Assembly: GCA_943735955.1 (NCBI GenBank)
Contig: OX030957.1
Location: forward strand, 8,639,844-8,703,843
Length of the DNA stretch: 64,000 nucleotides
From: Piscicola geometra
Taxonomy: Eukaryota > Annelida > Clitellata > Hirudinida > Piscicolidae
Direction of reading: 5' to 3'
Shown here: one piece after another, positions 1 to 64,000 of the stretch
How positions within the stretch are numbered: position 1 is the stretch's first letter
How the letters are laid out: each line of letters opens with the position of its first letter
Notes under the pieces: model-generated
Databases searched by the model: none
Told to the model about the DNA's origin: nothing
Seen by the model: the letters and a program-made list of their open reading frames with translations, nothing else
Made by a program: the position numbers and the translations under genes

Positions 1-235
1 GGGCTCTAGCTCCGTTCCACTCAGGAAGAGGTTTTCGGTTGAAAAAGACGTCCACTCCAAACTATTTTGCCACTCTCTCCAAGATGAACCTCGCCATCCA
101 AAGGTCGTCAGCCGCTGCCACTCCTACACTTGGTCCCACCTAGTCCAGGATGTATCTCGCCACCCACAATTCATCTCCCATCTCATGGGCGGCGATCCTA
201 GAGGGGTCCGCCTTAATGTGGACCCTTCCACTTTT
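1..235. other. GC-richer unclassified segment at window edge
   Basis: This stretch is clearly richer in G and C than the AT-rich DNA after it and stops abruptly before a short run of AAT repeats. It could be the end of an exon or of a transposable element cut by the window edge. No open frame or family motif is recognisable, so no function is assigned. Confidence 0.3.
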
Positions 236-540
236 TTCAATAATAATAAATTAAATTTAAACTCTTTTTTTTTATACGAGCATAATCGTTAACAATGGCA
301 TAAAACAGAATTTGTATATAGTAATACTTTATGAGTGTGTGTAGTTGTAGTGATAGCTGTCTAAAACCGAAATATTCTTTGCTTACTTAAATATTCGTAT
401 AAAAAAAAAAGTTTAACTTTTTTAAAGTGAGGGGAGAGGAAGTCAAGTTACAATGTTACAATGGTTCTGAGAACCATGGTTCTTATGCGCCTAGGCGCCA
501 CTCTACACGACGTACACATCTTTCAATGCATACGTCGCAA

Positions 541-650
541 ACGCCGCATCATAAACACTAGGTAGTTCACGGTTGCTTAACAAGGATTCGAACAGGCAAC
601 CTTTAAGTTGCAAGTCCGACGTCTATCATCTAACCCTAACCCTAACGCTC
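541..650 (-). repeat. tRNA-derived SINE head
   Basis: On the minus strand the segment carries a good pol III B box (GTTCGAATCC at about 583-592), preceded by a tRNA-like anticodon-arm region and a degenerate A box. At the 5' side of the head, 16 bases of CCCTAA-type repeat overlap it. The layout matches a degenerate tRNA-derived SINE head rather than a working tRNA, because the arms do not pair well. Confidence 0.45.
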
Positions 651-679
651 CCCATTTGCAAACTTTTCTAAAGTTATTT

Positions 680-1005
680 TGCATTTTTTATATTTTAATC
701 TTTCTTGGTTGATACTTCCATTTATAGTTTTTTAAAACTTATTCATTTTCAGTGAAAGGATTCTTTTTTGAATTAAACAGGCATTAAAGTTAAAGTCTTT
801 TTCGCTTCTTTCTATAAACCAGCTCTTTTAAATTTTTTAAACAACTTAGCTTTCTTTCTTTTACTCTAGTTAAGTTTTAACTGTTTTTTGCTTGACCAGT
901 TGCTTTGAAGCCTCCAAAAGAAGGGATTTGGCCATCTCTAGGCTACTGGCTCTTTTATAGGATGATGGATCTACTGACTGCATTTAATTTACTAGATTCT
1001 TCAAT
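680..1005. repeat. interspersed repeat family R1, partial copy
   Basis: This segment is similar along its length to 59,740-60,020. Its last 115 bases (about 890-1,005) are also repeated at 2,141-2,255. All copies have the same orientation. It represents the low-coordinate end of a longer repeat continued at 2,141-3,170. No family could be named. Confidence 0.6.
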
Positions 1006-2140
1006 CGTTTTTCTTTAAAAAATCTATAAAATTTCAAATCTGTTTGTTTTTCTAATGAATAAAAGATTTAATATCTCACTTTTTTTTTGTGTTTTTTCCA
1101 TCTCGGATGACGAAGAGCAACCAGCGAAAAATGCTGGGGGGGGGGGGGGGCTCAACTTTAAGGAATTTTTTAGTCTATATACCACTGCTATTGCGTTTTT
1201 GCAACATAAATTTTTTTCCAGTTTTAATACCAAGTTTTTTCCACATTTTTTGTACAATAAATTTGAAATTTTAATTTCGTAAGTTAAATTGTTTCATTTT
1301 TATCTTTCTAATTTTTTTTTCTTGTTCACATTTAAAATCTCTCAAAACAATCTTTCTTCGCTTAGATTTGTTAGTTTGATTTTAGTATTTTTATACAAAT
1401 TTAGTTTTAATTTCAAGGTAAAAAGCTAATAAATACTTTAATGTAATTTTTTTCTATTTAAAATAACTTTTAAAACGTTTTCAATGCATTTAAAAATCAA
1501 TGCTGCGTTTTCGCAACTTTGACGTAATATGATATCATATGATTTTTAATAGGCTTAGTCATTTATTACAATATTTATTATGAAAATAATAAAATTGTTA
1601 TATAAAAGTTCATGTATTAGGAAATTAATAAAATTTTTATTCAAATTTTAATTTTTTTAGATGAATGTTGATATTTATATTTTGAGAAAAAATACCAAAC
1701 CGCAAATGCTTCAAACTTGTAGCTTTTATTGAAGAAAAGATAATTTTTTCATTTCTCATAGTTTGATTATAAAATTAAATTAAAGATAAGATTCGTCGTC
1801 AGTGTCGTCTTTGCAACAGCACGACAGTTTATGAGTGTGCTGCAATTCAAGTTAAATATTTTGCTGCGTTATAATTATAATTATTATTATAACTAATAAT
1901 ATAATTAGATTTCAAAGTTTTTTCCAACTATTGACCATTTAAATTTATTAGTGTTTTAATAATTGTTGTTTGAATCAATTTATTTATGATTTATTACTGT
2001 ATAGAATTATGTCACACTTCCCGCCCAGGTTGCGTTTTCCCAACATTTTGCCCTGTTCAAACTTATGAAATAATTGTTTTTAATTTTGATTGATTTATTT
2101 TAACAACCATAAAAGCAAGTCTAAATGTAAAATTATTTGC
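1006..2140. other. AT-rich stretch without recognisable gene
   Basis: AT-rich sequence with a 14-base G run near 1,137-1,150 and poly-T runs. It separates two partial copies of repeat R1. Short open frames on both strands around 1,024-1,282 cross the G run and look random. No gene is seen. Confidence 0.5.
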
Positions 2141-3170
2141 TTGACCCGTTGCTTTGAAGCCTCCGAAAGACGGGATCTGTCCATCTCTAGGCTGCTGGTT
2201 CTTTTATAGGATGTTGGATCTACTGACAGCATTCAATTTACTAGTTTCTCTAGTTTATGGTTCACCTTAACACACTGCTTCTCCATACCAAGGTTGTGAA
2301 CAGGAGTGTCATTGATTTCAGAAGCCTGCTCACTAATTGGGTATTCCATAAGGCTTCTTCATCGATGTCCCGGTCTCTCTTTTCCCATCTAAAACCATCT
2401 TGAGATGAGACTGCATAAGATAAATTAACTTATAGACTCATTCCAAGTGCTCAACTGCTGCCTCTGACAATATGTGCACATCCAAACAGAAAAACACCAC
2501 CAGAACAACTTGAAATATGGAGGTTCCATGACTTCTCTAACAAGACAGGCTAGGCGATTGATTATCTGTAGGTTCTGGCGTGTGATCACTGAAGTGGTGA
2601 AAAGGAGCTGATTTTGCTTTGGAAAACCCCAAACTTGTTGTCTTTGTAAAATAAACAGCCCACTGGATACCATTCTTTGCTCAAGGTAGAGAAGAAATTC
2701 ATTGAATCGGTTCCAGGGTTTGGCAGAGCTCGGGAGCCACCAGCTCAAGACACATGTCAAGTGCATGTCCAACTACACTAAATTTTTTTTAAAAAACGTT
2801 TATTTCCACCATAAAACCTTGTAAAACCATGATATATCCTTATATCCGTTTCAACCAATTGCAGAACTTTATTCCTGCCACTGCTCAAGCCCGGTATAGT
2901 GTGGGCGGCGCAAATATTTGTTAATATTATATGATATTAAATACTTAACTTTTTTTATCGTAAAATGTTAATAAATTAAATTATCTAATGATTTCTTTTT
3001 ACTTGAAAACGCTGAGGCTAAAATTTGCATTTAGTTTTTTGGGTGTGGGGAGTTTCATCAAAAGTACCAACTTCCAATATTAAATATTCATGGAATAACC
3101 TAGTGAATCATATTCCAAGTCGACATAACGAATTTCCAATTGTTCGATTTTTGCTTACTTATCCCCCTCT
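2141..3170. repeat. interspersed repeat family R1, longer partial copy
   Basis: Colinear and same-strand similarity to 59,940-60,970 continues for about 1 kb, including a shared AT-rich tail. On the minus strand both copies keep similar short reading frames, for example EPPYFKLFWWCF at about 2,500-2,540 and 60,240-60,290. Another shared frame contains PISEQASEIND. The repeat may therefore derive from a coding element, but every frame is broken and no transposase or RT motif is recognisable. Confidence 0.6.
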
Positions 3171-3401
3171 CCTATCTTTTACAAGCGACGGTTGGAAGTG
3201 AAACTTCATTGAAATTAACCGTCTAATTCGACATTAATCTTCCAACAGTGCGTTTGAAAAGAAAGGAAACAGATTTCGATTTTATTTATTTAAAACTTTT
3301 AAAGTAAATAAATAATAATAATAATGCTGATCTTGTAGTTGATGATGATGATGACGATAATGATGATTTGATGATGATGATTATTTAATAATTAAAATGC
3401 T

Positions 3402-6400
3402 TCATCGGGTCAGCTGCTTGCGAGACTTGCCGGTCTGCTTGGGCATTTTCTTGGTGGCTCCGTAGTCGAGGCCTTTCGACTTGTAGAAGTGTGGTGCCAC
3501 TTCTAGGAGCCAGGCGTTTTCAATGGCGACGATCTGCCGCATGTAGTCTTTGGTGGTGAAGACGAGTTCATGGTAGAGTATCCAGCGAGGTCGATCGTCT
3601 ATCAAGCAGCTGTTGGGGTGCATGAAGACGTTCTGCTGGTGCTTCACCGTCTTGTACTCTCCCGACCGACTGAGACTCGCCGTGTGGTAGAAGAATCCTG
3701 CAGTGATGGCCTTCCTGATGGCCTCAGTGTCGCTGCTGGAAGTGATGTCGATCTCGACCCTCTCCAACAAGCCCTCCAGCTGTTCCCTCACGTCCCTCGC
3801 CCGCTTCAGGGAGCGGTGTTGCACGTAGTTTTCGTAACACCATTGCGTCGAATATTCCGTTTCGACCCATCTGGTGTACACGTTGAGCAGCGTGAAGTGG
3901 TCGCCCAAGGCGTTAGGTTGCAGATTGAAGTTTTTTCTGGCGGTGTCGGCAAGAAGGAGTTTGTTTTTGGGTCTGTAGAATATGTTGCTGTTGACTGAAA
4001 GCATGGATGCGATGGTGATGATCTCCTCGACACACTTGTACTTCTCGGAAGCGAGTATCATCTTCGAGATCTGAGGATCAACTGGGAACTCAGCCATCTT
4101 CCTGCCAACCATCGTCAACTGACCCTTCTTGTTGAAAGCAGCCAAGGCATAAAGCAGTTCCAGCGCCTGGATGAGGTTCTCGTGGGGTGGTCGGTCCATG
4201 AACTCAAAGTGCAAGAGGTCGTCGATGCCCAGGCTCTTAAGCATCAGCACCACGTTCGCAAGATTCACCCGCTGGATCTCGGGAATGGTGTTTTCTTCAA
4301 GCTCTTTTAGGTAGGTCCATTGCGTGTATAGTCTGAAGCACTTGCCAGCAGACACTCGGCCTGCCCTGCCCGACCTCTGGTTCGCCATCGCCTTCGAGAT
4401 GGGAGTGACGACGAGCGACTCGATGCCTGTCCTGGCGTTGTAGCTGTTCATCTTGCAGAAGCCGATGTCGATGACGAAGACGATGCCGTCGATCGTGAGA
4501 GAAGTCTCGGCGATGTTCGTTGCGAGGACAACTTTTCTGGCACCTGGAGGTGTTGGAATGAAGACCTTGGCCTGCATGTCTGTGGGCAGGTTAGCGTAGA
4601 TGGGCAGGATAATCATCTCTTTGAGTTTCTTCCCCAGCTTTCTCGTCCGTTCCAGAAGCAGTTCTTGCACTGTCTCGATCTCTTCCTGACCAGTCAGAAA
4701 TACTAAGACATCTCCCAACGCCTGCGTCACGTGGATCTGCAGAATCGAGATGACTGCTGCATCGATGTAGTCAGCCTCAGGCGTCTTGGTGTAGTAGATG
4801 TCGACCGGAAATCTCCTGCCCGGGATTCTGAAGATGGGCGCGTCGTTGAAGAAGCTGGAGAACTTCTCGGCGTCGAGGGTAGCGCTCGAGATGATGAGTT
4901 TCATGTCGGAGCGGAGACAGATGATGTCCTTCATGAGACCGAAGAGGATGTCGGTGTGCAGGGTGCGTTCGTGCGCCTCGTCGATGATCATGACGCTGTA
5001 GCTGGCCAGGTCAGGTTCGTTGAGGAACTCCCTCAGCAGCATGCCATCGGTCATGTACTTGATCACTGTGCGCTCCGAGGTGCAGTCTTCGAAACGAATA
5101 CTGTAACCCACCTCGTTGCCCAGCTTCACGCGCATCTCTTCGGACACGCGCTTTGACACTGACATGGCGGCAACCCTCCTCGGCTGCGTGCAACCGATCT
5201 TCTGTCCGTTCCTCGTGAAGCCTGCCTCGTGCAAGTACTGCGGCAGTTGCGTGGTCTTGCCTGACCCGGTCTCCCCCTCGATGATTAGCACCTGATGTTC
5301 CCTGATGGCCTCCAGCAAGTCTCTTTTGTATGCGAAGATTGGCAAACTCTCCTTGTTCTCCTCGATTGACTTCCTCTTTAGATCATCAGCGGAAGGTCCC
5401 TCCTCCTCCAGATCACCACTGCCTGGCATGCACTCATCCTTCATGAACTCTATCTCCTCGTCGAGGATCAGCTCATACTCCTCCTTTTTGGCGTACATCT
5501 TGGCATCTCGAGCGCCGTAAGACGACGTGGCGTTCTGGATGTTCTCGTTCTCCCACTTGTGCTGTTCGTAATCGGCGCCTTTCTCAGAGTAATCGTCAAA
5601 GTATGGCACGTTGATGTTCCTGCCCGGCTCTGGCAAGTGGTACTTGTTTTGCTTCTCGCTTTCCGTCACACTCTTCAACTCTTTCCCGAGGTTCAGCAGT
5701 TGTTCCTTGTATTGCAGATCTATTTTCTCTCTTTTCGTCAGTTTCACATCACCAAAGATGTACTTTTCGTCTTCCAACTCCATCTCCAGGTCTTCAAACT
5801 TATCCTTTTGTCGCTTGCCCATGTATTCCCTTCTCGAAACCTTTCTGAGATTGGCAAAATCGATTTCCTGGTTGGAAGTCTCCATTTTGAGTCGTTTCAA
5901 GGCTTCTTCAGCTGCCTTCTTGTCCGATTTAGACATTATTTTCCTTGTTTTTTCTTTGTCTCGTTCTTTCAAACGCTCACTAAACTCATTCCTGGCTCTC
6001 ATTTCTTTCTCATCCTCTGAACTTGATACCTCCTTTTTAAAATGGCCTGGTCTCTTCATGACAGTCTCATCCTCACTCTCAGATTCCTTTCTGCTCCTCA
6101 ATGATTTTTGACTTTTTTTGCTTTTCTTAGATTTCTCTTTGAGTGATTTATTTATTTCTTGATCATCATCATCATTATCTGATAATATTAAATTATATGA
6201 TCTTTTTTTAAGTTCAACCTGTTTGGCTCTCTCAGCATCAAGTTCTGACTGTCTTACACTGGTGGCTTTGTGAGGAAGTTTAGGCCAGAGGTTTTTGTAA
6301 AAAGTATCACCCACTTCTAGCAACTTGTCTTTATTGACTCTCTCCAGGAATAGATCATAGGAAGCATACTCTTTTGAAATAGCAAGTAAGTACTCAGTGA

Positions 6401-6461
6401 TGTACTTGTCAGAAACCCCGACTGTCTTCAAACTATCAGAAATGAGTTTCTTAACTTCCAT
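3402..6461 (-). CDS. DHX16: DEAH-box pre-mRNA splicing helicase DHX16 (Prp2-type)
   Basis: ATP-dependent RNA helicase of the DEAH family. In this family DHX16/Prp2 remodels the activated spliceosome before the first splicing step in the nucleus. The 1,019-residue frame is intact and without introns. Residues 80-280 are charged, lysine/serine/glutamate-rich, as in DHX16. The helicase core follows: Walker A GETGSGKT (396-403), TQPRRVAA (425-432), DEAH (494-497), SAT (526-528), TNIAETSLT (648-656) and QRSGRAGRV (695-703), then the usual C-terminal extension. Length matches animal DHX16 (about 1,040). The Met at 6,461 is chosen because it opens a conserved-looking N-terminus. A minus-strand AATAAA lies at 3,281-3,286. 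It is divergent from PLXDC with 372 bases between the start codons. DHX8 or DHX15 are less likely because their N-termini differ. The lack of introns, when neighbours are split, is notable. Confidence 0.95.
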   Translation of the reverse strand: MEVKKLISDSLKTVGVSDKYITEYLLAISKEYASYDLFLERVNKDKLLEVGDTFYKNLWPKLPHKATSVRQSELDAERAKQVELKKRSYNLILSDNDDDDQEINKSLKEKSKKSKKSQKSLRSRKESESEDETVMKRPGHFKKEVSSSEDEKEMRARNEFSERLKERDKEKTRKIMSKSDKKAAEEALKRLKMETSNQEIDFANLRKVSRREYMGKRQKDKFEDLEMELEDEKYIFGDVKLTKREKIDLQYKEQLLNLGKELKSVTESEKQNKYHLPEPGRNINVPYFDDYSEKGADYEQHKWENENIQNATSSYGARDAKMYAKKEEYELILDEEIEFMKDECMPGSGDLEEEGPSADDLKRKSIEENKESLPIFAYKRDLLEAIREHQVLIIEGETGSGKTTQLPQYLHEAGFTRNGQKIGCTQPRRVAAMSVSKRVSEEMRVKLGNEVGYSIRFEDCTSERTVIKYMTDGMLLREFLNEPDLASYSVMIIDEAHERTLHTDILFGLMKDIICLRSDMKLIISSATLDAEKFSSFFNDAPIFRIPGRRFPVDIYYTKTPEADYIDAAVISILQIHVTQALGDVLVFLTGQEEIETVQELLLERTRKLGKKLKEMIILPIYANLPTDMQAKVFIPTPPGARKVVLATNIAETSLTIDGIVFVIDIGFCKMNSYNARTGIESLVVTPISKAMANQRSGRAGRVSAGKCFRLYTQWTYLKELEENTIPEIQRVNLANVVLMLKSLGIDDLLHFEFMDRPPHENLIQALELLYALAAFNKKGQLTMVGRKMAEFPVDPQISKMILASEKYKCVEEIITIASMLSVNSNIFYRPKNKLLLADTARKNFNLQPNALGDHFTLLNVYTRWVETEYSTQWCYENYVQHRSLKRARDVREQLEGLLERVEIDITSSSDTEAIRKAITAGFFYHTASLSRSGEYKTVKHQQNVFMHPNSCLIDDRPRWILYHELVFTTKDYMRQIVAIENAWLLEVAPHFYKSKGLDYGATKKMPKQTGKSRKQLTR

Positions 6462-6833
6462 ATGAATATTTCAATCTGATTAATTACTTAAAAACACGGA
6501 AACTTTATTAGAGAAACAATGAGCTGAAAATGTGTTTAAACTTAGACCTAAGTATTCACAAGTAATTATTTTTTATATATAATTTTTAAAAAAAGATTTA
6601 TCAAAATTTTATAATATAAAGTCTTAATAATCTAACTTATTTAACTTTTTTTGCCAGTTCATATATAATTCAATTATTATCTATTCAGTATTTTATAAAT
6701 TTTTCAATACTATACAAGTATTTTCAAATTTAATCATAGTTCATTCAAACAAAATATTTTAATAATTATACATTTTTTCAAAATTGTCTTTGCTGTTGTT
6801 TAAGGAGATCTTTAACAGTTAATCTTGATAAAA
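6462..6833. promoter_or_regulatory. divergent promoter region between DHX16 and PLXDC
   Basis: Only 372 AT-rich bases separate the start codons of the minus-strand helicase and the plus-strand receptor. Both genes' 5' UTRs and promoters must lie here unless there are unseen upstream exons, so a bidirectional promoter is inferred. No convincing TATA box position or CpG-rich island can be picked out. Confidence 0.5.
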
Positions 6834-9800
6834 ATGTCCTCTTTTAAACGCATTGATGAGTACTTATTTTGTTTCCTAATGTTATCTTTTGTACTGCCAA
6901 GTAAGATTTATTTTTATTCACTCAATATAATATTAATGAAAAATGAAATTGGTTTGAAAGGAATTTCAGGAATATACCTTGTTAATTTAATAATTTATCA
7001 TTTTTAATATTTCTGGAAAACATAATAAATATTAAAAATTACTACATCCAATTCAGTTTCATCTACAGAAGATTTTAAAAACAATACAGTGGTTCCTTCA
7101 CAGCCAGAACCTCAGCCAAACATTGATTTATCTTCAGTAAAATCTAGCACTGCCAAAGCTTTAAACTCCACAATCACCATTTTACCTCTCTCTAAATCCA
7201 CTGTTCATACTCCAGAAAAAACCACAACAAAGTCCTACAGCAGTTCTTTATTGACCGAGACCACAAGCTCACTCAACAAATTATCAGCTCCTCCAACAAC
7301 CACTCCAACCACCCTCCAACCTCTCATCACTTCTAAACTTATAAAAAACACTACAAGAATTGATCAAATTGAACACACGCTCAACACAAATGATTCAGTC
7401 AACCCAGCCAAGAACACTACTGAACCTACCTACTCCACCATAAACACACCTTCCTCTTATTCTGTCACCACTTTTGTTCCAACTACCACCACTACACTCA
7501 CCACTATATTGGTTAAAAGAGTGGAGGTGTGTATTTATCAGTTTGGGATGTAAATAATTAAGCTTCAGTTTTTATTTCAGGAATCATAATTTAATACAAT
7601 TGAAATACAAATATGTTTTTCATTTCAAACCCTTCAAAAAAATGCTTAAAAACCAATATAAAATAAACATATAAAACTTAGTAACTTTATTTTCATACCT
7701 ACCACTTCTTCATTTATTATTATAATAATACTAATAACAATAATAATGTCTTTTATAGCAATAATAGTGACAATAAAAATAAATATATAAAAAATTGACT
7801 TCTCCAACACACCAACCACGATGACAGGACTACCACAGGTACTACAAGTCGATGGTGTTGAAGGGCGTGATGGGGCAATGGTGGGTGGACGAGGGTCTCA
7901 TGTACCAGGCAGACAAACACCACACACTCTCTGAGAGCTATCGTAGTGCTGCTGTCAGTGCTGGTGCTGGGGATTGTGGTGAATTAGGGGTGCTATTGGT
8001 GTAGTGGTATTTTAATGGTATAGTAGTAGTAGTGTTGTTGATTTACAAGGTAATGGTGTATTATTTTGTTGTTGTTGGTGTACAAAGGGATTCAGTAGTG
8101 GCGATGTTGTTGGTTTTGTTTTGGTGGTTTAATGGTGGCATCTTGGCTTCTGGTGACAGCTTCTATTATGTTTGAAAGCATTTACTACCCAAAATCAGTT
8201 TTTGTATGCCGGATTATTTGCGTTGCAGCTTATCTTTTTTAAAATTATATTAAACGACTCTCATCATACACGCCATCAGACCATATCACTGAGGTTTCCT
8301 TTCACTTTCTACGGGCATGTGGTCACCCAGGTCACCATTGCCACTGGAGGTTCGTGAGTATTGAGATGTATTTATTGTTAATCTCGTAGGTTTTTTGAAT
8401 TAAATATTAGCACCCTATTAACTCTCATTCACTAGGAATTCTTCTATGTTTTTCTCGGGTTTGAAAAAATCACAAAGATTTTTTAAGTGCCGAGCCTTTC
8501 CGTTCGGGGCTTTTATTCAGCTTTTGTTTTTTATTTAATCTTCGGCCCTCCACGTTTTAAAATAGGAATAATTTTTTTCCTTTTGTGTATGCGAGTATCT
8601 TGTTCACAGACCATTCACCTCAGACTACTTCATGCGAATAAATCAATATAAAAAAAACTCAAACGAAAAGTAAAATTTAATTTATTAAAAATCATTTAGT
8701 ATAAAATAAGTCAAAATACCCGGTGAAAGTTTTTCCAAGTTAATGAGTGTAAAATTTTAATGCTAGTGGTTTCTATTCATGCCTTAAACGAAATAAATTT
8801 TTAGTAAAATTTTTAAAAACAAATTTATTTATTAAATCTTTTTTCAAATGATTAAATCAAAATCTTTAAAAAGGCGCTAAACTTCTGAAATTATAATGCA
8901 AATCCGATAAATCAAATCATGAAAAATGTTAATTATCTCCCAAATCAAGTATTTTTAAATTATGATAATTTCGAAAAAATCAAATCCATGTTTAAAATTA
9001 AATTTTAATCCATTGAGGTAAAATCTTTTTTTAAATTCTGGACATAAATCAATACATGTATAGTTTTAAAAAGCTTATACATAAAATTTGTGTAAAATAA
9101 AAAAAATGGACTTATTCATGTCGAAGGACTTTCACACTTTGTTGGTCAACTGATTTACGGTAAAAAAAAGTCGGTGATTTGTAAACTTTTTCGGTTAACA
9201 TTTTCAGTGGTTTAAAAATCATAATTTTAAAGTTTTCTTTGAATAATTGTAACATTAAAATATTTAATTTTACGCAACTTTTTTATATACAGTTTTAAAT
9301 TCTCGAATATTTATGAATATTTCACATATTTTGTCGGTTTTTCTGACTTGTGGTCATGACTCATTTAATACGTTTTTATTTTTAAATCCTTTATTTAGTA
9401 GAATTTTATTCAACTTTCTTCTAATCTGAGACCCTTTCTCTCGCATAGAAAATGTATTAAGAATTTTTGACAACTCTATTCTACTCCACAATAACAATGA
9501 TGCAAACCAGTTTTAAAATATTAAGGAATTATAAATGGTTAAAACAATCATAGGTGGTTGAGCAGGAGATATACAATGAAATAATAGTTATTTATGATAA
9601 AACTGTAACGAATTTTTCTTTATTAAAGATGTTAAAAAAATTTTCTCCGTGGAGTATGAAATGTTCTGAACCTTAACAACCAAAAAACAAGTTATTTGAT
9701 GTTCCACTCTATAAATTAACTTGCGACGCATTGTTTGCCACTAAGAGTTTTCACTGTTTATTTATAGTTGCTAGGATAAAACAATAAAATAATCGATAGT

Positions 9801-12800
9801 AAGAAACAATGGGCGACGGGATGGCCTAGCGGTAAGAAACTTGGCATTCGGCTCACTAACGTTTGTTTTAAATGTTTTGATTCGTATCGTCGCCTAAGTG
9901 CATAAATTCTCCAAAAGAGCCTTGCATTTTATGTGATATCCCTTATTTAAGAGACGAGATTTTCAAACTTTTATTTCGAACATAATTTTCAAGCCGCCCA
10001 TTTAAAAACTCGAATGTATATAAGATGTTTGAAAAATGTAATTTTTTAAATACGTTATAAAATAAGTAGTTTTCAAAAAAAAACAGCTGATTATTCTATT
10101 CCTAGATAATAGTCCCACGCTTGATCCTGGACAAGAACACTAGTGCTGTTGCTTGCACTGAGGATGCACTCTCCGGAGCTCGAACGACTGGCAGACCAGC
10201 AACCTTCCATGCTGAAACACGCCAAAGTGCACTCCAAACCACTCTTCTTTGCCAGTCTGGCCATTTCGAAGTTGCTCTGGTGGAAACCTTCGAACATTTG
10301 CCACTTGAATGCTTTCTTGATCTCAACTACAAACGCTTCAATCTCGCATATTGTGAGATAACCAGGGGATGGTTCAGGCTGCTGCACGATTAGGTACTTA
10401 GAGAAGGGGATGGGAAGAACGCAATACACCGTGAAGGGACCAGTTCCATCAATCGTATTCGGGTATTGAGCACATATATGGTACGTGCCTCTGACCACAT
10501 CAATATCTCCGAGGTCAATTGTAGAAAGGCCTACAATGAAGTTGTCTAGCCGAAACCTAAAACTATTTCTGCCATACACTGACACCTTTCCAACTATGTA
10601 GAAGTTCTGCATGTCGCAAAGCCACCAGGTTCCCTCTGAATGGGAACACGCGCCAACGTGTAAATATGGATCAAAGTTTCCGTCCACGGCATATGCAGGT
10701 TCATATGTTGCATAAGTCCCATTCTGTTTGGCAGGCTTGTTCAGGAGGATGTTGTAGGTGGAAACTGAGGGAGTAAATGCACTTATATGCACGATGAATT
10801 CCCAATTAGAATGACATGAATAAGTAAAAAAAACTTTTAATTTTTATTTTAAAACTTACAATTATTCGAAGAAGCCCTCAGCTGACAATTCACCACAAGC
10901 ACAAAAATTAATATAATCATAATAACTATTATTCTTTTGTTTACCTGAAACAACATTCTGTCTGTAAACTCACCAAGCATTGATAAAGGAGCTTGAACAG
11001 AAGTTTATATACGCATCTCAGTGCACAAAAGAATCTTTTCATATATTATTCTCTTTTTACTAAATACCAGCAGCCGTATTCACAAAGCTCAGATAACTAA
11101 ACGAGCCGTTTAACACAACGTTCTGTCAAAAAAAGACTAAACATGCTGTTACTAAACAGAGCGCTTAAATTAGTATTCACAAACACCTGTTAGGCTCGTC
11201 GTTTAGTAGCAGACGTCTTTAAGCAAAACAAATATTATTATTTTCTATGTTTTGTGCGATAGTTGAAATTATTTGCATTTCTAGTACGAGTTATATTTTA
11301 GTAGCTTTTATTTAACACATTTATATATTAATTAATCAATTATGATGAATGAAAGTTTAATAGAAGATAAAAAAAGAAGACGAAAAGCGTTTAATGATGA
11401 AGAAAAGTGGTCCTTAGTTGAGTTTTTTGAGGAGAATAAGAATGTATTGTGTAGAGACGGGAGAGCTGCGGCATTAAAAAGAAAGAATGCTGCTTGGAAA
11501 GAAGTAATTTTTGATTTTTTAATTTAATTTATTATACAAATCATTAATATTAATTACTATAAATTTACTAGGTTTTGAATCTATAGAATTTCTATCTATA
11601 TAAATTTTTATTTAAAATAGTTATTTTAAAAGATTGTTAATGAAGTGAAAAAGTTTTCTGCACAAAAAAGAGAATATGTAAACATTAAAGTGCTATGGAA
11701 TAATTTATTGAGGAAGTCAAAGAAAGAAATCTGGGATAATAAAAGGCACAAGACTGGTGGTGTGTCAGTAATAATAATTTCACCAATAAGTTTAAAAATT
11801 TATCAAATATATAGGGAAAATTCTCCGACATACCATGGTTTAGTAAGGGTATTATCAAAATTTAATTCAAGATGGAAAACAATTTGAACCAGTAGAGGGT
11901 TCAAGCTATACACAAGAAGGCCCTAAAAATGTGAAATTGACATTGAAACAGATGATGATGATAATAATAGTAATAACAATGATAATAACAATAATAATAA
12001 TAACAAAAATAAAGGGAAGAAAAACAACAGAAAGTAAATCAAGTAAACTTATATAATGAAGTGTTGATAGAGGAGAAAAAAATTTGATTGCTGAAACTAA
12101 CTATTATAATGTAAAAACAAAAATTTGTGATTTGAAACTCAACTTTTTATTGATAGAACAGGAAAAACTGAAAAACGAGTTACTCATTAATTAATAAAAA
12201 TATTGGTGTTGTTGATTGTATATTACTAAACAATACTTAATTGAAATGTCGAAAGGCAAAATCATCACGATAGTTAAATGCATTATCATTAACATAATTT
12301 TCACTGTCATCTTCATTATCAGCCTCTTGTTCATCATCAATGCAATTATCAGCCAACAATAGGCCTAAATTATGGAGAACAGCACAGGCACCAATTACTT
12401 TGGTAACTTTTCAGGATTGAGTCTCAATTCTCCATGCAAGTGTGAAACCTTCTTTCCATCTTCCAAACACTTGTTCAATTAAAACTTGAGTTTTTTTGTG
12501 ACTGGTATTAAATTTTTTCTTATATAATGTGTCTGGATTGAGGTATGGAGTGAGTAGGCAAGTTGAACACGGGTAACCTGAATCTCCCAGTATAATACCT
12601 TTATAAGTTTCATTTATTAGTTTCTGGCTGATGGCTGATTCTTTCAATACCATCGAGTCATGTGTACTTACAGGCCATTTGGCGACAGTATCAATAAATT
12701 GTCCTTTGTGGTTACAAATACATTGATCATTTATTGAATGGTAGGATTTCCTGTTTACATAGGAATATTCATGTTCTGTTGGACTTTGAATTCTTATGTG

Positions 12801-15800
12801 AGTACAATCAATAAGACAAACTACATGTGGGAAATTGGCAATGTCATAAAAAGTCTTTTTAATGGTGTCTTGATGAGTTACTGGATAAACTATATATTTA
12901 TCAAGTTTATTAACGATCGAATCAGTAACTTTTTTTATTTTTCGGCTTACACTTGGTTGACTAATAGTTATAGTTGAATCACCAATTACTTGCTGAAATG
13001 GACCGCAAGCAATCAATAATTTATTCATTGGTGAAATGGGATTATTTCTTTTTGTGTCGGCAGTTAATTCGTCTCTAAAGACACGTTCAATGTACACCAG
13101 TGATGCTCTTCTGAACCTAAAACGTTGAAAGAGCTCCTCATCATTGAATATTTGAAGAGGGTCATTTCTATCTCTTAAAGTCTTCTCTACAAATTGATAA
13201 CGCCTCAAAGTTTGTTTTTTTCTTAATAGTCGCGACATAATTAAATGGACAAAAAATTTAAAAAAATAGTTTAAAATTATAGGGTCTAATTATTTTATTT
13301 CATTAATTTTATTTTATTAATTTTTTAAATATTTTTTAATTGTATTTATTATATTTTATTTAATTGTATTTATTATATTTTATTTAATTGTATTTATTAT
13401 ATTTTATTTAATTGTATTTATTATATTTTATTTAATTGTATTTATTATATTTTATTTAATTGTATTTATTATATTTTATTTAATTGTATTTATTATATTT
13501 TATTTAATTGTATTTATTATATTTTATTTAATTGTATTTATTATATTTTATTTAATTGTATTTATTATATTTATTTATTCTTTTTAAAATTTTATTTAGT
13601 ATTCATAATATTGCTTAACGGTGGTACTAGGCATTGTTAAAAAATGATAGGTTTAAATGATGCGTTCAACAGTCTGTTACGCTAACAACCCACTTATTAA
13701 CAGCGCTGTTAATTTAAATGCTCTGTTAGCTCTTAATGACGTTTTGTGAATGCGGTCCCAGCAGTTTAATGGAATCCTCTTGTTTCTTGTTAAGAAGAAA
13801 ATGGCTTCATAAATTGAGAGGTTGTTCAAGTGAAGTCAGAATATCGCATACACACGACAAGTTTATAATTATTAAAATATTTTATCTGAAAAACTATGGT
13901 TAAATCGTTTAACATATTTCAAGTAATAAAAAATGTGTGAAATACTAAATGGAGAATAAACTGAAATATATCTGTGGGTCTTTTGGCATAATATCCTCCT
14001 CATTACGCCTTCGAAGCTTGTCATACAGTTCGCATCAAATTTAGTAAGCAATAATCACCAACAATCCTGGATACCGTTCCAAATGAATGATCTATAGTCT
14101 ATAGGCTATAGAACTCAGGCTAAACTTCTGCTATAGCCTTAGGCAGTTTTTCTGAGTTATCTTGATGTCATCTTTCTTTGAGCAACTGTTTAAACGTTTT
14201 TTTATTTTTGGCGTCTCACAGTTTTCGAGTTATTTCTACATCACTCTCACTTTCCATCTTCTGCACTCTCCTGTTTCTTCTACATCGTCCAATTCTGAAG
14301 CTCTACATTAGTTCTTTAGTCATCAGTGTGTTCAGTTTTCTAAAAATTAACGCGGGTTTCATGACACAAAGCCCTTCTTTGCGACAGTTCAAGATGTTTT
14401 TTACTTAATTTTCACTTTGATTTTTTTGCGTATACTCCACATTTTAATGCCGCTGTGAACTTTTGTGAGATTTTCCCATTTCGACTGCATTGGAAGGTTT
14501 TAGAGGCTATCTACCTGTCTCTAATTTGTTGATTCAACATACGGGGCCATCTGTTGAGAGGAACGGGCAGTGTCATGGGTTTCCTCCAAGGCATTTTTGT
14601 GTCAAGAAGCATTCTGCAAACTTTGAGACGGAAAGATTGTGTAGTCACCATCGTTAAAATTGTTATTTTCTATAAGTCCCCGATATCTGTTGCTTAAAAA
14701 ATGATCCATCATTCTACTCTGCAACATTCATCCGCTGCAAAAACAACCACACTACCATCGACACACTACAGTTTTTTGCTTTAAATAATCAAACACTATA
14801 CTGCAACAACCACCACACCACACCATCATCGACACAAAACCACCGACTCACCGACACACCACACCACTACACCACCATTAACGCACACTACACTACCATC
14901 GACACCCACCCATACAGGCTTTCTGTACATGAGTGACTTCTTGCACCAATGGCTCACAGCGACGCAGTACATCGCGCCCTTGATGGCGAACTTTGACACG
15001 CAGATAGGCAACGACTCTCACATCAGATTCTTCGACGACGGTAGGTCCTTCGCCGCTCAGCTTTCGATGAATACAGAATTCCATTTTTGAGATTTATAAC
15101 TTTGTTCTTTTCCATCTCCATTGCGCTCAAAAACGTCTTTTAATCTTGCATTAATATTATTTAATTGTTAATTATATTATTAATATTAATTTAGGTTACA
15201 ATGTAACATTGTAGAATTTATGTATTATTTTCTAGCAATTCAGTTTTCAGGATAAGTATTTTAATTCTTGTTTGTAAACTGCTCTGTGCAGGCAAGATGT
15301 TCGTCGTATGGTGGGAAAACATTCACTTGCAAGACGAGACCTCAGGTATCTTCATCATCATCATCCTCCACCTCCTCTTCATCATCATCATTACATCATC
15401 ATCATCTTCACCACCACTTCCATCATCACCATCACTACCTCTATCACGCCTTCATCCCCCATCACCGCCACCCCTATCACCGCCACCCCTATCACCGCCA
15501 CCCCTATCACCGCCACCCCTAACACCGCCACCCCTATCACCGCCACCCCCATCACCGCCTTCCAACCACACACCCCTCACCAGGCCACTACAGTTTCCAG
15601 GCACAACTGCACGCGAACGGCACGGTGGTCTTCTGCTACAAGGACCTTCCGATCAAAAACCCCACCAGCATGCCCTCGAACAGACACCCCGTCAAGGTGG
15701 GCCTCTCGGACGCCTACTACATGGACAAGCCCACCAACACCGGTGGGTGTGTTGGCGAGGGTGGGTGGGTGTGTGGTTGCATGGGTGGGTGTGTGGTTGC

Positions 15801-18800
15801 GTGGGTGGGTGTGTGTTTGCGAGGGTGGGTGTGTGTTTGCGTGGGTGGGCGTGGTTGCGTGGGTGGGTGTTTGTTTGCGTGGGTGGGTGTGTGTTTGCGT
15901 GGGTGGGTATGTGGTTGCGTGGGTGGATGGGTGTGTGGTTGCGTGGGTGGGTGTGTGGTTGCGTGGGTGGGTGTGTGGTTGCGTGGGTGGATGGGTGTGT
16001 GTTTGCGAGGGTGGGTAGGTGTGTGTTTGCGTGGGTGGGTGTGTGTTTGCGTGGGTGGGTGTGTGTTTGCGTGGGTAGGTGTGTGTTTGCGTGGGTGGGT
16101 GTGTGTTTGCGTGGGTAGGTGTGTGTTTGCGTGGGTGGGTGTGTGGTTGCATGGGTGGGTGTGTGTTTGCGTGGGTGGGTGTGTGGTTGCATGGGTGGGT
16201 GTGTGTTTGCGTGGGTGGATGTGTGGTTGCATGGGTAGGTGTGTGTTTGCGAGGGTGGGTAGGTGTGTGTTTGCGTGGGTGGGTGTGTGTTTGCGTGGGT
16301 AGGTGTGTGTTTGCGTGGGTGGGTGTGTGTTTGCGTGGGTGGGTGTGTGTTTGCGTGGGTAGGTGTGTGTTTGCGTGGGTGGGTGTGTGTTTGCGTGGGT
16401 GGGTGTGTGTTTGCGTGGGTGGGTGTGTGTTTGCGTGGGTAGGTGTGTGCTTGCGTGGGTGGGTGTGTGTTTGCGTGGGTGGATGTGTGGTTGCATGGGT
16501 GGGTGTGTGTTTGCGTGGGTGGATGTGTGGTTGCATGGGTAGGTGTGTGTTTGCGTGGGTGGGTAGGTGTGTGTTTGCGTGGGTGGGTATGTGATTTCGT
16601 ATGTGGGTGTGTGGGTATATGGGTGGGGGGGTTGGTGATGGGTCGTTGTATGGATGGGATGTGTGTTGGTTTAATAGTGTATGTGTGCATGGGTGATGCA
16701 TAGTGTATGGACCAATGGTCCATTGGACCATACACTATAGGATGAATACAATTAAATGCATGGGTGCAGTGGATGTAATGCAATGGGTGGGTGGAATGCG
16801 TGGTGTATGGGTGCTGGAGATGTGTGGGCAGAGGTGTGTGGGCAGTGCGTGGGTACAATGAATGGGTTCAATGGATGGAGGCTGCTTCGTGTTGATAGTG
16901 ATCATGAGCGCATGCATTGGATTGTAAGGGTGTAGCCCCTTAAGGATTTATGTTTGAATTATGCTTATTTCCTATTTTACCAAAATATAAATATTTGTTA
17001 TTAATTCTTTTATTTAAACATCTTTTATTTCCATTTTGAATTTTATTTAAAAATAACTTTTAAATGAATTCTTTATAATACGACAACACTCTCACAGCCT
17101 ATGTTGAATAGTTAGCACCCTTAGTTGCTCCTTGGTTGACGTTAGTTCCCAGTGTCTTCATCACTTGCACATTAACTCCTCTAATTTACCATGATTTTCT
17201 GACCAATCACATTGCACTATCCTCATCCACCACTTTCACCATCCCTCTTCCATCACATTCTTTCTCTTCTTTCTATCACTCCCTCCATTCCACTGCCTGC
17301 CCCCATCATCCTTCTAATGCAAAAATCAACATTTATTTTGAAAATTTTGAACACATTATTTTCTAAAACACTATCCGTGTAACCATCCATCATCTTCACC
17401 ATTCACATCAACCATACAACCCACACCAACCACCACCATTCAACACTATCCAACACCAACCAAACCAACCATCCACACCAACTAACTAAACCAGACATTC
17501 AACAACAACCACACCAAACACATCATCCCACACTAACCACACTTGCCCACACCAACATAAACTATACCATCCACACCAATCACACTATTCACACCATCCA
17601 ACCCAACTTACACCATCCAACACCATCCCACCAACCATATCAACCACACCACTTCACCATCCACATCAACCACACTGTTCACCACTATCAACCATACCAA
17701 CCAACACCAATCAACCAACTACATTCCACACCATCCAACACCAAGCACACTAACATACACCAAGCACACCAACCATCCAACATTAACCCATACCATCCCA
17801 AACCAACCACACCAACAACACTAACCACACCATCGAACTTCAACCAACACAATCAACCACACCATCCACAACTACTCAGACTTGAAACAGCGCACCATCT
17901 ATGAGTACCATCGTGTTGAAATCAACATGAGTTTGATCGAGACCAACACCACCGTCATCATTACCCCCCTACCCAGTATACGTCTTCATCATTTTTTTCT
18001 ATTATTTGTTTTATTATTTCTATTATTGTTGTTTATTTTATAATTTTCATAATTATAAGAATAATAAGAGTTATTATTATTATTATTTATATAATTTTAT
18101 TTATTCTTATTAATATTTATATAATTTTTATTTATTATTATTAATATTTATATAATTTTTATCATTATCTTTATTTAAATAGAATTTTAAATCCATTATT
18201 TGCATATTGAGTGTGTAACGACTATCGTGAATAATTAATTGAATTATAATTAATAACTATTTGTGTTTAGTTTTCCACGCTACGCTTATCTAGCACACTT
18301 CAAACCAAACACAAAACACCACAACCATTACCACAACCATCACAGCGTGCGTGCAAATAAAGACGTGTGCTGCTTGCGTGGCTGCCCGTGTGGAACAGGC
18401 GTGCCAGTGGTGTTCGGCCCTGCAATACTGCTCTGATGGCATGGATCGTAAACGGCAGGAGTGGCTGCATTATGGCTGCAACAAGAAGGTGTGGCTTGCT
18501 TGGTGGTTGGGGTTGGTTGGTAATGATTGGTGGTGACTGGAGTGGTTGGTGGTATGTTATTGTTGTGGTGAAGTGTGGTGAAGTGGTACCTCGTGATTCT
18601 CTGTGTGGTTGGGGGTGGTGCTTGGTTGATGTGGTGAATAGAGATGTTATATACTTAATCATTACAGAATGATAATTTGATGTTGATAAAACCATTCAGT
18701 TCGTCAGCAGAAGAGAGCAGTGTCAGCTGTTGGAGACGTGGCAAAGATCGATGGTGGCTGGGTTGGCAAGCGCCAATGCGGTGGCTTTTCTGCTTCTGAT

Positions 18801-19207
18801 GATGATCTTTGCCATCTGCTTCTCCTGCCTGGTGGCATGGCTTGTGTATGCTTACCGGCACCCTTCATCCCGTTCTGGAATCTGGCTCATTGAGGTGCTT
18901 GTTGTGGTTGCTCATTTTGTGGTTCTTGTGTGGTGCTTGTGAGTACGAAACGAAGAAATCACTCAAATTTAATTTATGTGTCGCATTACTTTAACTTTTT
19001 TTACGAGTATGTTTTTACCTTGTTGCATTTTTTAACACTACAAATCTTCTCATAGAGCCACCACCAACCCATCCACCTACACAGCACCACCCAGCACTGA
19101 TCAAGGGTCGAGTGCAGCAGTTGTTTGCCAGGCTGGGCAAGAACCTCAACAGTTCAAAGTACCGAGTTGCCATGCAACCAGAGGTGGAAAGTCTTGCTCA
19201 GATGTGA
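6834..19207 (+). CDS. Plexin-domain-containing receptor (PLXDC1/2-like), 11 exons
   Basis: Single-pass surface protein related to vertebrate PLXDC1/2 (TEM7 family). Exons: 6834-6900, 7057-7526, 7828-7953, 8280-8349, 14918-15040, 15292-15345, 15584-15742, 17880-17975, 18346-18488, 18700-18894, 19058-19207. All phases agree, giving 550 residues. In order: signal peptide (1-22), Ser/Thr-rich mucin-like segment (about 30-175), conserved extracellular domain with FYGH, LTATQYIAPLMANFD, NIHLQDE, HPVKVGLSDA and TIYEYHR, PSI domain (about 390-440: CQWCSALQYCSDG, RQEW), a transmembrane helix (about 456-486) followed by RHPSSRSGIWLIE, and a short cytoplasmic tail. Vertebrate members have about 500-530 residues. 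The linker between PSI and membrane is much shorter here, while the mucin-like part is at the N-terminus. The exon 3/4 junction is least certain; exon 4 could start at 8229, also in phase. The exon 4 donor is weak. Confidence 0.85.
8350..9811. other. intron 4 of PLXDC, 5' part
   Basis: AT-rich intronic sequence. Apart from a small GC-richer patch near 8,490-8,515 that could form a short hairpin, no gene, tandem repeat or transposon end is visible. Confidence 0.5.
9812..9894 (+). repeat. degenerate tRNA-like sequence (SINE head)
   Basis: An 83-base segment whose ends pair perfectly over 7 bases (GGCGACG with CGTCGCC). It has a good pol III A box (TGGCCTAGCGG at about 9,821-9,831) and a weak B box (TTTTGATTC). 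The T stem does not pair and the spacing after the first stem is wrong for a tRNA. It is better read as a tRNA-derived SINE head or pseudogene than as a functional tRNA. It lies in PLXDC intron 4. Confidence 0.45.
10091..10956 (-). CDS. secreted fucolectin/F5-8C-like protein with PAN-like C-terminus
   Basis: Two-exon gene inside PLXDC intron 4, antisense to it: exon 1 10860-10956, exon 2 10091-10764, phase-consistent, 256 residues. Exon 1 encodes a signal peptide (hydrophobic IIVIMIILIFVLVVNC). The first domain (about residues 35-180) has the pattern of eel-fucolectin/tachylectin-4-type F5/8C lectins: LNKPAKQN, AYAVDGN, a Cys-His segment, WWLCD, VSVYGRNSFRFRLDNF and the closing LTICEIEAF. These proteins usually bind fucose or related glycans in innate recognition. 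The C-terminal 70 residues, with several Cys and GLECTLACFSMEGCWS, resemble a PAN/apple module. An in-frame Met lies 24 bases upstream (10,980) and could be the real start. Ligand binding is inferred only. Confidence 0.75.
11342..11887 (+). CDS. Harbinger-encoded Myb/SANT-like DNA-binding protein
   Basis: Accessory gene of the Harbinger element. In this superfamily the Myb-like partner helps the transposase enter the nucleus and bind the ends. Two exons, 11342-11503 and 11633-11887, join in phase for 138 residues. Visible signature: basic start DKKRRRK, then FNDEEKWSLVEFFEENK, NAAWKE|IVNEV across the splice junction, and LWNNLLRKSKKEI, which fit the helix pattern of the Myb/SANT-like domains found in transposons. 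After residue 100 the frame runs into a less typical sequence (GVSVIIISPIS onward), so the C-terminus may be shifted or truncated. Confidence 0.65.
12237..13238 (-). pseudogene. HARBI1-like Harbinger transposase with premature stop
   Basis: DDE nuclease that would excise and insert the element. The first 275 residues are open. The triad of this family is present: D144 (LIDCTHI), D219 (GDSGYP) and E255 (IEQVFGRWKEGF). The N-terminal helix-turn-helix region has ISQPSVSRKI. A TGA at 12411-12413 interrupts the frame. The same frame then continues to 12237 with VIGACAVLHNLG, the usual end of these proteins, so about 58 C-terminal residues are cut off. Around residue 75-80 (LLIACGPFQ) a few residues of the family pattern seem missing. 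It is convergent with the Myb-like gene, as is common in Harbingers. Confidence 0.85.
13338..13575. repeat. 24-bp AT minisatellite inside the Harbinger
   Basis: About ten nearly identical tandem copies of a 24-base unit made only of A, T and one G per copy (key part TTGTATTTATTATATTTT). It lies between the transposase start and the right terminal repeat of the Harbinger element. The uniformity suggests recent expansion. Confidence 0.9.
13765..14740. other. intron 4 of PLXDC, 3' part
   Basis: Intronic sequence of mixed composition. A short palindrome-like stretch of CTATAG repeats occurs at 14,090-14,150. No coding exon or transposon end is recognisable. Confidence 0.5.
14741..14917 (+). repeat. 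CA/CCA-rich tract before PLXDC exon 5
   Basis: About 180 bases built of irregular ACCACAC, CATCGACAC and similar words, ending at the acceptor ACAG of exon 5. The same C/A bias precedes several other PLXDC exons. It takes the place of an ordinary pyrimidine tract. Confidence 0.7.
15346..15583 (+). repeat. CAT and 15-bp C-rich tandem repeats filling PLXDC intron 6
   Basis: The 238-base intron starts with CATCAT/CACCAC microsatellite. It continues with about six copies of a 15-base unit (CACCGCCACCCCTAT, about 15,463-15,560) up to the acceptor CACCAG. Long open frames over this region on both strands are produced by the repeats and are not genes. Confidence 0.85.
15743..16620 (+). repeat. G/T-rich minisatellite starting at the PLXDC exon 7 donor
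   Basis: About 870 bases of tandem units (roughly 22-28 bases; core GTGGGTGTGTGTTTGCGTGG) with small variants. The exon 7 splice donor GTGGGTGTG is itself the first unit, so the array supplies dozens of donor-like copies. It continues as degenerate G/T-rich sequence to about 16,930. Several open frames longer than 200 codons on both strands here are repeat artefacts. Confidence 0.9.
16701..16737. repeat. 37-base near-perfect palindrome
   Basis: The sequence starts TAGTGTATGG and ends CCATACACTA, with CCAATGG and CCATTGG between them. Only three single bases break the perfect dyad. It could form a cruciform or RNA hairpin. It lies in PLXDC intron 7 after the G/T-rich minisatellite. Confidence 0.8.
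17385..17879 (+). repeat. C/A-rich degenerate repeat before PLXDC exon 8
   Basis: Nearly 500 bases made of ACCAACCACACCATCC-like words with almost no G, running to the acceptor of exon 8. It is roughly complementary in composition to the G/T-rich array at the other end of the same intron. Confidence 0.8.
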
Positions 19208-20290
19208 GCCATGTACCCTATCGTTGCCGTGGTGGTGGTCGGTCATTGAGTAGGTGTGCCAGATTCTCTGACGGTGAAACTATTCTCTGGGGGTTTATCA
19301 TCACTCGTGTGGTTGTTATTTGCGTGGTGGGTTGGTAGTTGAGGTTTGTGAAATGGTTTGGTGGTTATTTGAAGGTGTTGTTGTATCTAAATGATATTTT
19401 TAATGTTTTTTAATCTTTCAAATGTTCTTTTGAAAATCCGGACCATCTTTTAAACGCTTGTTCGTCGTTCGATTCTGCATATGTTATGGAAATCTACTCT
19501 TTTGCATTTTGTTTGTTTTTTGTTTTAGTATTTTTCCACTTTGGCGTTGTTTTTAGGTTTGCAATAGAAACTGTTTTCATTGAGGAGTTTATAAAACTGT
19601 TTATTTAGCTCTTAGTATCAGAAAGATGATAAAATCTGTAATAAAAGTATGTTTTATAATATTTAATTTATTTAAAACTTTTAATCATTTCTTCATTGTA
19701 AATATATTCTAAATTGTTCTGTCTACAGCGTTTAGTGTTACCTTCCCGAAATCCATCCATGATTGCCATCTTTTAAGATCTTTTTAATGTTATTCAAAAT
19801 ATATTTCTTTTCATGATGATCAAGAACCCACCATGACACTGTTCAGCAATATATCTCTCAAGTGAGACCAACCACACGAGGTTTGGCATGTATTTTGTGA
19901 TGACAACTGATTGACGTATGACATGAGTGAATATTGTGTAAAATTTAGTTTTTGTAAGATTAAATGTGTTAGTTACCACAGTTGTAAATCCTAGAGTTTT
20001 TATTGGAAAATAATTTCGATGCAATTTCACAAGGTATCATTCATTCGCACAAGAAAGAAGAGGAATAAACTAGCTGAAAATGCTCTCATATCGCCATCAC
20101 ATACTTCAAGATCTATATAAGACTATATATAAGTCTATATGTAAAGGGTATTGAAAACTAGAATTAAATGTTTCTATGACCGGAATAAACATTTCTGATT
20201 TTTTTGGCGTTTTGGATAATATTTAAAGGTCGCTCAAGAAAGATGAAAATTCAATATGTTGAAGGATATGATGCAATCGACGCAACTAGT
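19208..20290. other. PLXDC 3' flank and AT-rich intergenic DNA
   Basis: After the PLXDC stop there is about 180 bases of G/T-rich sequence, then AT-rich DNA. A plus-strand AATAAA at 19,640-19,645 is the best polyadenylation candidate. Nothing else is recognisable up to the LINE. Confidence 0.5.
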
Positions 20291-20324
20291 TTATGACCAC
20301 TTTATGTTTTTGGCGTCCTTCAGT

Positions 20325-22413
20325 CTAAGTAGACAATGGACTTGCGCCGAGGGAGAACTTTTCGCTGTGGTTTTGTCGCTGCTGGTTGTTGTTCTCTGAT
20401 GGTTGTTGTTCTTTGTTAGTTGTTGTTCTCTGATGGTTGTTGTTCTTTGTTGGTTGTTGTTCTCTTTTGATTGTTGTTGGCTGTTGGTTATTGTTGGCTG
20501 CTGGTTGTTGGTCGCTGTTGGTTGTTGCTCGTCTCTGGTTGTTGCTCGCTGCTGATTGTTGGTGGCTGCTGGTCGCAGATCGCTGCTGTTTTTCTTTTCT
20601 GCGGAAGCGCTTTTCACTGGCAAGCCGACGAATCTCTGCTTCCCCCGCTTCTAGTCCCATGCGCACAGCTTGCCTCCATCTGCTTTTATCTTCAGCAAGC
20701 GATTCCCAGGTGCTGACGTAGATCTCTGGAGATTTTAGATCGCGCTTGCAGACGTCCTTGTAGCGAAGGTATGGCCTGCCAGTTGCTCTCCAGCCTGAAG
20801 CAAGCTCGCCGAACTGCACGTCTTTGGGAAGTCGAATATCATCCATCCGACGTACATGTCCTAACCATCGGAGACGTCTTTGACGAAGAAGAGTGGTCAT
20901 GCTTGGAATGGCTGCCCTCGCCAACACCTCGTTGTTTGTGACGCGGTCTTGCCATGAGATTCCGAGCATGCGTCGAAGACACCGCATGTGGAAAGCGCTC
21001 AATCTTTTTTCCTGGTATGCATATAGTGTCCAGGATTCACTGGCGTAAAGGAGAGTGCTCAGAACACATGCCTTGTACACAGCTATCTTTGTCTTTATTG
21101 TCAGCATCTTGTTGCTCCAAACTCTTGGTGACAGCCTGGCAAAGGTTGTCGAAACTTTGCCGATCCTCTGGTTCAGTTCTGCAACTAGTGAGTAGTCATC
21201 AGTGATTGTCGAACCAAGGTAGGTAAACTGGCTGACGCCTTCCAGAGCATGATAGTGATGTGAGGTCATTCGGCGTGCTGTGCCATCACCTGTGTTTTCT
21301 TGAGACTAATTTGTAGGCTAAACTCATCGCATGCCTTGGAAAACCTGTCGAGCAGTCTTTGCAGTTCTGCTTCAGTGTGGGCGACCAGTGCTGCATCATC
21401 CGCAAACAGCATGTCTCTTATCGTCAATTTTCGTATTTTGCTGTTTGCCTTCAGACGAGCCAAGTTGAAAAGACTGCCATCTGATCGGGAATGAAGATAT
21501 ACGCCTTCTGTTGATGCTCCAAAGGCACGTTTCAGCATAACAGCGAAGAAGATGCCGAAGAGGTGGGAGCGAGAACACAGCCTTGTTTGACGCCACTGCG
21601 GATTTCAAAAGCACTTGATGTCGATCCATCGTACTGCACAGTGCTTTTCATATTGTCGTGAAACGACTTCATCACGCTCAGGAGCTTTGGTGGGCAGCCA
21701 ATCTTTGCCAGAATGTTGAAGAGTCCATCCCTACTGACAAGATCAAACGCTTAGGTCAGGTCTATGAAAGCTAGGAAAAGGGGTTTGTGTTGTTCTCTGC
21801 CTTTTTCTTGCAGTTGTCTGAGTGTGAAGATCATATCTATGGTTGACCTTTCTGCGCGAAACCCAGCTTGTGATTCTGGATACACCCTATCAGCAAGCTT
21901 CTGTAATCTTTTTAGGACTACACGTGCGAACACTTTGGCCACGACACTGAGGAGAGATATTCCTCTGTAGTTGTTGCAATCACTTCTCTCGCCCTTGTTC
22001 TTGTATAAAGTGATTATTTTGGCGTCTCTCATGTCCTGAGGTACAGTTCCTTCTTCCCAGCATTGGCAGAGGAGACCGTGCAGTTGTTCTAGGAGGGCTG
22101 TGCTTCCGCATTTGATGACTTCTGGTGGTATGCCATCAGCCCCTGGAGCTTTCCCTGAAGACAAACTTTCAAAAGCCTTCTTTAATTCTGTAACACTGGG
22201 CTTTTCATCTAGTTCCATCATGAGTGGAAGAGTTTCAACTGCGGCAAGGGCTTCATCACTCACGTGATTCTGCTTGGAGTATAGGTCGGAGTAGTGTTCT
22301 ACCCAGCGGTCCATCTGCTTGCACTTATCGTCTATGATTGCACCAGTGGCAGACTTGAGTGGGGCTATAGTCTTCATAGTGCGACCTGTGGCTCTTTTAA
22401 TGCCGTCGTACAT
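20325..22413 (-). pseudogene. LINE reverse transcriptase and C-terminal region, broken
   Basis: RT domain in three open pieces. The first (21,751-22,413) has LSSGKAPGADGIPPEV, NYRGISLLS and QAGFRAERSTIDMIF. It ends at a TAA replacing the lysine before AFDLV. The second (21,266-21,538) carries the catalytic LFADDAALVAH (FADD at about 21,395-21,406). The third (20,325-21,269) has TYLGSTI, KACVLSTLLYASESW, WLGHVRRM and WESLAEDKSRWRQ. Its last 90 residues are N, Q and T repeats, produced by a GTT-rich minisatellite at 20,385-20,580. The element cannot make a functional RT. Confidence 0.85.
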
Positions 22414-22524
22414 GCCCTTGATGTCTCCAGTGTCGGATGATTGTTGAATCTTTTGGCATAGCTGAAGCCAGTAGTCATTAGCGCATTTTCTTGCTAATTT
22501 CTGAACTGCACTCTTGGAGAATCT

Positions 22525-23852
22525 TTACGCCTGTAGACTTTTTTTGCTGGGATGTAGCTTGTACTCCAGATGAGTTTTGCGGCGTTCTTCTATAGCTGGG
22601 ATGAGTGTGAAAGAGTGGGCTTCAAACCAATCGCTGTTTTTGTTCTGTTTCTTTCCAAAGACTTTGGACGCAGTCTTGTAAACCGTTTCCCTAATATGGT
22701 CCCAACGTTCTTTGGCTGTTCCGTCAGTAGGTTTTAGGTGGAACAAGTCCAAGAGATCTTGGTTAAACTGTGCCACTTTGTCTGGGTGGTTTGTTTTTCT
22801 CCCATCGATTCGGGGTTTTCCTTCAGGCCTGGACCGGTGAACTTTCTTGGGCTGGAGTCTCAGTTTGCAACAGACCAGAGAATGATCGGTATCACAATCA
22901 GTGCTGTGATAGGTGCGAGTATGTAGTACAAAGAAGATTGCCGGATGATGATCAGGTCGAGCTGGTGCCAGTGTTTAGATCGTGGGTGTCTCCACGAAAC
23001 TTTATGCTGTGGTTTCGTCTGGAAAAAATTGTTGATGATGCTGAGATTGTGATATGAGCACATCTTCAAGAGTCGCTGTCCATTTTCATTCATCTTTCCG
23101 ACACCAAATTTACCAAGACATGGTGACCAAGAGTAATGATCATCACCCACTCTTGCATTAAAGTCACCCAGCAGTATTAGTTGTTCTTCTTTAGGAATTT
23201 TGTTGAAAAGCGAATCTAGCTGGTCATAGAAATCGTCTTTGCAATCGCTTGATGCGTTAAGGGTTGGTGCATAGGCACTGATGAGGTTGACTAGCCCAGA
23301 AGCGGTGTGGAGACGGAGTGATAGAAGTCTTTCAGTTCCTTTTTGGCAAGGTTCTATCATTCCCAGCAGATGGTTCCGGACTGCAAAACCAACGCCGTAT
23401 TCTCTGTTGTGTTCAGCCCTTTTCTCTTGCCAAAAGAATGTGTGATCTTTTTCTCTAAGACTTCCAAAATCAGCTAGCCGAGTCTCCTGCAGTGTGGCAA
23501 TGTCGACCTGGAGTCTCACGAGTTCATCGTTGAAAACTGCAGTCTTTCGGACATCACTGATCATCTAGAGGTCTTGAGATAGCCCTGGTGTGAGTGTTCT
23601 CACATTCCGGGTGCCCAGTTTTAGAGCAGGTGTTTTTGTTTTGTTTTTAATCTTGTTTGCGGGTAAATAATAAGTCTGCTTGTCGAGTGTTGCAGCACTC
23701 TGAGCCCAACGCACCCAGTAGGGCAGGCAGACTGTGATGGAACAACACCTATTTGACTGGGGGCTGCCCAGCCTGAGGCGGGCGGTAGTTGTAAATAAGA
23801 CATGGCGATATTTCCCACTGTCGGAAGTAACCCCTGGCGCCATATGAAACAT
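22525..23852 (-). pseudogene. LINE endonuclease domain, broken
   Basis: Endonuclease that nicks target DNA to prime reverse transcription. Visible motifs: LKLGTRNVRTL, a TLQETRL segment (catalytic Glu), EYGVGFAV, NLISAYAPT, LLGDFNARVGDD (catalytic Asp/Asn) and SWRHPRSKHWHQLDLI. An in-frame TAG at 23,565-23,567 splits it. Near 22,900 the frame shifts so that the final DTDHSLV motif (catalytic Asp-His) falls in another frame. The linker frame at 22,525-22,776 continues towards the RT. Confidence 0.8.
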
Positions 23853-24300
23853 ATGACTTATAACCGGTAAACTGCTACTTCCCGCGTTTTTTCAACGAAT
23901 AATCGAAGCTGGAGTGACCTCTCCAGGGCGCTAGCCTGGGAAAAGTGTTTAGAGGTCTTGTGCTGATTGTATGGTAAACAAAACAAAATTATATGAAAAA
24001 AACCTTGAAATAATAAGAATAACATTAAAATGTTGCCCAATTTGCAAGATCGTTGTATTTTTTTGGAATATGTTATCAAGATACTTGCAGCAGCAATCTG
24101 GAATGCGTTTTTTGCTGTTCTCGACAACTTATATCCGTTTCTGTTTTTTAAAATCTTTTTTTTAATCAAATGGGCTCATAAGAGCAACAGAACGTTAAGC
24201 AGTGGCATTGATACCTTTCAAATACTCAACAACCGCTTTAGTATCACCAAATTCAGCGATGACTTCCCGGGTCTTTGGATAAGTTTCCTACAAAATGGTT

Positions 24301-24645
24301 GAATTGATCCTAGTTGATGGTTAATGACTCGCAGCTTCTAGCCATAGGTCGTAGGTTCGATTCCACACGCCTTAGTAGCCTACATTTCTTAGAAAAGAGA
24401 TGGCTGCCGCCGAGAAAAACTTCGTGAACAAAAATAAATAATTAAGTAAAATTTTTACGAACTGATCAGTTATGGGAAACCTATTAGTTTCAACCACGCC
24501 AACGATGCAAGACAACGTGAGATTGGGAAAGTGAGTGGAGGTAGAGCTGTCCCTCTTCTTTTGGAAATAGTCTAAAAATAGGCGCTTTTGTTCTCTCATC
24601 AAGGGGCGCTATACAAATAATTAAGGATTGATTGATTGAAAATAC
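24301..24645 (+). repeat. tRNA-derived SINE with GCGCTATA-type tail
   Basis: The head has a tRNA-like A box region (TAGTTGATGGTTAATG) and a perfect B box (GGTTCGATTCC at about 24,353-24,363). A body of about 230 bases follows. The 3' end has GGGCGCTATACAAATAA and a short ATTG repeat tail. That GCGCTATA-type ending is shared by many animal SINEs. Open frames within it are not genes. Confidence 0.75.
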
Positions 24646-25199
24646 ATCAAGTTTTTCCGTTCAGACTAATCAAATCATATCGTTTTAAATTTTTCTTTTT
24701 AAAAAATTTGGAGAAAAATGTTGTTTGAGTTTTTTGAACAAATTAATGCATTATTTAAATGAAAAATTCTATAAAAAAAACAAAATTTAAACCTTTCGAG
24801 TTTTAAAATAATAATTTTTTTAAAATTATAGTTTTTCCCACGTGAAGAATTGAAATACTATTTCAAGTTCTTTCAATATAACTTGAAATTTTCATTGAGT
24901 TTTTCCACTTTCCAATAATTTTTTTAAAAGATTATCAAAATATTAAATAGTTTGCTATTCATTTCATCATTGGCTCTACGAATAGTTCCAATTTTTTAGA
25001 TACCTTTTTTCATATTTTCAAAAAAGACCGAGTATTTTAAAGCCATAAAAATAATACTTTTTTCTCTTCGAAGATTTCACTGAACATGATTTCTCGGACA
25101 CTCGTTGATTATGCAAACAATTATATAAAAACTTTCATAATCACGAATAGATATCAATGCTTCGGTAATTGACGTAATCAGAAGAAAAAGTTCAATATT
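24646..25199. other. AT-rich intergenic DNA
   Basis: AT-rich sequence without recognisable gene. A minus-strand AATAAA at 25,200-25,205 at its edge could end the CUB-domain gene. Confidence 0.45.
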
Positions 25200-25247
25200 T
25201 TTATTATCTACAAAAAGTTATATTCAAAGGCTTTTGGACTACTTATC

Positions 25248-28200
25248 TTATTCAAAATTCCTCCCTAATAAATTTATAGATTGAAATGAGAAGTTATGAA
25301 TGACGCAGAGAGATATTATCAAAGATATAGTAGAGAGATGTGAGTGTGGGACAGGTGATGGACACTTGCTGTGAAGGGGCGCTGCTTCAGTCGATACGTT
25401 TTGCTCAACTGTCAAAAATGTTCAATCAGTGAAATTAATCAAATTCAATTGCTTTTCAATGAATGATAAATAATTAAATTACGACATTAGCTTAGATAGT
25501 TCTAATAATAATATAAAACCAATCAATTAGATTTAAAATAAGTTTAACAAATAATATTTTAAATAAATAAACTTTAAAATTATAAAAATAAAATAAAAGT
25601 TTTATAAATTAAACTGTTCGAACCATAAATTCGTATAAGATACACGAGAGCAAAAACAACTCACTGGTTGTAGTCAAACTCGTGGAAAGTGTAGTTTCAA
25701 TCGGCGTTTTCGTCTTTTTCCGCTTGAACTTGTAGTTGATCCACGTTGGTTCGGCGTTGGCGATTTGTTTTTTTTTGCGAACAAATACCACCGATGTCGA
25801 GTGGTGACTCGCTTCGTGTGAAAAGTGAAACCTCTGCGTGACGTCTTCCACTTTCTCTGAAATGCAAAACATCGCCACCTGCTTTGGCCCGTCGTTCAAC
25901 GTAATCGTTTCGTTGCACGTCTCATCGCTTCTGGTGGCAGAATATAAATCAGTGGGGTTTTATATTTAGGTCATGTAGACTTTGGATTTATATTTAATTT
26001 TTTCAGAAAAGACTAAATACTTTAAATACATTTTAATCGAAAGTTTGCCCATCACTCTAAAGTCTGCAGAAACAAATTAAAAGTTCGCGTTTGAGATGCT
26101 ATTTAAAACCAAAATAAAAACTTTTTCACATTTTTTCTCTAACGAATAATCGGAAAAAGTGTTTTCTAGAAACAACAAGGCATGTTGATTAATCATTTGA
26201 GCAAACAAGCGCCAGGTCATTAATGCGCTTGGCAGTAAAATGTACTACTCTGTGGATGCGACAAAAGACGTTATAAATCACCTGAAGATGTAAAAGAGGT
26301 TCAGTTGCAGAACGATTTGCAGTCTTTCAACGTCTCGACTTCGGTCGCAGTAGAATCTGTAAACACACGTAGTAGGGCCTGGCAAGTAGTAGTCAGGTGT
26401 GTGCAAGTCGCCTAATAAAGTTCTGCTTGACCTGGTCAGTTAGGGGAGATTGAGTGATTCAAATGTTGGTTTTTTTGAATACTTTTTACATTTGAAACTG
26501 ATTTTTATCTCATTTTGTATCACAATAATTATAACTCAATTTAGCTTTTTTTCAATTATTTTTAATTTACATATAGAAGCTCTTCATGATCAAGTATAAT
26601 TTTATTTCTTCAATTTTATTAAATAGGCGCATTGAAGCTTCTCACTTGAAAGACCAGTCACATTCGTTATTACTTTCTTGCTCTCCCTTTTCTGTAATGT
26701 CTGTTCAAGCAGATAAATCAAGCTTAAATTAAAAGTTTTGAAAAAGATTTAAAATAAAATACTTTAATTTAAGAAAAAGCAATTTAAAATTTGTCTATGC
26801 TAAAAGTTAGAGAATAAATTCAAAGATAACTAATATCTACATTCAAAACCAAAAAATAACCAACACTTCCACTTTTCGATGGCCTGAAAATGGAAAGCGT
26901 TGTATGGGGGGGTTTGCGAGGAGGGGTCGGTTGGCGGTAAGACACTGGGAGAAGTGAACTTGAGGAGGATCGTGGAGGTGCGAGAAATGAAAACTCCGGA
27001 GAACCAACTTAAGTTTTCTTCTTGTTCTCCATCGGATGATGATATGCAAAAACTTTCTTCGAAATATTGTAGAGGCGCTAACCCGTCGCTTACTGATAAG
27101 ACCACTTCACAGTCCTTACTGTGGTGTTGATAAGTGTTTTTAAATTTATATTTATTATTATTATAAATCTAAGAAAATCTATAACTTTCACATATGAAAT
27201 CTTGAAATAAGATATAGAAACTAAGTAAAAAGTATTACAAACATTATTTTTCCATTAAAAATACTCAGATATTCATTGATCTATTTTATAGCGTTTTTAT
27301 TTTTTACGATGAAGCCTATAAATATTACTTATTGGTCAAAATAATTTATAAATTCTAAAGTAACTACCTCAGTAACCTCCTCATTTCGCACTCATTAACT
27401 TTTCAGACGATCGCAGTTATTTATTTATGGTCAGTCATCACTCTTGAGTGTTATCATTGCTTTTTAAATGTATAAATACTCGAAAAATGTTTTTATTTAT
27501 ATTTTTTTTCAATAAAAAATATTTTAAAAAACTGATTTATTATGGTAAAATGACTTGTTAGGAGATAGAAACATTGATTTTATTCACCTCTCTTTAAAAT
27601 CCAGTTCACACAATTAATCCTTTCAAGCTCTCATAAAAAAACAATTAGTTAAAAAGCAAATACAAAAAAATTTTTTCTCTAGTTCTATAACCCTGACCTC
27701 GACTACCTTCCTACAATTTTTAACTAAACGAAACTTTGAAAACACATACAAACAACACATACAAACAACACATACAAACAACACATACAAACAACACATA
27801 CAAACAACACATACAAAAAAACATGCAAAAAACACATACAAACAACTAATACAAAAAACATCATCACTCACTTTTCACGCAGAGCCACTTCAGAGGCTAA
27901 GTTTATTTGGATTCGCGACTGCTGCGACGACACGAAGTAGAAGGAACAGCTTGTTTGCAAGGGCGCTTGTGGTGAAATTACTGCACATGGACCCACGCAC
28001 TCTTCCACCGCTACCAACCAGTCACATCCTGATAATAAAACACAATTACAAGATGCTAAGAAAATAATATAATTAAGAAATGTATTCAAAAAATTTGAAG
28101 TATTGAATAAAGATTGAAGCTAGGAACCAAAAATGACTTTTTAATTGGAAATAAAATTTCCGTGCAAGAATCTATTCCCTTCACTTTCGTTTTATCTCTG

Positions 28201-28760
28201 CATCTCAGCGCAATCCAGCGCCAGTAATAGAAAAGCAAAATTAGTCGATGCTATCTCACACAACGATTTGTTCTAAAGAATCTATAAAAGCCTTTCAACA
28301 CCATATAAAGCAAGCTAATCGTTGTGTTGCATCTTTATCTAGAGCCTTTGTTGCTCGTTGAAAATTAAATGATGTCTGTTCGTGTCTTTTTGCTTTTATT
28401 ATGTTTCACATAAATATTGTTTATATGTTCTGATGAAGGCACGTGACTTATTGAAAATTTAATGAAAAAACGTGTTTTTCTTTTTTCGCATTGAACAAAC
28501 AAATGCGCTTTATAAATGGTTTTTACGAATTTTTGGGTTATTGGAATGGCAATTGAGAGCACGATTGAGAGCAAAATTCAAACCCTAATTAAAACCACGA
28601 TTGAAACCACAATTTCAAAGGACAATTAAAAACCCACTTGAAATCAAAATTGAACCCACAACTGAAACCAAAACTGAAACTACGAAGAACAAACGTGTGT
28701 TTTCAAGCCGTCCAGCTCGCTGTTCTGGGTGGCCGAATGGAAGGAGGACGCCTCTCTCAT
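25248..28760 (-). CDS. CUB-domain protein, core exons
   Basis: Six minus-strand exons join with matching phases: 28695-28760, 27872-28028, 26873-27118, 26282-26422, 25665-25930, 25248-25408 (345 residues, 5' end open). They encode two CUB-like modules. The first has GVLLPFGHPEQ, CDWLV, LSVSDG, FCISSS, STILLKFTSPS and AFHFQAIE. The second has GDLHTPDYYLPGPTTCVYRF, CNETITLNDG and VAMFCIS. A Thr/Ser-rich linker and a last exon with a hydrophobic stretch (STISLIISLCVI) follow, which may be a membrane or GPI anchor. CUB modules bind proteins or glycans outside the cell. The family member is not recognised. Donors at 25,664 and 27,871 are strong (GTGAGT); those at 26,872 and 28,694 are weak. Upstream exons are expected; candidates are at 43,017-43,088 and 53,450-53,498. 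Confidence 0.6.
27738..27850. repeat. 13-bp minisatellite
   Basis: About eight tandem copies of AACACATACAAAC with slight decay at the end. It lies in the intron between CUB exons 27872-28028 and 26873-27118. Confidence 0.85.
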
Positions 28761-28799
28761 CTGCGTTTGAACGGAATAATTTATAAGATATTAGAATAT

Positions 28800-29280
28800 A
28801 TAATCTATGTAATATAATAAAATGAAATAATATCAAATATAATATAATATGAAATAGTATAAAAAAGTATAGGAAATAATAAAAAATAATATAGTAAATA
28901 ATATAAAATATAATGAATGAATAAAAAATAATATAAAATATAATGAATTAATAAAAAATAATATAAAATATAATGATTTAATAAAAAATAATATAAATAT
29001 ATTGAATTAATAAAAAATAATCAAAAATATAATGAATTAATAAAAATAATAATAAATATAATGAATAACTAAAAAATAATATAAAATAATATAAAAAACG
29101 AATATATAATAATATAAAATAATATAAAAAACGAATATATAATAATAAAAAATGAAATAATATAAAATAATATAAAAAACGAAGATATAATAATAAAAAA
29201 TGAAATAATATAAAATAATATAAAAAACGAATATATAATAATAAAAAATGAAATAATATAAAATAGAAGTTAATTTGACA
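28800..29280. repeat. AT-only tandem repeats
   Basis: Two successive degenerate tandem arrays of A/T words (units of about 30 bases, then about 50 bases marked by AAAAAACGAATATATAAT). No coding content. Confidence 0.75.
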
Positions 29281-31573
29281 TAATGAAGTTAATATATTAA
29301 TTATTTTTCCAAAAAATATTTCATTCTATTTTTCTACTAAATTTGAACCTACAAATGATTATGGAAAATTAATCATTTTTGCATCAATTAATCATCGAAG
29401 TAAGAGTTTCATGAAGAAAATAACCTGGAAAGCATTCATAAAGCATTCCTAATTTATTGGAAAAGGAAGCTAGAGAAGACGATAAAAACTAACGAGGGAG
29501 TCTTTATTTAAAATTAATTAACCAATAGAGTTGGAAAAGTGACGGAAAAAATTAGTTCAATAAAAAGGTAAATAAGAGCAAAGTACAAAAAAAAGAATAA
29601 ATATTCAGAATCTATTTATTATTATTAATATTATAAATGTTTTCAATATTTTATTTGTTTTTTTTTAATTGTTACTATTTGCTGCAACACATTTATTTTC
29701 TTTTTGACGTTTTCATCGTAATGTATTTCGGGGTGTCTAAGCATCAGCGCAGACAAGTCCGAATCTTTAACCTTCGCATTTATCATCACATGGGCATAAA
29801 AAATTAATCGTTTACTGAATTCTTTTCTAACGTTTTAATATTTATTTAAACTAAATAAATTGATTTTTAAAAAGTCATTCGGCTGATTGCAGAAACAACC
29901 AAGGACCACTTAGTTATAATATTAGGAAAACTATTTATTGACTACTGAAACAAACCTTTTGAGGGCAACATTAAATATATACTTATATAAACTTGATTAA
30001 AAATTCAAAATCGAATGTGGACAACTTTAATACGTCTTATACGGGTGAGTTAAATATATAAAGTTAAACAAGCATCTTGCAATTATAATTCTTTTTTAAA
30101 ATTATTGGGAGACCACATGCAGCTCAGTCATCCAAGCGTGATTCTGCTTTGATCTTTATGACGCCATATTCCATCCATCCCTGATTTATCCCATCTAATT
30201 ATAAACTAAGATGTATAGTCGCCACTCTATCTCTTTTTTTCATCCCACTTTACACAACACCAATTATACAAGACAGCTTGTAAATTGATTGATTGCGCAA
30301 ATTTAATTAAGGTTGCAACCAACTTCAGCTCCAAGACACCAACGTAAGGACCATTTCAATTGATCGTTTCTTGAAATCATGAAAAATATTTGTGCTTTTC
30401 TTCTTTTTAGTTTACAGTTTCGATGGAGTAAAGAATAAATAAGTTTATATTTAGCGTGTGCCTCAAAGTTTTTTAGGAGATACAAACTTATTTACTGCTT
30501 TGGAAGCCTTTGGTAATTACTAAAAAATGTTGTTTTAAAAAAACTTTTTTTGGTGAAAATTTTACAAACGCAAATTGTATTAAAAAAGATGATTACGAGT
30601 AGAATTACGAAATAATTCTTACAACATAGTTTATTTTGATTGGTATAATAAATTATATATAAAAATTGAGCTATGCCGATTTGGATTGTCCGGAATTTTC
30701 AAAAGTTCCAATCTGACGAATGATTTCATAATCAGCTTTCTGCTTTCTGTCGAGACATGCAGTCATAAATCAGTCAACTTAAAAATTGTTATTGACTTGT
30801 TTGCTGGTAAAGTTACTCATTTCATGTATTTCCTTATAAGAATGTTATTGTTTTGAACACTTTTCATTGCTGCTATAAATCCCTGTTGACAACGATTTTA
30901 TTTTATCAGTAACAAGTGGATAAAATCTTTGTCAACAGTAATTAAACTCAATTTTATTTATTTTAGATGCTAATTATCATAATGAGCATTACTTTAATCA
31001 TTATTACCTTTTGGGAAGTTTATTTGAACTTGAAAAGAAGTTAGGCTCAAATAAGTTAGTTATAATTTTTTTAAATGAAATAGAACTCATGAATTCTGTG
31101 ATAAAAATAAAACTGAAATGAATATTCAAAAGTTATTATGAAAATCTTATTATTGATATGTTTTATAAGATTTCTTCTTCATTTTGTAAAAAAAATTTCA
31201 TCAAAAAGTTTTTATTGACTATATGAATTTATAGCCCAACTACATGAAAAAATGTTTTGGAAACAGCTTGTCGGATTTAAAGAATTCCGAAAGTGACGGG
31301 TATAGTGTGAATTATTGTTAAGAAATCCGCGTCTCAGATGCTGAAAACTCACGAAAATACATAAATTCACTCAAGAAGGAAGAATGCTTGCAATTAAAAC
31401 TTCAAGTTTTAATGGAAGCAGGTACAAGCAGACAATGAAGCTGAGTTAAAAAAAATCGAATTGTTTTTGATCGTTTAATGCGAAAATAAAATGATTGAGA
31501 TCTAATTGAGTTTTCAAGAAGGCAACATCGCTCATGAATATATCTCTGCTCAAATCTGCATTTTTATTTGTCA
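29281..31573. other. AT-rich DNA, no confident gene
   Basis: Mostly AT-rich. A GC-richer patch at 29,715-29,795 is open on the minus strand for about 55 codons (including SDLSALMLRHPEIHYDEN). It lacks a good acceptor and is not assigned. A short ATTG-repeat motif near 30,283 resembles a SINE tail. Confidence 0.4.
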
Positions 31574-31578
31574 AACTT

Positions 31579-32178
<600 letters not shown>

Positions 32179-32189
32179 CATCATTGCGA

Positions 32190-32572
32190 AAGATATCTTG
32201 TTGCTTGGGTGGATGCTTGTGTGCCACTTTTTTAGCGTGCTTTTTTTTCGTTCGAGTGAAGAAAGAAGGTGAAAAAAAGGTGGGAGAAAACGTTGAGAGA
32301 TTTTCATTAGAGTTGGGGTGGTTGTGGGATGGTTGGGAGTGGTGGTGATGATGATGATGAGGAAGAACAATACAATTATCTCGATGATGACAGAAAGTTG
32401 AGTTATTTTTTCGTGTGTGGGAAAGATCTTTTTCTCTGTTTGTTTTGATGCTCTTTTGTTGCTCATAGTTTTGAAAAATATTCCGTTTTTGACGTTTGCA
32501 ACTCGACACCACCACGTTCTCCGTGTTCTTTATGAACCTTCCATCGATTTCTCTCTTCATATTTACTCTGGA
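32190..32572 (-). other. exon-like open segment next to the CA tract
   Basis: On the minus strand an acceptor-like TTTTATTTTCCAG precedes position 32,572. A frame of about 110 codons follows (start VNMKREIDGRFIKNTENVVV, later a His run and basic residues) before it enters the CA repeat. The GC-richer first 90 bases look coding. No good donor and no family were recognised, so this could be part of a minus-strand gene or chance. Confidence 0.25.
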
Positions 32573-32819
32573 AAATAAAAATATTAAACATAATTTGACA
32601 ATTATTTTATATTAAAATTGATTTATTTTGATAATTTAAAATAATTTGTACAAAATAATAATTTATATTCATGGAAATCACAATAAGTTATGTACTTCTG
32701 CAAATATGCACGGAATTGATTAGTGTCGCAGCCTGCCAAAATGAATGTGTGAAGGGACGGTATTTAAAAATAGGTAAATAATTAATAAAGTATGATAATA
32801 ATAATGGTTAAAATTATTA

Positions 32820-33060
32820 CAGTGGCACATAACCCGAACGGGCTTCCAGGCCACTTAGGTTCCGAATTATAAATCGCGCCTATGAGCTACTAGGGCATCG
32901 GTTGCACTCGAAGCTAGGACCATTAAGCATTGGTCAAGCCGAAAGTGGTTACACACTCGGCTACCCATTCACCCGTGTGCAGGGACTGCCAATTAATTGC
33001 ACACAGCTCTCGTATACGCTTGCCTGCCACGTCTATCACAGCCCCGACTAACAAATGGAA
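32820..33060 (-). repeat. tRNA-derived SINE family S2, copy A
   Basis: Read on the minus strand: tRNA-like head with A box (TGGGTAGCCGAGTGTGT at 32,951-32,967) and B box (AGCTTCGAGTGC at 32,904-32,915), then a conserved 3' domain ending CGTTCGGGTTATGTGCCACT and an ATT-rich tail. The same arrangement recurs at 59,329-59,545. The head alone recurs at 55,632-55,745. Confidence 0.8.
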
Positions 33061-33221
33061 AGAAAGGTAATAATAACAATTATAATAATAATTATAATAA
33101 AAAGAATAAAAAAGAAAAATAATAATCATCCTTATCATCATAAAAATAATAATACTAATAATAATAACGGTGACAAGAAAAGTCGCCAGATCTTCTAGGC
33201 ACGATGGAGATGGTTTTAATG

Positions 33222-33440
33222 ATGGTAGTAGTAATGATGTAGTTGATGATAATGATCGTAGTGGTGATGATAATGATGGTAGTGGTGATGATAATGATGG
33301 TAGGGGTGATGATAATGATGGTAGTGGTAATGATGTAAGTGACGATAATGATGGTAGTGGTGATGATGTAAGTGACGATAATGATGGTAGTGGACCACTA
33401 CTAGGGGTGATGATGTAGGTAATGGTGGCAATGATGATGA
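33222..33440. repeat. 21-bp GATGATAATGATGGTAGTGGT-type minisatellite
   Basis: About nine variant copies of a 21-base unit. Because 21 is a multiple of three, it makes open frames on both strands (Asp/Gly/Ser on plus, His/Tyr on minus). No flanking coding signal supports translation. Confidence 0.8.
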
Positions 33441-36234
33441 TGTGGGTAGAAACTGTTGAATTATGAAAAAGCAGTTGAAAACTAATATTTTTTTAAATAC
33501 TTTAGATCAGTAAATTAATAAATAAATAAAAGTATGTTTGAAAATTATACTGAATATAATGATACAGTTTGTTATTATCATGTACTTGAATGAAAGTATG
33601 ATTAATACGGGCAGAGTGAAAGATTTTTCCACATTGAAAAAGCTAATGGAGTCTGGAATGAGCTTTTGATGAAAATGACCTTGACGCTGATTGGATGGGA
33701 TTTGTTTAATCCTTGTAAAAGTGTGACTATAACATTATTAATGAAAATACCCACTATGTAAAACACAAGGACAAATTAAGTTTGAAAACAGACTTGATAT
33801 AGATTGAAACAATAAAGGGAATTTGGAGCCAAGAAACCCGCATATGTTTGTTGAGTAGTTGGATACTAATAAGCACCATGATAATTCTAAATTTTGATTG
33901 AGACAGATGATTATATTGCTTGAAATATAAGTGATGTAGTTACAAATGGGTTTTGCATCGGCGAGTAATTGTATTGAGAAGAAGGCTGATGAAATGCTTT
34001 CTGGCTGGCATCTTCATGGGTTTATGTTCAGTGAGCTTAAATATTTTGTCATACTAGACTCAAAAGAATATGAAATTAGATTATAATATGCACAAAAAAG
34101 GTTCAATAATGTAATGACTGTGGTTCAATAGTAAAAACCAACTTTTCAACGTTTAAGTTTATATTAAAATTGAAACTTGAGTTTTAAATAATAGAATTTA
34201 AAATATTCATGCCTTGATTTCAATAGGAATAAAAAGATTTTTGTCTCACTTGGTCTGGTTGATTGAGAAAGCAAAAGTGTTTGTTTGCTCGAATATCTGT
34301 AAGTCCATGTTCTTGCTTGCGAAAATTAGATCTATGAAGAAACAATGTTCACTTGATCATTATAGTATTTATATCTAGTTTAATAAATAGTTAGCAAAAT
34401 TATTAATGGAAAACATCTTATTTAGCTTCACATGCATGTGGGTGTGAGGAGATTATTCAATAAATGGTGGGAAACTTGAAAATTTAATTAAATAAGCTTT
34501 TCTATTGATGACTAAGATTGGAGTTTTGCGATTCTTAAGCATCAAAAGCTGAGTTTGAAAACTTTTTGAATAAACATTAACTTTTTATAAGAAAAATTAG
34601 GTCGGAGTTAAATAAAACAAAATGTCATTTCCGTTAAAAGATTTTTTTGAGACTGAGCAAAAAATACAATTTTTATCAATCAAGTCAGAACAGAGACCTG
34701 AATGAGAAACCTAGTTAGTAAAAAAATTATTCAGTATTTGTAAAATTTCTTTAAATTTGAATAATTCTCTTTTGATAGAAAAAGTATAATTCCTCGAAGA
34801 GGTACAGTGGAAAGATGATGATTGATACCTGTCCTTGCTAGGCTACATCATGCATATTTCATTGGAAAGACTTCAAAATTCGAAAAACCTACATTTCTTC
34901 CCATGAGCTGATTAAAATTTATGAAAGTGTTTAGGTTTTTCTTGGAATTTATTTGATTTAAAAAACGAAAATTGAAAATGTTTGAGACAAAATGTGTTAA
35001 CTTTAAATTCGTGATGTATATAAACTTTCGAAAAAATTTATTAAAATCACATAAAATATTTTATAAATGCAACTTTGAGCATAAATATTATTTTAAACCG
35101 TATTAATTCTTTAAAGATTAAAACTAAGTTTTTGCTATTAAGAAGGAATACTTTTTTATTAGTTTTGTTTGTGCTGAAAGTGCTTGCAAAGGGTTTATCT
35201 CCAAGACGTGATGGCTGTTTTTTAACGTGAAATAATTTAATTTTTGCAGCTAAAAGATTTGTAAAAAGTGTTTAAAATCTTTCCAGTGAAATGGACTCTT
35301 AGCTGTTGTGAGTCCTTTTTGAATTCTTAGGTTGAATTAATGAGCTTTTTTCTCATATGCTTGTCAAAAATAATTTTTCAAAAGATTGGAATTTGAATTT
35401 TTAAAAATACATTTATTAAAAAAATTTTTTTTATGTTTAAAAATTAATTTATATAAATAAAAACGTTCATAAATAAAAACGTTCATAAATATAAACGTTC
35501 ATTATTGAAAATCGATTAGTTGAAAACAAATTATTTCAATTTTCATTTATATATGAAATAATCATAAGGTTCAATTTATTAATTTTTATTTAAAAAATCA
35601 TAGAAAAATATAAAACATCTATCCAGTCGCATAGCTCAAAAGATGGGATCTGTCGATGAATCTGGTAATTGCTTTTTGCATCGAGCTCTAATTGGGCGTC
35701 TTTTAGCACTTTATTTTCAGGAATGTAAAAAATTTTTTTTTAGACATCTCTGAGCAATCAGTGTCTTCTGGAACCATTTGCGCTCTAACAAAACGTCTAC
35801 GGTTGAAAACCGCCGCTTAAGACACCAATTGCTTTGACGTGTATGAAATGATTTCGTCGAACGGGAAAGAATACTCTGATACGCCTGATAACATCCGTTT
35901 TGTTTTCTATAGTTTATGGTTCCAATTAATCTTGTAGATTTTTTTTAAAATCTATTATTGAGTTTTTTAATATTGATCAATATAATTTGCTCAAGTGGAA
36001 AAAAGAAACAAAAGAATTGGAAGTACGATCTTCTACTAATGAATTCCAAGTCATCCGAAATCTCTCTTAATTAACAAACCACATTTTATCGACCTAAAAG
36101 CAGACTGAAGCTCTTTACGCCAATCGCAATGTCACATTACTCAAGCAAAGATAGACATTTCTAATGAAAATGAAACTAAACTGTCTTGTTTCATTGCTCC
36201 CTGATTCGCGCTATACGACTACCGCATGTCTCAG
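33441..36234. other. long AT-rich stretch with one exon-like patch
   Basis: AT-rich DNA with three 18-base direct repeats near 35,455-35,505. A GC-richer patch at 35,742-35,905 is preceded on plus by a strong acceptor (poly-T then AG). It is also open on minus for about 70 codons (including NWCLKRRFSTVDVLLERKW). Strand and identity cannot be decided. Confidence 0.4.
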
Positions 36235-36740
36235 ACGCAAAGATGGTGTGAGTTACGAGGGCTACAGGACCGAGCGATGCGTGAAGATCATTGCTGGATC
36301 ATTGAGTCTACCTCCAATGAGCCTGACCAGAATGTATGTGCGTTTATAATTTAAACTCTGTATGTATCCCAGGTAAATGACTTGGGTAAAAAGTTCTGTC
36401 AAATAAAATTCTAAAGACACTAAAAGTTTATCAGTATTGTTGAGATAGTCCACCCATAAATGCAGTTTTATTTGATCTAATATTCATATGTAAGACATAC
36501 AAGTCATAAGCAATCAATATTTCATTTAATTAAAATTAGCTTAGCAAAAGTTCATTAAACTTTAATGAAATAGTAAATATAGAAAATATTCAACAGTATT
36601 TTTCAAAAAGTAAATAAGTTCTCTGATTTTAAAGTCATATACCTTAATGTGTCTATAATGTATGACTTGAGAAAACCCTTTTTTTTGCATTGTATACCTC
36701 AGTTCATTAGCCTCCAACGAGTCTCATCGGAAGCGTATCG
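36235..36740 (+). CDS. two small exons of an unidentified gene
   Basis: Exon 36235-36333 (acceptor CTCAG, donor GTATGT) and exon 36703-36740 (acceptor CCTCAG, donor GTGAGG) join in phase. The frame contains RWCELRGLQDRAMRED, HCWIIESTSNEPDQN|FISL and QRVSSEAYR. Both exons are GC-richer than their surroundings. The Cys and the IES...E...FISL pattern are reminiscent of a C-type-lectin fold, but this is only a suggestion. Start and end of the gene are not seen. A second frame through both exons (CVKIIAGS; GCCCCETLEGK) is also open, but it ignores the good GTGAGG donor. Confidence 0.4.
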
Positions 36741-39700
36741 GTGAGGGCTGCTGCTGCTGCGAGACGTTAGAAGGCAAGCACACGACGAGCATAAATAAAT
36801 CAGCCCATAAGCCACTGTCCAACTTAAAACATACGTAACGAACTAAAAATATAAAAAAGTTTATGTTGGAGAGAAAGAAATAATGCAAAACTTAACTTTG
36901 TTTTAGAATGAATAGTAATGTATCTTAATTAAACATATAAAGTAGGTGTAATATAATAACCAATTTATACCTTGTCTTTGCAAAAATAAAATCTTTGATT
37001 TTTTTCATTTGCTTGAATCAGTTGTTATTTACACTTTTAAAAAATCTTTAAGTACTTTTCATAGACATAAAACAAAAACAGCTGTTCTAAAAAATCTTTA
37101 TAAAGTTTTAATTGAACCAGGCCTTAAATATGAAAAAAAAATCTTTCTTTTTTCAAATTTTTCTCTTTCTTCATTAAATTGTGAAAACTCAAAAAAAAAT
37201 AATAAAGACGTTTTACGAGCTTTGTAATCTTTAAATCTTTTTAGTTCCATTTAACTATATCGTTTTTTTACTTGGAATCTACAACTTACTTAACTACATA
37301 TCTCATTCAATTTAGTTTTCTTTAGATCCTTCAATGCCTTTGAATATCTTTCGAATACTTTTTCAAAGTCTTTCATTATTTTTGAAAACATTATTTATTC
37401 TCTTCGCTTGGAAACTGTTTTGTATTCATGACTAACTGCCCATATTTTACCTCAACTTAATTTCCACAAGCTTTCTTCGACTGCAGTTTATCAGAATCTT
37501 TTTTGAAGCTTGAAAAAATCAAAATTTGTGAAAGTTTAACACTTTAAAAAGTCGTTTTTTTTCGATTAGTTAAAATATATTTGCTCACCAAGTAAAGACA
37601 GTTATTCAAAATAATAATATTTCAAAAGTGCTGAAAATTTTTAAAACGCAAAAAAAGAAACTTTTGCGGCAAATTCATGAATCTCAATGAGCTGTCAGTG
37701 CTCTAGTTACTTCTTGCCTTTATTTTTAAAAAAACATATTGATTAACAAGTTATATTCATTTATAAAAAATAAAATTACTTTTTTAACGTATAAACTGTA
37801 ATATAATATGACTTCAAAAAAGCATTTAGGGCATACCATCACTAGATCAATTTGTATTTTTAAAAACTTTTTTTAAAAAAAGTTATTTAAAAAATTTAGT
37901 TTGCTTTTTTGCGTAATAGGTCTATTATGCAAACTAAAATTGCGTTTTTAGATGAACTTTTTTTGCCAATACTGATGAATTTTGTTCTATTTATTATTTT
38001 TATAATATATTTTAAAAGTTATATACCTAAAACACTAACTTACTATATTTTTAAACAAAGAATACATAATTTTATTTTTCAAAATCATACATAATTTTAT
38101 TTTTCAAAATCAAACATACTTTTTATTTTTCAAAAGCATACATAATTTTTATTTTTCAAAAGCATACATAATTTTTCTTTTTCAAAATCATACATACTTT
38201 TTATTTTTCAAAAGCATACATACAGTTTCTTTCTTTGAAAGCACCATTGTCAGAATTAATTCTGAGGCATACGTCATGTTTGCCTGCATTGATGATTTTG
38301 TCCATCATGCTTTTCTTAGTCTAAATATTGTTAAAATATTTATCAATTTCCTTTCAATAGTCTAGAATTCTCCTCAACCATCATCAAACTTGAAGTCATC
38401 TATCAAACTTATCTTAAGTCAATTGCGTGTCATCTTCTATAACTTTTAAAATGTTCAAGTTCAATAAAGACTTTTCCACTTAAAACACATTCAACTGAAC
38501 ACCCACTTCTCAACCTCCATGAGGCGCTCATAACCACGAAGTCATTAAAAACTATTAAATTCTCCACCAATTTTAACGATCTGTTTAGTTCCGAGCGGTG
38601 ATTATTATGATTATACACAAGCGTCGATAACAGCCTGCCAAAGTGAGCGATGTAACGAGCAGTTAATGACTTTGCCTTGGCTGCAGAAATTATTGATATA
38701 GAAGCTTTTTGAAAAATTGTGGCTTCAACCATTAAATTCTTCTTGCAAAATTAATGCATACTTTTTTCTTGATTTATCCCTCTCCGTGTCTTCATCTGGG
38801 CGTTTTCATTGAATACGTTTTGCCAAAAGCAAATAAAGTTTAAATTAAGATTGAGTCAACTTTAAATGCATAATCTTTTTTTTTCGTGATAAAATTCATT
38901 TTTATTTGCCCATAAAGAAAGACGAACTCAATAAGGTGCCGCCGCATAGCATCTTCAAACGACAACTCATTGTGCGCATGTTTGCTGTCTCTTTCACTCT
39001 TTCAAAATGTCGAGAAGTTGCATGCCAGCGTACGAACATGTGTTTTTAAAACTTGCTAATGAGTTCGAAAACTTGAAATTGTTTTATACACAATATTCTA
39101 TGAATCCTATATTCTATTAATACTGTTGGTGTTTTGTAATTTTTATTTTTAGATGTCACCACCGGGTTTTTATGCTGTTCGGTATGGCTTCCAGTTACAG
39201 ATACATTTTTTCCACAATTTGATCAATCCATTCGTACATTCGCTCCAGAACATAGAAGTTTCTCATTAGTCATTCTACGCCTCCAATTGTTCTCCAGCTT
39301 TATCTCTAAGCAATAGTTTCGGAAATCATTTATTTTCAGATAATAATTTGTTTTACGTTTCATTTAACAAAATATAGCAGATTTCACTCGATTTATTATT
39401 TCCTTCTCCATATTTCTATTTTCTACAAAACACGCAGTTACACCACGGAATTAGGTCACTCAAATCCGATTCTTATCTTCCCTGTTCAGCCTAAGCCTCG
39501 ATATTTTTTAATCTTCGCATACAAAATGTAGTTCAGAAGATTTAATGTACTTTTATATTTCTTTTACACTTTTATCTGCACATTCTATTAAATTGTATCT
39601 GACTATGCATCTATCATGTGTAGTCATCTATGATCATCTTGATAAAAATACTATGTCCGGTTTGTACGTTTTATTTTGTATGTTTTCAAAAAAATCATGA

Positions 39701-40710
39701 TTAATACATAAATAATTTTCTATGATTCATAAATTTTTGTTTGATTAATTTTATTCCGGCTCTAAATATTTCACAGTTTTTCTGCGTTTTAAACTTTTTA
39801 TATTTTTTATCATCTTATTTCAAAGAAAATACTCAATGAAGTTGAACACTTGAGTTTCACTTATTTTTCAATATCTCTATCTCATTCATTTCTCGAATAA
39901 TCGGGTCTCAAGTACTTAGCCATAGCGGTAGCTAAGCTGAATTTCAGTGCCGTGTGAACCTCTTAGTTCTCAATGACTTCCAATGGTTTTTAATTGATTT
40001 TTATAAAAAATATTTTTATTTAACATATGGAAGTTTTTTTAAATACATTAAAATCTTTTGTCAGTTCATTTATAATTTTTTCATCTTGATATTTTCGTAT
40101 TTTTTAAAGAAGGATATTTCTGAACATGAAGCTGTTTTGCATTTATTTACAAAATATTTTTTAATGAGTTTTTCAGTAAAAAAGATTATAAAAAACATAA
40201 AAAGTATTTTTTTAAGTATTGGAAAAAAATCAACGCAGTTATTTTGAATGACAAGTATGACATTCACTAGTTTACTAAAATATGTTGTCTTGTGTTTAAA
40301 TTTAGTTTTTATTGCTTGCCATAGAACGTTTTCTGTTTGCAAAAGTGCTTATGCCAAGATGTTTCATCCCAAGAGCTGGTCAAGCAGTGAACAATTGTTG
40401 TTTACTTTAAAACTCTGTTTGTGTCTATTAGGGTTTTGTTTGCCAAAGCTCAATAAAACTTGCAGACAACGGCAGCATTTTATCATTGTTCATCTCAATA
40501 AATTCCAGTTACACAGGTAAACAGATTTGAAGCAACTAACAGAGATTTTTTTTCAAAGAATGGAAAAAATGTTTGAAAAACTATTGGAATCTAAATAAAT
40601 TTAAATGCCTTCATTTTACCTAACTTAAATACGACATGAACTGATGTTTTTATCATATTGAAATGAGTCATTTAAAATATTAAAAAAACTGTTTAATTTT
40701 GAAACTTATT
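36741..40710. other. AT-rich DNA with possible exon fragments
   Basis: Mostly AT-rich. GC-richer patches occur at 38,430-38,735 (minus frame after a good acceptor TTTCTGCAG, including LTARYIAHFGRLLST) and at 38,925-39,045 (plus frame with VPPHSIFKRQLIVRMF; minus also open). Neither has a full set of splice signals or a known motif. Confidence 0.35.
38075..38225. repeat. 26-bp AT-rich tandem repeat
   Basis: About six copies of a unit containing CATACATAATTTTATTTTTC with small differences. Confidence 0.75.
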
Positions 40711-40714
40711 AAGA

Positions 40715-40875
40715 TAACATCAGGGGCGGTGATCTGCTGCAAATCTTGGGGGGTCCTACCCAGAATGGACGGCGATTCTGTGGGAGTCTTGGGATCACTA
40801 CCATTAAGGTGGGCCATTACTACCAAAAAGTGGAGGGTCCGGACCCCAGGACCCCCCCCCCAGGATTGCTGCACA
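40715..40875. repeat. GC-rich transposon remnant
   Basis: A sharp GC-rich island beginning CAGGGGCGGTGATCTGCTGC, with G-run and C-run segments (CCCAGGACCCCCCCCC) towards the other end. Start and composition resemble nonautonomous hAT-type elements. No target duplication was identified. Confidence 0.4.
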
Positions 40876-43016
40876 TGGATAACATAATTGATAAGCTAGA
40901 CATTTGTAATCGTTTTCGAAGAAGGATTTAATATTTATTCTCAATACTTCAAGATAATTTAAGTTTTTATTGATTTTGTTAAAATTTTGCAATAAGTAAT
41001 TGAAAAGCAATTTGATAAATTTAATGAACATCTAGGCATTTAAAAAAAATTCTGAAGCAAGATTGATTGACGCAGCTAACAGAAGGTGAATAAAAGAGAG
41101 TGAAGCACAGCTTCAAAACTAAAAGAAAAAGCCAACTCCAAATCCTTTTCATCCACTTACAAACTTTTATTGGTTTTTCTAGACGTTTGATGTGTTAAAT
41201 TTTTATATTTATGTAAATAAAAAAGTAATTGAAGAAACTAATTTTATTTATTTTAAAGTTATATTTTTTTTATAAAATGAAAAGTTACTCTAAAATGATT
41301 TTTTTAAATATAAGTGCTCTTGATTTTTTACTCAACTTTTTAATTTCAACAAAATCCTAATGTTTTTTCATATAGTTGCATGAAAAAATTGATTTTATTC
41401 TTTTTGAAAATGACTACAGAACATGACTGCACTCGTCCATCGTCGCTGTGTTTTCTTTGGGATTTCTTGCATAATTAACACTCCCATAAAGCTACCACTT
41501 GCTTTTTTATTTTTCTAAGATCTTTTTCACTTTCAAATACTTTTTTAAAACTGAAAAAATTGCAAATTTTAATTGAAAAACTGCGCAAGACTTTTATCAA
41601 TATTATTATACCATTTCAGTTTTCAATTTTTTCAACGAATTTTGTATATATACAAATATATATATATTTTTATCAAAATAAATTGAATGAACGTAACACG
41701 TCTTTGTAAGCGGTGCTTGGTTATCATGTAAAAGTCATTAAATAATGCATTGGATTACTTCGTACTTCATAATTCATAAATCAACTTTACATAAATATAA
41801 AAAAATTAATAAAATGGAAAAAAGCATTTATAATTTTTAAAAATTCTTTAAAAGTAGTGAAGAATTCTATAAGACAGTTCCAGTGACGAAATCATAGAAC
41901 GATCCTATATTTAAAAAAACATTGCAAAACCAAAAGTCATAATAAAAGAAAAAAATAATTTTGAAGCATAAGAATACGAACATATGTGCACAAACGAAGA
42001 GAAGGAGACTCAATAACTTATGGAGTGTACGAATGCGTGCGTCTTTGTAACTATCGCTCAAAAACGTTTACATTGTGTTTCACTGACATCAAAATACGAT
42101 GGAAGAAATGAATTTTAAATCAATATAAATATTTTAAGATAGTTTGAAAAGGATAAAAGAAACATGAAGTTTTTTTTTAATGAAGCTAAACCGAGTAGGT
42201 GTCTTTTAGTGCTGTACATTTTAAAACATGGTTTTGAATAAAAATTACTTTTTTGTTGAGTAAAAGAGGTGAATGATACAAAAAAGAATCCCTTACAAAT
42301 AAAAAAAACTATATGTAACTTGATTTCAATTCTGAACTAAAGACAATATATTTAATATTTAGCCTTTAAACTATTTTTTTACTATGAAAATAACATTTAT
42401 TGGCAACATTTAGAAAGCTTTTCAGTTAAGTTTTTTTTTATTAAAACAAAGTTTGTAGGATGGCTATTGATGAATCAGCAGGGTCCTACCACATCGAAAA
42501 TAAACTTTTATAAAATATGAAATATATCATTCAACCTTTATAAACTTTCATAAAATAGAAATATATCATCAGTTGAGCTAATTTGGTTCATCGAGATATC
42601 TTTATCAGTATGCAATAGCAACAAGTTTCCATGAAGAATTCAGAAAGATGCACAGAGAATCCATGTCTCAATAAAAAATAATAAAATATAAAACAATACT
42701 ATACATTGAAATAAAATACAATACAGTGCAATACAATACATTTAAATACAATAAAGTACAATAAAATAAAATCTATTAAAATACAATTCAGTACAATACA
42801 ATAAAATTAAATACAATACAGCTCATTGGGTTGATCGAGCATAACCTCGAGATAAGCCCCATCGTTGCAAGTCATCAACCGACACAGCTCTAAAGTGTTA
42901 TAAAAGTTATTTGCTCAATTTATTTCATTATTATTGCCGATGTTATTAAATCGACATTCAGGATGTTTATCTTCCGAGCGAGAATCCAAGCAGCGACATA
43001 TGCTCTCCTTTGATAC
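40876..43016. other. AT-rich DNA
   Basis: No gene seen. A roughly 30-base direct duplication lies near 42,505-42,565. ATACAATACA-type low-complexity sequence fills 42,665-42,825. Confidence 0.5.
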
Positions 43017-43088
43017 CTCTGCAATCTCTCCATGCATCTTTGATGCGACATTCGACATACATGTTCCCGTTAGACCTAATTCTTGCTT
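43017..43088 (-). CDS. candidate phase-1 exon, possibly of the CUB gene
   Basis: A 72-base GC-richer segment with acceptor TTCTGAG and donor GTATCA on the minus strand. In phase 1 it encodes about 23 residues including GNMYVECRIKDAWRDCR. Phase 1 at both ends fits between the signal-peptide exon at 53,450 and the CUB exon at 28,760. A second frame is open too (GTCMSNVASKMHG). Belonging to the CUB gene is inference; the introns would be 10 and 14 kb. Confidence 0.35.
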
Positions 43089-45156
43089 CTCAGAATGCTT
43101 TTGAAATAAAATTTAAATAAATTATTGTTTTGGGAATTTAAAAAGTCTGAAATATTTTTTAAATTCATAAAATTGAAATGTGGGCCATTTTGAAACTAAG
43201 TTCGGTGAACCCAAGGACTAAAATATATATGAGAAGCAAAAATAACAAAACAATTGCTTTACAAGCAAGATATAGTCGTAAGAAAAAGATTATTCCAAAG
43301 TCAAAATTTTTATCGCTCAAGACAAAAAGTTTTTAATAAAGTTTTTATATTTTTTATTGAGTCAGGGATAATTAGAGAATTTCATGGTTATTTAATGAAA
43401 TAAGCTTCTTAATCCAACGCAGAGAAAGTTTAGTGTTGTTTTAGACTTTTCAAAACGTCCAGAAAGTTTTACATCTTTTGAAAATTTTCTTCACAGAGTT
43501 TTGCGCTTTCTTTCATTGCAAAACTTTTGATTTCAAAGCTGAAAGTTTTTCACATAAAAAAATACTTTCAACAAATTCTATTCTGAAAGTGCACAGACCT
43601 TAACAATTAACTATGGTTTGCTGCTCAAAATATCTGTCTAAAATCGTGTTTTATAGAATAATGTTATCCCAAATGTGCAATTCTTCACATTTGGAAAAAA
43701 CATTCAACAAAACTTCACTCTATAAAGTTTGTTTTATAGAAGAGTCAAGAGTATTTATGGTGCTACCCTTGCTTCAACAATGGCGGTGCTTAAAGTTTAC
43801 TGTATGTCACAAACATCTGTAAAGAGAAAGACATTATAAAATGAAAGTCTACCTAATTGTCAATACATCCGTTTAATGAATCTTTTTGAAAGTATCTTTT
43901 TTTATGCGCTCTTTAAATCAAAAATTTAAATATGAAAGATCTTTAAACTACTTAGACAAGAATATTTCAGGAACAATCGATACAAAATATAAGATTTACT
44001 TAACATTAATTTGTATCATCAAAAGATTATGAAGTACAAGTTAAGGAAAAAGCATCCATCAGAATTTAATTGGCATATGCAGCATTTTTTGCAAGTTTTC
44101 ATTTTATAATTCGAGATAAATGTAGTATTTAAAATATGATTTAGTAAATTATATTATGTTTGTTTATTATAGTATATTAGCACACCACAAGTAAACCTCA
44201 CTGCAAAAATCATTGTTTATTTATACATGTTTTATTTCAAAAAGTTATAAACATTTCCAAGTTGCTAAAATTATGAGTTCAAAATCAAATAACTTCAAAT
44301 AATAAACTGCTTTTTTTTTGATAAGTTAATTTGAAAAACAAAATTATTAACTTAAAAAGTATTTTAAATTAAATAGTATAGTTTCTTTTTAAAATAACGT
44401 TACTATTTGAATTTTTCACTAGACATTTTTGAAAAATCAAACCAAAATACTATTACCGAGACATAAGTATATTTTAAATCTTTTAAAATAACAATGTTTT
44501 GAAACGGATAAAAAACTGAGTAAAGTTTTCATAAAAGAATTTGTAACGAGAAGGGAGAAATTTAACGGACCTCAAAAAAAGAAATTTAAGTTAGCCTGAC
44601 CAAGTAACCAAGACAACAAAAATAAGTGCGAGCTAAAACGATCTTTGTGAAAAGAATTCATGTTAGGTTTGTGAAATACGAGATGAAAAATATAGTTTGA
44701 ATAGTTTATTGTAATAGATTAACTAAGAAAAGTTTAGATTCAGTTGTTTCTCAACAAAAGACTAACATTTGTTAAAGATTCTTTGGCAAAGTACTTATGA
44801 TAAATAGAAGCCTGAGGATAAAAATAGAATTAAGACATAATGACCTGTAAGAGCTCACAAGCAAAGTGAATTATAAATTTTCTTTAAAAATGCCACTCAG
44901 GGTCCTTCCAAGTTTGGTCTACTTTCTTTTTGAGATCAGATGATATGCTTTCGTAATAATGGGCTTTATTCTGAATGCAATCGAAAAAAATAGAAAACTT
45001 TCTCTAGTGATAAATTTAAGCTCGTGAAAATTTAAGTAAAAATATTATTAGAAAATTAAAATGTAAGATATTTCAAGCAGGAAAGTGTATGAAGATGACT
45101 TCCTTTATGAGAAAAACTCTTTCCAGTGCGTATAATGCACTCATGAAAAGCTAATT
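43089..45156. other. AT-rich DNA left of the piggyBac element
   Basis: No convincing gene, repeat array or RNA. Short open frames such as 43,613-43,819 (plus) have AT-driven composition and no motif. Confidence 0.45.
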
Positions 45157-45183
45157 TAACCCTCTACTGCATGAATTAAAAAA

Positions 45184-45415
45184 AACGGTAAACGGATAAA
45201 AGGTCCTCCGGATAAAAAGTCCTCGGATAAAAAGTCCTCCGGATAAAAAGTCCTCCGGATAAAAAGTCCTCCGGATAAAAAGTCCTCCGGATAAAAAGTC
45301 CTCCGGATAAAAAGTCCTCCGGATAAAAAGCCCTCCGGATAAAAAGTCCTCCGGATAAAAAGTCCTCCGGATTAAAAGTTTTCCGGATAAAAAGTCTTCA
45401 GAATAAAAATCTTCA
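45184..45415. repeat. outer 16-bp array, left arm
   Basis: About 12 tandem copies of GGATAAAAAGTCCTCC starting with GGTAAACGGATAAAA, only 23 bases inside the piggyBac end. Array and following unique sequence to about 45,553 are the inverse of 50,103-50,437. Confidence 0.9.
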
Positions 45416-45584
45416 AAAAATTACTTTTCAAGGAAAAATACGTGATTAATACGTGATCCTTGATACTTTAAGAATAAAATTTAATACTTTTATCTAATGT
45501 TTGCTATGTTTTTTTCGTTCAATCTCGAAATAGCATTTGAATAAATTTGAATTGGTTGTGTTTGTTTCTTATTTTTAGCTTATG

Positions 45585-46610
45585 TTAGAAATATCAAATA
45601 GAAGACATGAAACTTTCAGAGTTTTATGAGAAATGTGGTTAGAGCTCCCAGGAGGGAAAGAATAATCGGGAATAAGAAGTGCTTTTTATATAATTTTAAT
45701 AACTTCAATGAATGTAAATAATTGTTAGAAATATTTTTAATTAACAAATACTGAGGAGAGATTAATTAATTAATAAATATCAAATAGAAGACATGAAACT
45801 TTCGGAGTTGTATGTGAAATGTGGTTAGAGCTCCAAGGAAGAAAAGAATAATCGGAAAGTAGAAGTGCTTTTATATAATTTTATTAATTTTAATGAATGT
45901 GAAAATTTTTTTTAGAAACAGTTTTAATTAACATATACAAAGAAGAGAGTAATTAATTAGGAAATATCAAATAGAAGACATGAATAATCTGGAGGAAAAA
46001 GTGCTAGGGCTTCAAATTGAGCACTAGTGCAAAGCTTGCAAGCTCCCACTGGAGGAAGAAGTGCTTTTTATATAAGACTAATTAATTATTTTAAATACTT
46101 TTTAGCAAGTGTAGGAAATATCACATAGAAAACATATATAATCTGGAGAAAGAAGTGCTAGGGTGTTAGATTGAGCTCCAGTGCAAAGCTTGCAAGCACC
46201 CACTGGAGGAAGAAGTGCATTTTACATAATTTTATTAACTTTTAATATTATTTTATTAACTTTTTATATTATTTTAGTATTTTTTTACATTATTTTATTA
46301 AGTTTTTATAATATTTAATAAACTTTTTATATAATTTAATTAACTTTTTATATAATTTAATTAACTTTTGTCATTTTATTAATTTTAATGAATGTAAAAT
46401 AATGTTTATAAAAAATTATAATTATCAAATACTAAGAAAAGACTAATTAATTAGTTTAAATATTTTGTAGCCAACTTAGGAAATATAAAATAGAAGACAT
46501 AATAATCTAGAAGAAGAAGTGCTAGGACCTCAGATTGAGCACCAGTGCAAATCTTGCAAGCACCCACTGGCTACCTAATTCACCAGGCAGATGAGCTCTG
46601 CAGTTGAAGG
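45585..46610. repeat. about 180-bp tandem repeat, five diverged units
   Basis: Units begin near 45,588, 45,775, 45,960, 46,110 and 46,485 with AATATCAAATAGAAGACATG and contain AAGAAGTGCTTTTTATATAA. Later units gain CAGTGCAAAGCTTGCAAGC. Between units 4 and 5 there is a short AT-rich expansion. They lie inside the outer inverted arms. Confidence 0.8.
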
Positions 46611-46989
46611 ACATACTGTCTTCTGAACGACTCTTCTTAATATGAAATTAATTGAAATAGTTATTTAATTAATTTATTAAAATAGTGAATTATTATTATT
46701 ATTTTGGTTAAATCAGTCATTCAGTCAGTCAGTCAGTCTATAGGACTATAAGCTGGAGTCTTGAACAACATTGGGTGCTTCAGTTTCTGTTTTTGCTACA
46801 TCTAGAACAGACTGTTTTAACTCATTTTATTATGGTTAATAATAGTTTAAAGCCTTTAGTATTTATATTATTATTTTATAAAACTGTAAAAATAATATTT
46901 TTAGTTGAATAATATATAGTATTTATTTTATTAATTTATAAAAATAATATTTTACATTTATAAAATTTTGAATAAATCAGTCAGTCAGA

Positions 46990-48030
46990 CTGGGGAACGG
47001 ACAAAAAGCCTCTCGGAGAAAAAGCCTTCGGATAAAATACCTTCTACAAAAAGCCTCCCGGAGAAAAAACCTCCTGGAGAAAAAGCCTCTCGGAGAAAAT
47101 GTCTCCTTTTTAATATTTTAGTATAAATAAAACGGACTTTTAATATAAAAAACGGATTTTTATAGATTCGTTTCACAATTTTAAATAAATAAAACGGACT
47201 TTTTATATATAAAAAGGATTTTTATAGATTCGTTTCACAATTTTGAATAAATAAAACGGACTATATATTTTTTTAAATACATACCTAAAACGATTTATCA
47301 AATACAATACAAATTATTGGTAAACGGATAAAAAGTCTTCAGGATGAAAAGTCTTCAAGATAAAAAGTCTTCAGGATAAAAAGTCTTCAGGATAAAAAGT
47401 CTTCAGGATAAAAAGTCTTCAGGATAAAAAGTCTTCAGGATAAAAATCTTCAGGATGAAAAGTCTTCAGGATAAAAAGTCTTCAGGATAAAAAGTCTTTA
47501 GGATAAAAAGTCTTCAGGATAAAAAGTCTTCAGGATAAAAAGTCTTCAGGATAAAAAATCTTCAGGATAAAAAGTCTTCAGGATAAAAAGTCTTCAGGAT
47601 AAAAATCTTCAGGATAAAAAGTCTTCAGGATAAAAAGTCTTCAGGATAAAAAGTCTTCAGGATAAAAAGTCTTCAGGATAAAAAGTTTTCAGGATAAAAA
47701 GTCTTCAGGATAAAAATTTTTCAGGATAAAAAGTCTTCATGATAAAAATTTTTCAAGATAAAAAGTCTTCAGGATAAAAAGTCTTCAGGATAAAAAGTCT
47801 TCAGGATAGAAAGTCTTCAGAATAAAAAGTCTTCAAGATAAAAAGACTTCAGGATAAAAAGTCTTCAGGATAAAAAGTCTTCAGGATAAAAAGTCTTCAG
47901 GATAAAAAGTCTTCAGGATAAAAAGCCTTCAAAAAAAATGTCTTCAGGATAAAAATTCTTTAGAATAAAAAGTCTTCAGGATAAAAAGTCTTCAGGATAA
48001 AAAGTCTTCAGGATAAAAAATCTTCAAAAA
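46990..48030. repeat. middle and inner arrays, left arm of inverted repeat
   Basis: First about 115 bases of GGAGAAAAAGCCTCYC-type units (46,990-47,105). Then AT-rich sequence with repeated AAAACGGACTTTT words. Then from GGTAAACGGATAAAAAGTC at 47,322 about 44 copies of GGATAAAAAGTCTTCA. The whole arm is the inverse of 48,400-49,455. Confidence 0.9.
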
Positions 48031-48399
48031 TTAATTTTGAAGGAAAAATAATCACGATCGAGAACCAGCAGGAAACTTAATGATTAAAGTGAGGAATCAA
48101 CATCCCAGTCAAATTTATTCAAATACTATTTCCAGACTGAAAAAAAAAGTGAGCAAACGTTAGATGAAAGTATGAAATTCCAATCTTTTAGTTTTAAGGA
48201 TCACGTATTCTTTCTTAAACATTATTTCCTTATGGTTAAAGTGACGAAACAACAACAGCCAAGTCAAATTTATTCAAATGCTATTTCGAGATTGAACGAA
48301 AAAATTAGATAAAAGTATCACATTTTATATTTTAAGTTTTAAGGATAACGTATTAATCACGTATTTTTTCTTAAAATTTAATTTATTTAAAAAAATTCT

Positions 48400-49455
48400 T
48401 AAAACTTTTTATCCTAAAGACTTTTTATCCTAAAGACTTTTTATCCTGAAGACTTTTTATTTTGAAAACTTTTTATCTTGAAGACTTTTTATCCTAAAGA
48501 CTTTTTATCCTGAAGAGTTTTTATCCTGAAGACTTTTTATCCTGAAGACTTTTTATCCTGAAGACATTTTATTCTGAAGGCTTTTCATCCTGAAAACTTT
48601 TTATCTTGAAGACTTTTTATCCTGAAAACTTTTTATCATGAAAACTTTTCATCCTGAAGACTTTTTATCCTGAAGACTTTTTATCCTGAAGACTTTTTAT
48701 CCTGAAGACTTTTTATTCTGAAGACTTTTTATCCTGAAGACATTTTATTCTGAAGGCTTTTATCCTGAAAAATTTTTATCTTGAAGATTTTTTATCCTGA
48801 AGACTTTTTATTCTGAAGACTTTTTATTCTGAAGACTTTTTATCCTGAAGACTTTTTATCCTGAAGACTTTTTATCCTGAAGACTTTTTATCCTGAAGAC
48901 TTTTTATTCTGAAGACTTTTTATCCTGAAGACTTTTTATCCTGAAGACTTTTTATCCTGAAGACTTTTTATCCTGAAGACTTTTTATTCTGAAGACTTTT
49001 TATCCTGAAGACTTTTTATCCTGAAGACTTTTTATCCTGAAGACTTTTTATCCTGAAGACTTTTTATCCGTTTACCAATAATTTTTATTGTATTTGATAA
49101 ATTAAAGTTCGTTTTAATTATGTATTTTTTAAAAATATAGTCCGTTTTATTTATTTAAAATTGTGAAACAAATCTATTAAATAAATAAAGTCCGTTATAG
49201 TTATAATTATAGTTCGTTTTAATTATGTAATTTTAAAAAAATATAGTTTGTTTTATTTATTTAAAATTGTGGTACGAATTTGTTTTTAAAAAATCCGTTT
49301 TTTATATAAAAAGTCCGTTTTATTTATACTAAAATATTAACAAGGAGGCTTTTTCTCCAAGAGACTTTTTCTCCAGGAGGTATTTTTTCCGGGAGGCTTT
49401 TTGTAGAAGGTATTTTATCCGAAGGCTTTTTCTCCGAGAGGCTTTTTATCCTACA
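48400..49455. repeat. inner and middle arrays, right arm of inverted repeat
   Basis: About 42 copies of TGAAGACTTTTTATCC ending GACTTTTTATCCGTTTACC at 49,080. Then come the inverse AT-rich spacer and the inverse GGCTTTTTCTCC units at 49,345-49,455. With the left arm it forms roughly 1 kb inverted arms around a loop of about 370 bases. Confidence 0.9.
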
Positions 49456-50102
49456 TCCAGTCAGACTATAGGCTATGTTCTTAAAAACTATTGGGGCACC
49501 ACAGTAAGACCTCCAACCAGTTTCCTCCATTCCTTTTGATTTTCTGATAGTCTCAAACAGCCCTTGAGTTCAAACCTTATCCACTCCACTATATTGTTCT
49601 ACTATCTTTCCTTTGTCTGCTTCTTTTTGTGCTCCCTGGTCAGTGATTTGAAGATAATTACAACACCACCATATATAATGTTGTGATGCTGAAGATGCTG
49701 TATTGGTAAAGACAATGATTCTGTGGCAATGACTATCATAGTGATGTGGGTGAGGTGAAGGGTGATTGAATTATTTTTTAATGTTGGTTGTTTTTTAAAT
49801 ATTTTCTAAATAAAACAATAAACATGTGTTTTATTTTATTTAATATTTAATACTCATCAAGAAGCAGCAGAAAACTTAATGATTAAAGTGAGGAATCAAC
49901 AACAACCAAGTCAAATTTATTCAAATCTTATTTCCAGATTAAAAGAAAAAAATAGAGCAAACATTAGATTAAAGTTTTAAATTTCAATCTTTTAGTTTTA
50001 AGGATCACGTATTCTTTTTTAAAGATTATTTCATTAAAGACTTTTTATAATCACGATCAAGAACCAGCAAACAATTTTATAGTTAAAGTGACGAAACAAC
50101 AA

Positions 50103-50437
50103 CAGCCAAGTCAAATTTATTCAAATGCTATTTCGAGATTGAACGAAAAAAATATAGCAAACATTAGATAAAAGTATTAAATTTTATTCTTAAAGTTTCA
50201 AGGATCACGTATTAATCACGTATTTTTTCTTGAAAAGTAATTTTTTGAAGATTTTTGTCCTGAAGACTTTTTATCCGGAAATTTTTAACCGGAGGACTTT
50301 TTATCCGGAGGACTTTTTATCCTGAGGACTTTTTATCCGGAGGACTTTTTATCCGGAGGACTTTTTATCCGGAGGACTTTTTATCCGGAGGACTTTTTAT
50401 CCGAGGACTTTTTATCCGGAGGACTTTTTATCCTAGA
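50103..50437. repeat. outer 16-bp array with adjoining unique segment, right arm
   Basis: About 150 bases of unique sequence, also present at 48,240-48,400, then about 11 copies of GGAGGACTTTTTATCC. The whole is the inverse of the left outer arm. It ends just before the piggyBac transposase remnant. Confidence 0.9.
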
Positions 50438-50701
50438 ACCAAAAAAAACTGTTAGGAATTACAAGTAATAAAATTTTTTCATATTAGTGTTAGGTTACAA
50501 AACAAGGGAAAATTATTTATATACAAATTTTTTCCCAATAAAGGTTGAAAATGAGCCAAAACATATTTGATGCCAATTGGCATCACCATGCACTTCCCAG
50601 TGAATCGAACACATTTTTTATATATTTATATATATTGTTTAACTTGTACAAAAAAACATTTTTTAAAAGTTTTTAAACAATATTATTGTTAAAAATTGTT
50701 G

Positions 50702-51589
50702 TTATTCAGTGTGAAAACGTTTGAAACAGTTTTTCTCCTTCGTAAAGCATAAACATATTTGGCATTTTTCACATCGAACGCGGGATTGACCATTGCAACC
50801 AGGTAAACGACAGCGAAGTCTTTCAGTAGCCCAAGTTGGCCAATGGCTAGTTCCATCTGTGCGAACCTCAGCAATTGGCAAATACTGTCCTTGTCGTCCC
50901 TTCTTCGTGATTTGAATTTGACTCTCCAAGCTTGGCCGACCTGCAGATCTCTTTTTGCTTATGCCTTTGCTTGCTTTACATAAACCTACAATAGAAAGAA
51001 AGCAAAAAATAAATGTATAGTAATTATTTATATCATCTAGTTGAAACAAGTTTCCGTCTTATTGTTTACCTTCTGCGATTTCGCCATTCCAGTATCTTCT
51101 GGTACTTGGTAAGACTACCAAGGACATCCCCATGGATATGCCCAGAAACTTTTCTAGTTCCGGAACAGTTAGCTACAGTGGTTTTTCAGAACGAGTTTGA
51201 GCAGAGTAAAGATTACTCTGCTCAACTATATGTTCTTTTAGTGTAGTTGAAAAAAATAATTCAAAAAAATGAGTAGGAGATTTCAAGTCCAGGATGTGAG
51301 AACCTAGACTCTCATCTCCTGAAAATGGTATTCTTCTGTCTGTTTCATTTTTTGTAGTTTTCCACAACAGTTTTCGTTTTGTTTTAGCTTTCATTTGTGT
51401 GCTAGTTAAAGGCATGTCTTCAACGTCACTGCTTTCTTCAGAACTTTCATCATTGTTTATAGGAGGCTTGTAGTCTTCATTCCTCTCATTGTCATCAGAC
51501 AGCTAACTGTCATCGCTTTCAATATAAATTGTTCTTGCAACTGTTTTAGTCCTCGATCCTTTTTTTCCTTGAAATGATTGAACATTCAT
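50702..51589 (-). pseudogene. piggyBac transposase, internally deleted
   Basis: Exon 1 (51071-51589 region, ending at donor GTAAAC) starts MNVQSFQGKKGS with an acidic N-terminus. It then shows the PGBD pattern: HFFELFFSTTLKEHIVEQSN, ELEKFLGISMGM and STRRYWNGEIAE. Two in-frame TAG codons interrupt it (51,503-51,505 and 51,173-51,175). After an 85-base intron, exon 2 (50702-50985, minus) encodes the C-terminal tail with GRPSLESQ, HWPTW and a Cys-rich zinc-binding end (RCRLPGCN, RCEKCQICLCF, NCFKRFH). The catalytic Asp core expected between the two parts (several hundred residues) is absent. The reading phase across the intron is conserved. Confidence 0.85.
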
Positions 51590-52041
51590 GTTTACAATCT
51601 AAAAAATCCAAAAACTCAAAATGATTAAGTTGTTTTCACTGATTTATATATTAGAAATAAAGCCCCGAGAGCTGCATGGTGATGCCATTTGGCATCGCAT
51701 ATTCATGTCTCAATCATAAACAAACCATTCGTCCTATCACTATGAAATAAATTTATTTATCAAGACAAATGATACGATTATCTAAAAAAAATTTTTTTAC
51801 TACTCAGATGTTAAAGAAAAACTTGTGAAACAGCGCTAAAGTAGTTGATATAAGCTCGATTTCCGGAAGTGCATAGATGAGAAATATAAACATAGATGAT
51901 AAAAAAAATATTCAAATTAAACGCTCTAGGGCGTTTACTATCTAAAAAAATTATCTAATGATTTATTTTGGCATTTTGAACTTCATGAAAAAGCATAGAA
52001 GTAGTGATGCCAATTGGCATCACTATGCAGTAGAGGGTTAA

Positions 52042-53449
52042 TTTTTAGTTTTCAAGTTGTGTTGGTGTATTATGAAACCTTTTTTTTATGGTGGAAAACC
52101 ATCATGCGCCAACCCAGTGGTTCATTCTTCACCTTCTAGCAAGACAATGTCATCGAATCATGCATCAATCTATTGACTCATTAAATTCCACTATTTTGTT
52201 TTTTATCCATCAAATAAATTGTAATTTATGCATCTATCTATCAATCAGCATCATTTGTTCGTTCATCAAGTCACGCTATTCTTCCATTCATGATTCCGCA
52301 CATTATTTGTGTGGTATGATCCATCCATCTAGTTATCTTCATGTTGCTTTGCATCTTGCAATCTATTTATCTCTTCATTCTTAAATCTGTTAATCTTCTA
52401 TCTATTCTTTCTTCAATATTCTTATTAAATTTAAATTATAATGATAATCAATATTTATATTTATATTATCGTCTTTTTTCCCAAGTACCCATCCTAAGCG
52501 AGTTTTACAAGGCCACAAAACTAACCGGGTGTGAGGGATGACCGTCTTTAAACACCCTCTCTCACTTCGCCCATCCCTGCATACATACATATCTTTCCAA
52601 GCACGTTTTTGTTCCAATGTTTGTCCATTAAAAGTGCGTAAAGCATAATGGCGTGGTCGTCGTTAAAGCAACTTCCATTTCTTTTTACAGCGACTTACAT
52701 GATTTAAATGCGCTACAAACAATTTGAAATTATTTTTTAAACGAATAACAATTTTGAATAGGTTTTTATTGTGGCTTCAAAGTTAACTTAAGAAAACATT
52801 CGGGCTTGCGTGTGTTTCAAAAAACTTCTAGAATAGTCGTAAAAACAACATTAAAGCGTCACGAAGAGCACATATCAAGTTTAAAAGAAAAAAAGTCCCT
52901 TGGCGTGAAAACTAAACGTATTTAAAGGCAAAAAGAATAAAGAAACACATGTCGGAGAGTTTTGCAAGGTTTTCACTGACTGAGCAATGATGAGCGAAGG
53001 CGTGACAAATGAACCAGTTTTAACGTTTGCCGAAAAGAATTAACCACAACTATTTGGTTAACTTCAACGTCCAATAGTGTGTCGATTTATCTTTGAGTTG
53101 ATACCAAGTTTGCATCTTCTGGAACTCCTAAATCACCTCCAAACATGGTAATCACAAGAGAAACATCTACTCTTTTTTAATCACTGATTTTTAATAAATA
53201 TTTAAGATGTGAATGAAGGTCTCAAAAAAAGTAAATAAATTTTTTTTGAAAACTCATAAATGTGGAAAAATACTAAATTGCATGGATTTTATTTCAAACC
53301 AATAACCAACCCGGAATATAAATAAATAATATAAGTCATAAATTGTTATCAAATGTAACTTTAAATAATTAAATTAAAACATGAACAGTGTGAAAGCAAC
53401 GAGTAGATTTCACTAATTTCTTTAACAAGATTAGCGTATAAAATCCTAC
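52042..53449. other. DNA right of the piggyBac element
   Basis: Mixed AT-rich sequence with TATC/CATC-biased low complexity at 52,100-52,470. No exon with good splice sites was found. Confidence 0.45.
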
Positions 53450-53498
53450 CTGTGAGAATGAAGGTGAAGATGATTTGGACTTTGGTGGAAAGGTACAT
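53450..53498 (-). CDS. candidate signal-peptide first exon
   Basis: On the minus strand an ATG at 53,498 opens a 16-codon hydrophobic frame (MYLSTKVQIIFTFILT) ending in phase 1 at a GTAGGA donor. This is what a secretory protein's first exon looks like. The phase fits the candidate exon at 43,088 and the CUB exons, which lack a start, but the distance (25 kb) makes the link tentative. Confidence 0.35.
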
Positions 53499-53933
53499 GG
53501 TGCCTTTTGCAGTAACTATTTGTTGTTCAAAGTCAAAAATAAAAATGAGTCAGTTTCTTTTTTATTCATGATCTGTAAAATTGAAAATTGATTAATACCA
53601 AAAGATTCTTTATTTCAGATACCGTTCAGAATTAAAAAAAAACTTTTCACAACTAATTGAATAGATTTTCAAATTGCATGTTAATTTATAGATAGAATAT
53701 ACAATTTATTTTAAAATTTCATTACTCACCATATTGATAAAACCCTTCAACACTTTTCCAAAAAAAATGTTTACTTCTATTTTTTTCCAATTAAATGTAC
53801 ATTTCACAAAATTTTATTTAATTTTCACTGAAACCTTCTGCTTCAATAGACGTGTGACACAGCAAGACGGATTCTTTTCATTCGCCGAGATCTTCGATGC
53901 TTCATCTTTAAAGTTCTCGGCGCATGAGTTGTG

Positions 53934-55500
<1,567 letters not shown>

Positions 55501-55509
55501 TTAAAAAAT

Positions 55510-55630
55510 CTGGAACCGGGTATAGGTTTTTGGGACGGGAACGGGAACAGGAAACAACCTTCAAATCGGGAACGGGAAAATACGGGAACGGGAATCAACC
55601 TTCAAATCGGGAACGGGACAAAGCGGGAAT
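55510..55630. repeat. GGGAACGGGAA-type minisatellite
   Basis: Three to four irregular units with GGGAACGGGAA and CAACCTTCAAATC, leading into SINE copy B. Confidence 0.65.
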
Positions 55631-55631
55631 A

Positions 55632-55745
55632 AAAGTCATAGCCTATGGGTTACTAGGGCATCGGTTGTACTCGAACCTAGGAACATTGACTGTTACTCAA
55701 GCCGAAAGTTGTTACTCACTCGGATACCCATTTGCTTGAATTACC
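55632..55745 (-). repeat. SINE family S2, copy B (head only)
   Basis: About 110 bases similar to the tRNA-like heads of copies A and C (shared TACTAGGGCATCGGTTG, ACCTAGGA, CAAGCCGAAAG, ACTCGG). The 3' conserved domain with AACCCGAACGGG is missing. Confidence 0.7.
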
Positions 55746-56659
55746 GACTTAATGTGTTCAATTACAATATTTTCACAGATCAATAAAACAGAGGGTTCAG
55801 AAGAATTTTCAAGCAGCAAATATTTGATCAATTGTGCTTTTATCCACATAAATTATAAAATTCCCACAGTAAATACAATAAAGACTGTAAATAATAAATA
55901 TTTCAAAATTATATAAGGGTTTACAATTGTGGGGTTAAGATTGAATAAAGGTGTATAATTGTTGATCACAATGTTCAACCTATTGCTTTTATGTGCTACC
56001 TATTGCTTCTTGCACTTTCTTATCAGCTCTCTGAAGCTGCACCAAAAGGTTTTTAAGGTTTTTTAAAGTTTGAAATGAATTTTATTTTAAAAAAGCTTTT
56101 CACCCAAATAAATTTTTTTCTATGAAATTTTTTTTTTAATGTGTACGGGGAAGTTGCACAAGATGCTACGATTTTTACAAGTATTCATAGCTCAATTGTA
56201 TAGCCATTAACGTAAATTAAAATTTACCCATCCAATATATTTTTCTTTGTCTAACTATATCAACTTTAACATAAGAAATATATATAAAAAGATGAATTTA
56301 TTAACCTCAAACATGAACACTCAAAAATTTCATCTTGAGCAACTGGGTTCTCAAGATGAAATGTTTAGTTACCTAGGATGAAATCATATTGTATGTCACA
56401 AAAATTTTAGTTTAAACTTTTTACTTATTATCAGACTATCTTATTTATCTAAAAAATGTTTCTTTCGCTCACATAAAAATAATCATTCAAAAAATCTTTA
56501 GTCTTTCAGTGCCTTCTCAAAAGCGTCATTAAATGTCTTTTAAAAACACTCTAAATTTTTTTTATAAATTTTTAAATTCCATTTTTGAAGTAAATTTGAA
56601 ATAACATAAGTTAAGATCGCTTTACCTAGAGATTATTTATTTCTTTTGCACTTTATTTT
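55746..56659. other. AT-rich DNA
   Basis: No gene recognised; may include the 3' side of the CAP pseudogene. Confidence 0.45.
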
Positions 56660-57097
56660 TAGCTTCAACCATTGTTTCCAGATTCTCAAGTTTTTGCACC
56701 ATGCTCCACTACATCTCAGCAAGTTTGATTTCGCCCAGACCACTTTTAAAATGAAATAATAAATAAAATATACATTAAAAAAAGTTTTTTTCAAAACTGG
56801 CCCCAATTATAATTATATAATCATATTTAAAAGTAATCAGAGAATATAAATAAATAAGTTAAGTATAGTTTTTCGATAAGTATAGAATAAAACTAAATGA
56901 CTGAATACCTTTCAATCCCTATTTTTTAGAAAAAACGTTGGAATTTCGAAATTAACTATATCAAGATTTTCAAAGATTACTTAAAAGCCTCACCTGAGTG
57001 TAGTGACCGCACACATTGGAACAACTATTTGACGACTAGGTGTAGAATTTAACTTCGCTGTTCCAGCTGTTCACCACAGTATCCAATGATACATTCT
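56660..57097 (-). pseudogene. CAP-domain (CRISP/allergen-type) gene fragment
   Basis: Exon 56994-57097 encodes ENVSLDTVVNSWNSEVKFYT, a TAG stop (57,036-57,038), then SSNSCSNVCGHYTQ before a strong GTGAGG donor. CGHYTQ is the CAP signature of secreted CRISP/allergen-5-like proteins. A second piece (from 56,743 down) continues with VVWAKSNLLRCSGAWCKNL, exactly where CAP proteins have VVWA...GC. There the acceptor AG seems lost (AA precedes GTG) and the frame then shifts. The N-terminal and final parts are not found. Two independent lesions argue for a pseudogene over a sequencing error. Confidence 0.75.
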
Positions 57098-57365
57098 CTT
57101 TAATTAAAAATTACTTTTGTGTGATATGTTTTATGTATGAAAAATCGTTTTTATTGAGAGATGGTGGATAAATGTCTCAAATTATATTGATAAAACTTGG
57201 TCTTTTTAAAATTACTTCCTTTGTAATAAAAAAGAGAAAATATTTTATGCAGAAAATTTGGAACATTTATAACATAGCTGAGTTCACAGAATAAGGAATG
57301 AGAAAGTCAATTTCAATAAAAAACGTGAATGAAAAAAGTTTAAAAATTTAAAGTTTAACCACAAC

Positions 57366-57575
57366 TTGTTTGTTATTGTTGTAAATAAACTATTTAATTA
57401 CAATGAAAAACATAAAAAAACTCTTACTGTCCGTGCTGACAAACAAGTTTTGACCAAAGGTCTTGATGAGTCTCTGACTGACATCTCCAGTGCCATGGTC
57501 CCAAAGACACAGATCTGCATCCGCTTGAGCCGACAACGCCAGGTCTTCAGAGTGTGTCTGCGTGATGTGGAGTAG
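57366..57575 (+). CDS. possible 3'-terminal exon of an unidentified plus-strand gene
   Basis: A GC-rich frame ends at TAG 57,573-57,575 and is followed by AATAAA at 57,613-57,618. Residues such as DKQVLTKGLDESLTDISSAM, KTQICIRLSRQRQVFRVCLR are coding-like, while the first 20 codons are AT-rich and probably intron. The acceptor may be one of the AG dinucleotides near 57,440-57,460. The minus strand is also open here. No family recognised. Confidence 0.35.
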   Translation: MFVIVVNKLFNYNEKHKKTLTVRADKQVLTKGLDESLTDISSAMVPKTQICIRLSRQRQVFRVCLRDVE

Positions 57576-57725
57576 TTCAGAGTGTAGTTGCTTTATTATT
57601 AAAAAAACTTTTAATAAATTGACTTGCTATCTCATTAACATAGAATAATTTCGAAGTTGTAAAATTTCAGTTTTTTGAAATTGTCCGGTTTATGGTAAGT
57701 CGCTAAGTTAAAGCTCAATTATTTT

Positions 57726-58556
57726 TCATCTGTTATACAATTTTGCAATTTTATGTATTACATAAAAAATCCAGATTGATATTTCAGTTATTGGAAAAAT
57801 GAATTCATACTGAAGAATAAAATAAATAATTCGTATTTTCAATGCGCCAAGGCATGAAAATGAGGTGCCACACAGCTCTTCATTCCAATCACAGAGAAGA
57901 CTTTTAAGTTTTTCTAATTTTTCATTATTTATCTTTTTTTGGAAGCTCCAAAACTTTTGGTTAGTTATATCTTTATTCACTAATCTTGCATTTAACTTTT
58001 GGGCCGCTATTTTTTTCATCCTATCAGAGACTAATTGAGAATTCAGTCTCAAAATCTTACAATTGTTATCAGTTAATTCACTAGTTAATAACTTTAGTTG
58101 ATTTTTATTTGGTTCAAATTTAATATTAATTACTTTTGACTTATGCAAATCTTTTTGTTATCACTTAAGGTTTTTAATAGCTTTTTTTACTCTAGTGGGA
58201 ATTTTTATCTCTTTTGTTAAAGTTTTTAATAGAATAATGACCATTTAGTTTCTTAAGCAACTCATACTCAGAGATTTGCGTTTTAATATTTTTTTCATTT
58301 CGTTTATACGTTTATTATTTAAATGAAGATTCAAACTCACTTTTTTGGAGTCAGTGTCTATTACAGCTATATTTTCAGTTTGTATCTCAACAGTTCTAAA
58401 AATTTTAGCAAAACTGTTGATAGAAAAAACGTTTTGCACATTCAAAGTATTAGCAAATTCTTTATTTAAAAAAAAAGCTAAATTGTTACATCTATTTACT
58501 TTATTACTTCTAATAAGCTTCTTTTTTTCTCCCAGACAAACTATTTTACTCCACAT
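57726..58556 (-). other. two unassigned minus-strand open frames
   Basis: Frames at 57,726-58,148 and 58,245-58,556 (140 and 103 codons) are Lys/Asn-rich and AT-rich. They contain a possible coiled-coil stretch (KFWSFQKKINNEKLEKLKS). They abut a DNA transposon and could be remnants of an element gene. No motif supports an assignment. Confidence 0.25.
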
Positions 58557-58569
58557 AGATTTAGAATTT

Positions 58570-59112
58570 CAGGGCCCGCGCTGGGTCAAAATTTTTTGGG
58601 GCCAATTTTTTTTTTAAAGTCCCATGTATAATGCGCACTTATTTATTTCCAATCACCTTTTATAAGCTTCTAGTCGGCTTCAAATCAATAAAACCACCAC
58701 ATAATAAGTGTCTTCTTCGTTTTATAATGATTCTAATTTTTAGTTTTATTTGTATAAAGTGAGCGTTAGTAATAGCTTTTTTAATATCTCTTTAATTTCA
58801 CGCTACTTTAATGACCTAACGGTATTACAAAGTATGCTATACAAGATAAGTATTATATAGATTGATATAGTCTGCACGCGAATGACCGGATTAAAACACG
58901 AGGCTAATTTTGATTGGCTCAACTTTTCAACTTTTACTCGCGACATTCTTTTAGACAAAGAAAAATCTAAAAAATGTCACAATAAAAAAAATCGAAAATT
59001 AAATTTGGATAAAAAAAATATAAAAATTCATTGGGGCCAATCAGGATTCTTTCGGGCCAATTTCGAAAAAGTGGGGCCATTGGCCCGGTGGCCCTCGACA
59101 GCGCGAGCCCAG
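58570..59112. mobile_element. 543-bp nonautonomous DNA transposon
   Basis: Imperfect 14-base terminal inverted repeats: CAGGGCCCGCGCTG on the left, CTGGGCTCGCGCTG on the right read inward (12 of 14 match). GGGCCAATTT-type words are repeated next to both ends. The interior is AT-rich without a transposase. Ends resemble hAT-type elements; a clean 8-base target duplication was not seen. Confidence 0.6.
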
Positions 59113-59328
59113 TAATTTGAATAAAGGATAGAATCACTCGAAAAATTTCAAAATGTCTTTTAGCTTAATATCAGTTAAATCATTAATTGAAAATTTTCCA
59201 AGTATTTATACCCTGCCAACTCTATAAATATAAAGCAAATCGCTATTCAAGAATCTGCAAAATAAACCAATTTATGGATGACCTTAGTTCTTACCCACAT
59301 AATAATAATAATGTCGAGCATTATTATA

Positions 59329-59545
59329 GTGGCGTATAACCCGAACGGGCTTCCAGGCCACTTAGGATGCATATTTTTATTTGCGCCTTTGGGTTACTAG
59401 GGCATTGGTTGCACTTGAACCTAGGACCTTTCATTATTGGTCAAGCCGAGAGTCGTTGCCGACTCAGCTACCCGTTCACATAGGACTAGATGGCTTAGGC
59501 TGGCAAATAATCGTTAAGACTAGCAGATTCTCGCCTGAATCGGGC
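59329..59545 (-). repeat. SINE family S2, copy C
   Basis: Shares with copy A the terminal AACCCGAACGGGCTTCCAGG block, the tRNA-like head with CAAGCCGAGAG, and an AATAATAAT tail on the low-coordinate side. Head orientation is minus. Confidence 0.8.
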
Positions 59546-59739
59546 TGATAGATTTTAAACGTTCATAAAATATATTTATAATTATCGAAATTCATTATCT
59601 TATAAAATTATTTTATTGATTTGATTTTATATATAACATTTTTAGATGATAAATTTAAAAAATAACCCCCCCCACCCACGATTGAAAAAACACACAAAAT
59701 GGGAGGTGTTAAACCTTTTATTCACAGGAAAACACATTT

Positions 59740-60970
59740 TTCAAACTTTTTTGTTTTTATATATTGTTTTATCTTTCTTGGTTAATACTTTCATTTTCAA
59801 AAATTTTTTTTTTAATTTTAAAAGGCATTATAGTTTAAGTCTTTTTCGCTTATTTCTATAAACCAGCTTTTTTAATGTTTGCTTTTTTTGAAAACTTAGT
59901 TTTATTTTTTTACTCTAGTTAAGTTTTGACTGTTTTTCGCTTGACCCGGAATCTGTCCATCTCTAGGCTGCTGGCTTTTTTATAGGATGATGGATCTACT
60001 GACTGCATTCAATTTACTAGTTTATTTAGTCTATGGTTCACTTTACCACACTGCTTCTCCATTCTACGGTTTTGAACAAGAGTGTCATTAATTTCAGAAG
60101 CCTGCTCACTGATTGGGTGCTTCATACGTAAGGCCTCTTCATTAATGTCTTAGTCCCTCTAAAACCGACTCGAGAAGAAGCTGCATAATAAAAAATAACT
60201 ACGAGACTTACTCCAAGTGCTCAACTGCTGACACCAAATGCACATGCAAGCCATAAAAAACACCACCAGAACAACTTGAAATAGGGAGGTTCCAAAACTT
60301 CTTTTACTAGAAAGCCTTGGCGATTGTTTATCTGTGGGTTTTGGCTTGAGAACTCAGTGAGATCATTAAAGTGGTGAATAGGAATAGTTGTTGTCTTGAA
60401 AAACCCCCGAATTTGTTGTTTGCGTAAAAAAACATACCAGGCAGAAGAGAAACTCATTGAATCGGTATCAGGGTATTTCTGAGCGCAAGAGCCACCAGTT
60501 GAAGACGCATGTCAGGTGCATATCCAAATACATTATTATTTTTTTCTATAAACGTTTTTTCTCACCATAAAACTTTGTAAAACCTGATATATTCTTATTT
60601 CCGTTTCAACCAATTGCAGAACTTTATTCATGCCACTGCTTAAGCCCAGTGTAGTTTGGGCGGCCCAAACATTTTTTTATAATATTTATAACATTATATT
60701 ATTTATGTATTATATTAAGTAACCTTATTATCATAAAATATGAATAAATTAAATTATCTAATGATTTCTTTTTACTTGAAAACGGTGAGGCTTAAGCCCA
60801 AATCTTCGATTTAGTTTATTGAGTGTGGGGGGGGGGGGGTTTATCAATAGTACCAACATCCAATATTAAATATTCATGAAATAATTTAGTTAACCATATT
60901 CTAATTGGACGTGAAGAATTTCTAATTTATCGATTTTTTGCCTACTTATACCTCCCCCTGACAAAGGACA
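59740..60970. repeat. interspersed repeat family R1, fuller copy
   Basis: Colinear with 680-1,005 plus 2,141-3,170 and in the same orientation, without the 1.1 kb interruption. It contains a 14-base G run near 60,828-60,841. Frames remembered on the minus strand (EPPYFKLFWWCF, ISEQASEINDTLV) are shared with the other copy but interrupted. Confidence 0.65.
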
Positions 60971-61303
60971 TATTATTACGAATGATTATAGTATGTACTA
61001 AGAAAGTTTGGAATATTCTTTCCTTAAAACTAATTGAGTTATTTAAAAAAAAGTAAATGGTATTCCATAATACTCGATTTTCTTCTATAAATTAATCATT
61101 GAAAATTATTATAAAATTAAAATTTATTTTTTCATTAACATTATTATTTTTGGTAAGCAGCGGTAAATGGGCTAAAAAAACTTCCAATTAGAATTGATAA
61201 AGAATTAAGATAGTTTATTGATGATACAAAAGAAAAAATACAAACTAATCTGCATAGTATTCTTAGAGTTACGTCATCAGTTTGTGAAAATCTTTTCACC
61301 ATT

Positions 61304-62014
61304 TCATTTACTGGAAGAAGTGCAGTAGCGGTTTTGTAAGCAGATATTCTCAAACAAGATTTGCAAACGACGATCAGATACAGTCGTCCTAAGATAAACT
61401 TTAATAAGCCGAAGTTTAGAAAATGATCTTTCTGCATCTGATGAAGTAACTGGCAGAGTCAGAGCAACATCGAGCATATAATGCAACTCGGGTTGAAGGC
61501 TTGTGGCACAAAAGAGTTCTTTCAGTTCGATACATGCAATGAGATCAGACTGATCCGCAGGTAAACTTGTTGATGTGATTTTGAGCTGTCTTTGCACAGT
61601 ATCAGCATCATTTCCATGAAGGTTGGATAATTCTGAAAGCTCGAGAGTTATTTTGTCTATCTGCATTGTTCTTTAGATAATGTGCTGAAAAAATTTACAT
61701 ATGAAAAGTGTAAAGATTTAAGAGTGTAGTTAAGGTCAAGTGGTGCTCTATTTCTTTTCAGAATTTGTGACATGTTAGTGTTATTTTGGTGGGATCTCTA
61801 TGTTCTTGGTTGATATATGAAATGTACCGTGAGATAAAGGCCCGATGGCCATCCAGAGCAAATATCATTGTCCTATGGCATTTTGAAAAATTCATTACCC
61901 CCCCACCAAAAAAACTCATCGATTTTCAAAAAATTGCAAAACCCATCAAATTGGCTTAGGGGGGGGGGGGGGCTCGAGCCCCCCTCAGCCCCCCCCCCCC
62001 TGGTTGCGCCACTG
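61304..62014 (-). mobile_element. hAT transposon fragment with one end and C-terminal transposase
   Basis: The minus-strand frame 61,304-61,666 contains LTLPVTSSDAERSFSKLRLI and YLRTTVSDRRL, the dimerisation signature at the C-terminus of hAT transposases (ZMYM/TTF-type relatives). At 61,999-62,014 the minus strand reads CAGTGGCGCAACCAGG, a typical hAT terminal sequence, followed inside by G and C runs separated by CTCGAG. The N-terminal and central transposase parts are missing and the other terminus was not found, so it is an internally deleted, dead copy. Confidence 0.75.
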
Positions 62015-62079
62015 CTTATGACAATCGGTAACGGGATGGAAAAAGAAATTTTGGAACCAAGACGGGACCGACCTCTAGC

Positions 62080-62400
<321 letters not shown>

Positions 62401-64000
62401 ATCATGAATTCATTTCCTAATGCTTGTCTCTAATTAGGGCCATTAGTCTTTCCGCATTGTTCAGCATTTATTCAAGTTGAGCCCTCAATAATTCACTTAC
62501 ATTTACTTACATTTCCCTTTTACTATTTGCGGGATAATCAAAATAGAAAAATATTTTTCATTTTTTTATTAAACATAAAAAAACTTTTAATCAAAATCTA
62601 AAAAGGAATCCAGATAATATATTTTCATTGCGCCTAACTGATAAGGAATTCCAGTCAATGTGGTGACTGTAGAACACAAAAAAGGCTTCTAATAAACTAT
62701 TGAGACGTATGTGAATGTCTTTAAATCAAATGCCTTCTGTAAAAAGAACTGCTTGCTTTGTGAGATTTAAATGCAAAGCATAATCATTTGCACACACAAA
62801 TTTTTTTTCATACACTTTAATTAAATTTGAAATAGGTAATAGAAATTAAAAATCATATTTCTGAATTTCTACGCTCAAATATTTAAAAATATGATATTTT
62901 TAGAAAACAATTTAAATATTTATGTAATTTTCTATTTTTTGGGCCTTTTTACGTAAGAGTTCTGTAAAAGAAATACGAAATACAGGCTGAGTTCATTATG
63001 AAAATCTTAAATCAGAGCAATGCCGTACAACAATGTCATAGAAAATTTGTTTCATCAATTTTATGGAAGTTTTTATTATGATTTAAATGTTAAAAAATAG
63101 AAGCATGGAGTTCTAAAGATTATGATAAACTTCTAGTGACGATAAGCTGTAAGCCTTTTTTGGAATTAATTTTTAGAGCTTAAAAGTTTTAACTGATAAA
63201 AAAAGTATATTAAAGTTTTAAAAAAGATAATAGGGTTTTTAAAATATTAAATATAATTGTTAAAAAATTTGGTTTAAGGTATATTTACACGTTAATTGAA
63301 TAAAATCATTGATCTGAAAGAATAAATAAGCTTTGAAATAGATTGCGCTGTTGTTAAAACAGTATTTAAAAAATGTTACTTAAATAATTTTTTATATCTT
63401 CTTCGTTGAATAAGCTTATTCATATAAAAGGTGCACCCTCTAGCGACTTCTTGGTAATCAACATCCATCTTTTTGTCACTTTGTGACAACTTCCTATGGA
63501 CCAACAACGACTATTTGTTTGTTGAGAACTCCTTCTTGAAGCTAGACGATAAAACAAACATTGACACAAAAGTTGTATAAAAGAACAATAAAATTTGAAA
63601 AATTAAACTCATTTTTAAAATGAAAACATTCTTGTAAATGAACAGGCTTAGGAGACTTAATAATACAATTAATATTAATATTACTAATAATATTCCTTGT
63701 TTAAAGGCTTTATCAAACTAGTTTATTGAATCGTATAAATGAATGCCAAAAAGTAAAAATTCCACTAAAATAAAATTCTCACAATAAAACTCAAAAACAT
63801 AAAAGGTTTACAATCTTTCAAGATCAAACTTCCGATTTATATACACCTCTGAAATGTGGCCCTCCAACACATTTTAATTTTAATGAATTAAAGCAACTAG
63901 TTTACTGAAGAAGCATTCAAAAACTGCAAGATGGTGCCTGAAAGGTCAAACAATTATTTCATTTACGATTTCCTCTGGAGGACCATAAAGCTGCTACTCC
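62401..64000. other. AT-rich DNA with one exon-like patch
   Basis: AT-rich to the window end. At about 63,446-63,580 the plus strand is GC-richer and open, with DNFLWTNNDYLFVENSFLKL ending at TAA 63,578-63,580. It might be an exon of a beta-propeller protein such as a DPP-type peptidase, but splice sites are not clear and this is weak. Confidence 0.35.

What the first reader, a model, noticed from the sequence alone, without database searches (positions are those of the whole stretch)
45161..52037. piggyBac element swollen by concentric inverted 16-bp arrays (nested foldback elements)
Seen: TTAA plus matching CCCTCTACTGCAT ends bound 6.9 kb. Inside are three layers of one 16-bp motif as inverted arrays: outer GGATAAAAAGTCCTCC (45.19/50.3 kb), middle GGAGAAAAAGCCTCYC (47.0/49.4 kb), inner GGATAAAAAGTCTTCA (47.3-48.0/48.4-49.1 kb). 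Each array type is homogeneous within its layer. Known: Drosophila FB and related foldback elements have long inverted ends made of short tandem repeats. Inferred: a foldback-like family that inserts into its own copies and rides in a piggyBac.
Basis: partly seen in the sequence, partly recalled or inferred. Interest (0 to 1): 0.88.

Follow-up and report, generated by a model that had tools for sequence, protein, structure and literature searches.

The report
Nested foldback transposons in a leech
In what is very probably the fish leech genome, a small jumping gene has been invaded by a second one whose ends are long mirror-image rows of a 16-letter repeat, and that one by a third; the type is known from nematodes and mosquitoes, but the two-layered version seen here may show how such palindromes are built.

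Summary
Window 45160-52037 is a piggyBac-like element interrupted by foldback A (45187-50440), itself interrupted by foldback B (46992-49458). Each insertion is shown by a 9-bp target-site duplication and by uninterrupted paralogues. One correction: the innermost arrays are not a third insertion; their flanks are inverted, not duplicated, and they belong to B. The genome is very probably the fish leech Piscicola geometra; hundreds of such ends exist in it. The same architecture (7-bp caps that differ between the two ends, then arrays of 14-16-bp units starting GGA-NAA, 8-9-bp duplications) encloses some of its MULE transposases, two of which were shown to carry a FLYWCH finger. B's left arm is 90% and its right arm 81% identical to the end of a MULE-coding element. 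So these are most likely non-autonomous foldback derivatives of Phantom/Muta-type Mutator transposons, nearest to Tm1 of root-knot nematodes and Muta1 of Aedes. Beyond those: a composite (roughly 150 copies, an estimate) whose arms carry ends of two lineages in tandem with mirrored junctions, and a 9.2-kb palindrome bounded by the same terminus on both sides. Both hint that foldbacks arise by inverted duplication of one end; that step is inferred. A's own transposase source was not found.

The parts
45160..52037 (.). piggyBac-like non-autonomous element (about 1.6 kb once the insert is discounted), TTAA at 45156-45159 and 52038-52041
   Evidence: ends CCCTCTACTGCAT / ATGCAGTAGAGGG; 11 of 11 other copies read (L044-L054) have these ends (one letter changed in L053) at TTAA and are uninterrupted; weak DDE_Tnp_1_7 match, below Pfam's cut-off
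45178..45186 (.). left target-site duplication of foldback A, AAAAAAAAC
   Evidence: direct reading
50441..50449 (.). right target-site duplication of foldback A, AAAAAAAAC
   Evidence: direct reading
45187..50440 (.). foldback element A (caps GGTAAAC left, GGTTCTA right); 2778 bp without B and one copy of B's duplication
   Evidence: 13 A copies share both caps (L013 has GGCAAAC) and are 94.1-98.5% identical pairwise
45194..45409 (+). left 16-bp array of A
   Evidence: TRF
50252..50433 (-). right 16-bp array of A
   Evidence: TRF
46983..46991 (.). left target-site duplication of foldback B, AGTCAGACT
   Evidence: site uninterrupted in the 12 other A copies aligned
49459..49467 (.). right target-site duplication of foldback B, AGTCAGACT
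46992..49458 (.). foldback element B (caps GGGGAAC left, GGATGTA right), inserted in A
   Evidence: left arm 90.3% over 331 bp, right arm 81.1% over 380 bp, to the B2 end of MULE-coding element L041
46999..47103 (+). left outer array of B (GGAGAAAAAGCCTCTC type, heterogeneous)
49347..49451 (-). right outer array of B
47319..48026 (+). inner A1-type cap GGTAAAC and left inner array of B (layer C)
   Evidence: an exact inner cap lies 257-361 bp inside 39 of 78 exact B1 ends on C1-C6
48403..49076 (-). right inner array of B ending in the same cap (GTTTACC)
48027..48402 (.). core of B, related to the interior of A
   Evidence: 75.6% identity over 394 bp to A copy L010

Best explanation
A three-step nest of DNA transposons. 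A deleted piggyBac-like copy at a TTAA site was hit by foldback A (9-bp duplication AAAAAAAAC), and A was later hit by foldback B (9-bp duplication AGTCAGACT). A and B are non-autonomous members of a Mutator-like (MULE) group with FLYWCH-finger transposases (Phantom/Muta type), moved in trans by related MULEs. Each end is a 7-bp cap, different at the two ends, followed by an array of 14-16-bp units. The likely working model is that each unit is a transposase binding site and the cap is where strand cutting occurs; arrays lengthen and shorten by slippage or unequal exchange. B is a composite: B-lineage ends outside, A-lineage ends and core inside, amplified as one unit to roughly 150 copies (an estimate). 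Shown: structure, duplications, empty sites, kinship of B's ends to a MULE-coding element. Inferred: trans-mobilisation, binding-site role, and the origin of B by inverted duplication of one end that carried an A-type insertion.
For: Perfect 9-bp duplications in 11 of 15 A copies with both ends in a fetched locus, 8 bp in 3, 9 bp with one mismatch in 1; perfect in 4 of 5 composite B copies with both ends read. 11 of 11 other piggyBac copies read uninterrupted (10 independent sites, since two share flanks). The four B insertions lie at four different sites in A, each uninterrupted in most of the 12 other A copies (one or two with a local deletion there at two of the sites). MULE domain PF10551 95 times, 150 of 178 candidates scored. 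Of these 95, 10 lie less than 3 kb inward of a D-type cap, all on the opposite strand, and 0 outward; 9 lie inward of an exact B1 end (8 opposite strand, 1 same) and 3 outward (using 57 D places and the 100 B1 places listed of 203). FLYWCH+MULE in two frames of 452 and 456 aa; catalytic D174, D236, E366 invariant in 11 of 11 aligned proteins. D-type copy L025 with both ends and duplication CATTTATCA. B's left arm: 90.3% over 331 bp to L041's B2 end, 91-93% over 283 bp to the B1 ends of L039, L040 and L041, 88.5% over 339 bp to L042's. Of 78 exact B1 ends on C1-C6, 39 have an exact inner cap 257-361 bp inside, 15 more only in the far arm, 24 no exact one.
Against: No MULE carrying A's own caps was found, so which transposase moves A is open. 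77 of the 95 MULE hits have neither a D-type cap nor a listed B1 end within 3 kb. L041, the one B-type MULE copy with both ends in hand, has no matching target-site duplication; nor has the mirrored composite B in L023. B's right arm is only 81.1% identical to L041's end. FLYWCH was not detected in the three B-type frame pieces tested, and B-type frames are broken up (introns or decay). No binding or mobility was tested. Inner-type caps number 439 without B's AAATTATT flank in the pattern (1 mismatch allowed) against 308 with it (3 mismatches allowed), so some C-type ends, perhaps 130, seem to lie outside B; they were not read.
Confidence: 0.88

Rival explanations
1. Three independent foldback insertions, one inside the other.
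For: The inner arrays begin with GGTAAACGGATAAAAAG, the look of a transposon end, and the core is related to A.
Against: The inner flanks are inverted, not duplicated, in the four independent composites read, and both inner caps are A1-type (one letter changed at one end of L018), whereas A has two different caps. An exact inner cap sits inside 39 of 78 exact B1 ends, most often at 319 bp.
Confidence: 0.07
2. An old insertion of an A-like foldback into one B element, followed by arm-to-arm conversion that erased the duplication, rather than an inverted duplication of one end.
For: [quoted passage not shown] B keeps two different outer caps, which a plain inverted duplication would not.
Against: It needs conversion to have replaced one inner cap by the other. 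In A, arms of one copy are no more alike than arms of different copies (96.1% against 96.3%, 13 copies), so ongoing arm conversion is not seen there.
Confidence: 0.38
3. Drosophila FB or another transposase superfamily (P/Galileo, hAT, Merlin) behind look-alike ends.
For: Arrays in long inverted ends occur with different transposases; Galileo has a P-type one (PMC3688188, passages). A's own source was not found.
Against: Cap-plus-array ends enclose MULE domains in this genome; target-site duplications are 8-9 bp.
Confidence: 0.05
4. Assembly artefact of palindromes and tandem repeats.
For: Palindromes are hard to assemble, and one 9.2-kb palindrome has 99.66% identical arms.
Against: Many loci, each with its own unit counts, duplications and flanks; the published assembly used 76-fold HiFi reads (passages).
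Confidence: 0.02

Closest known systems
Tm1 of root-knot nematodes (PMC3169594; passages and the first part of the Discussion read)
   Same: Asymmetric 7-bp terminal motifs outside the inverted repeat, then GGA, then tandem repeats of about 14 bp; 9-bp duplications; FLYWCH + MULE transposase (Phantom); non-autonomous derivatives; even a copy with the same cap at both ends and no duplication.
   Different: Repeat sequence and unit length differ; called low copy there; no two-layered composite of two lineages in the passages read.
Muta1 and Muta5 of Aedes aegypti (PMC5225508; passages read)
   Same: 8-9-bp duplications; terminal motif of 10 or 8 bp followed by 9 copies of a 12- or 15-bp subterminal repeat; over 300 and over 200 derivatives, those of Muta1 with variable repeat number; Muta1 called a type 2 Foldback element and shown to move in yeast; grouped with Phantom elsewhere (PMC6446971, passages).
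   Different: Nine units per end, rather than 5-50 here; no nesting or composite arms in the passages read. FLYWCH occurs twice in that text, but not in the passages that I saw.
Plant MULEs with multiple long terminal inverted repeats (PMC3310237; abstract and Discussion read)
   Same: Arms carrying two ends in tandem, amplified; nested insertion with loss of the inner duplication is one proposed origin.
   Different: There the additional end is described as a duplicated TIR; here the inner end is of a different lineage from the outer one.
Tetris of Drosophila virilis (PMC4079207; passages read)
   Same: Foldback with tandem repeats in its inverted ends and 8-10-bp duplications.
   Different: Units of about 220 bp; transposase unknown there.
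Drosophila FB and sea-urchin TU foldbacks (recalled; not read here)
   Same: Long inverted ends made of short tandem repeats.
   Different: Host and repeat sequence; transposase kinship not compared.

Membership tests
Mutator-like elements (MULE) | MULE-domain transposase (PF10551) with D-D-E catalytic residues inside the element's ends | tested here: met
   met for D-type caps (10 of 95 MULE hits inward, 0 outward; L025) and B1 ends (9 inward, 3 outward; L041); catalytic triad in an 11-protein alignment that holds D- and E-type proteins but no B-type. The window copies A and B themselves show no transposase, and no MULE was found inside A's caps.
Mutator-like elements (MULE) | 8-11-bp target-site duplications | tested here: met
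   A: 11 of 15 perfect 9 bp, 3 of 15 8 bp, 1 with a mismatch; composite B: 4 of 5; not met in L041
Phantom/Muta group | N-terminal FLYWCH zinc finger on the transposase | tested here: inconclusive
   met for D- and E-type proteins L024 and L032; not detected in three B-type frame pieces; A's transposase unknown
Phantom/Muta group | Subterminal tandem repeats next to a short cap | tested here: met
   A, B, C, D and E types
Phantom/Muta group | Falls in the Phantom clade of a transposase tree | not tested
   no tree was built; the nearest named relatives of L024 are a bivalve and bdelloid rotifer proteins, below unnamed ones
Foldback elements (structural class) | Long inverted ends built of tandem repeats | tested here: met
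Drosophila FB | Sequence kinship to FB/NOF | not tested
   no FB sequence was compared
piggyBac | TTAA targets and CCC...GGG ends | tested here: met
   window plus 11 of 11 other copies read
piggyBac | DDE_Tnp_1_7 transposase | tested here: inconclusive
   only E 0.006, below Pfam's cut-off, over 33 residues; the copy is a remnant

The most novel reading that the evidence does not exclude
Foldback transposons of this family are born in one step, by transposase-linked inverted duplication anchored at a terminus, rather than by slow growth of the arms. The 9,166-bp palindrome on contig C1, bounded on both sides by the B2 terminus with arms 99.66% identical, would be a newborn; the inner layer of B, with identical A1 caps and mirrored junctions, would be an older product that was captured inside B and amplified to roughly 150 copies.
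Probability: 0.27. Interest if true: 0.62.

Novelty: new variant of a known kind. Interest (0 to 1): 0.42.

Why it matters
How foldback elements get their huge inverted ends is unsettled; the papers read here mention gradual expansion, slippage, recombination, acquisition and nested insertion. This genome holds, side by side, MULE-coding elements with short array ends, simple foldbacks, a two-lineage composite and a fresh-looking palindrome ending at a terminus, so the routes can be compared in one genome that was assembled from long reads. Palindromes of this size also promote breakage and rearrangement (recalled).

Tried and rejected
Third independent insertion for the inner layer: rejected on inverted flanks and identical caps. 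Ongoing gene conversion between the arms of A: not supported; arms of the same copy 96.1%, arms of different copies 96.3%, left arms among themselves 96.7%, right arms 97.7% (13 copies). Relatives of the transposase in viral contigs: none confirmed. Known RNA families in the window: 0 matches. Foldback elements in leeches in print: 0 papers hold 'leech', 'foldback' and 'transposable element' together, which covers only the held open-access library. Preference of B for A: 9 of 42 exact A1 ends on C1-C6 (the window's among them) have an exact B1 end 0.2-5.2 kb inward, 3 of 42 outward, 0.2 expected under uniform placement; clustering of both families explains part of it and the inward/outward contrast is weak. 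Both arms of B from the B2 side: 9 of 9 composite arms are nearer overall to the single MULE-coding B2 end than to four B1 ends, but at the 12 informative columns beyond the caps the window's arms are split (left 5 B1-type, 6 B2-type, 1 neither; right 6 and 6), so this is weak. Sampling: the A loci came from the first places listed (C1 and C2 only); of the five composite B copies read with both ends, the window's is the finding itself and the other four were fetched because A arrays lie there.
Full report
What is in the window. Reading the sequence gives an onion. The outermost skin is a piggyBac-like element, 45160-52037, with TTAA on both sides and ends CCCTCTACTGCAT / ATGCAGTAGAGGG. Inside it, at 45187-50440, lies foldback A: cap GGTAAAC, a 16-bp array, about 2.4 kb of interior (B discounted), the array inverted, cap GGTTCTA (read inward). 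It is flanked by the direct repeat AAAAAAAAC. Inside A, at 46992-49458, lies foldback B: cap GGGGAAC, a short heterogeneous array, a spacer, then a second cap GGTAAAC and about 44 units of GGATAAAAAGTCTTCA, a 0.4-kb core, and the same mirrored, ending in cap GGATGTA. It is flanked by the direct repeat AGTCAGACT. TRF gives the arrays and the unit counts are.

Evidence that these are insertions. In one search I listed caps and flanks in the window and in 15 loci fetched at the first places listed for the outer 32-mer (contigs C1 and C2). Of 15 A copies with both ends in one locus, 11 have a perfect 9-bp duplication, three an 8-bp one and one a 9-bp one with a mismatch. Of five composite B copies with both ends read, four have a perfect 9-bp duplication; the fifth is the mirrored copy in L023 described below. 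In one search the right part of the piggyBac element finds 54 matching pieces; the 11 other copies read (L044-L054, ten independent sites) run straight through A's insertion point, one of them (L053) with a changed A/T run there. Cutting B out of the four A copies that carry it and aligning 13 A copies shows four different insertion points; the site of the window's B is uninterrupted in all 12 other copies, and at two of the other sites one or two copies have a local deletion. A copies are 94.1-98.5% identical.

The inner layer is not a third insertion. Its flanks are CAAATTATT and AATAATTTT, mirror images, in the window, L016 and L018, with up to two letters changed in L017. Both inner caps are GGTAAAC, with one letter changed at the right one of L018, whereas A has two different caps. 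Among exact matches on contigs C1-C6, 39 of 78 B1 ends have an exact inner cap 257-361 bp inside (most often 319), 15 have one only in the far arm, and 24 have no exact one; MULE-coding B elements such as L039 and L041 are among the last. The span of paired inner caps runs from 439 to 3006 bp over 31 pairs. In L018 the two inner arrays meet almost head to head with no core left.

Copy numbers. A1 ends with up to two mismatches: 213+212, of which 73 are exact; the total includes inner caps, which differ from that pattern by two letters. Inner caps with flank: 155+153 (3 mismatches); without flank: 215+224 (1 mismatch). B1: 98+105; B2: 103+99; D caps: 29+28. Controls with the pattern read backwards gave 0, except 3 and 2 for B2. 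Roughly 150 composite copies is my estimate from 308 inner caps, two per copy.

The transposase. Pfam MULE finds 95 matches in this genome, with 150 of 178 candidates scored. Several lie in elements with ends of the same build. D type: caps GGTGCTA and CGTGGCC, 14-bp unit GGACAAAATGTCAC; L025 has both ends, 402-2942, and duplication CATTTATCA, with its frame in two pieces. E type: unit GCGACAAATTGTCCT. Against all 95 matches, 10 lie less than 3 kb inward of one of the 57 D caps, all on the opposite strand, and none outward; 9 lie inward of one of the 100 listed exact B1 ends (8 on the opposite strand, 1 on the same) and 3 outward; 77 lie near neither. L041 shows a B-type MULE element with both ends but no matching duplication. 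Frames L024 (452 aa) and L032 (456 aa) have FLYWCH plus MULE, while three B-type frame pieces gave MULE alone in one and nothing in two. D174, D236 and E366 are invariant across 11 proteins. The left arm of B in the window is 90.3% identical over 331 bp to L041's B2 end, 91-93% over 283 bp to the B1 ends of L039, L040 and L041 and 88.5% over 339 bp to that of L042; the right arm is only 81.1% over 380 bp to L041's B2 end and about 78-79% to B1 ends. The core of B is 75.6% identical over 394 bp to A's interior. A, B, C and D units share a GGA-NAAAA start, E units a GGA-CAA start; D and E units are near-palindromic, as might be expected of sites for a protein that binds in pairs (inference).

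How it probably works. Each cap-plus-array end is read by a FLYWCH-MULE transposase; repeated units give it more places to sit, as shown for the repeats of Galileo with an unrelated transposase (PMC3688188, passages). A and B carry ends only and are moved in trans. Array length drifts by slippage or unequal exchange. B began as a MULE-coding element of B type that acquired an A-type end. Its mirrored inner junctions and equal inner caps speak for an inverted duplication; its two different outer caps require that duplication, or a later exchange, to have stopped inside the outer array. In one search all nine composite arms are nearer overall to the one MULE-coding B2 end than to four B1 ends, but the informative columns beyond the caps are split about evenly, so the side of origin is not settled.

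A possible newborn. Loci L017 and L023 overlap and show a 9,166-bp palindrome on C1 (16130899-16140064): arms of 4,425 bp, 99.66% identical, 316-bp spacer, both outer boundaries exactly at a B2 terminus, with different flanks (TTTAAATAG and ATTATCATG). On the left, B is an ordinary insertion in A with its duplication; on the right it is not. A Tm1 copy with the same cap at both ends and no duplication has been reported (PMC3169594, Discussion).

The host. COX1 from contig C66 (15,135 bp) is 97% identical to that of Codonobdella sp., the best of the 120 listed, a piscicolid leech (title in the listing). The published Piscicola geometra assembly is 171.1 Mb in 69 scaffolds, 17 of them chromosomal, with a 15.1-kb mitochondrion; the genome here is 171.0 Mb in 66 contigs. 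Sizes of chromosomes 2 and 8 agree; chromosome 1 differs slightly (16.64 against 16.62 Mb) (passages). I take the host to be P. geometra, in a near version of that assembly.

Comparison. Tm1 matches feature by feature (asymmetric 7-bp ends, GGA, about 14-bp repeats, 9-bp duplications, FLYWCH and MULE). Muta1 and Muta5 of Aedes match in build and have 8-9-bp duplications. A survey of MULEs lists Phantom from flatworms, crustaceans, other arthropods, tunicates and an ichnovirus, not annelids; it lists annelids under Rehavkus (9-bp duplications, PHD finger) and, in the row as printed, under MULE-Trichinella (PMC6446971, passages). Tandem ends in plant MULEs are the nearest parallel to the two-layered arms. 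So the kind is known; the two-lineage composite is the variant. Searches of the literature were made, in an open-access library only; I do not claim that the composite is unreported elsewhere.

Noticed in passing
C1:16130899-16140064 (L017 and L023): 9,166-bp palindrome, arms 4,425 bp at 99.66%, both outer ends at a B2 terminus, different flanks.
   Followed up: partly
L041:405-6601: B-type MULE element without a matching duplication; a second B2 end in inverted orientation follows with the reverse complement of the first element's left flank, and the stretch between reappears inverted beyond it: a local rearrangement at transposon ends.
   Followed up: partly
L009:2231-9821: A copy of A inserted in another A (outer duplication TATGATTTA, inner 8-bp one).
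   Followed up: no
G000, e.g. C1:1680806/1681039, C2:701479/701748, C3:1471069/1471380: Pairs of A1-type caps, one mismatch each, only about 230-310 bp apart and facing each other, perhaps small symmetric foldbacks.
   Followed up: no
L041:4908-5793: 19-bp satellite-like array (46.6 copies, 98% match) inside the B-type MULE, related to the sequence at the inner junction of composite B.
   Followed up: no
window 12411-13289 (-): Open frame with a DDE_Tnp_4 transposase domain (E 2.9e-26), Harbinger-like by recall.
   Followed up: no
window 20325-23564 (-): Non-LTR retrotransposon remnant (by recall of its look); reverse transcriptase domain found in the one frame tested.
   Followed up: no
window 3402-6470 (-): DEAD/DEAH-box RNA helicase with HA2 and OB domains in one uninterrupted 1022-aa frame, DHX16-like by recall.
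   Followed up: no
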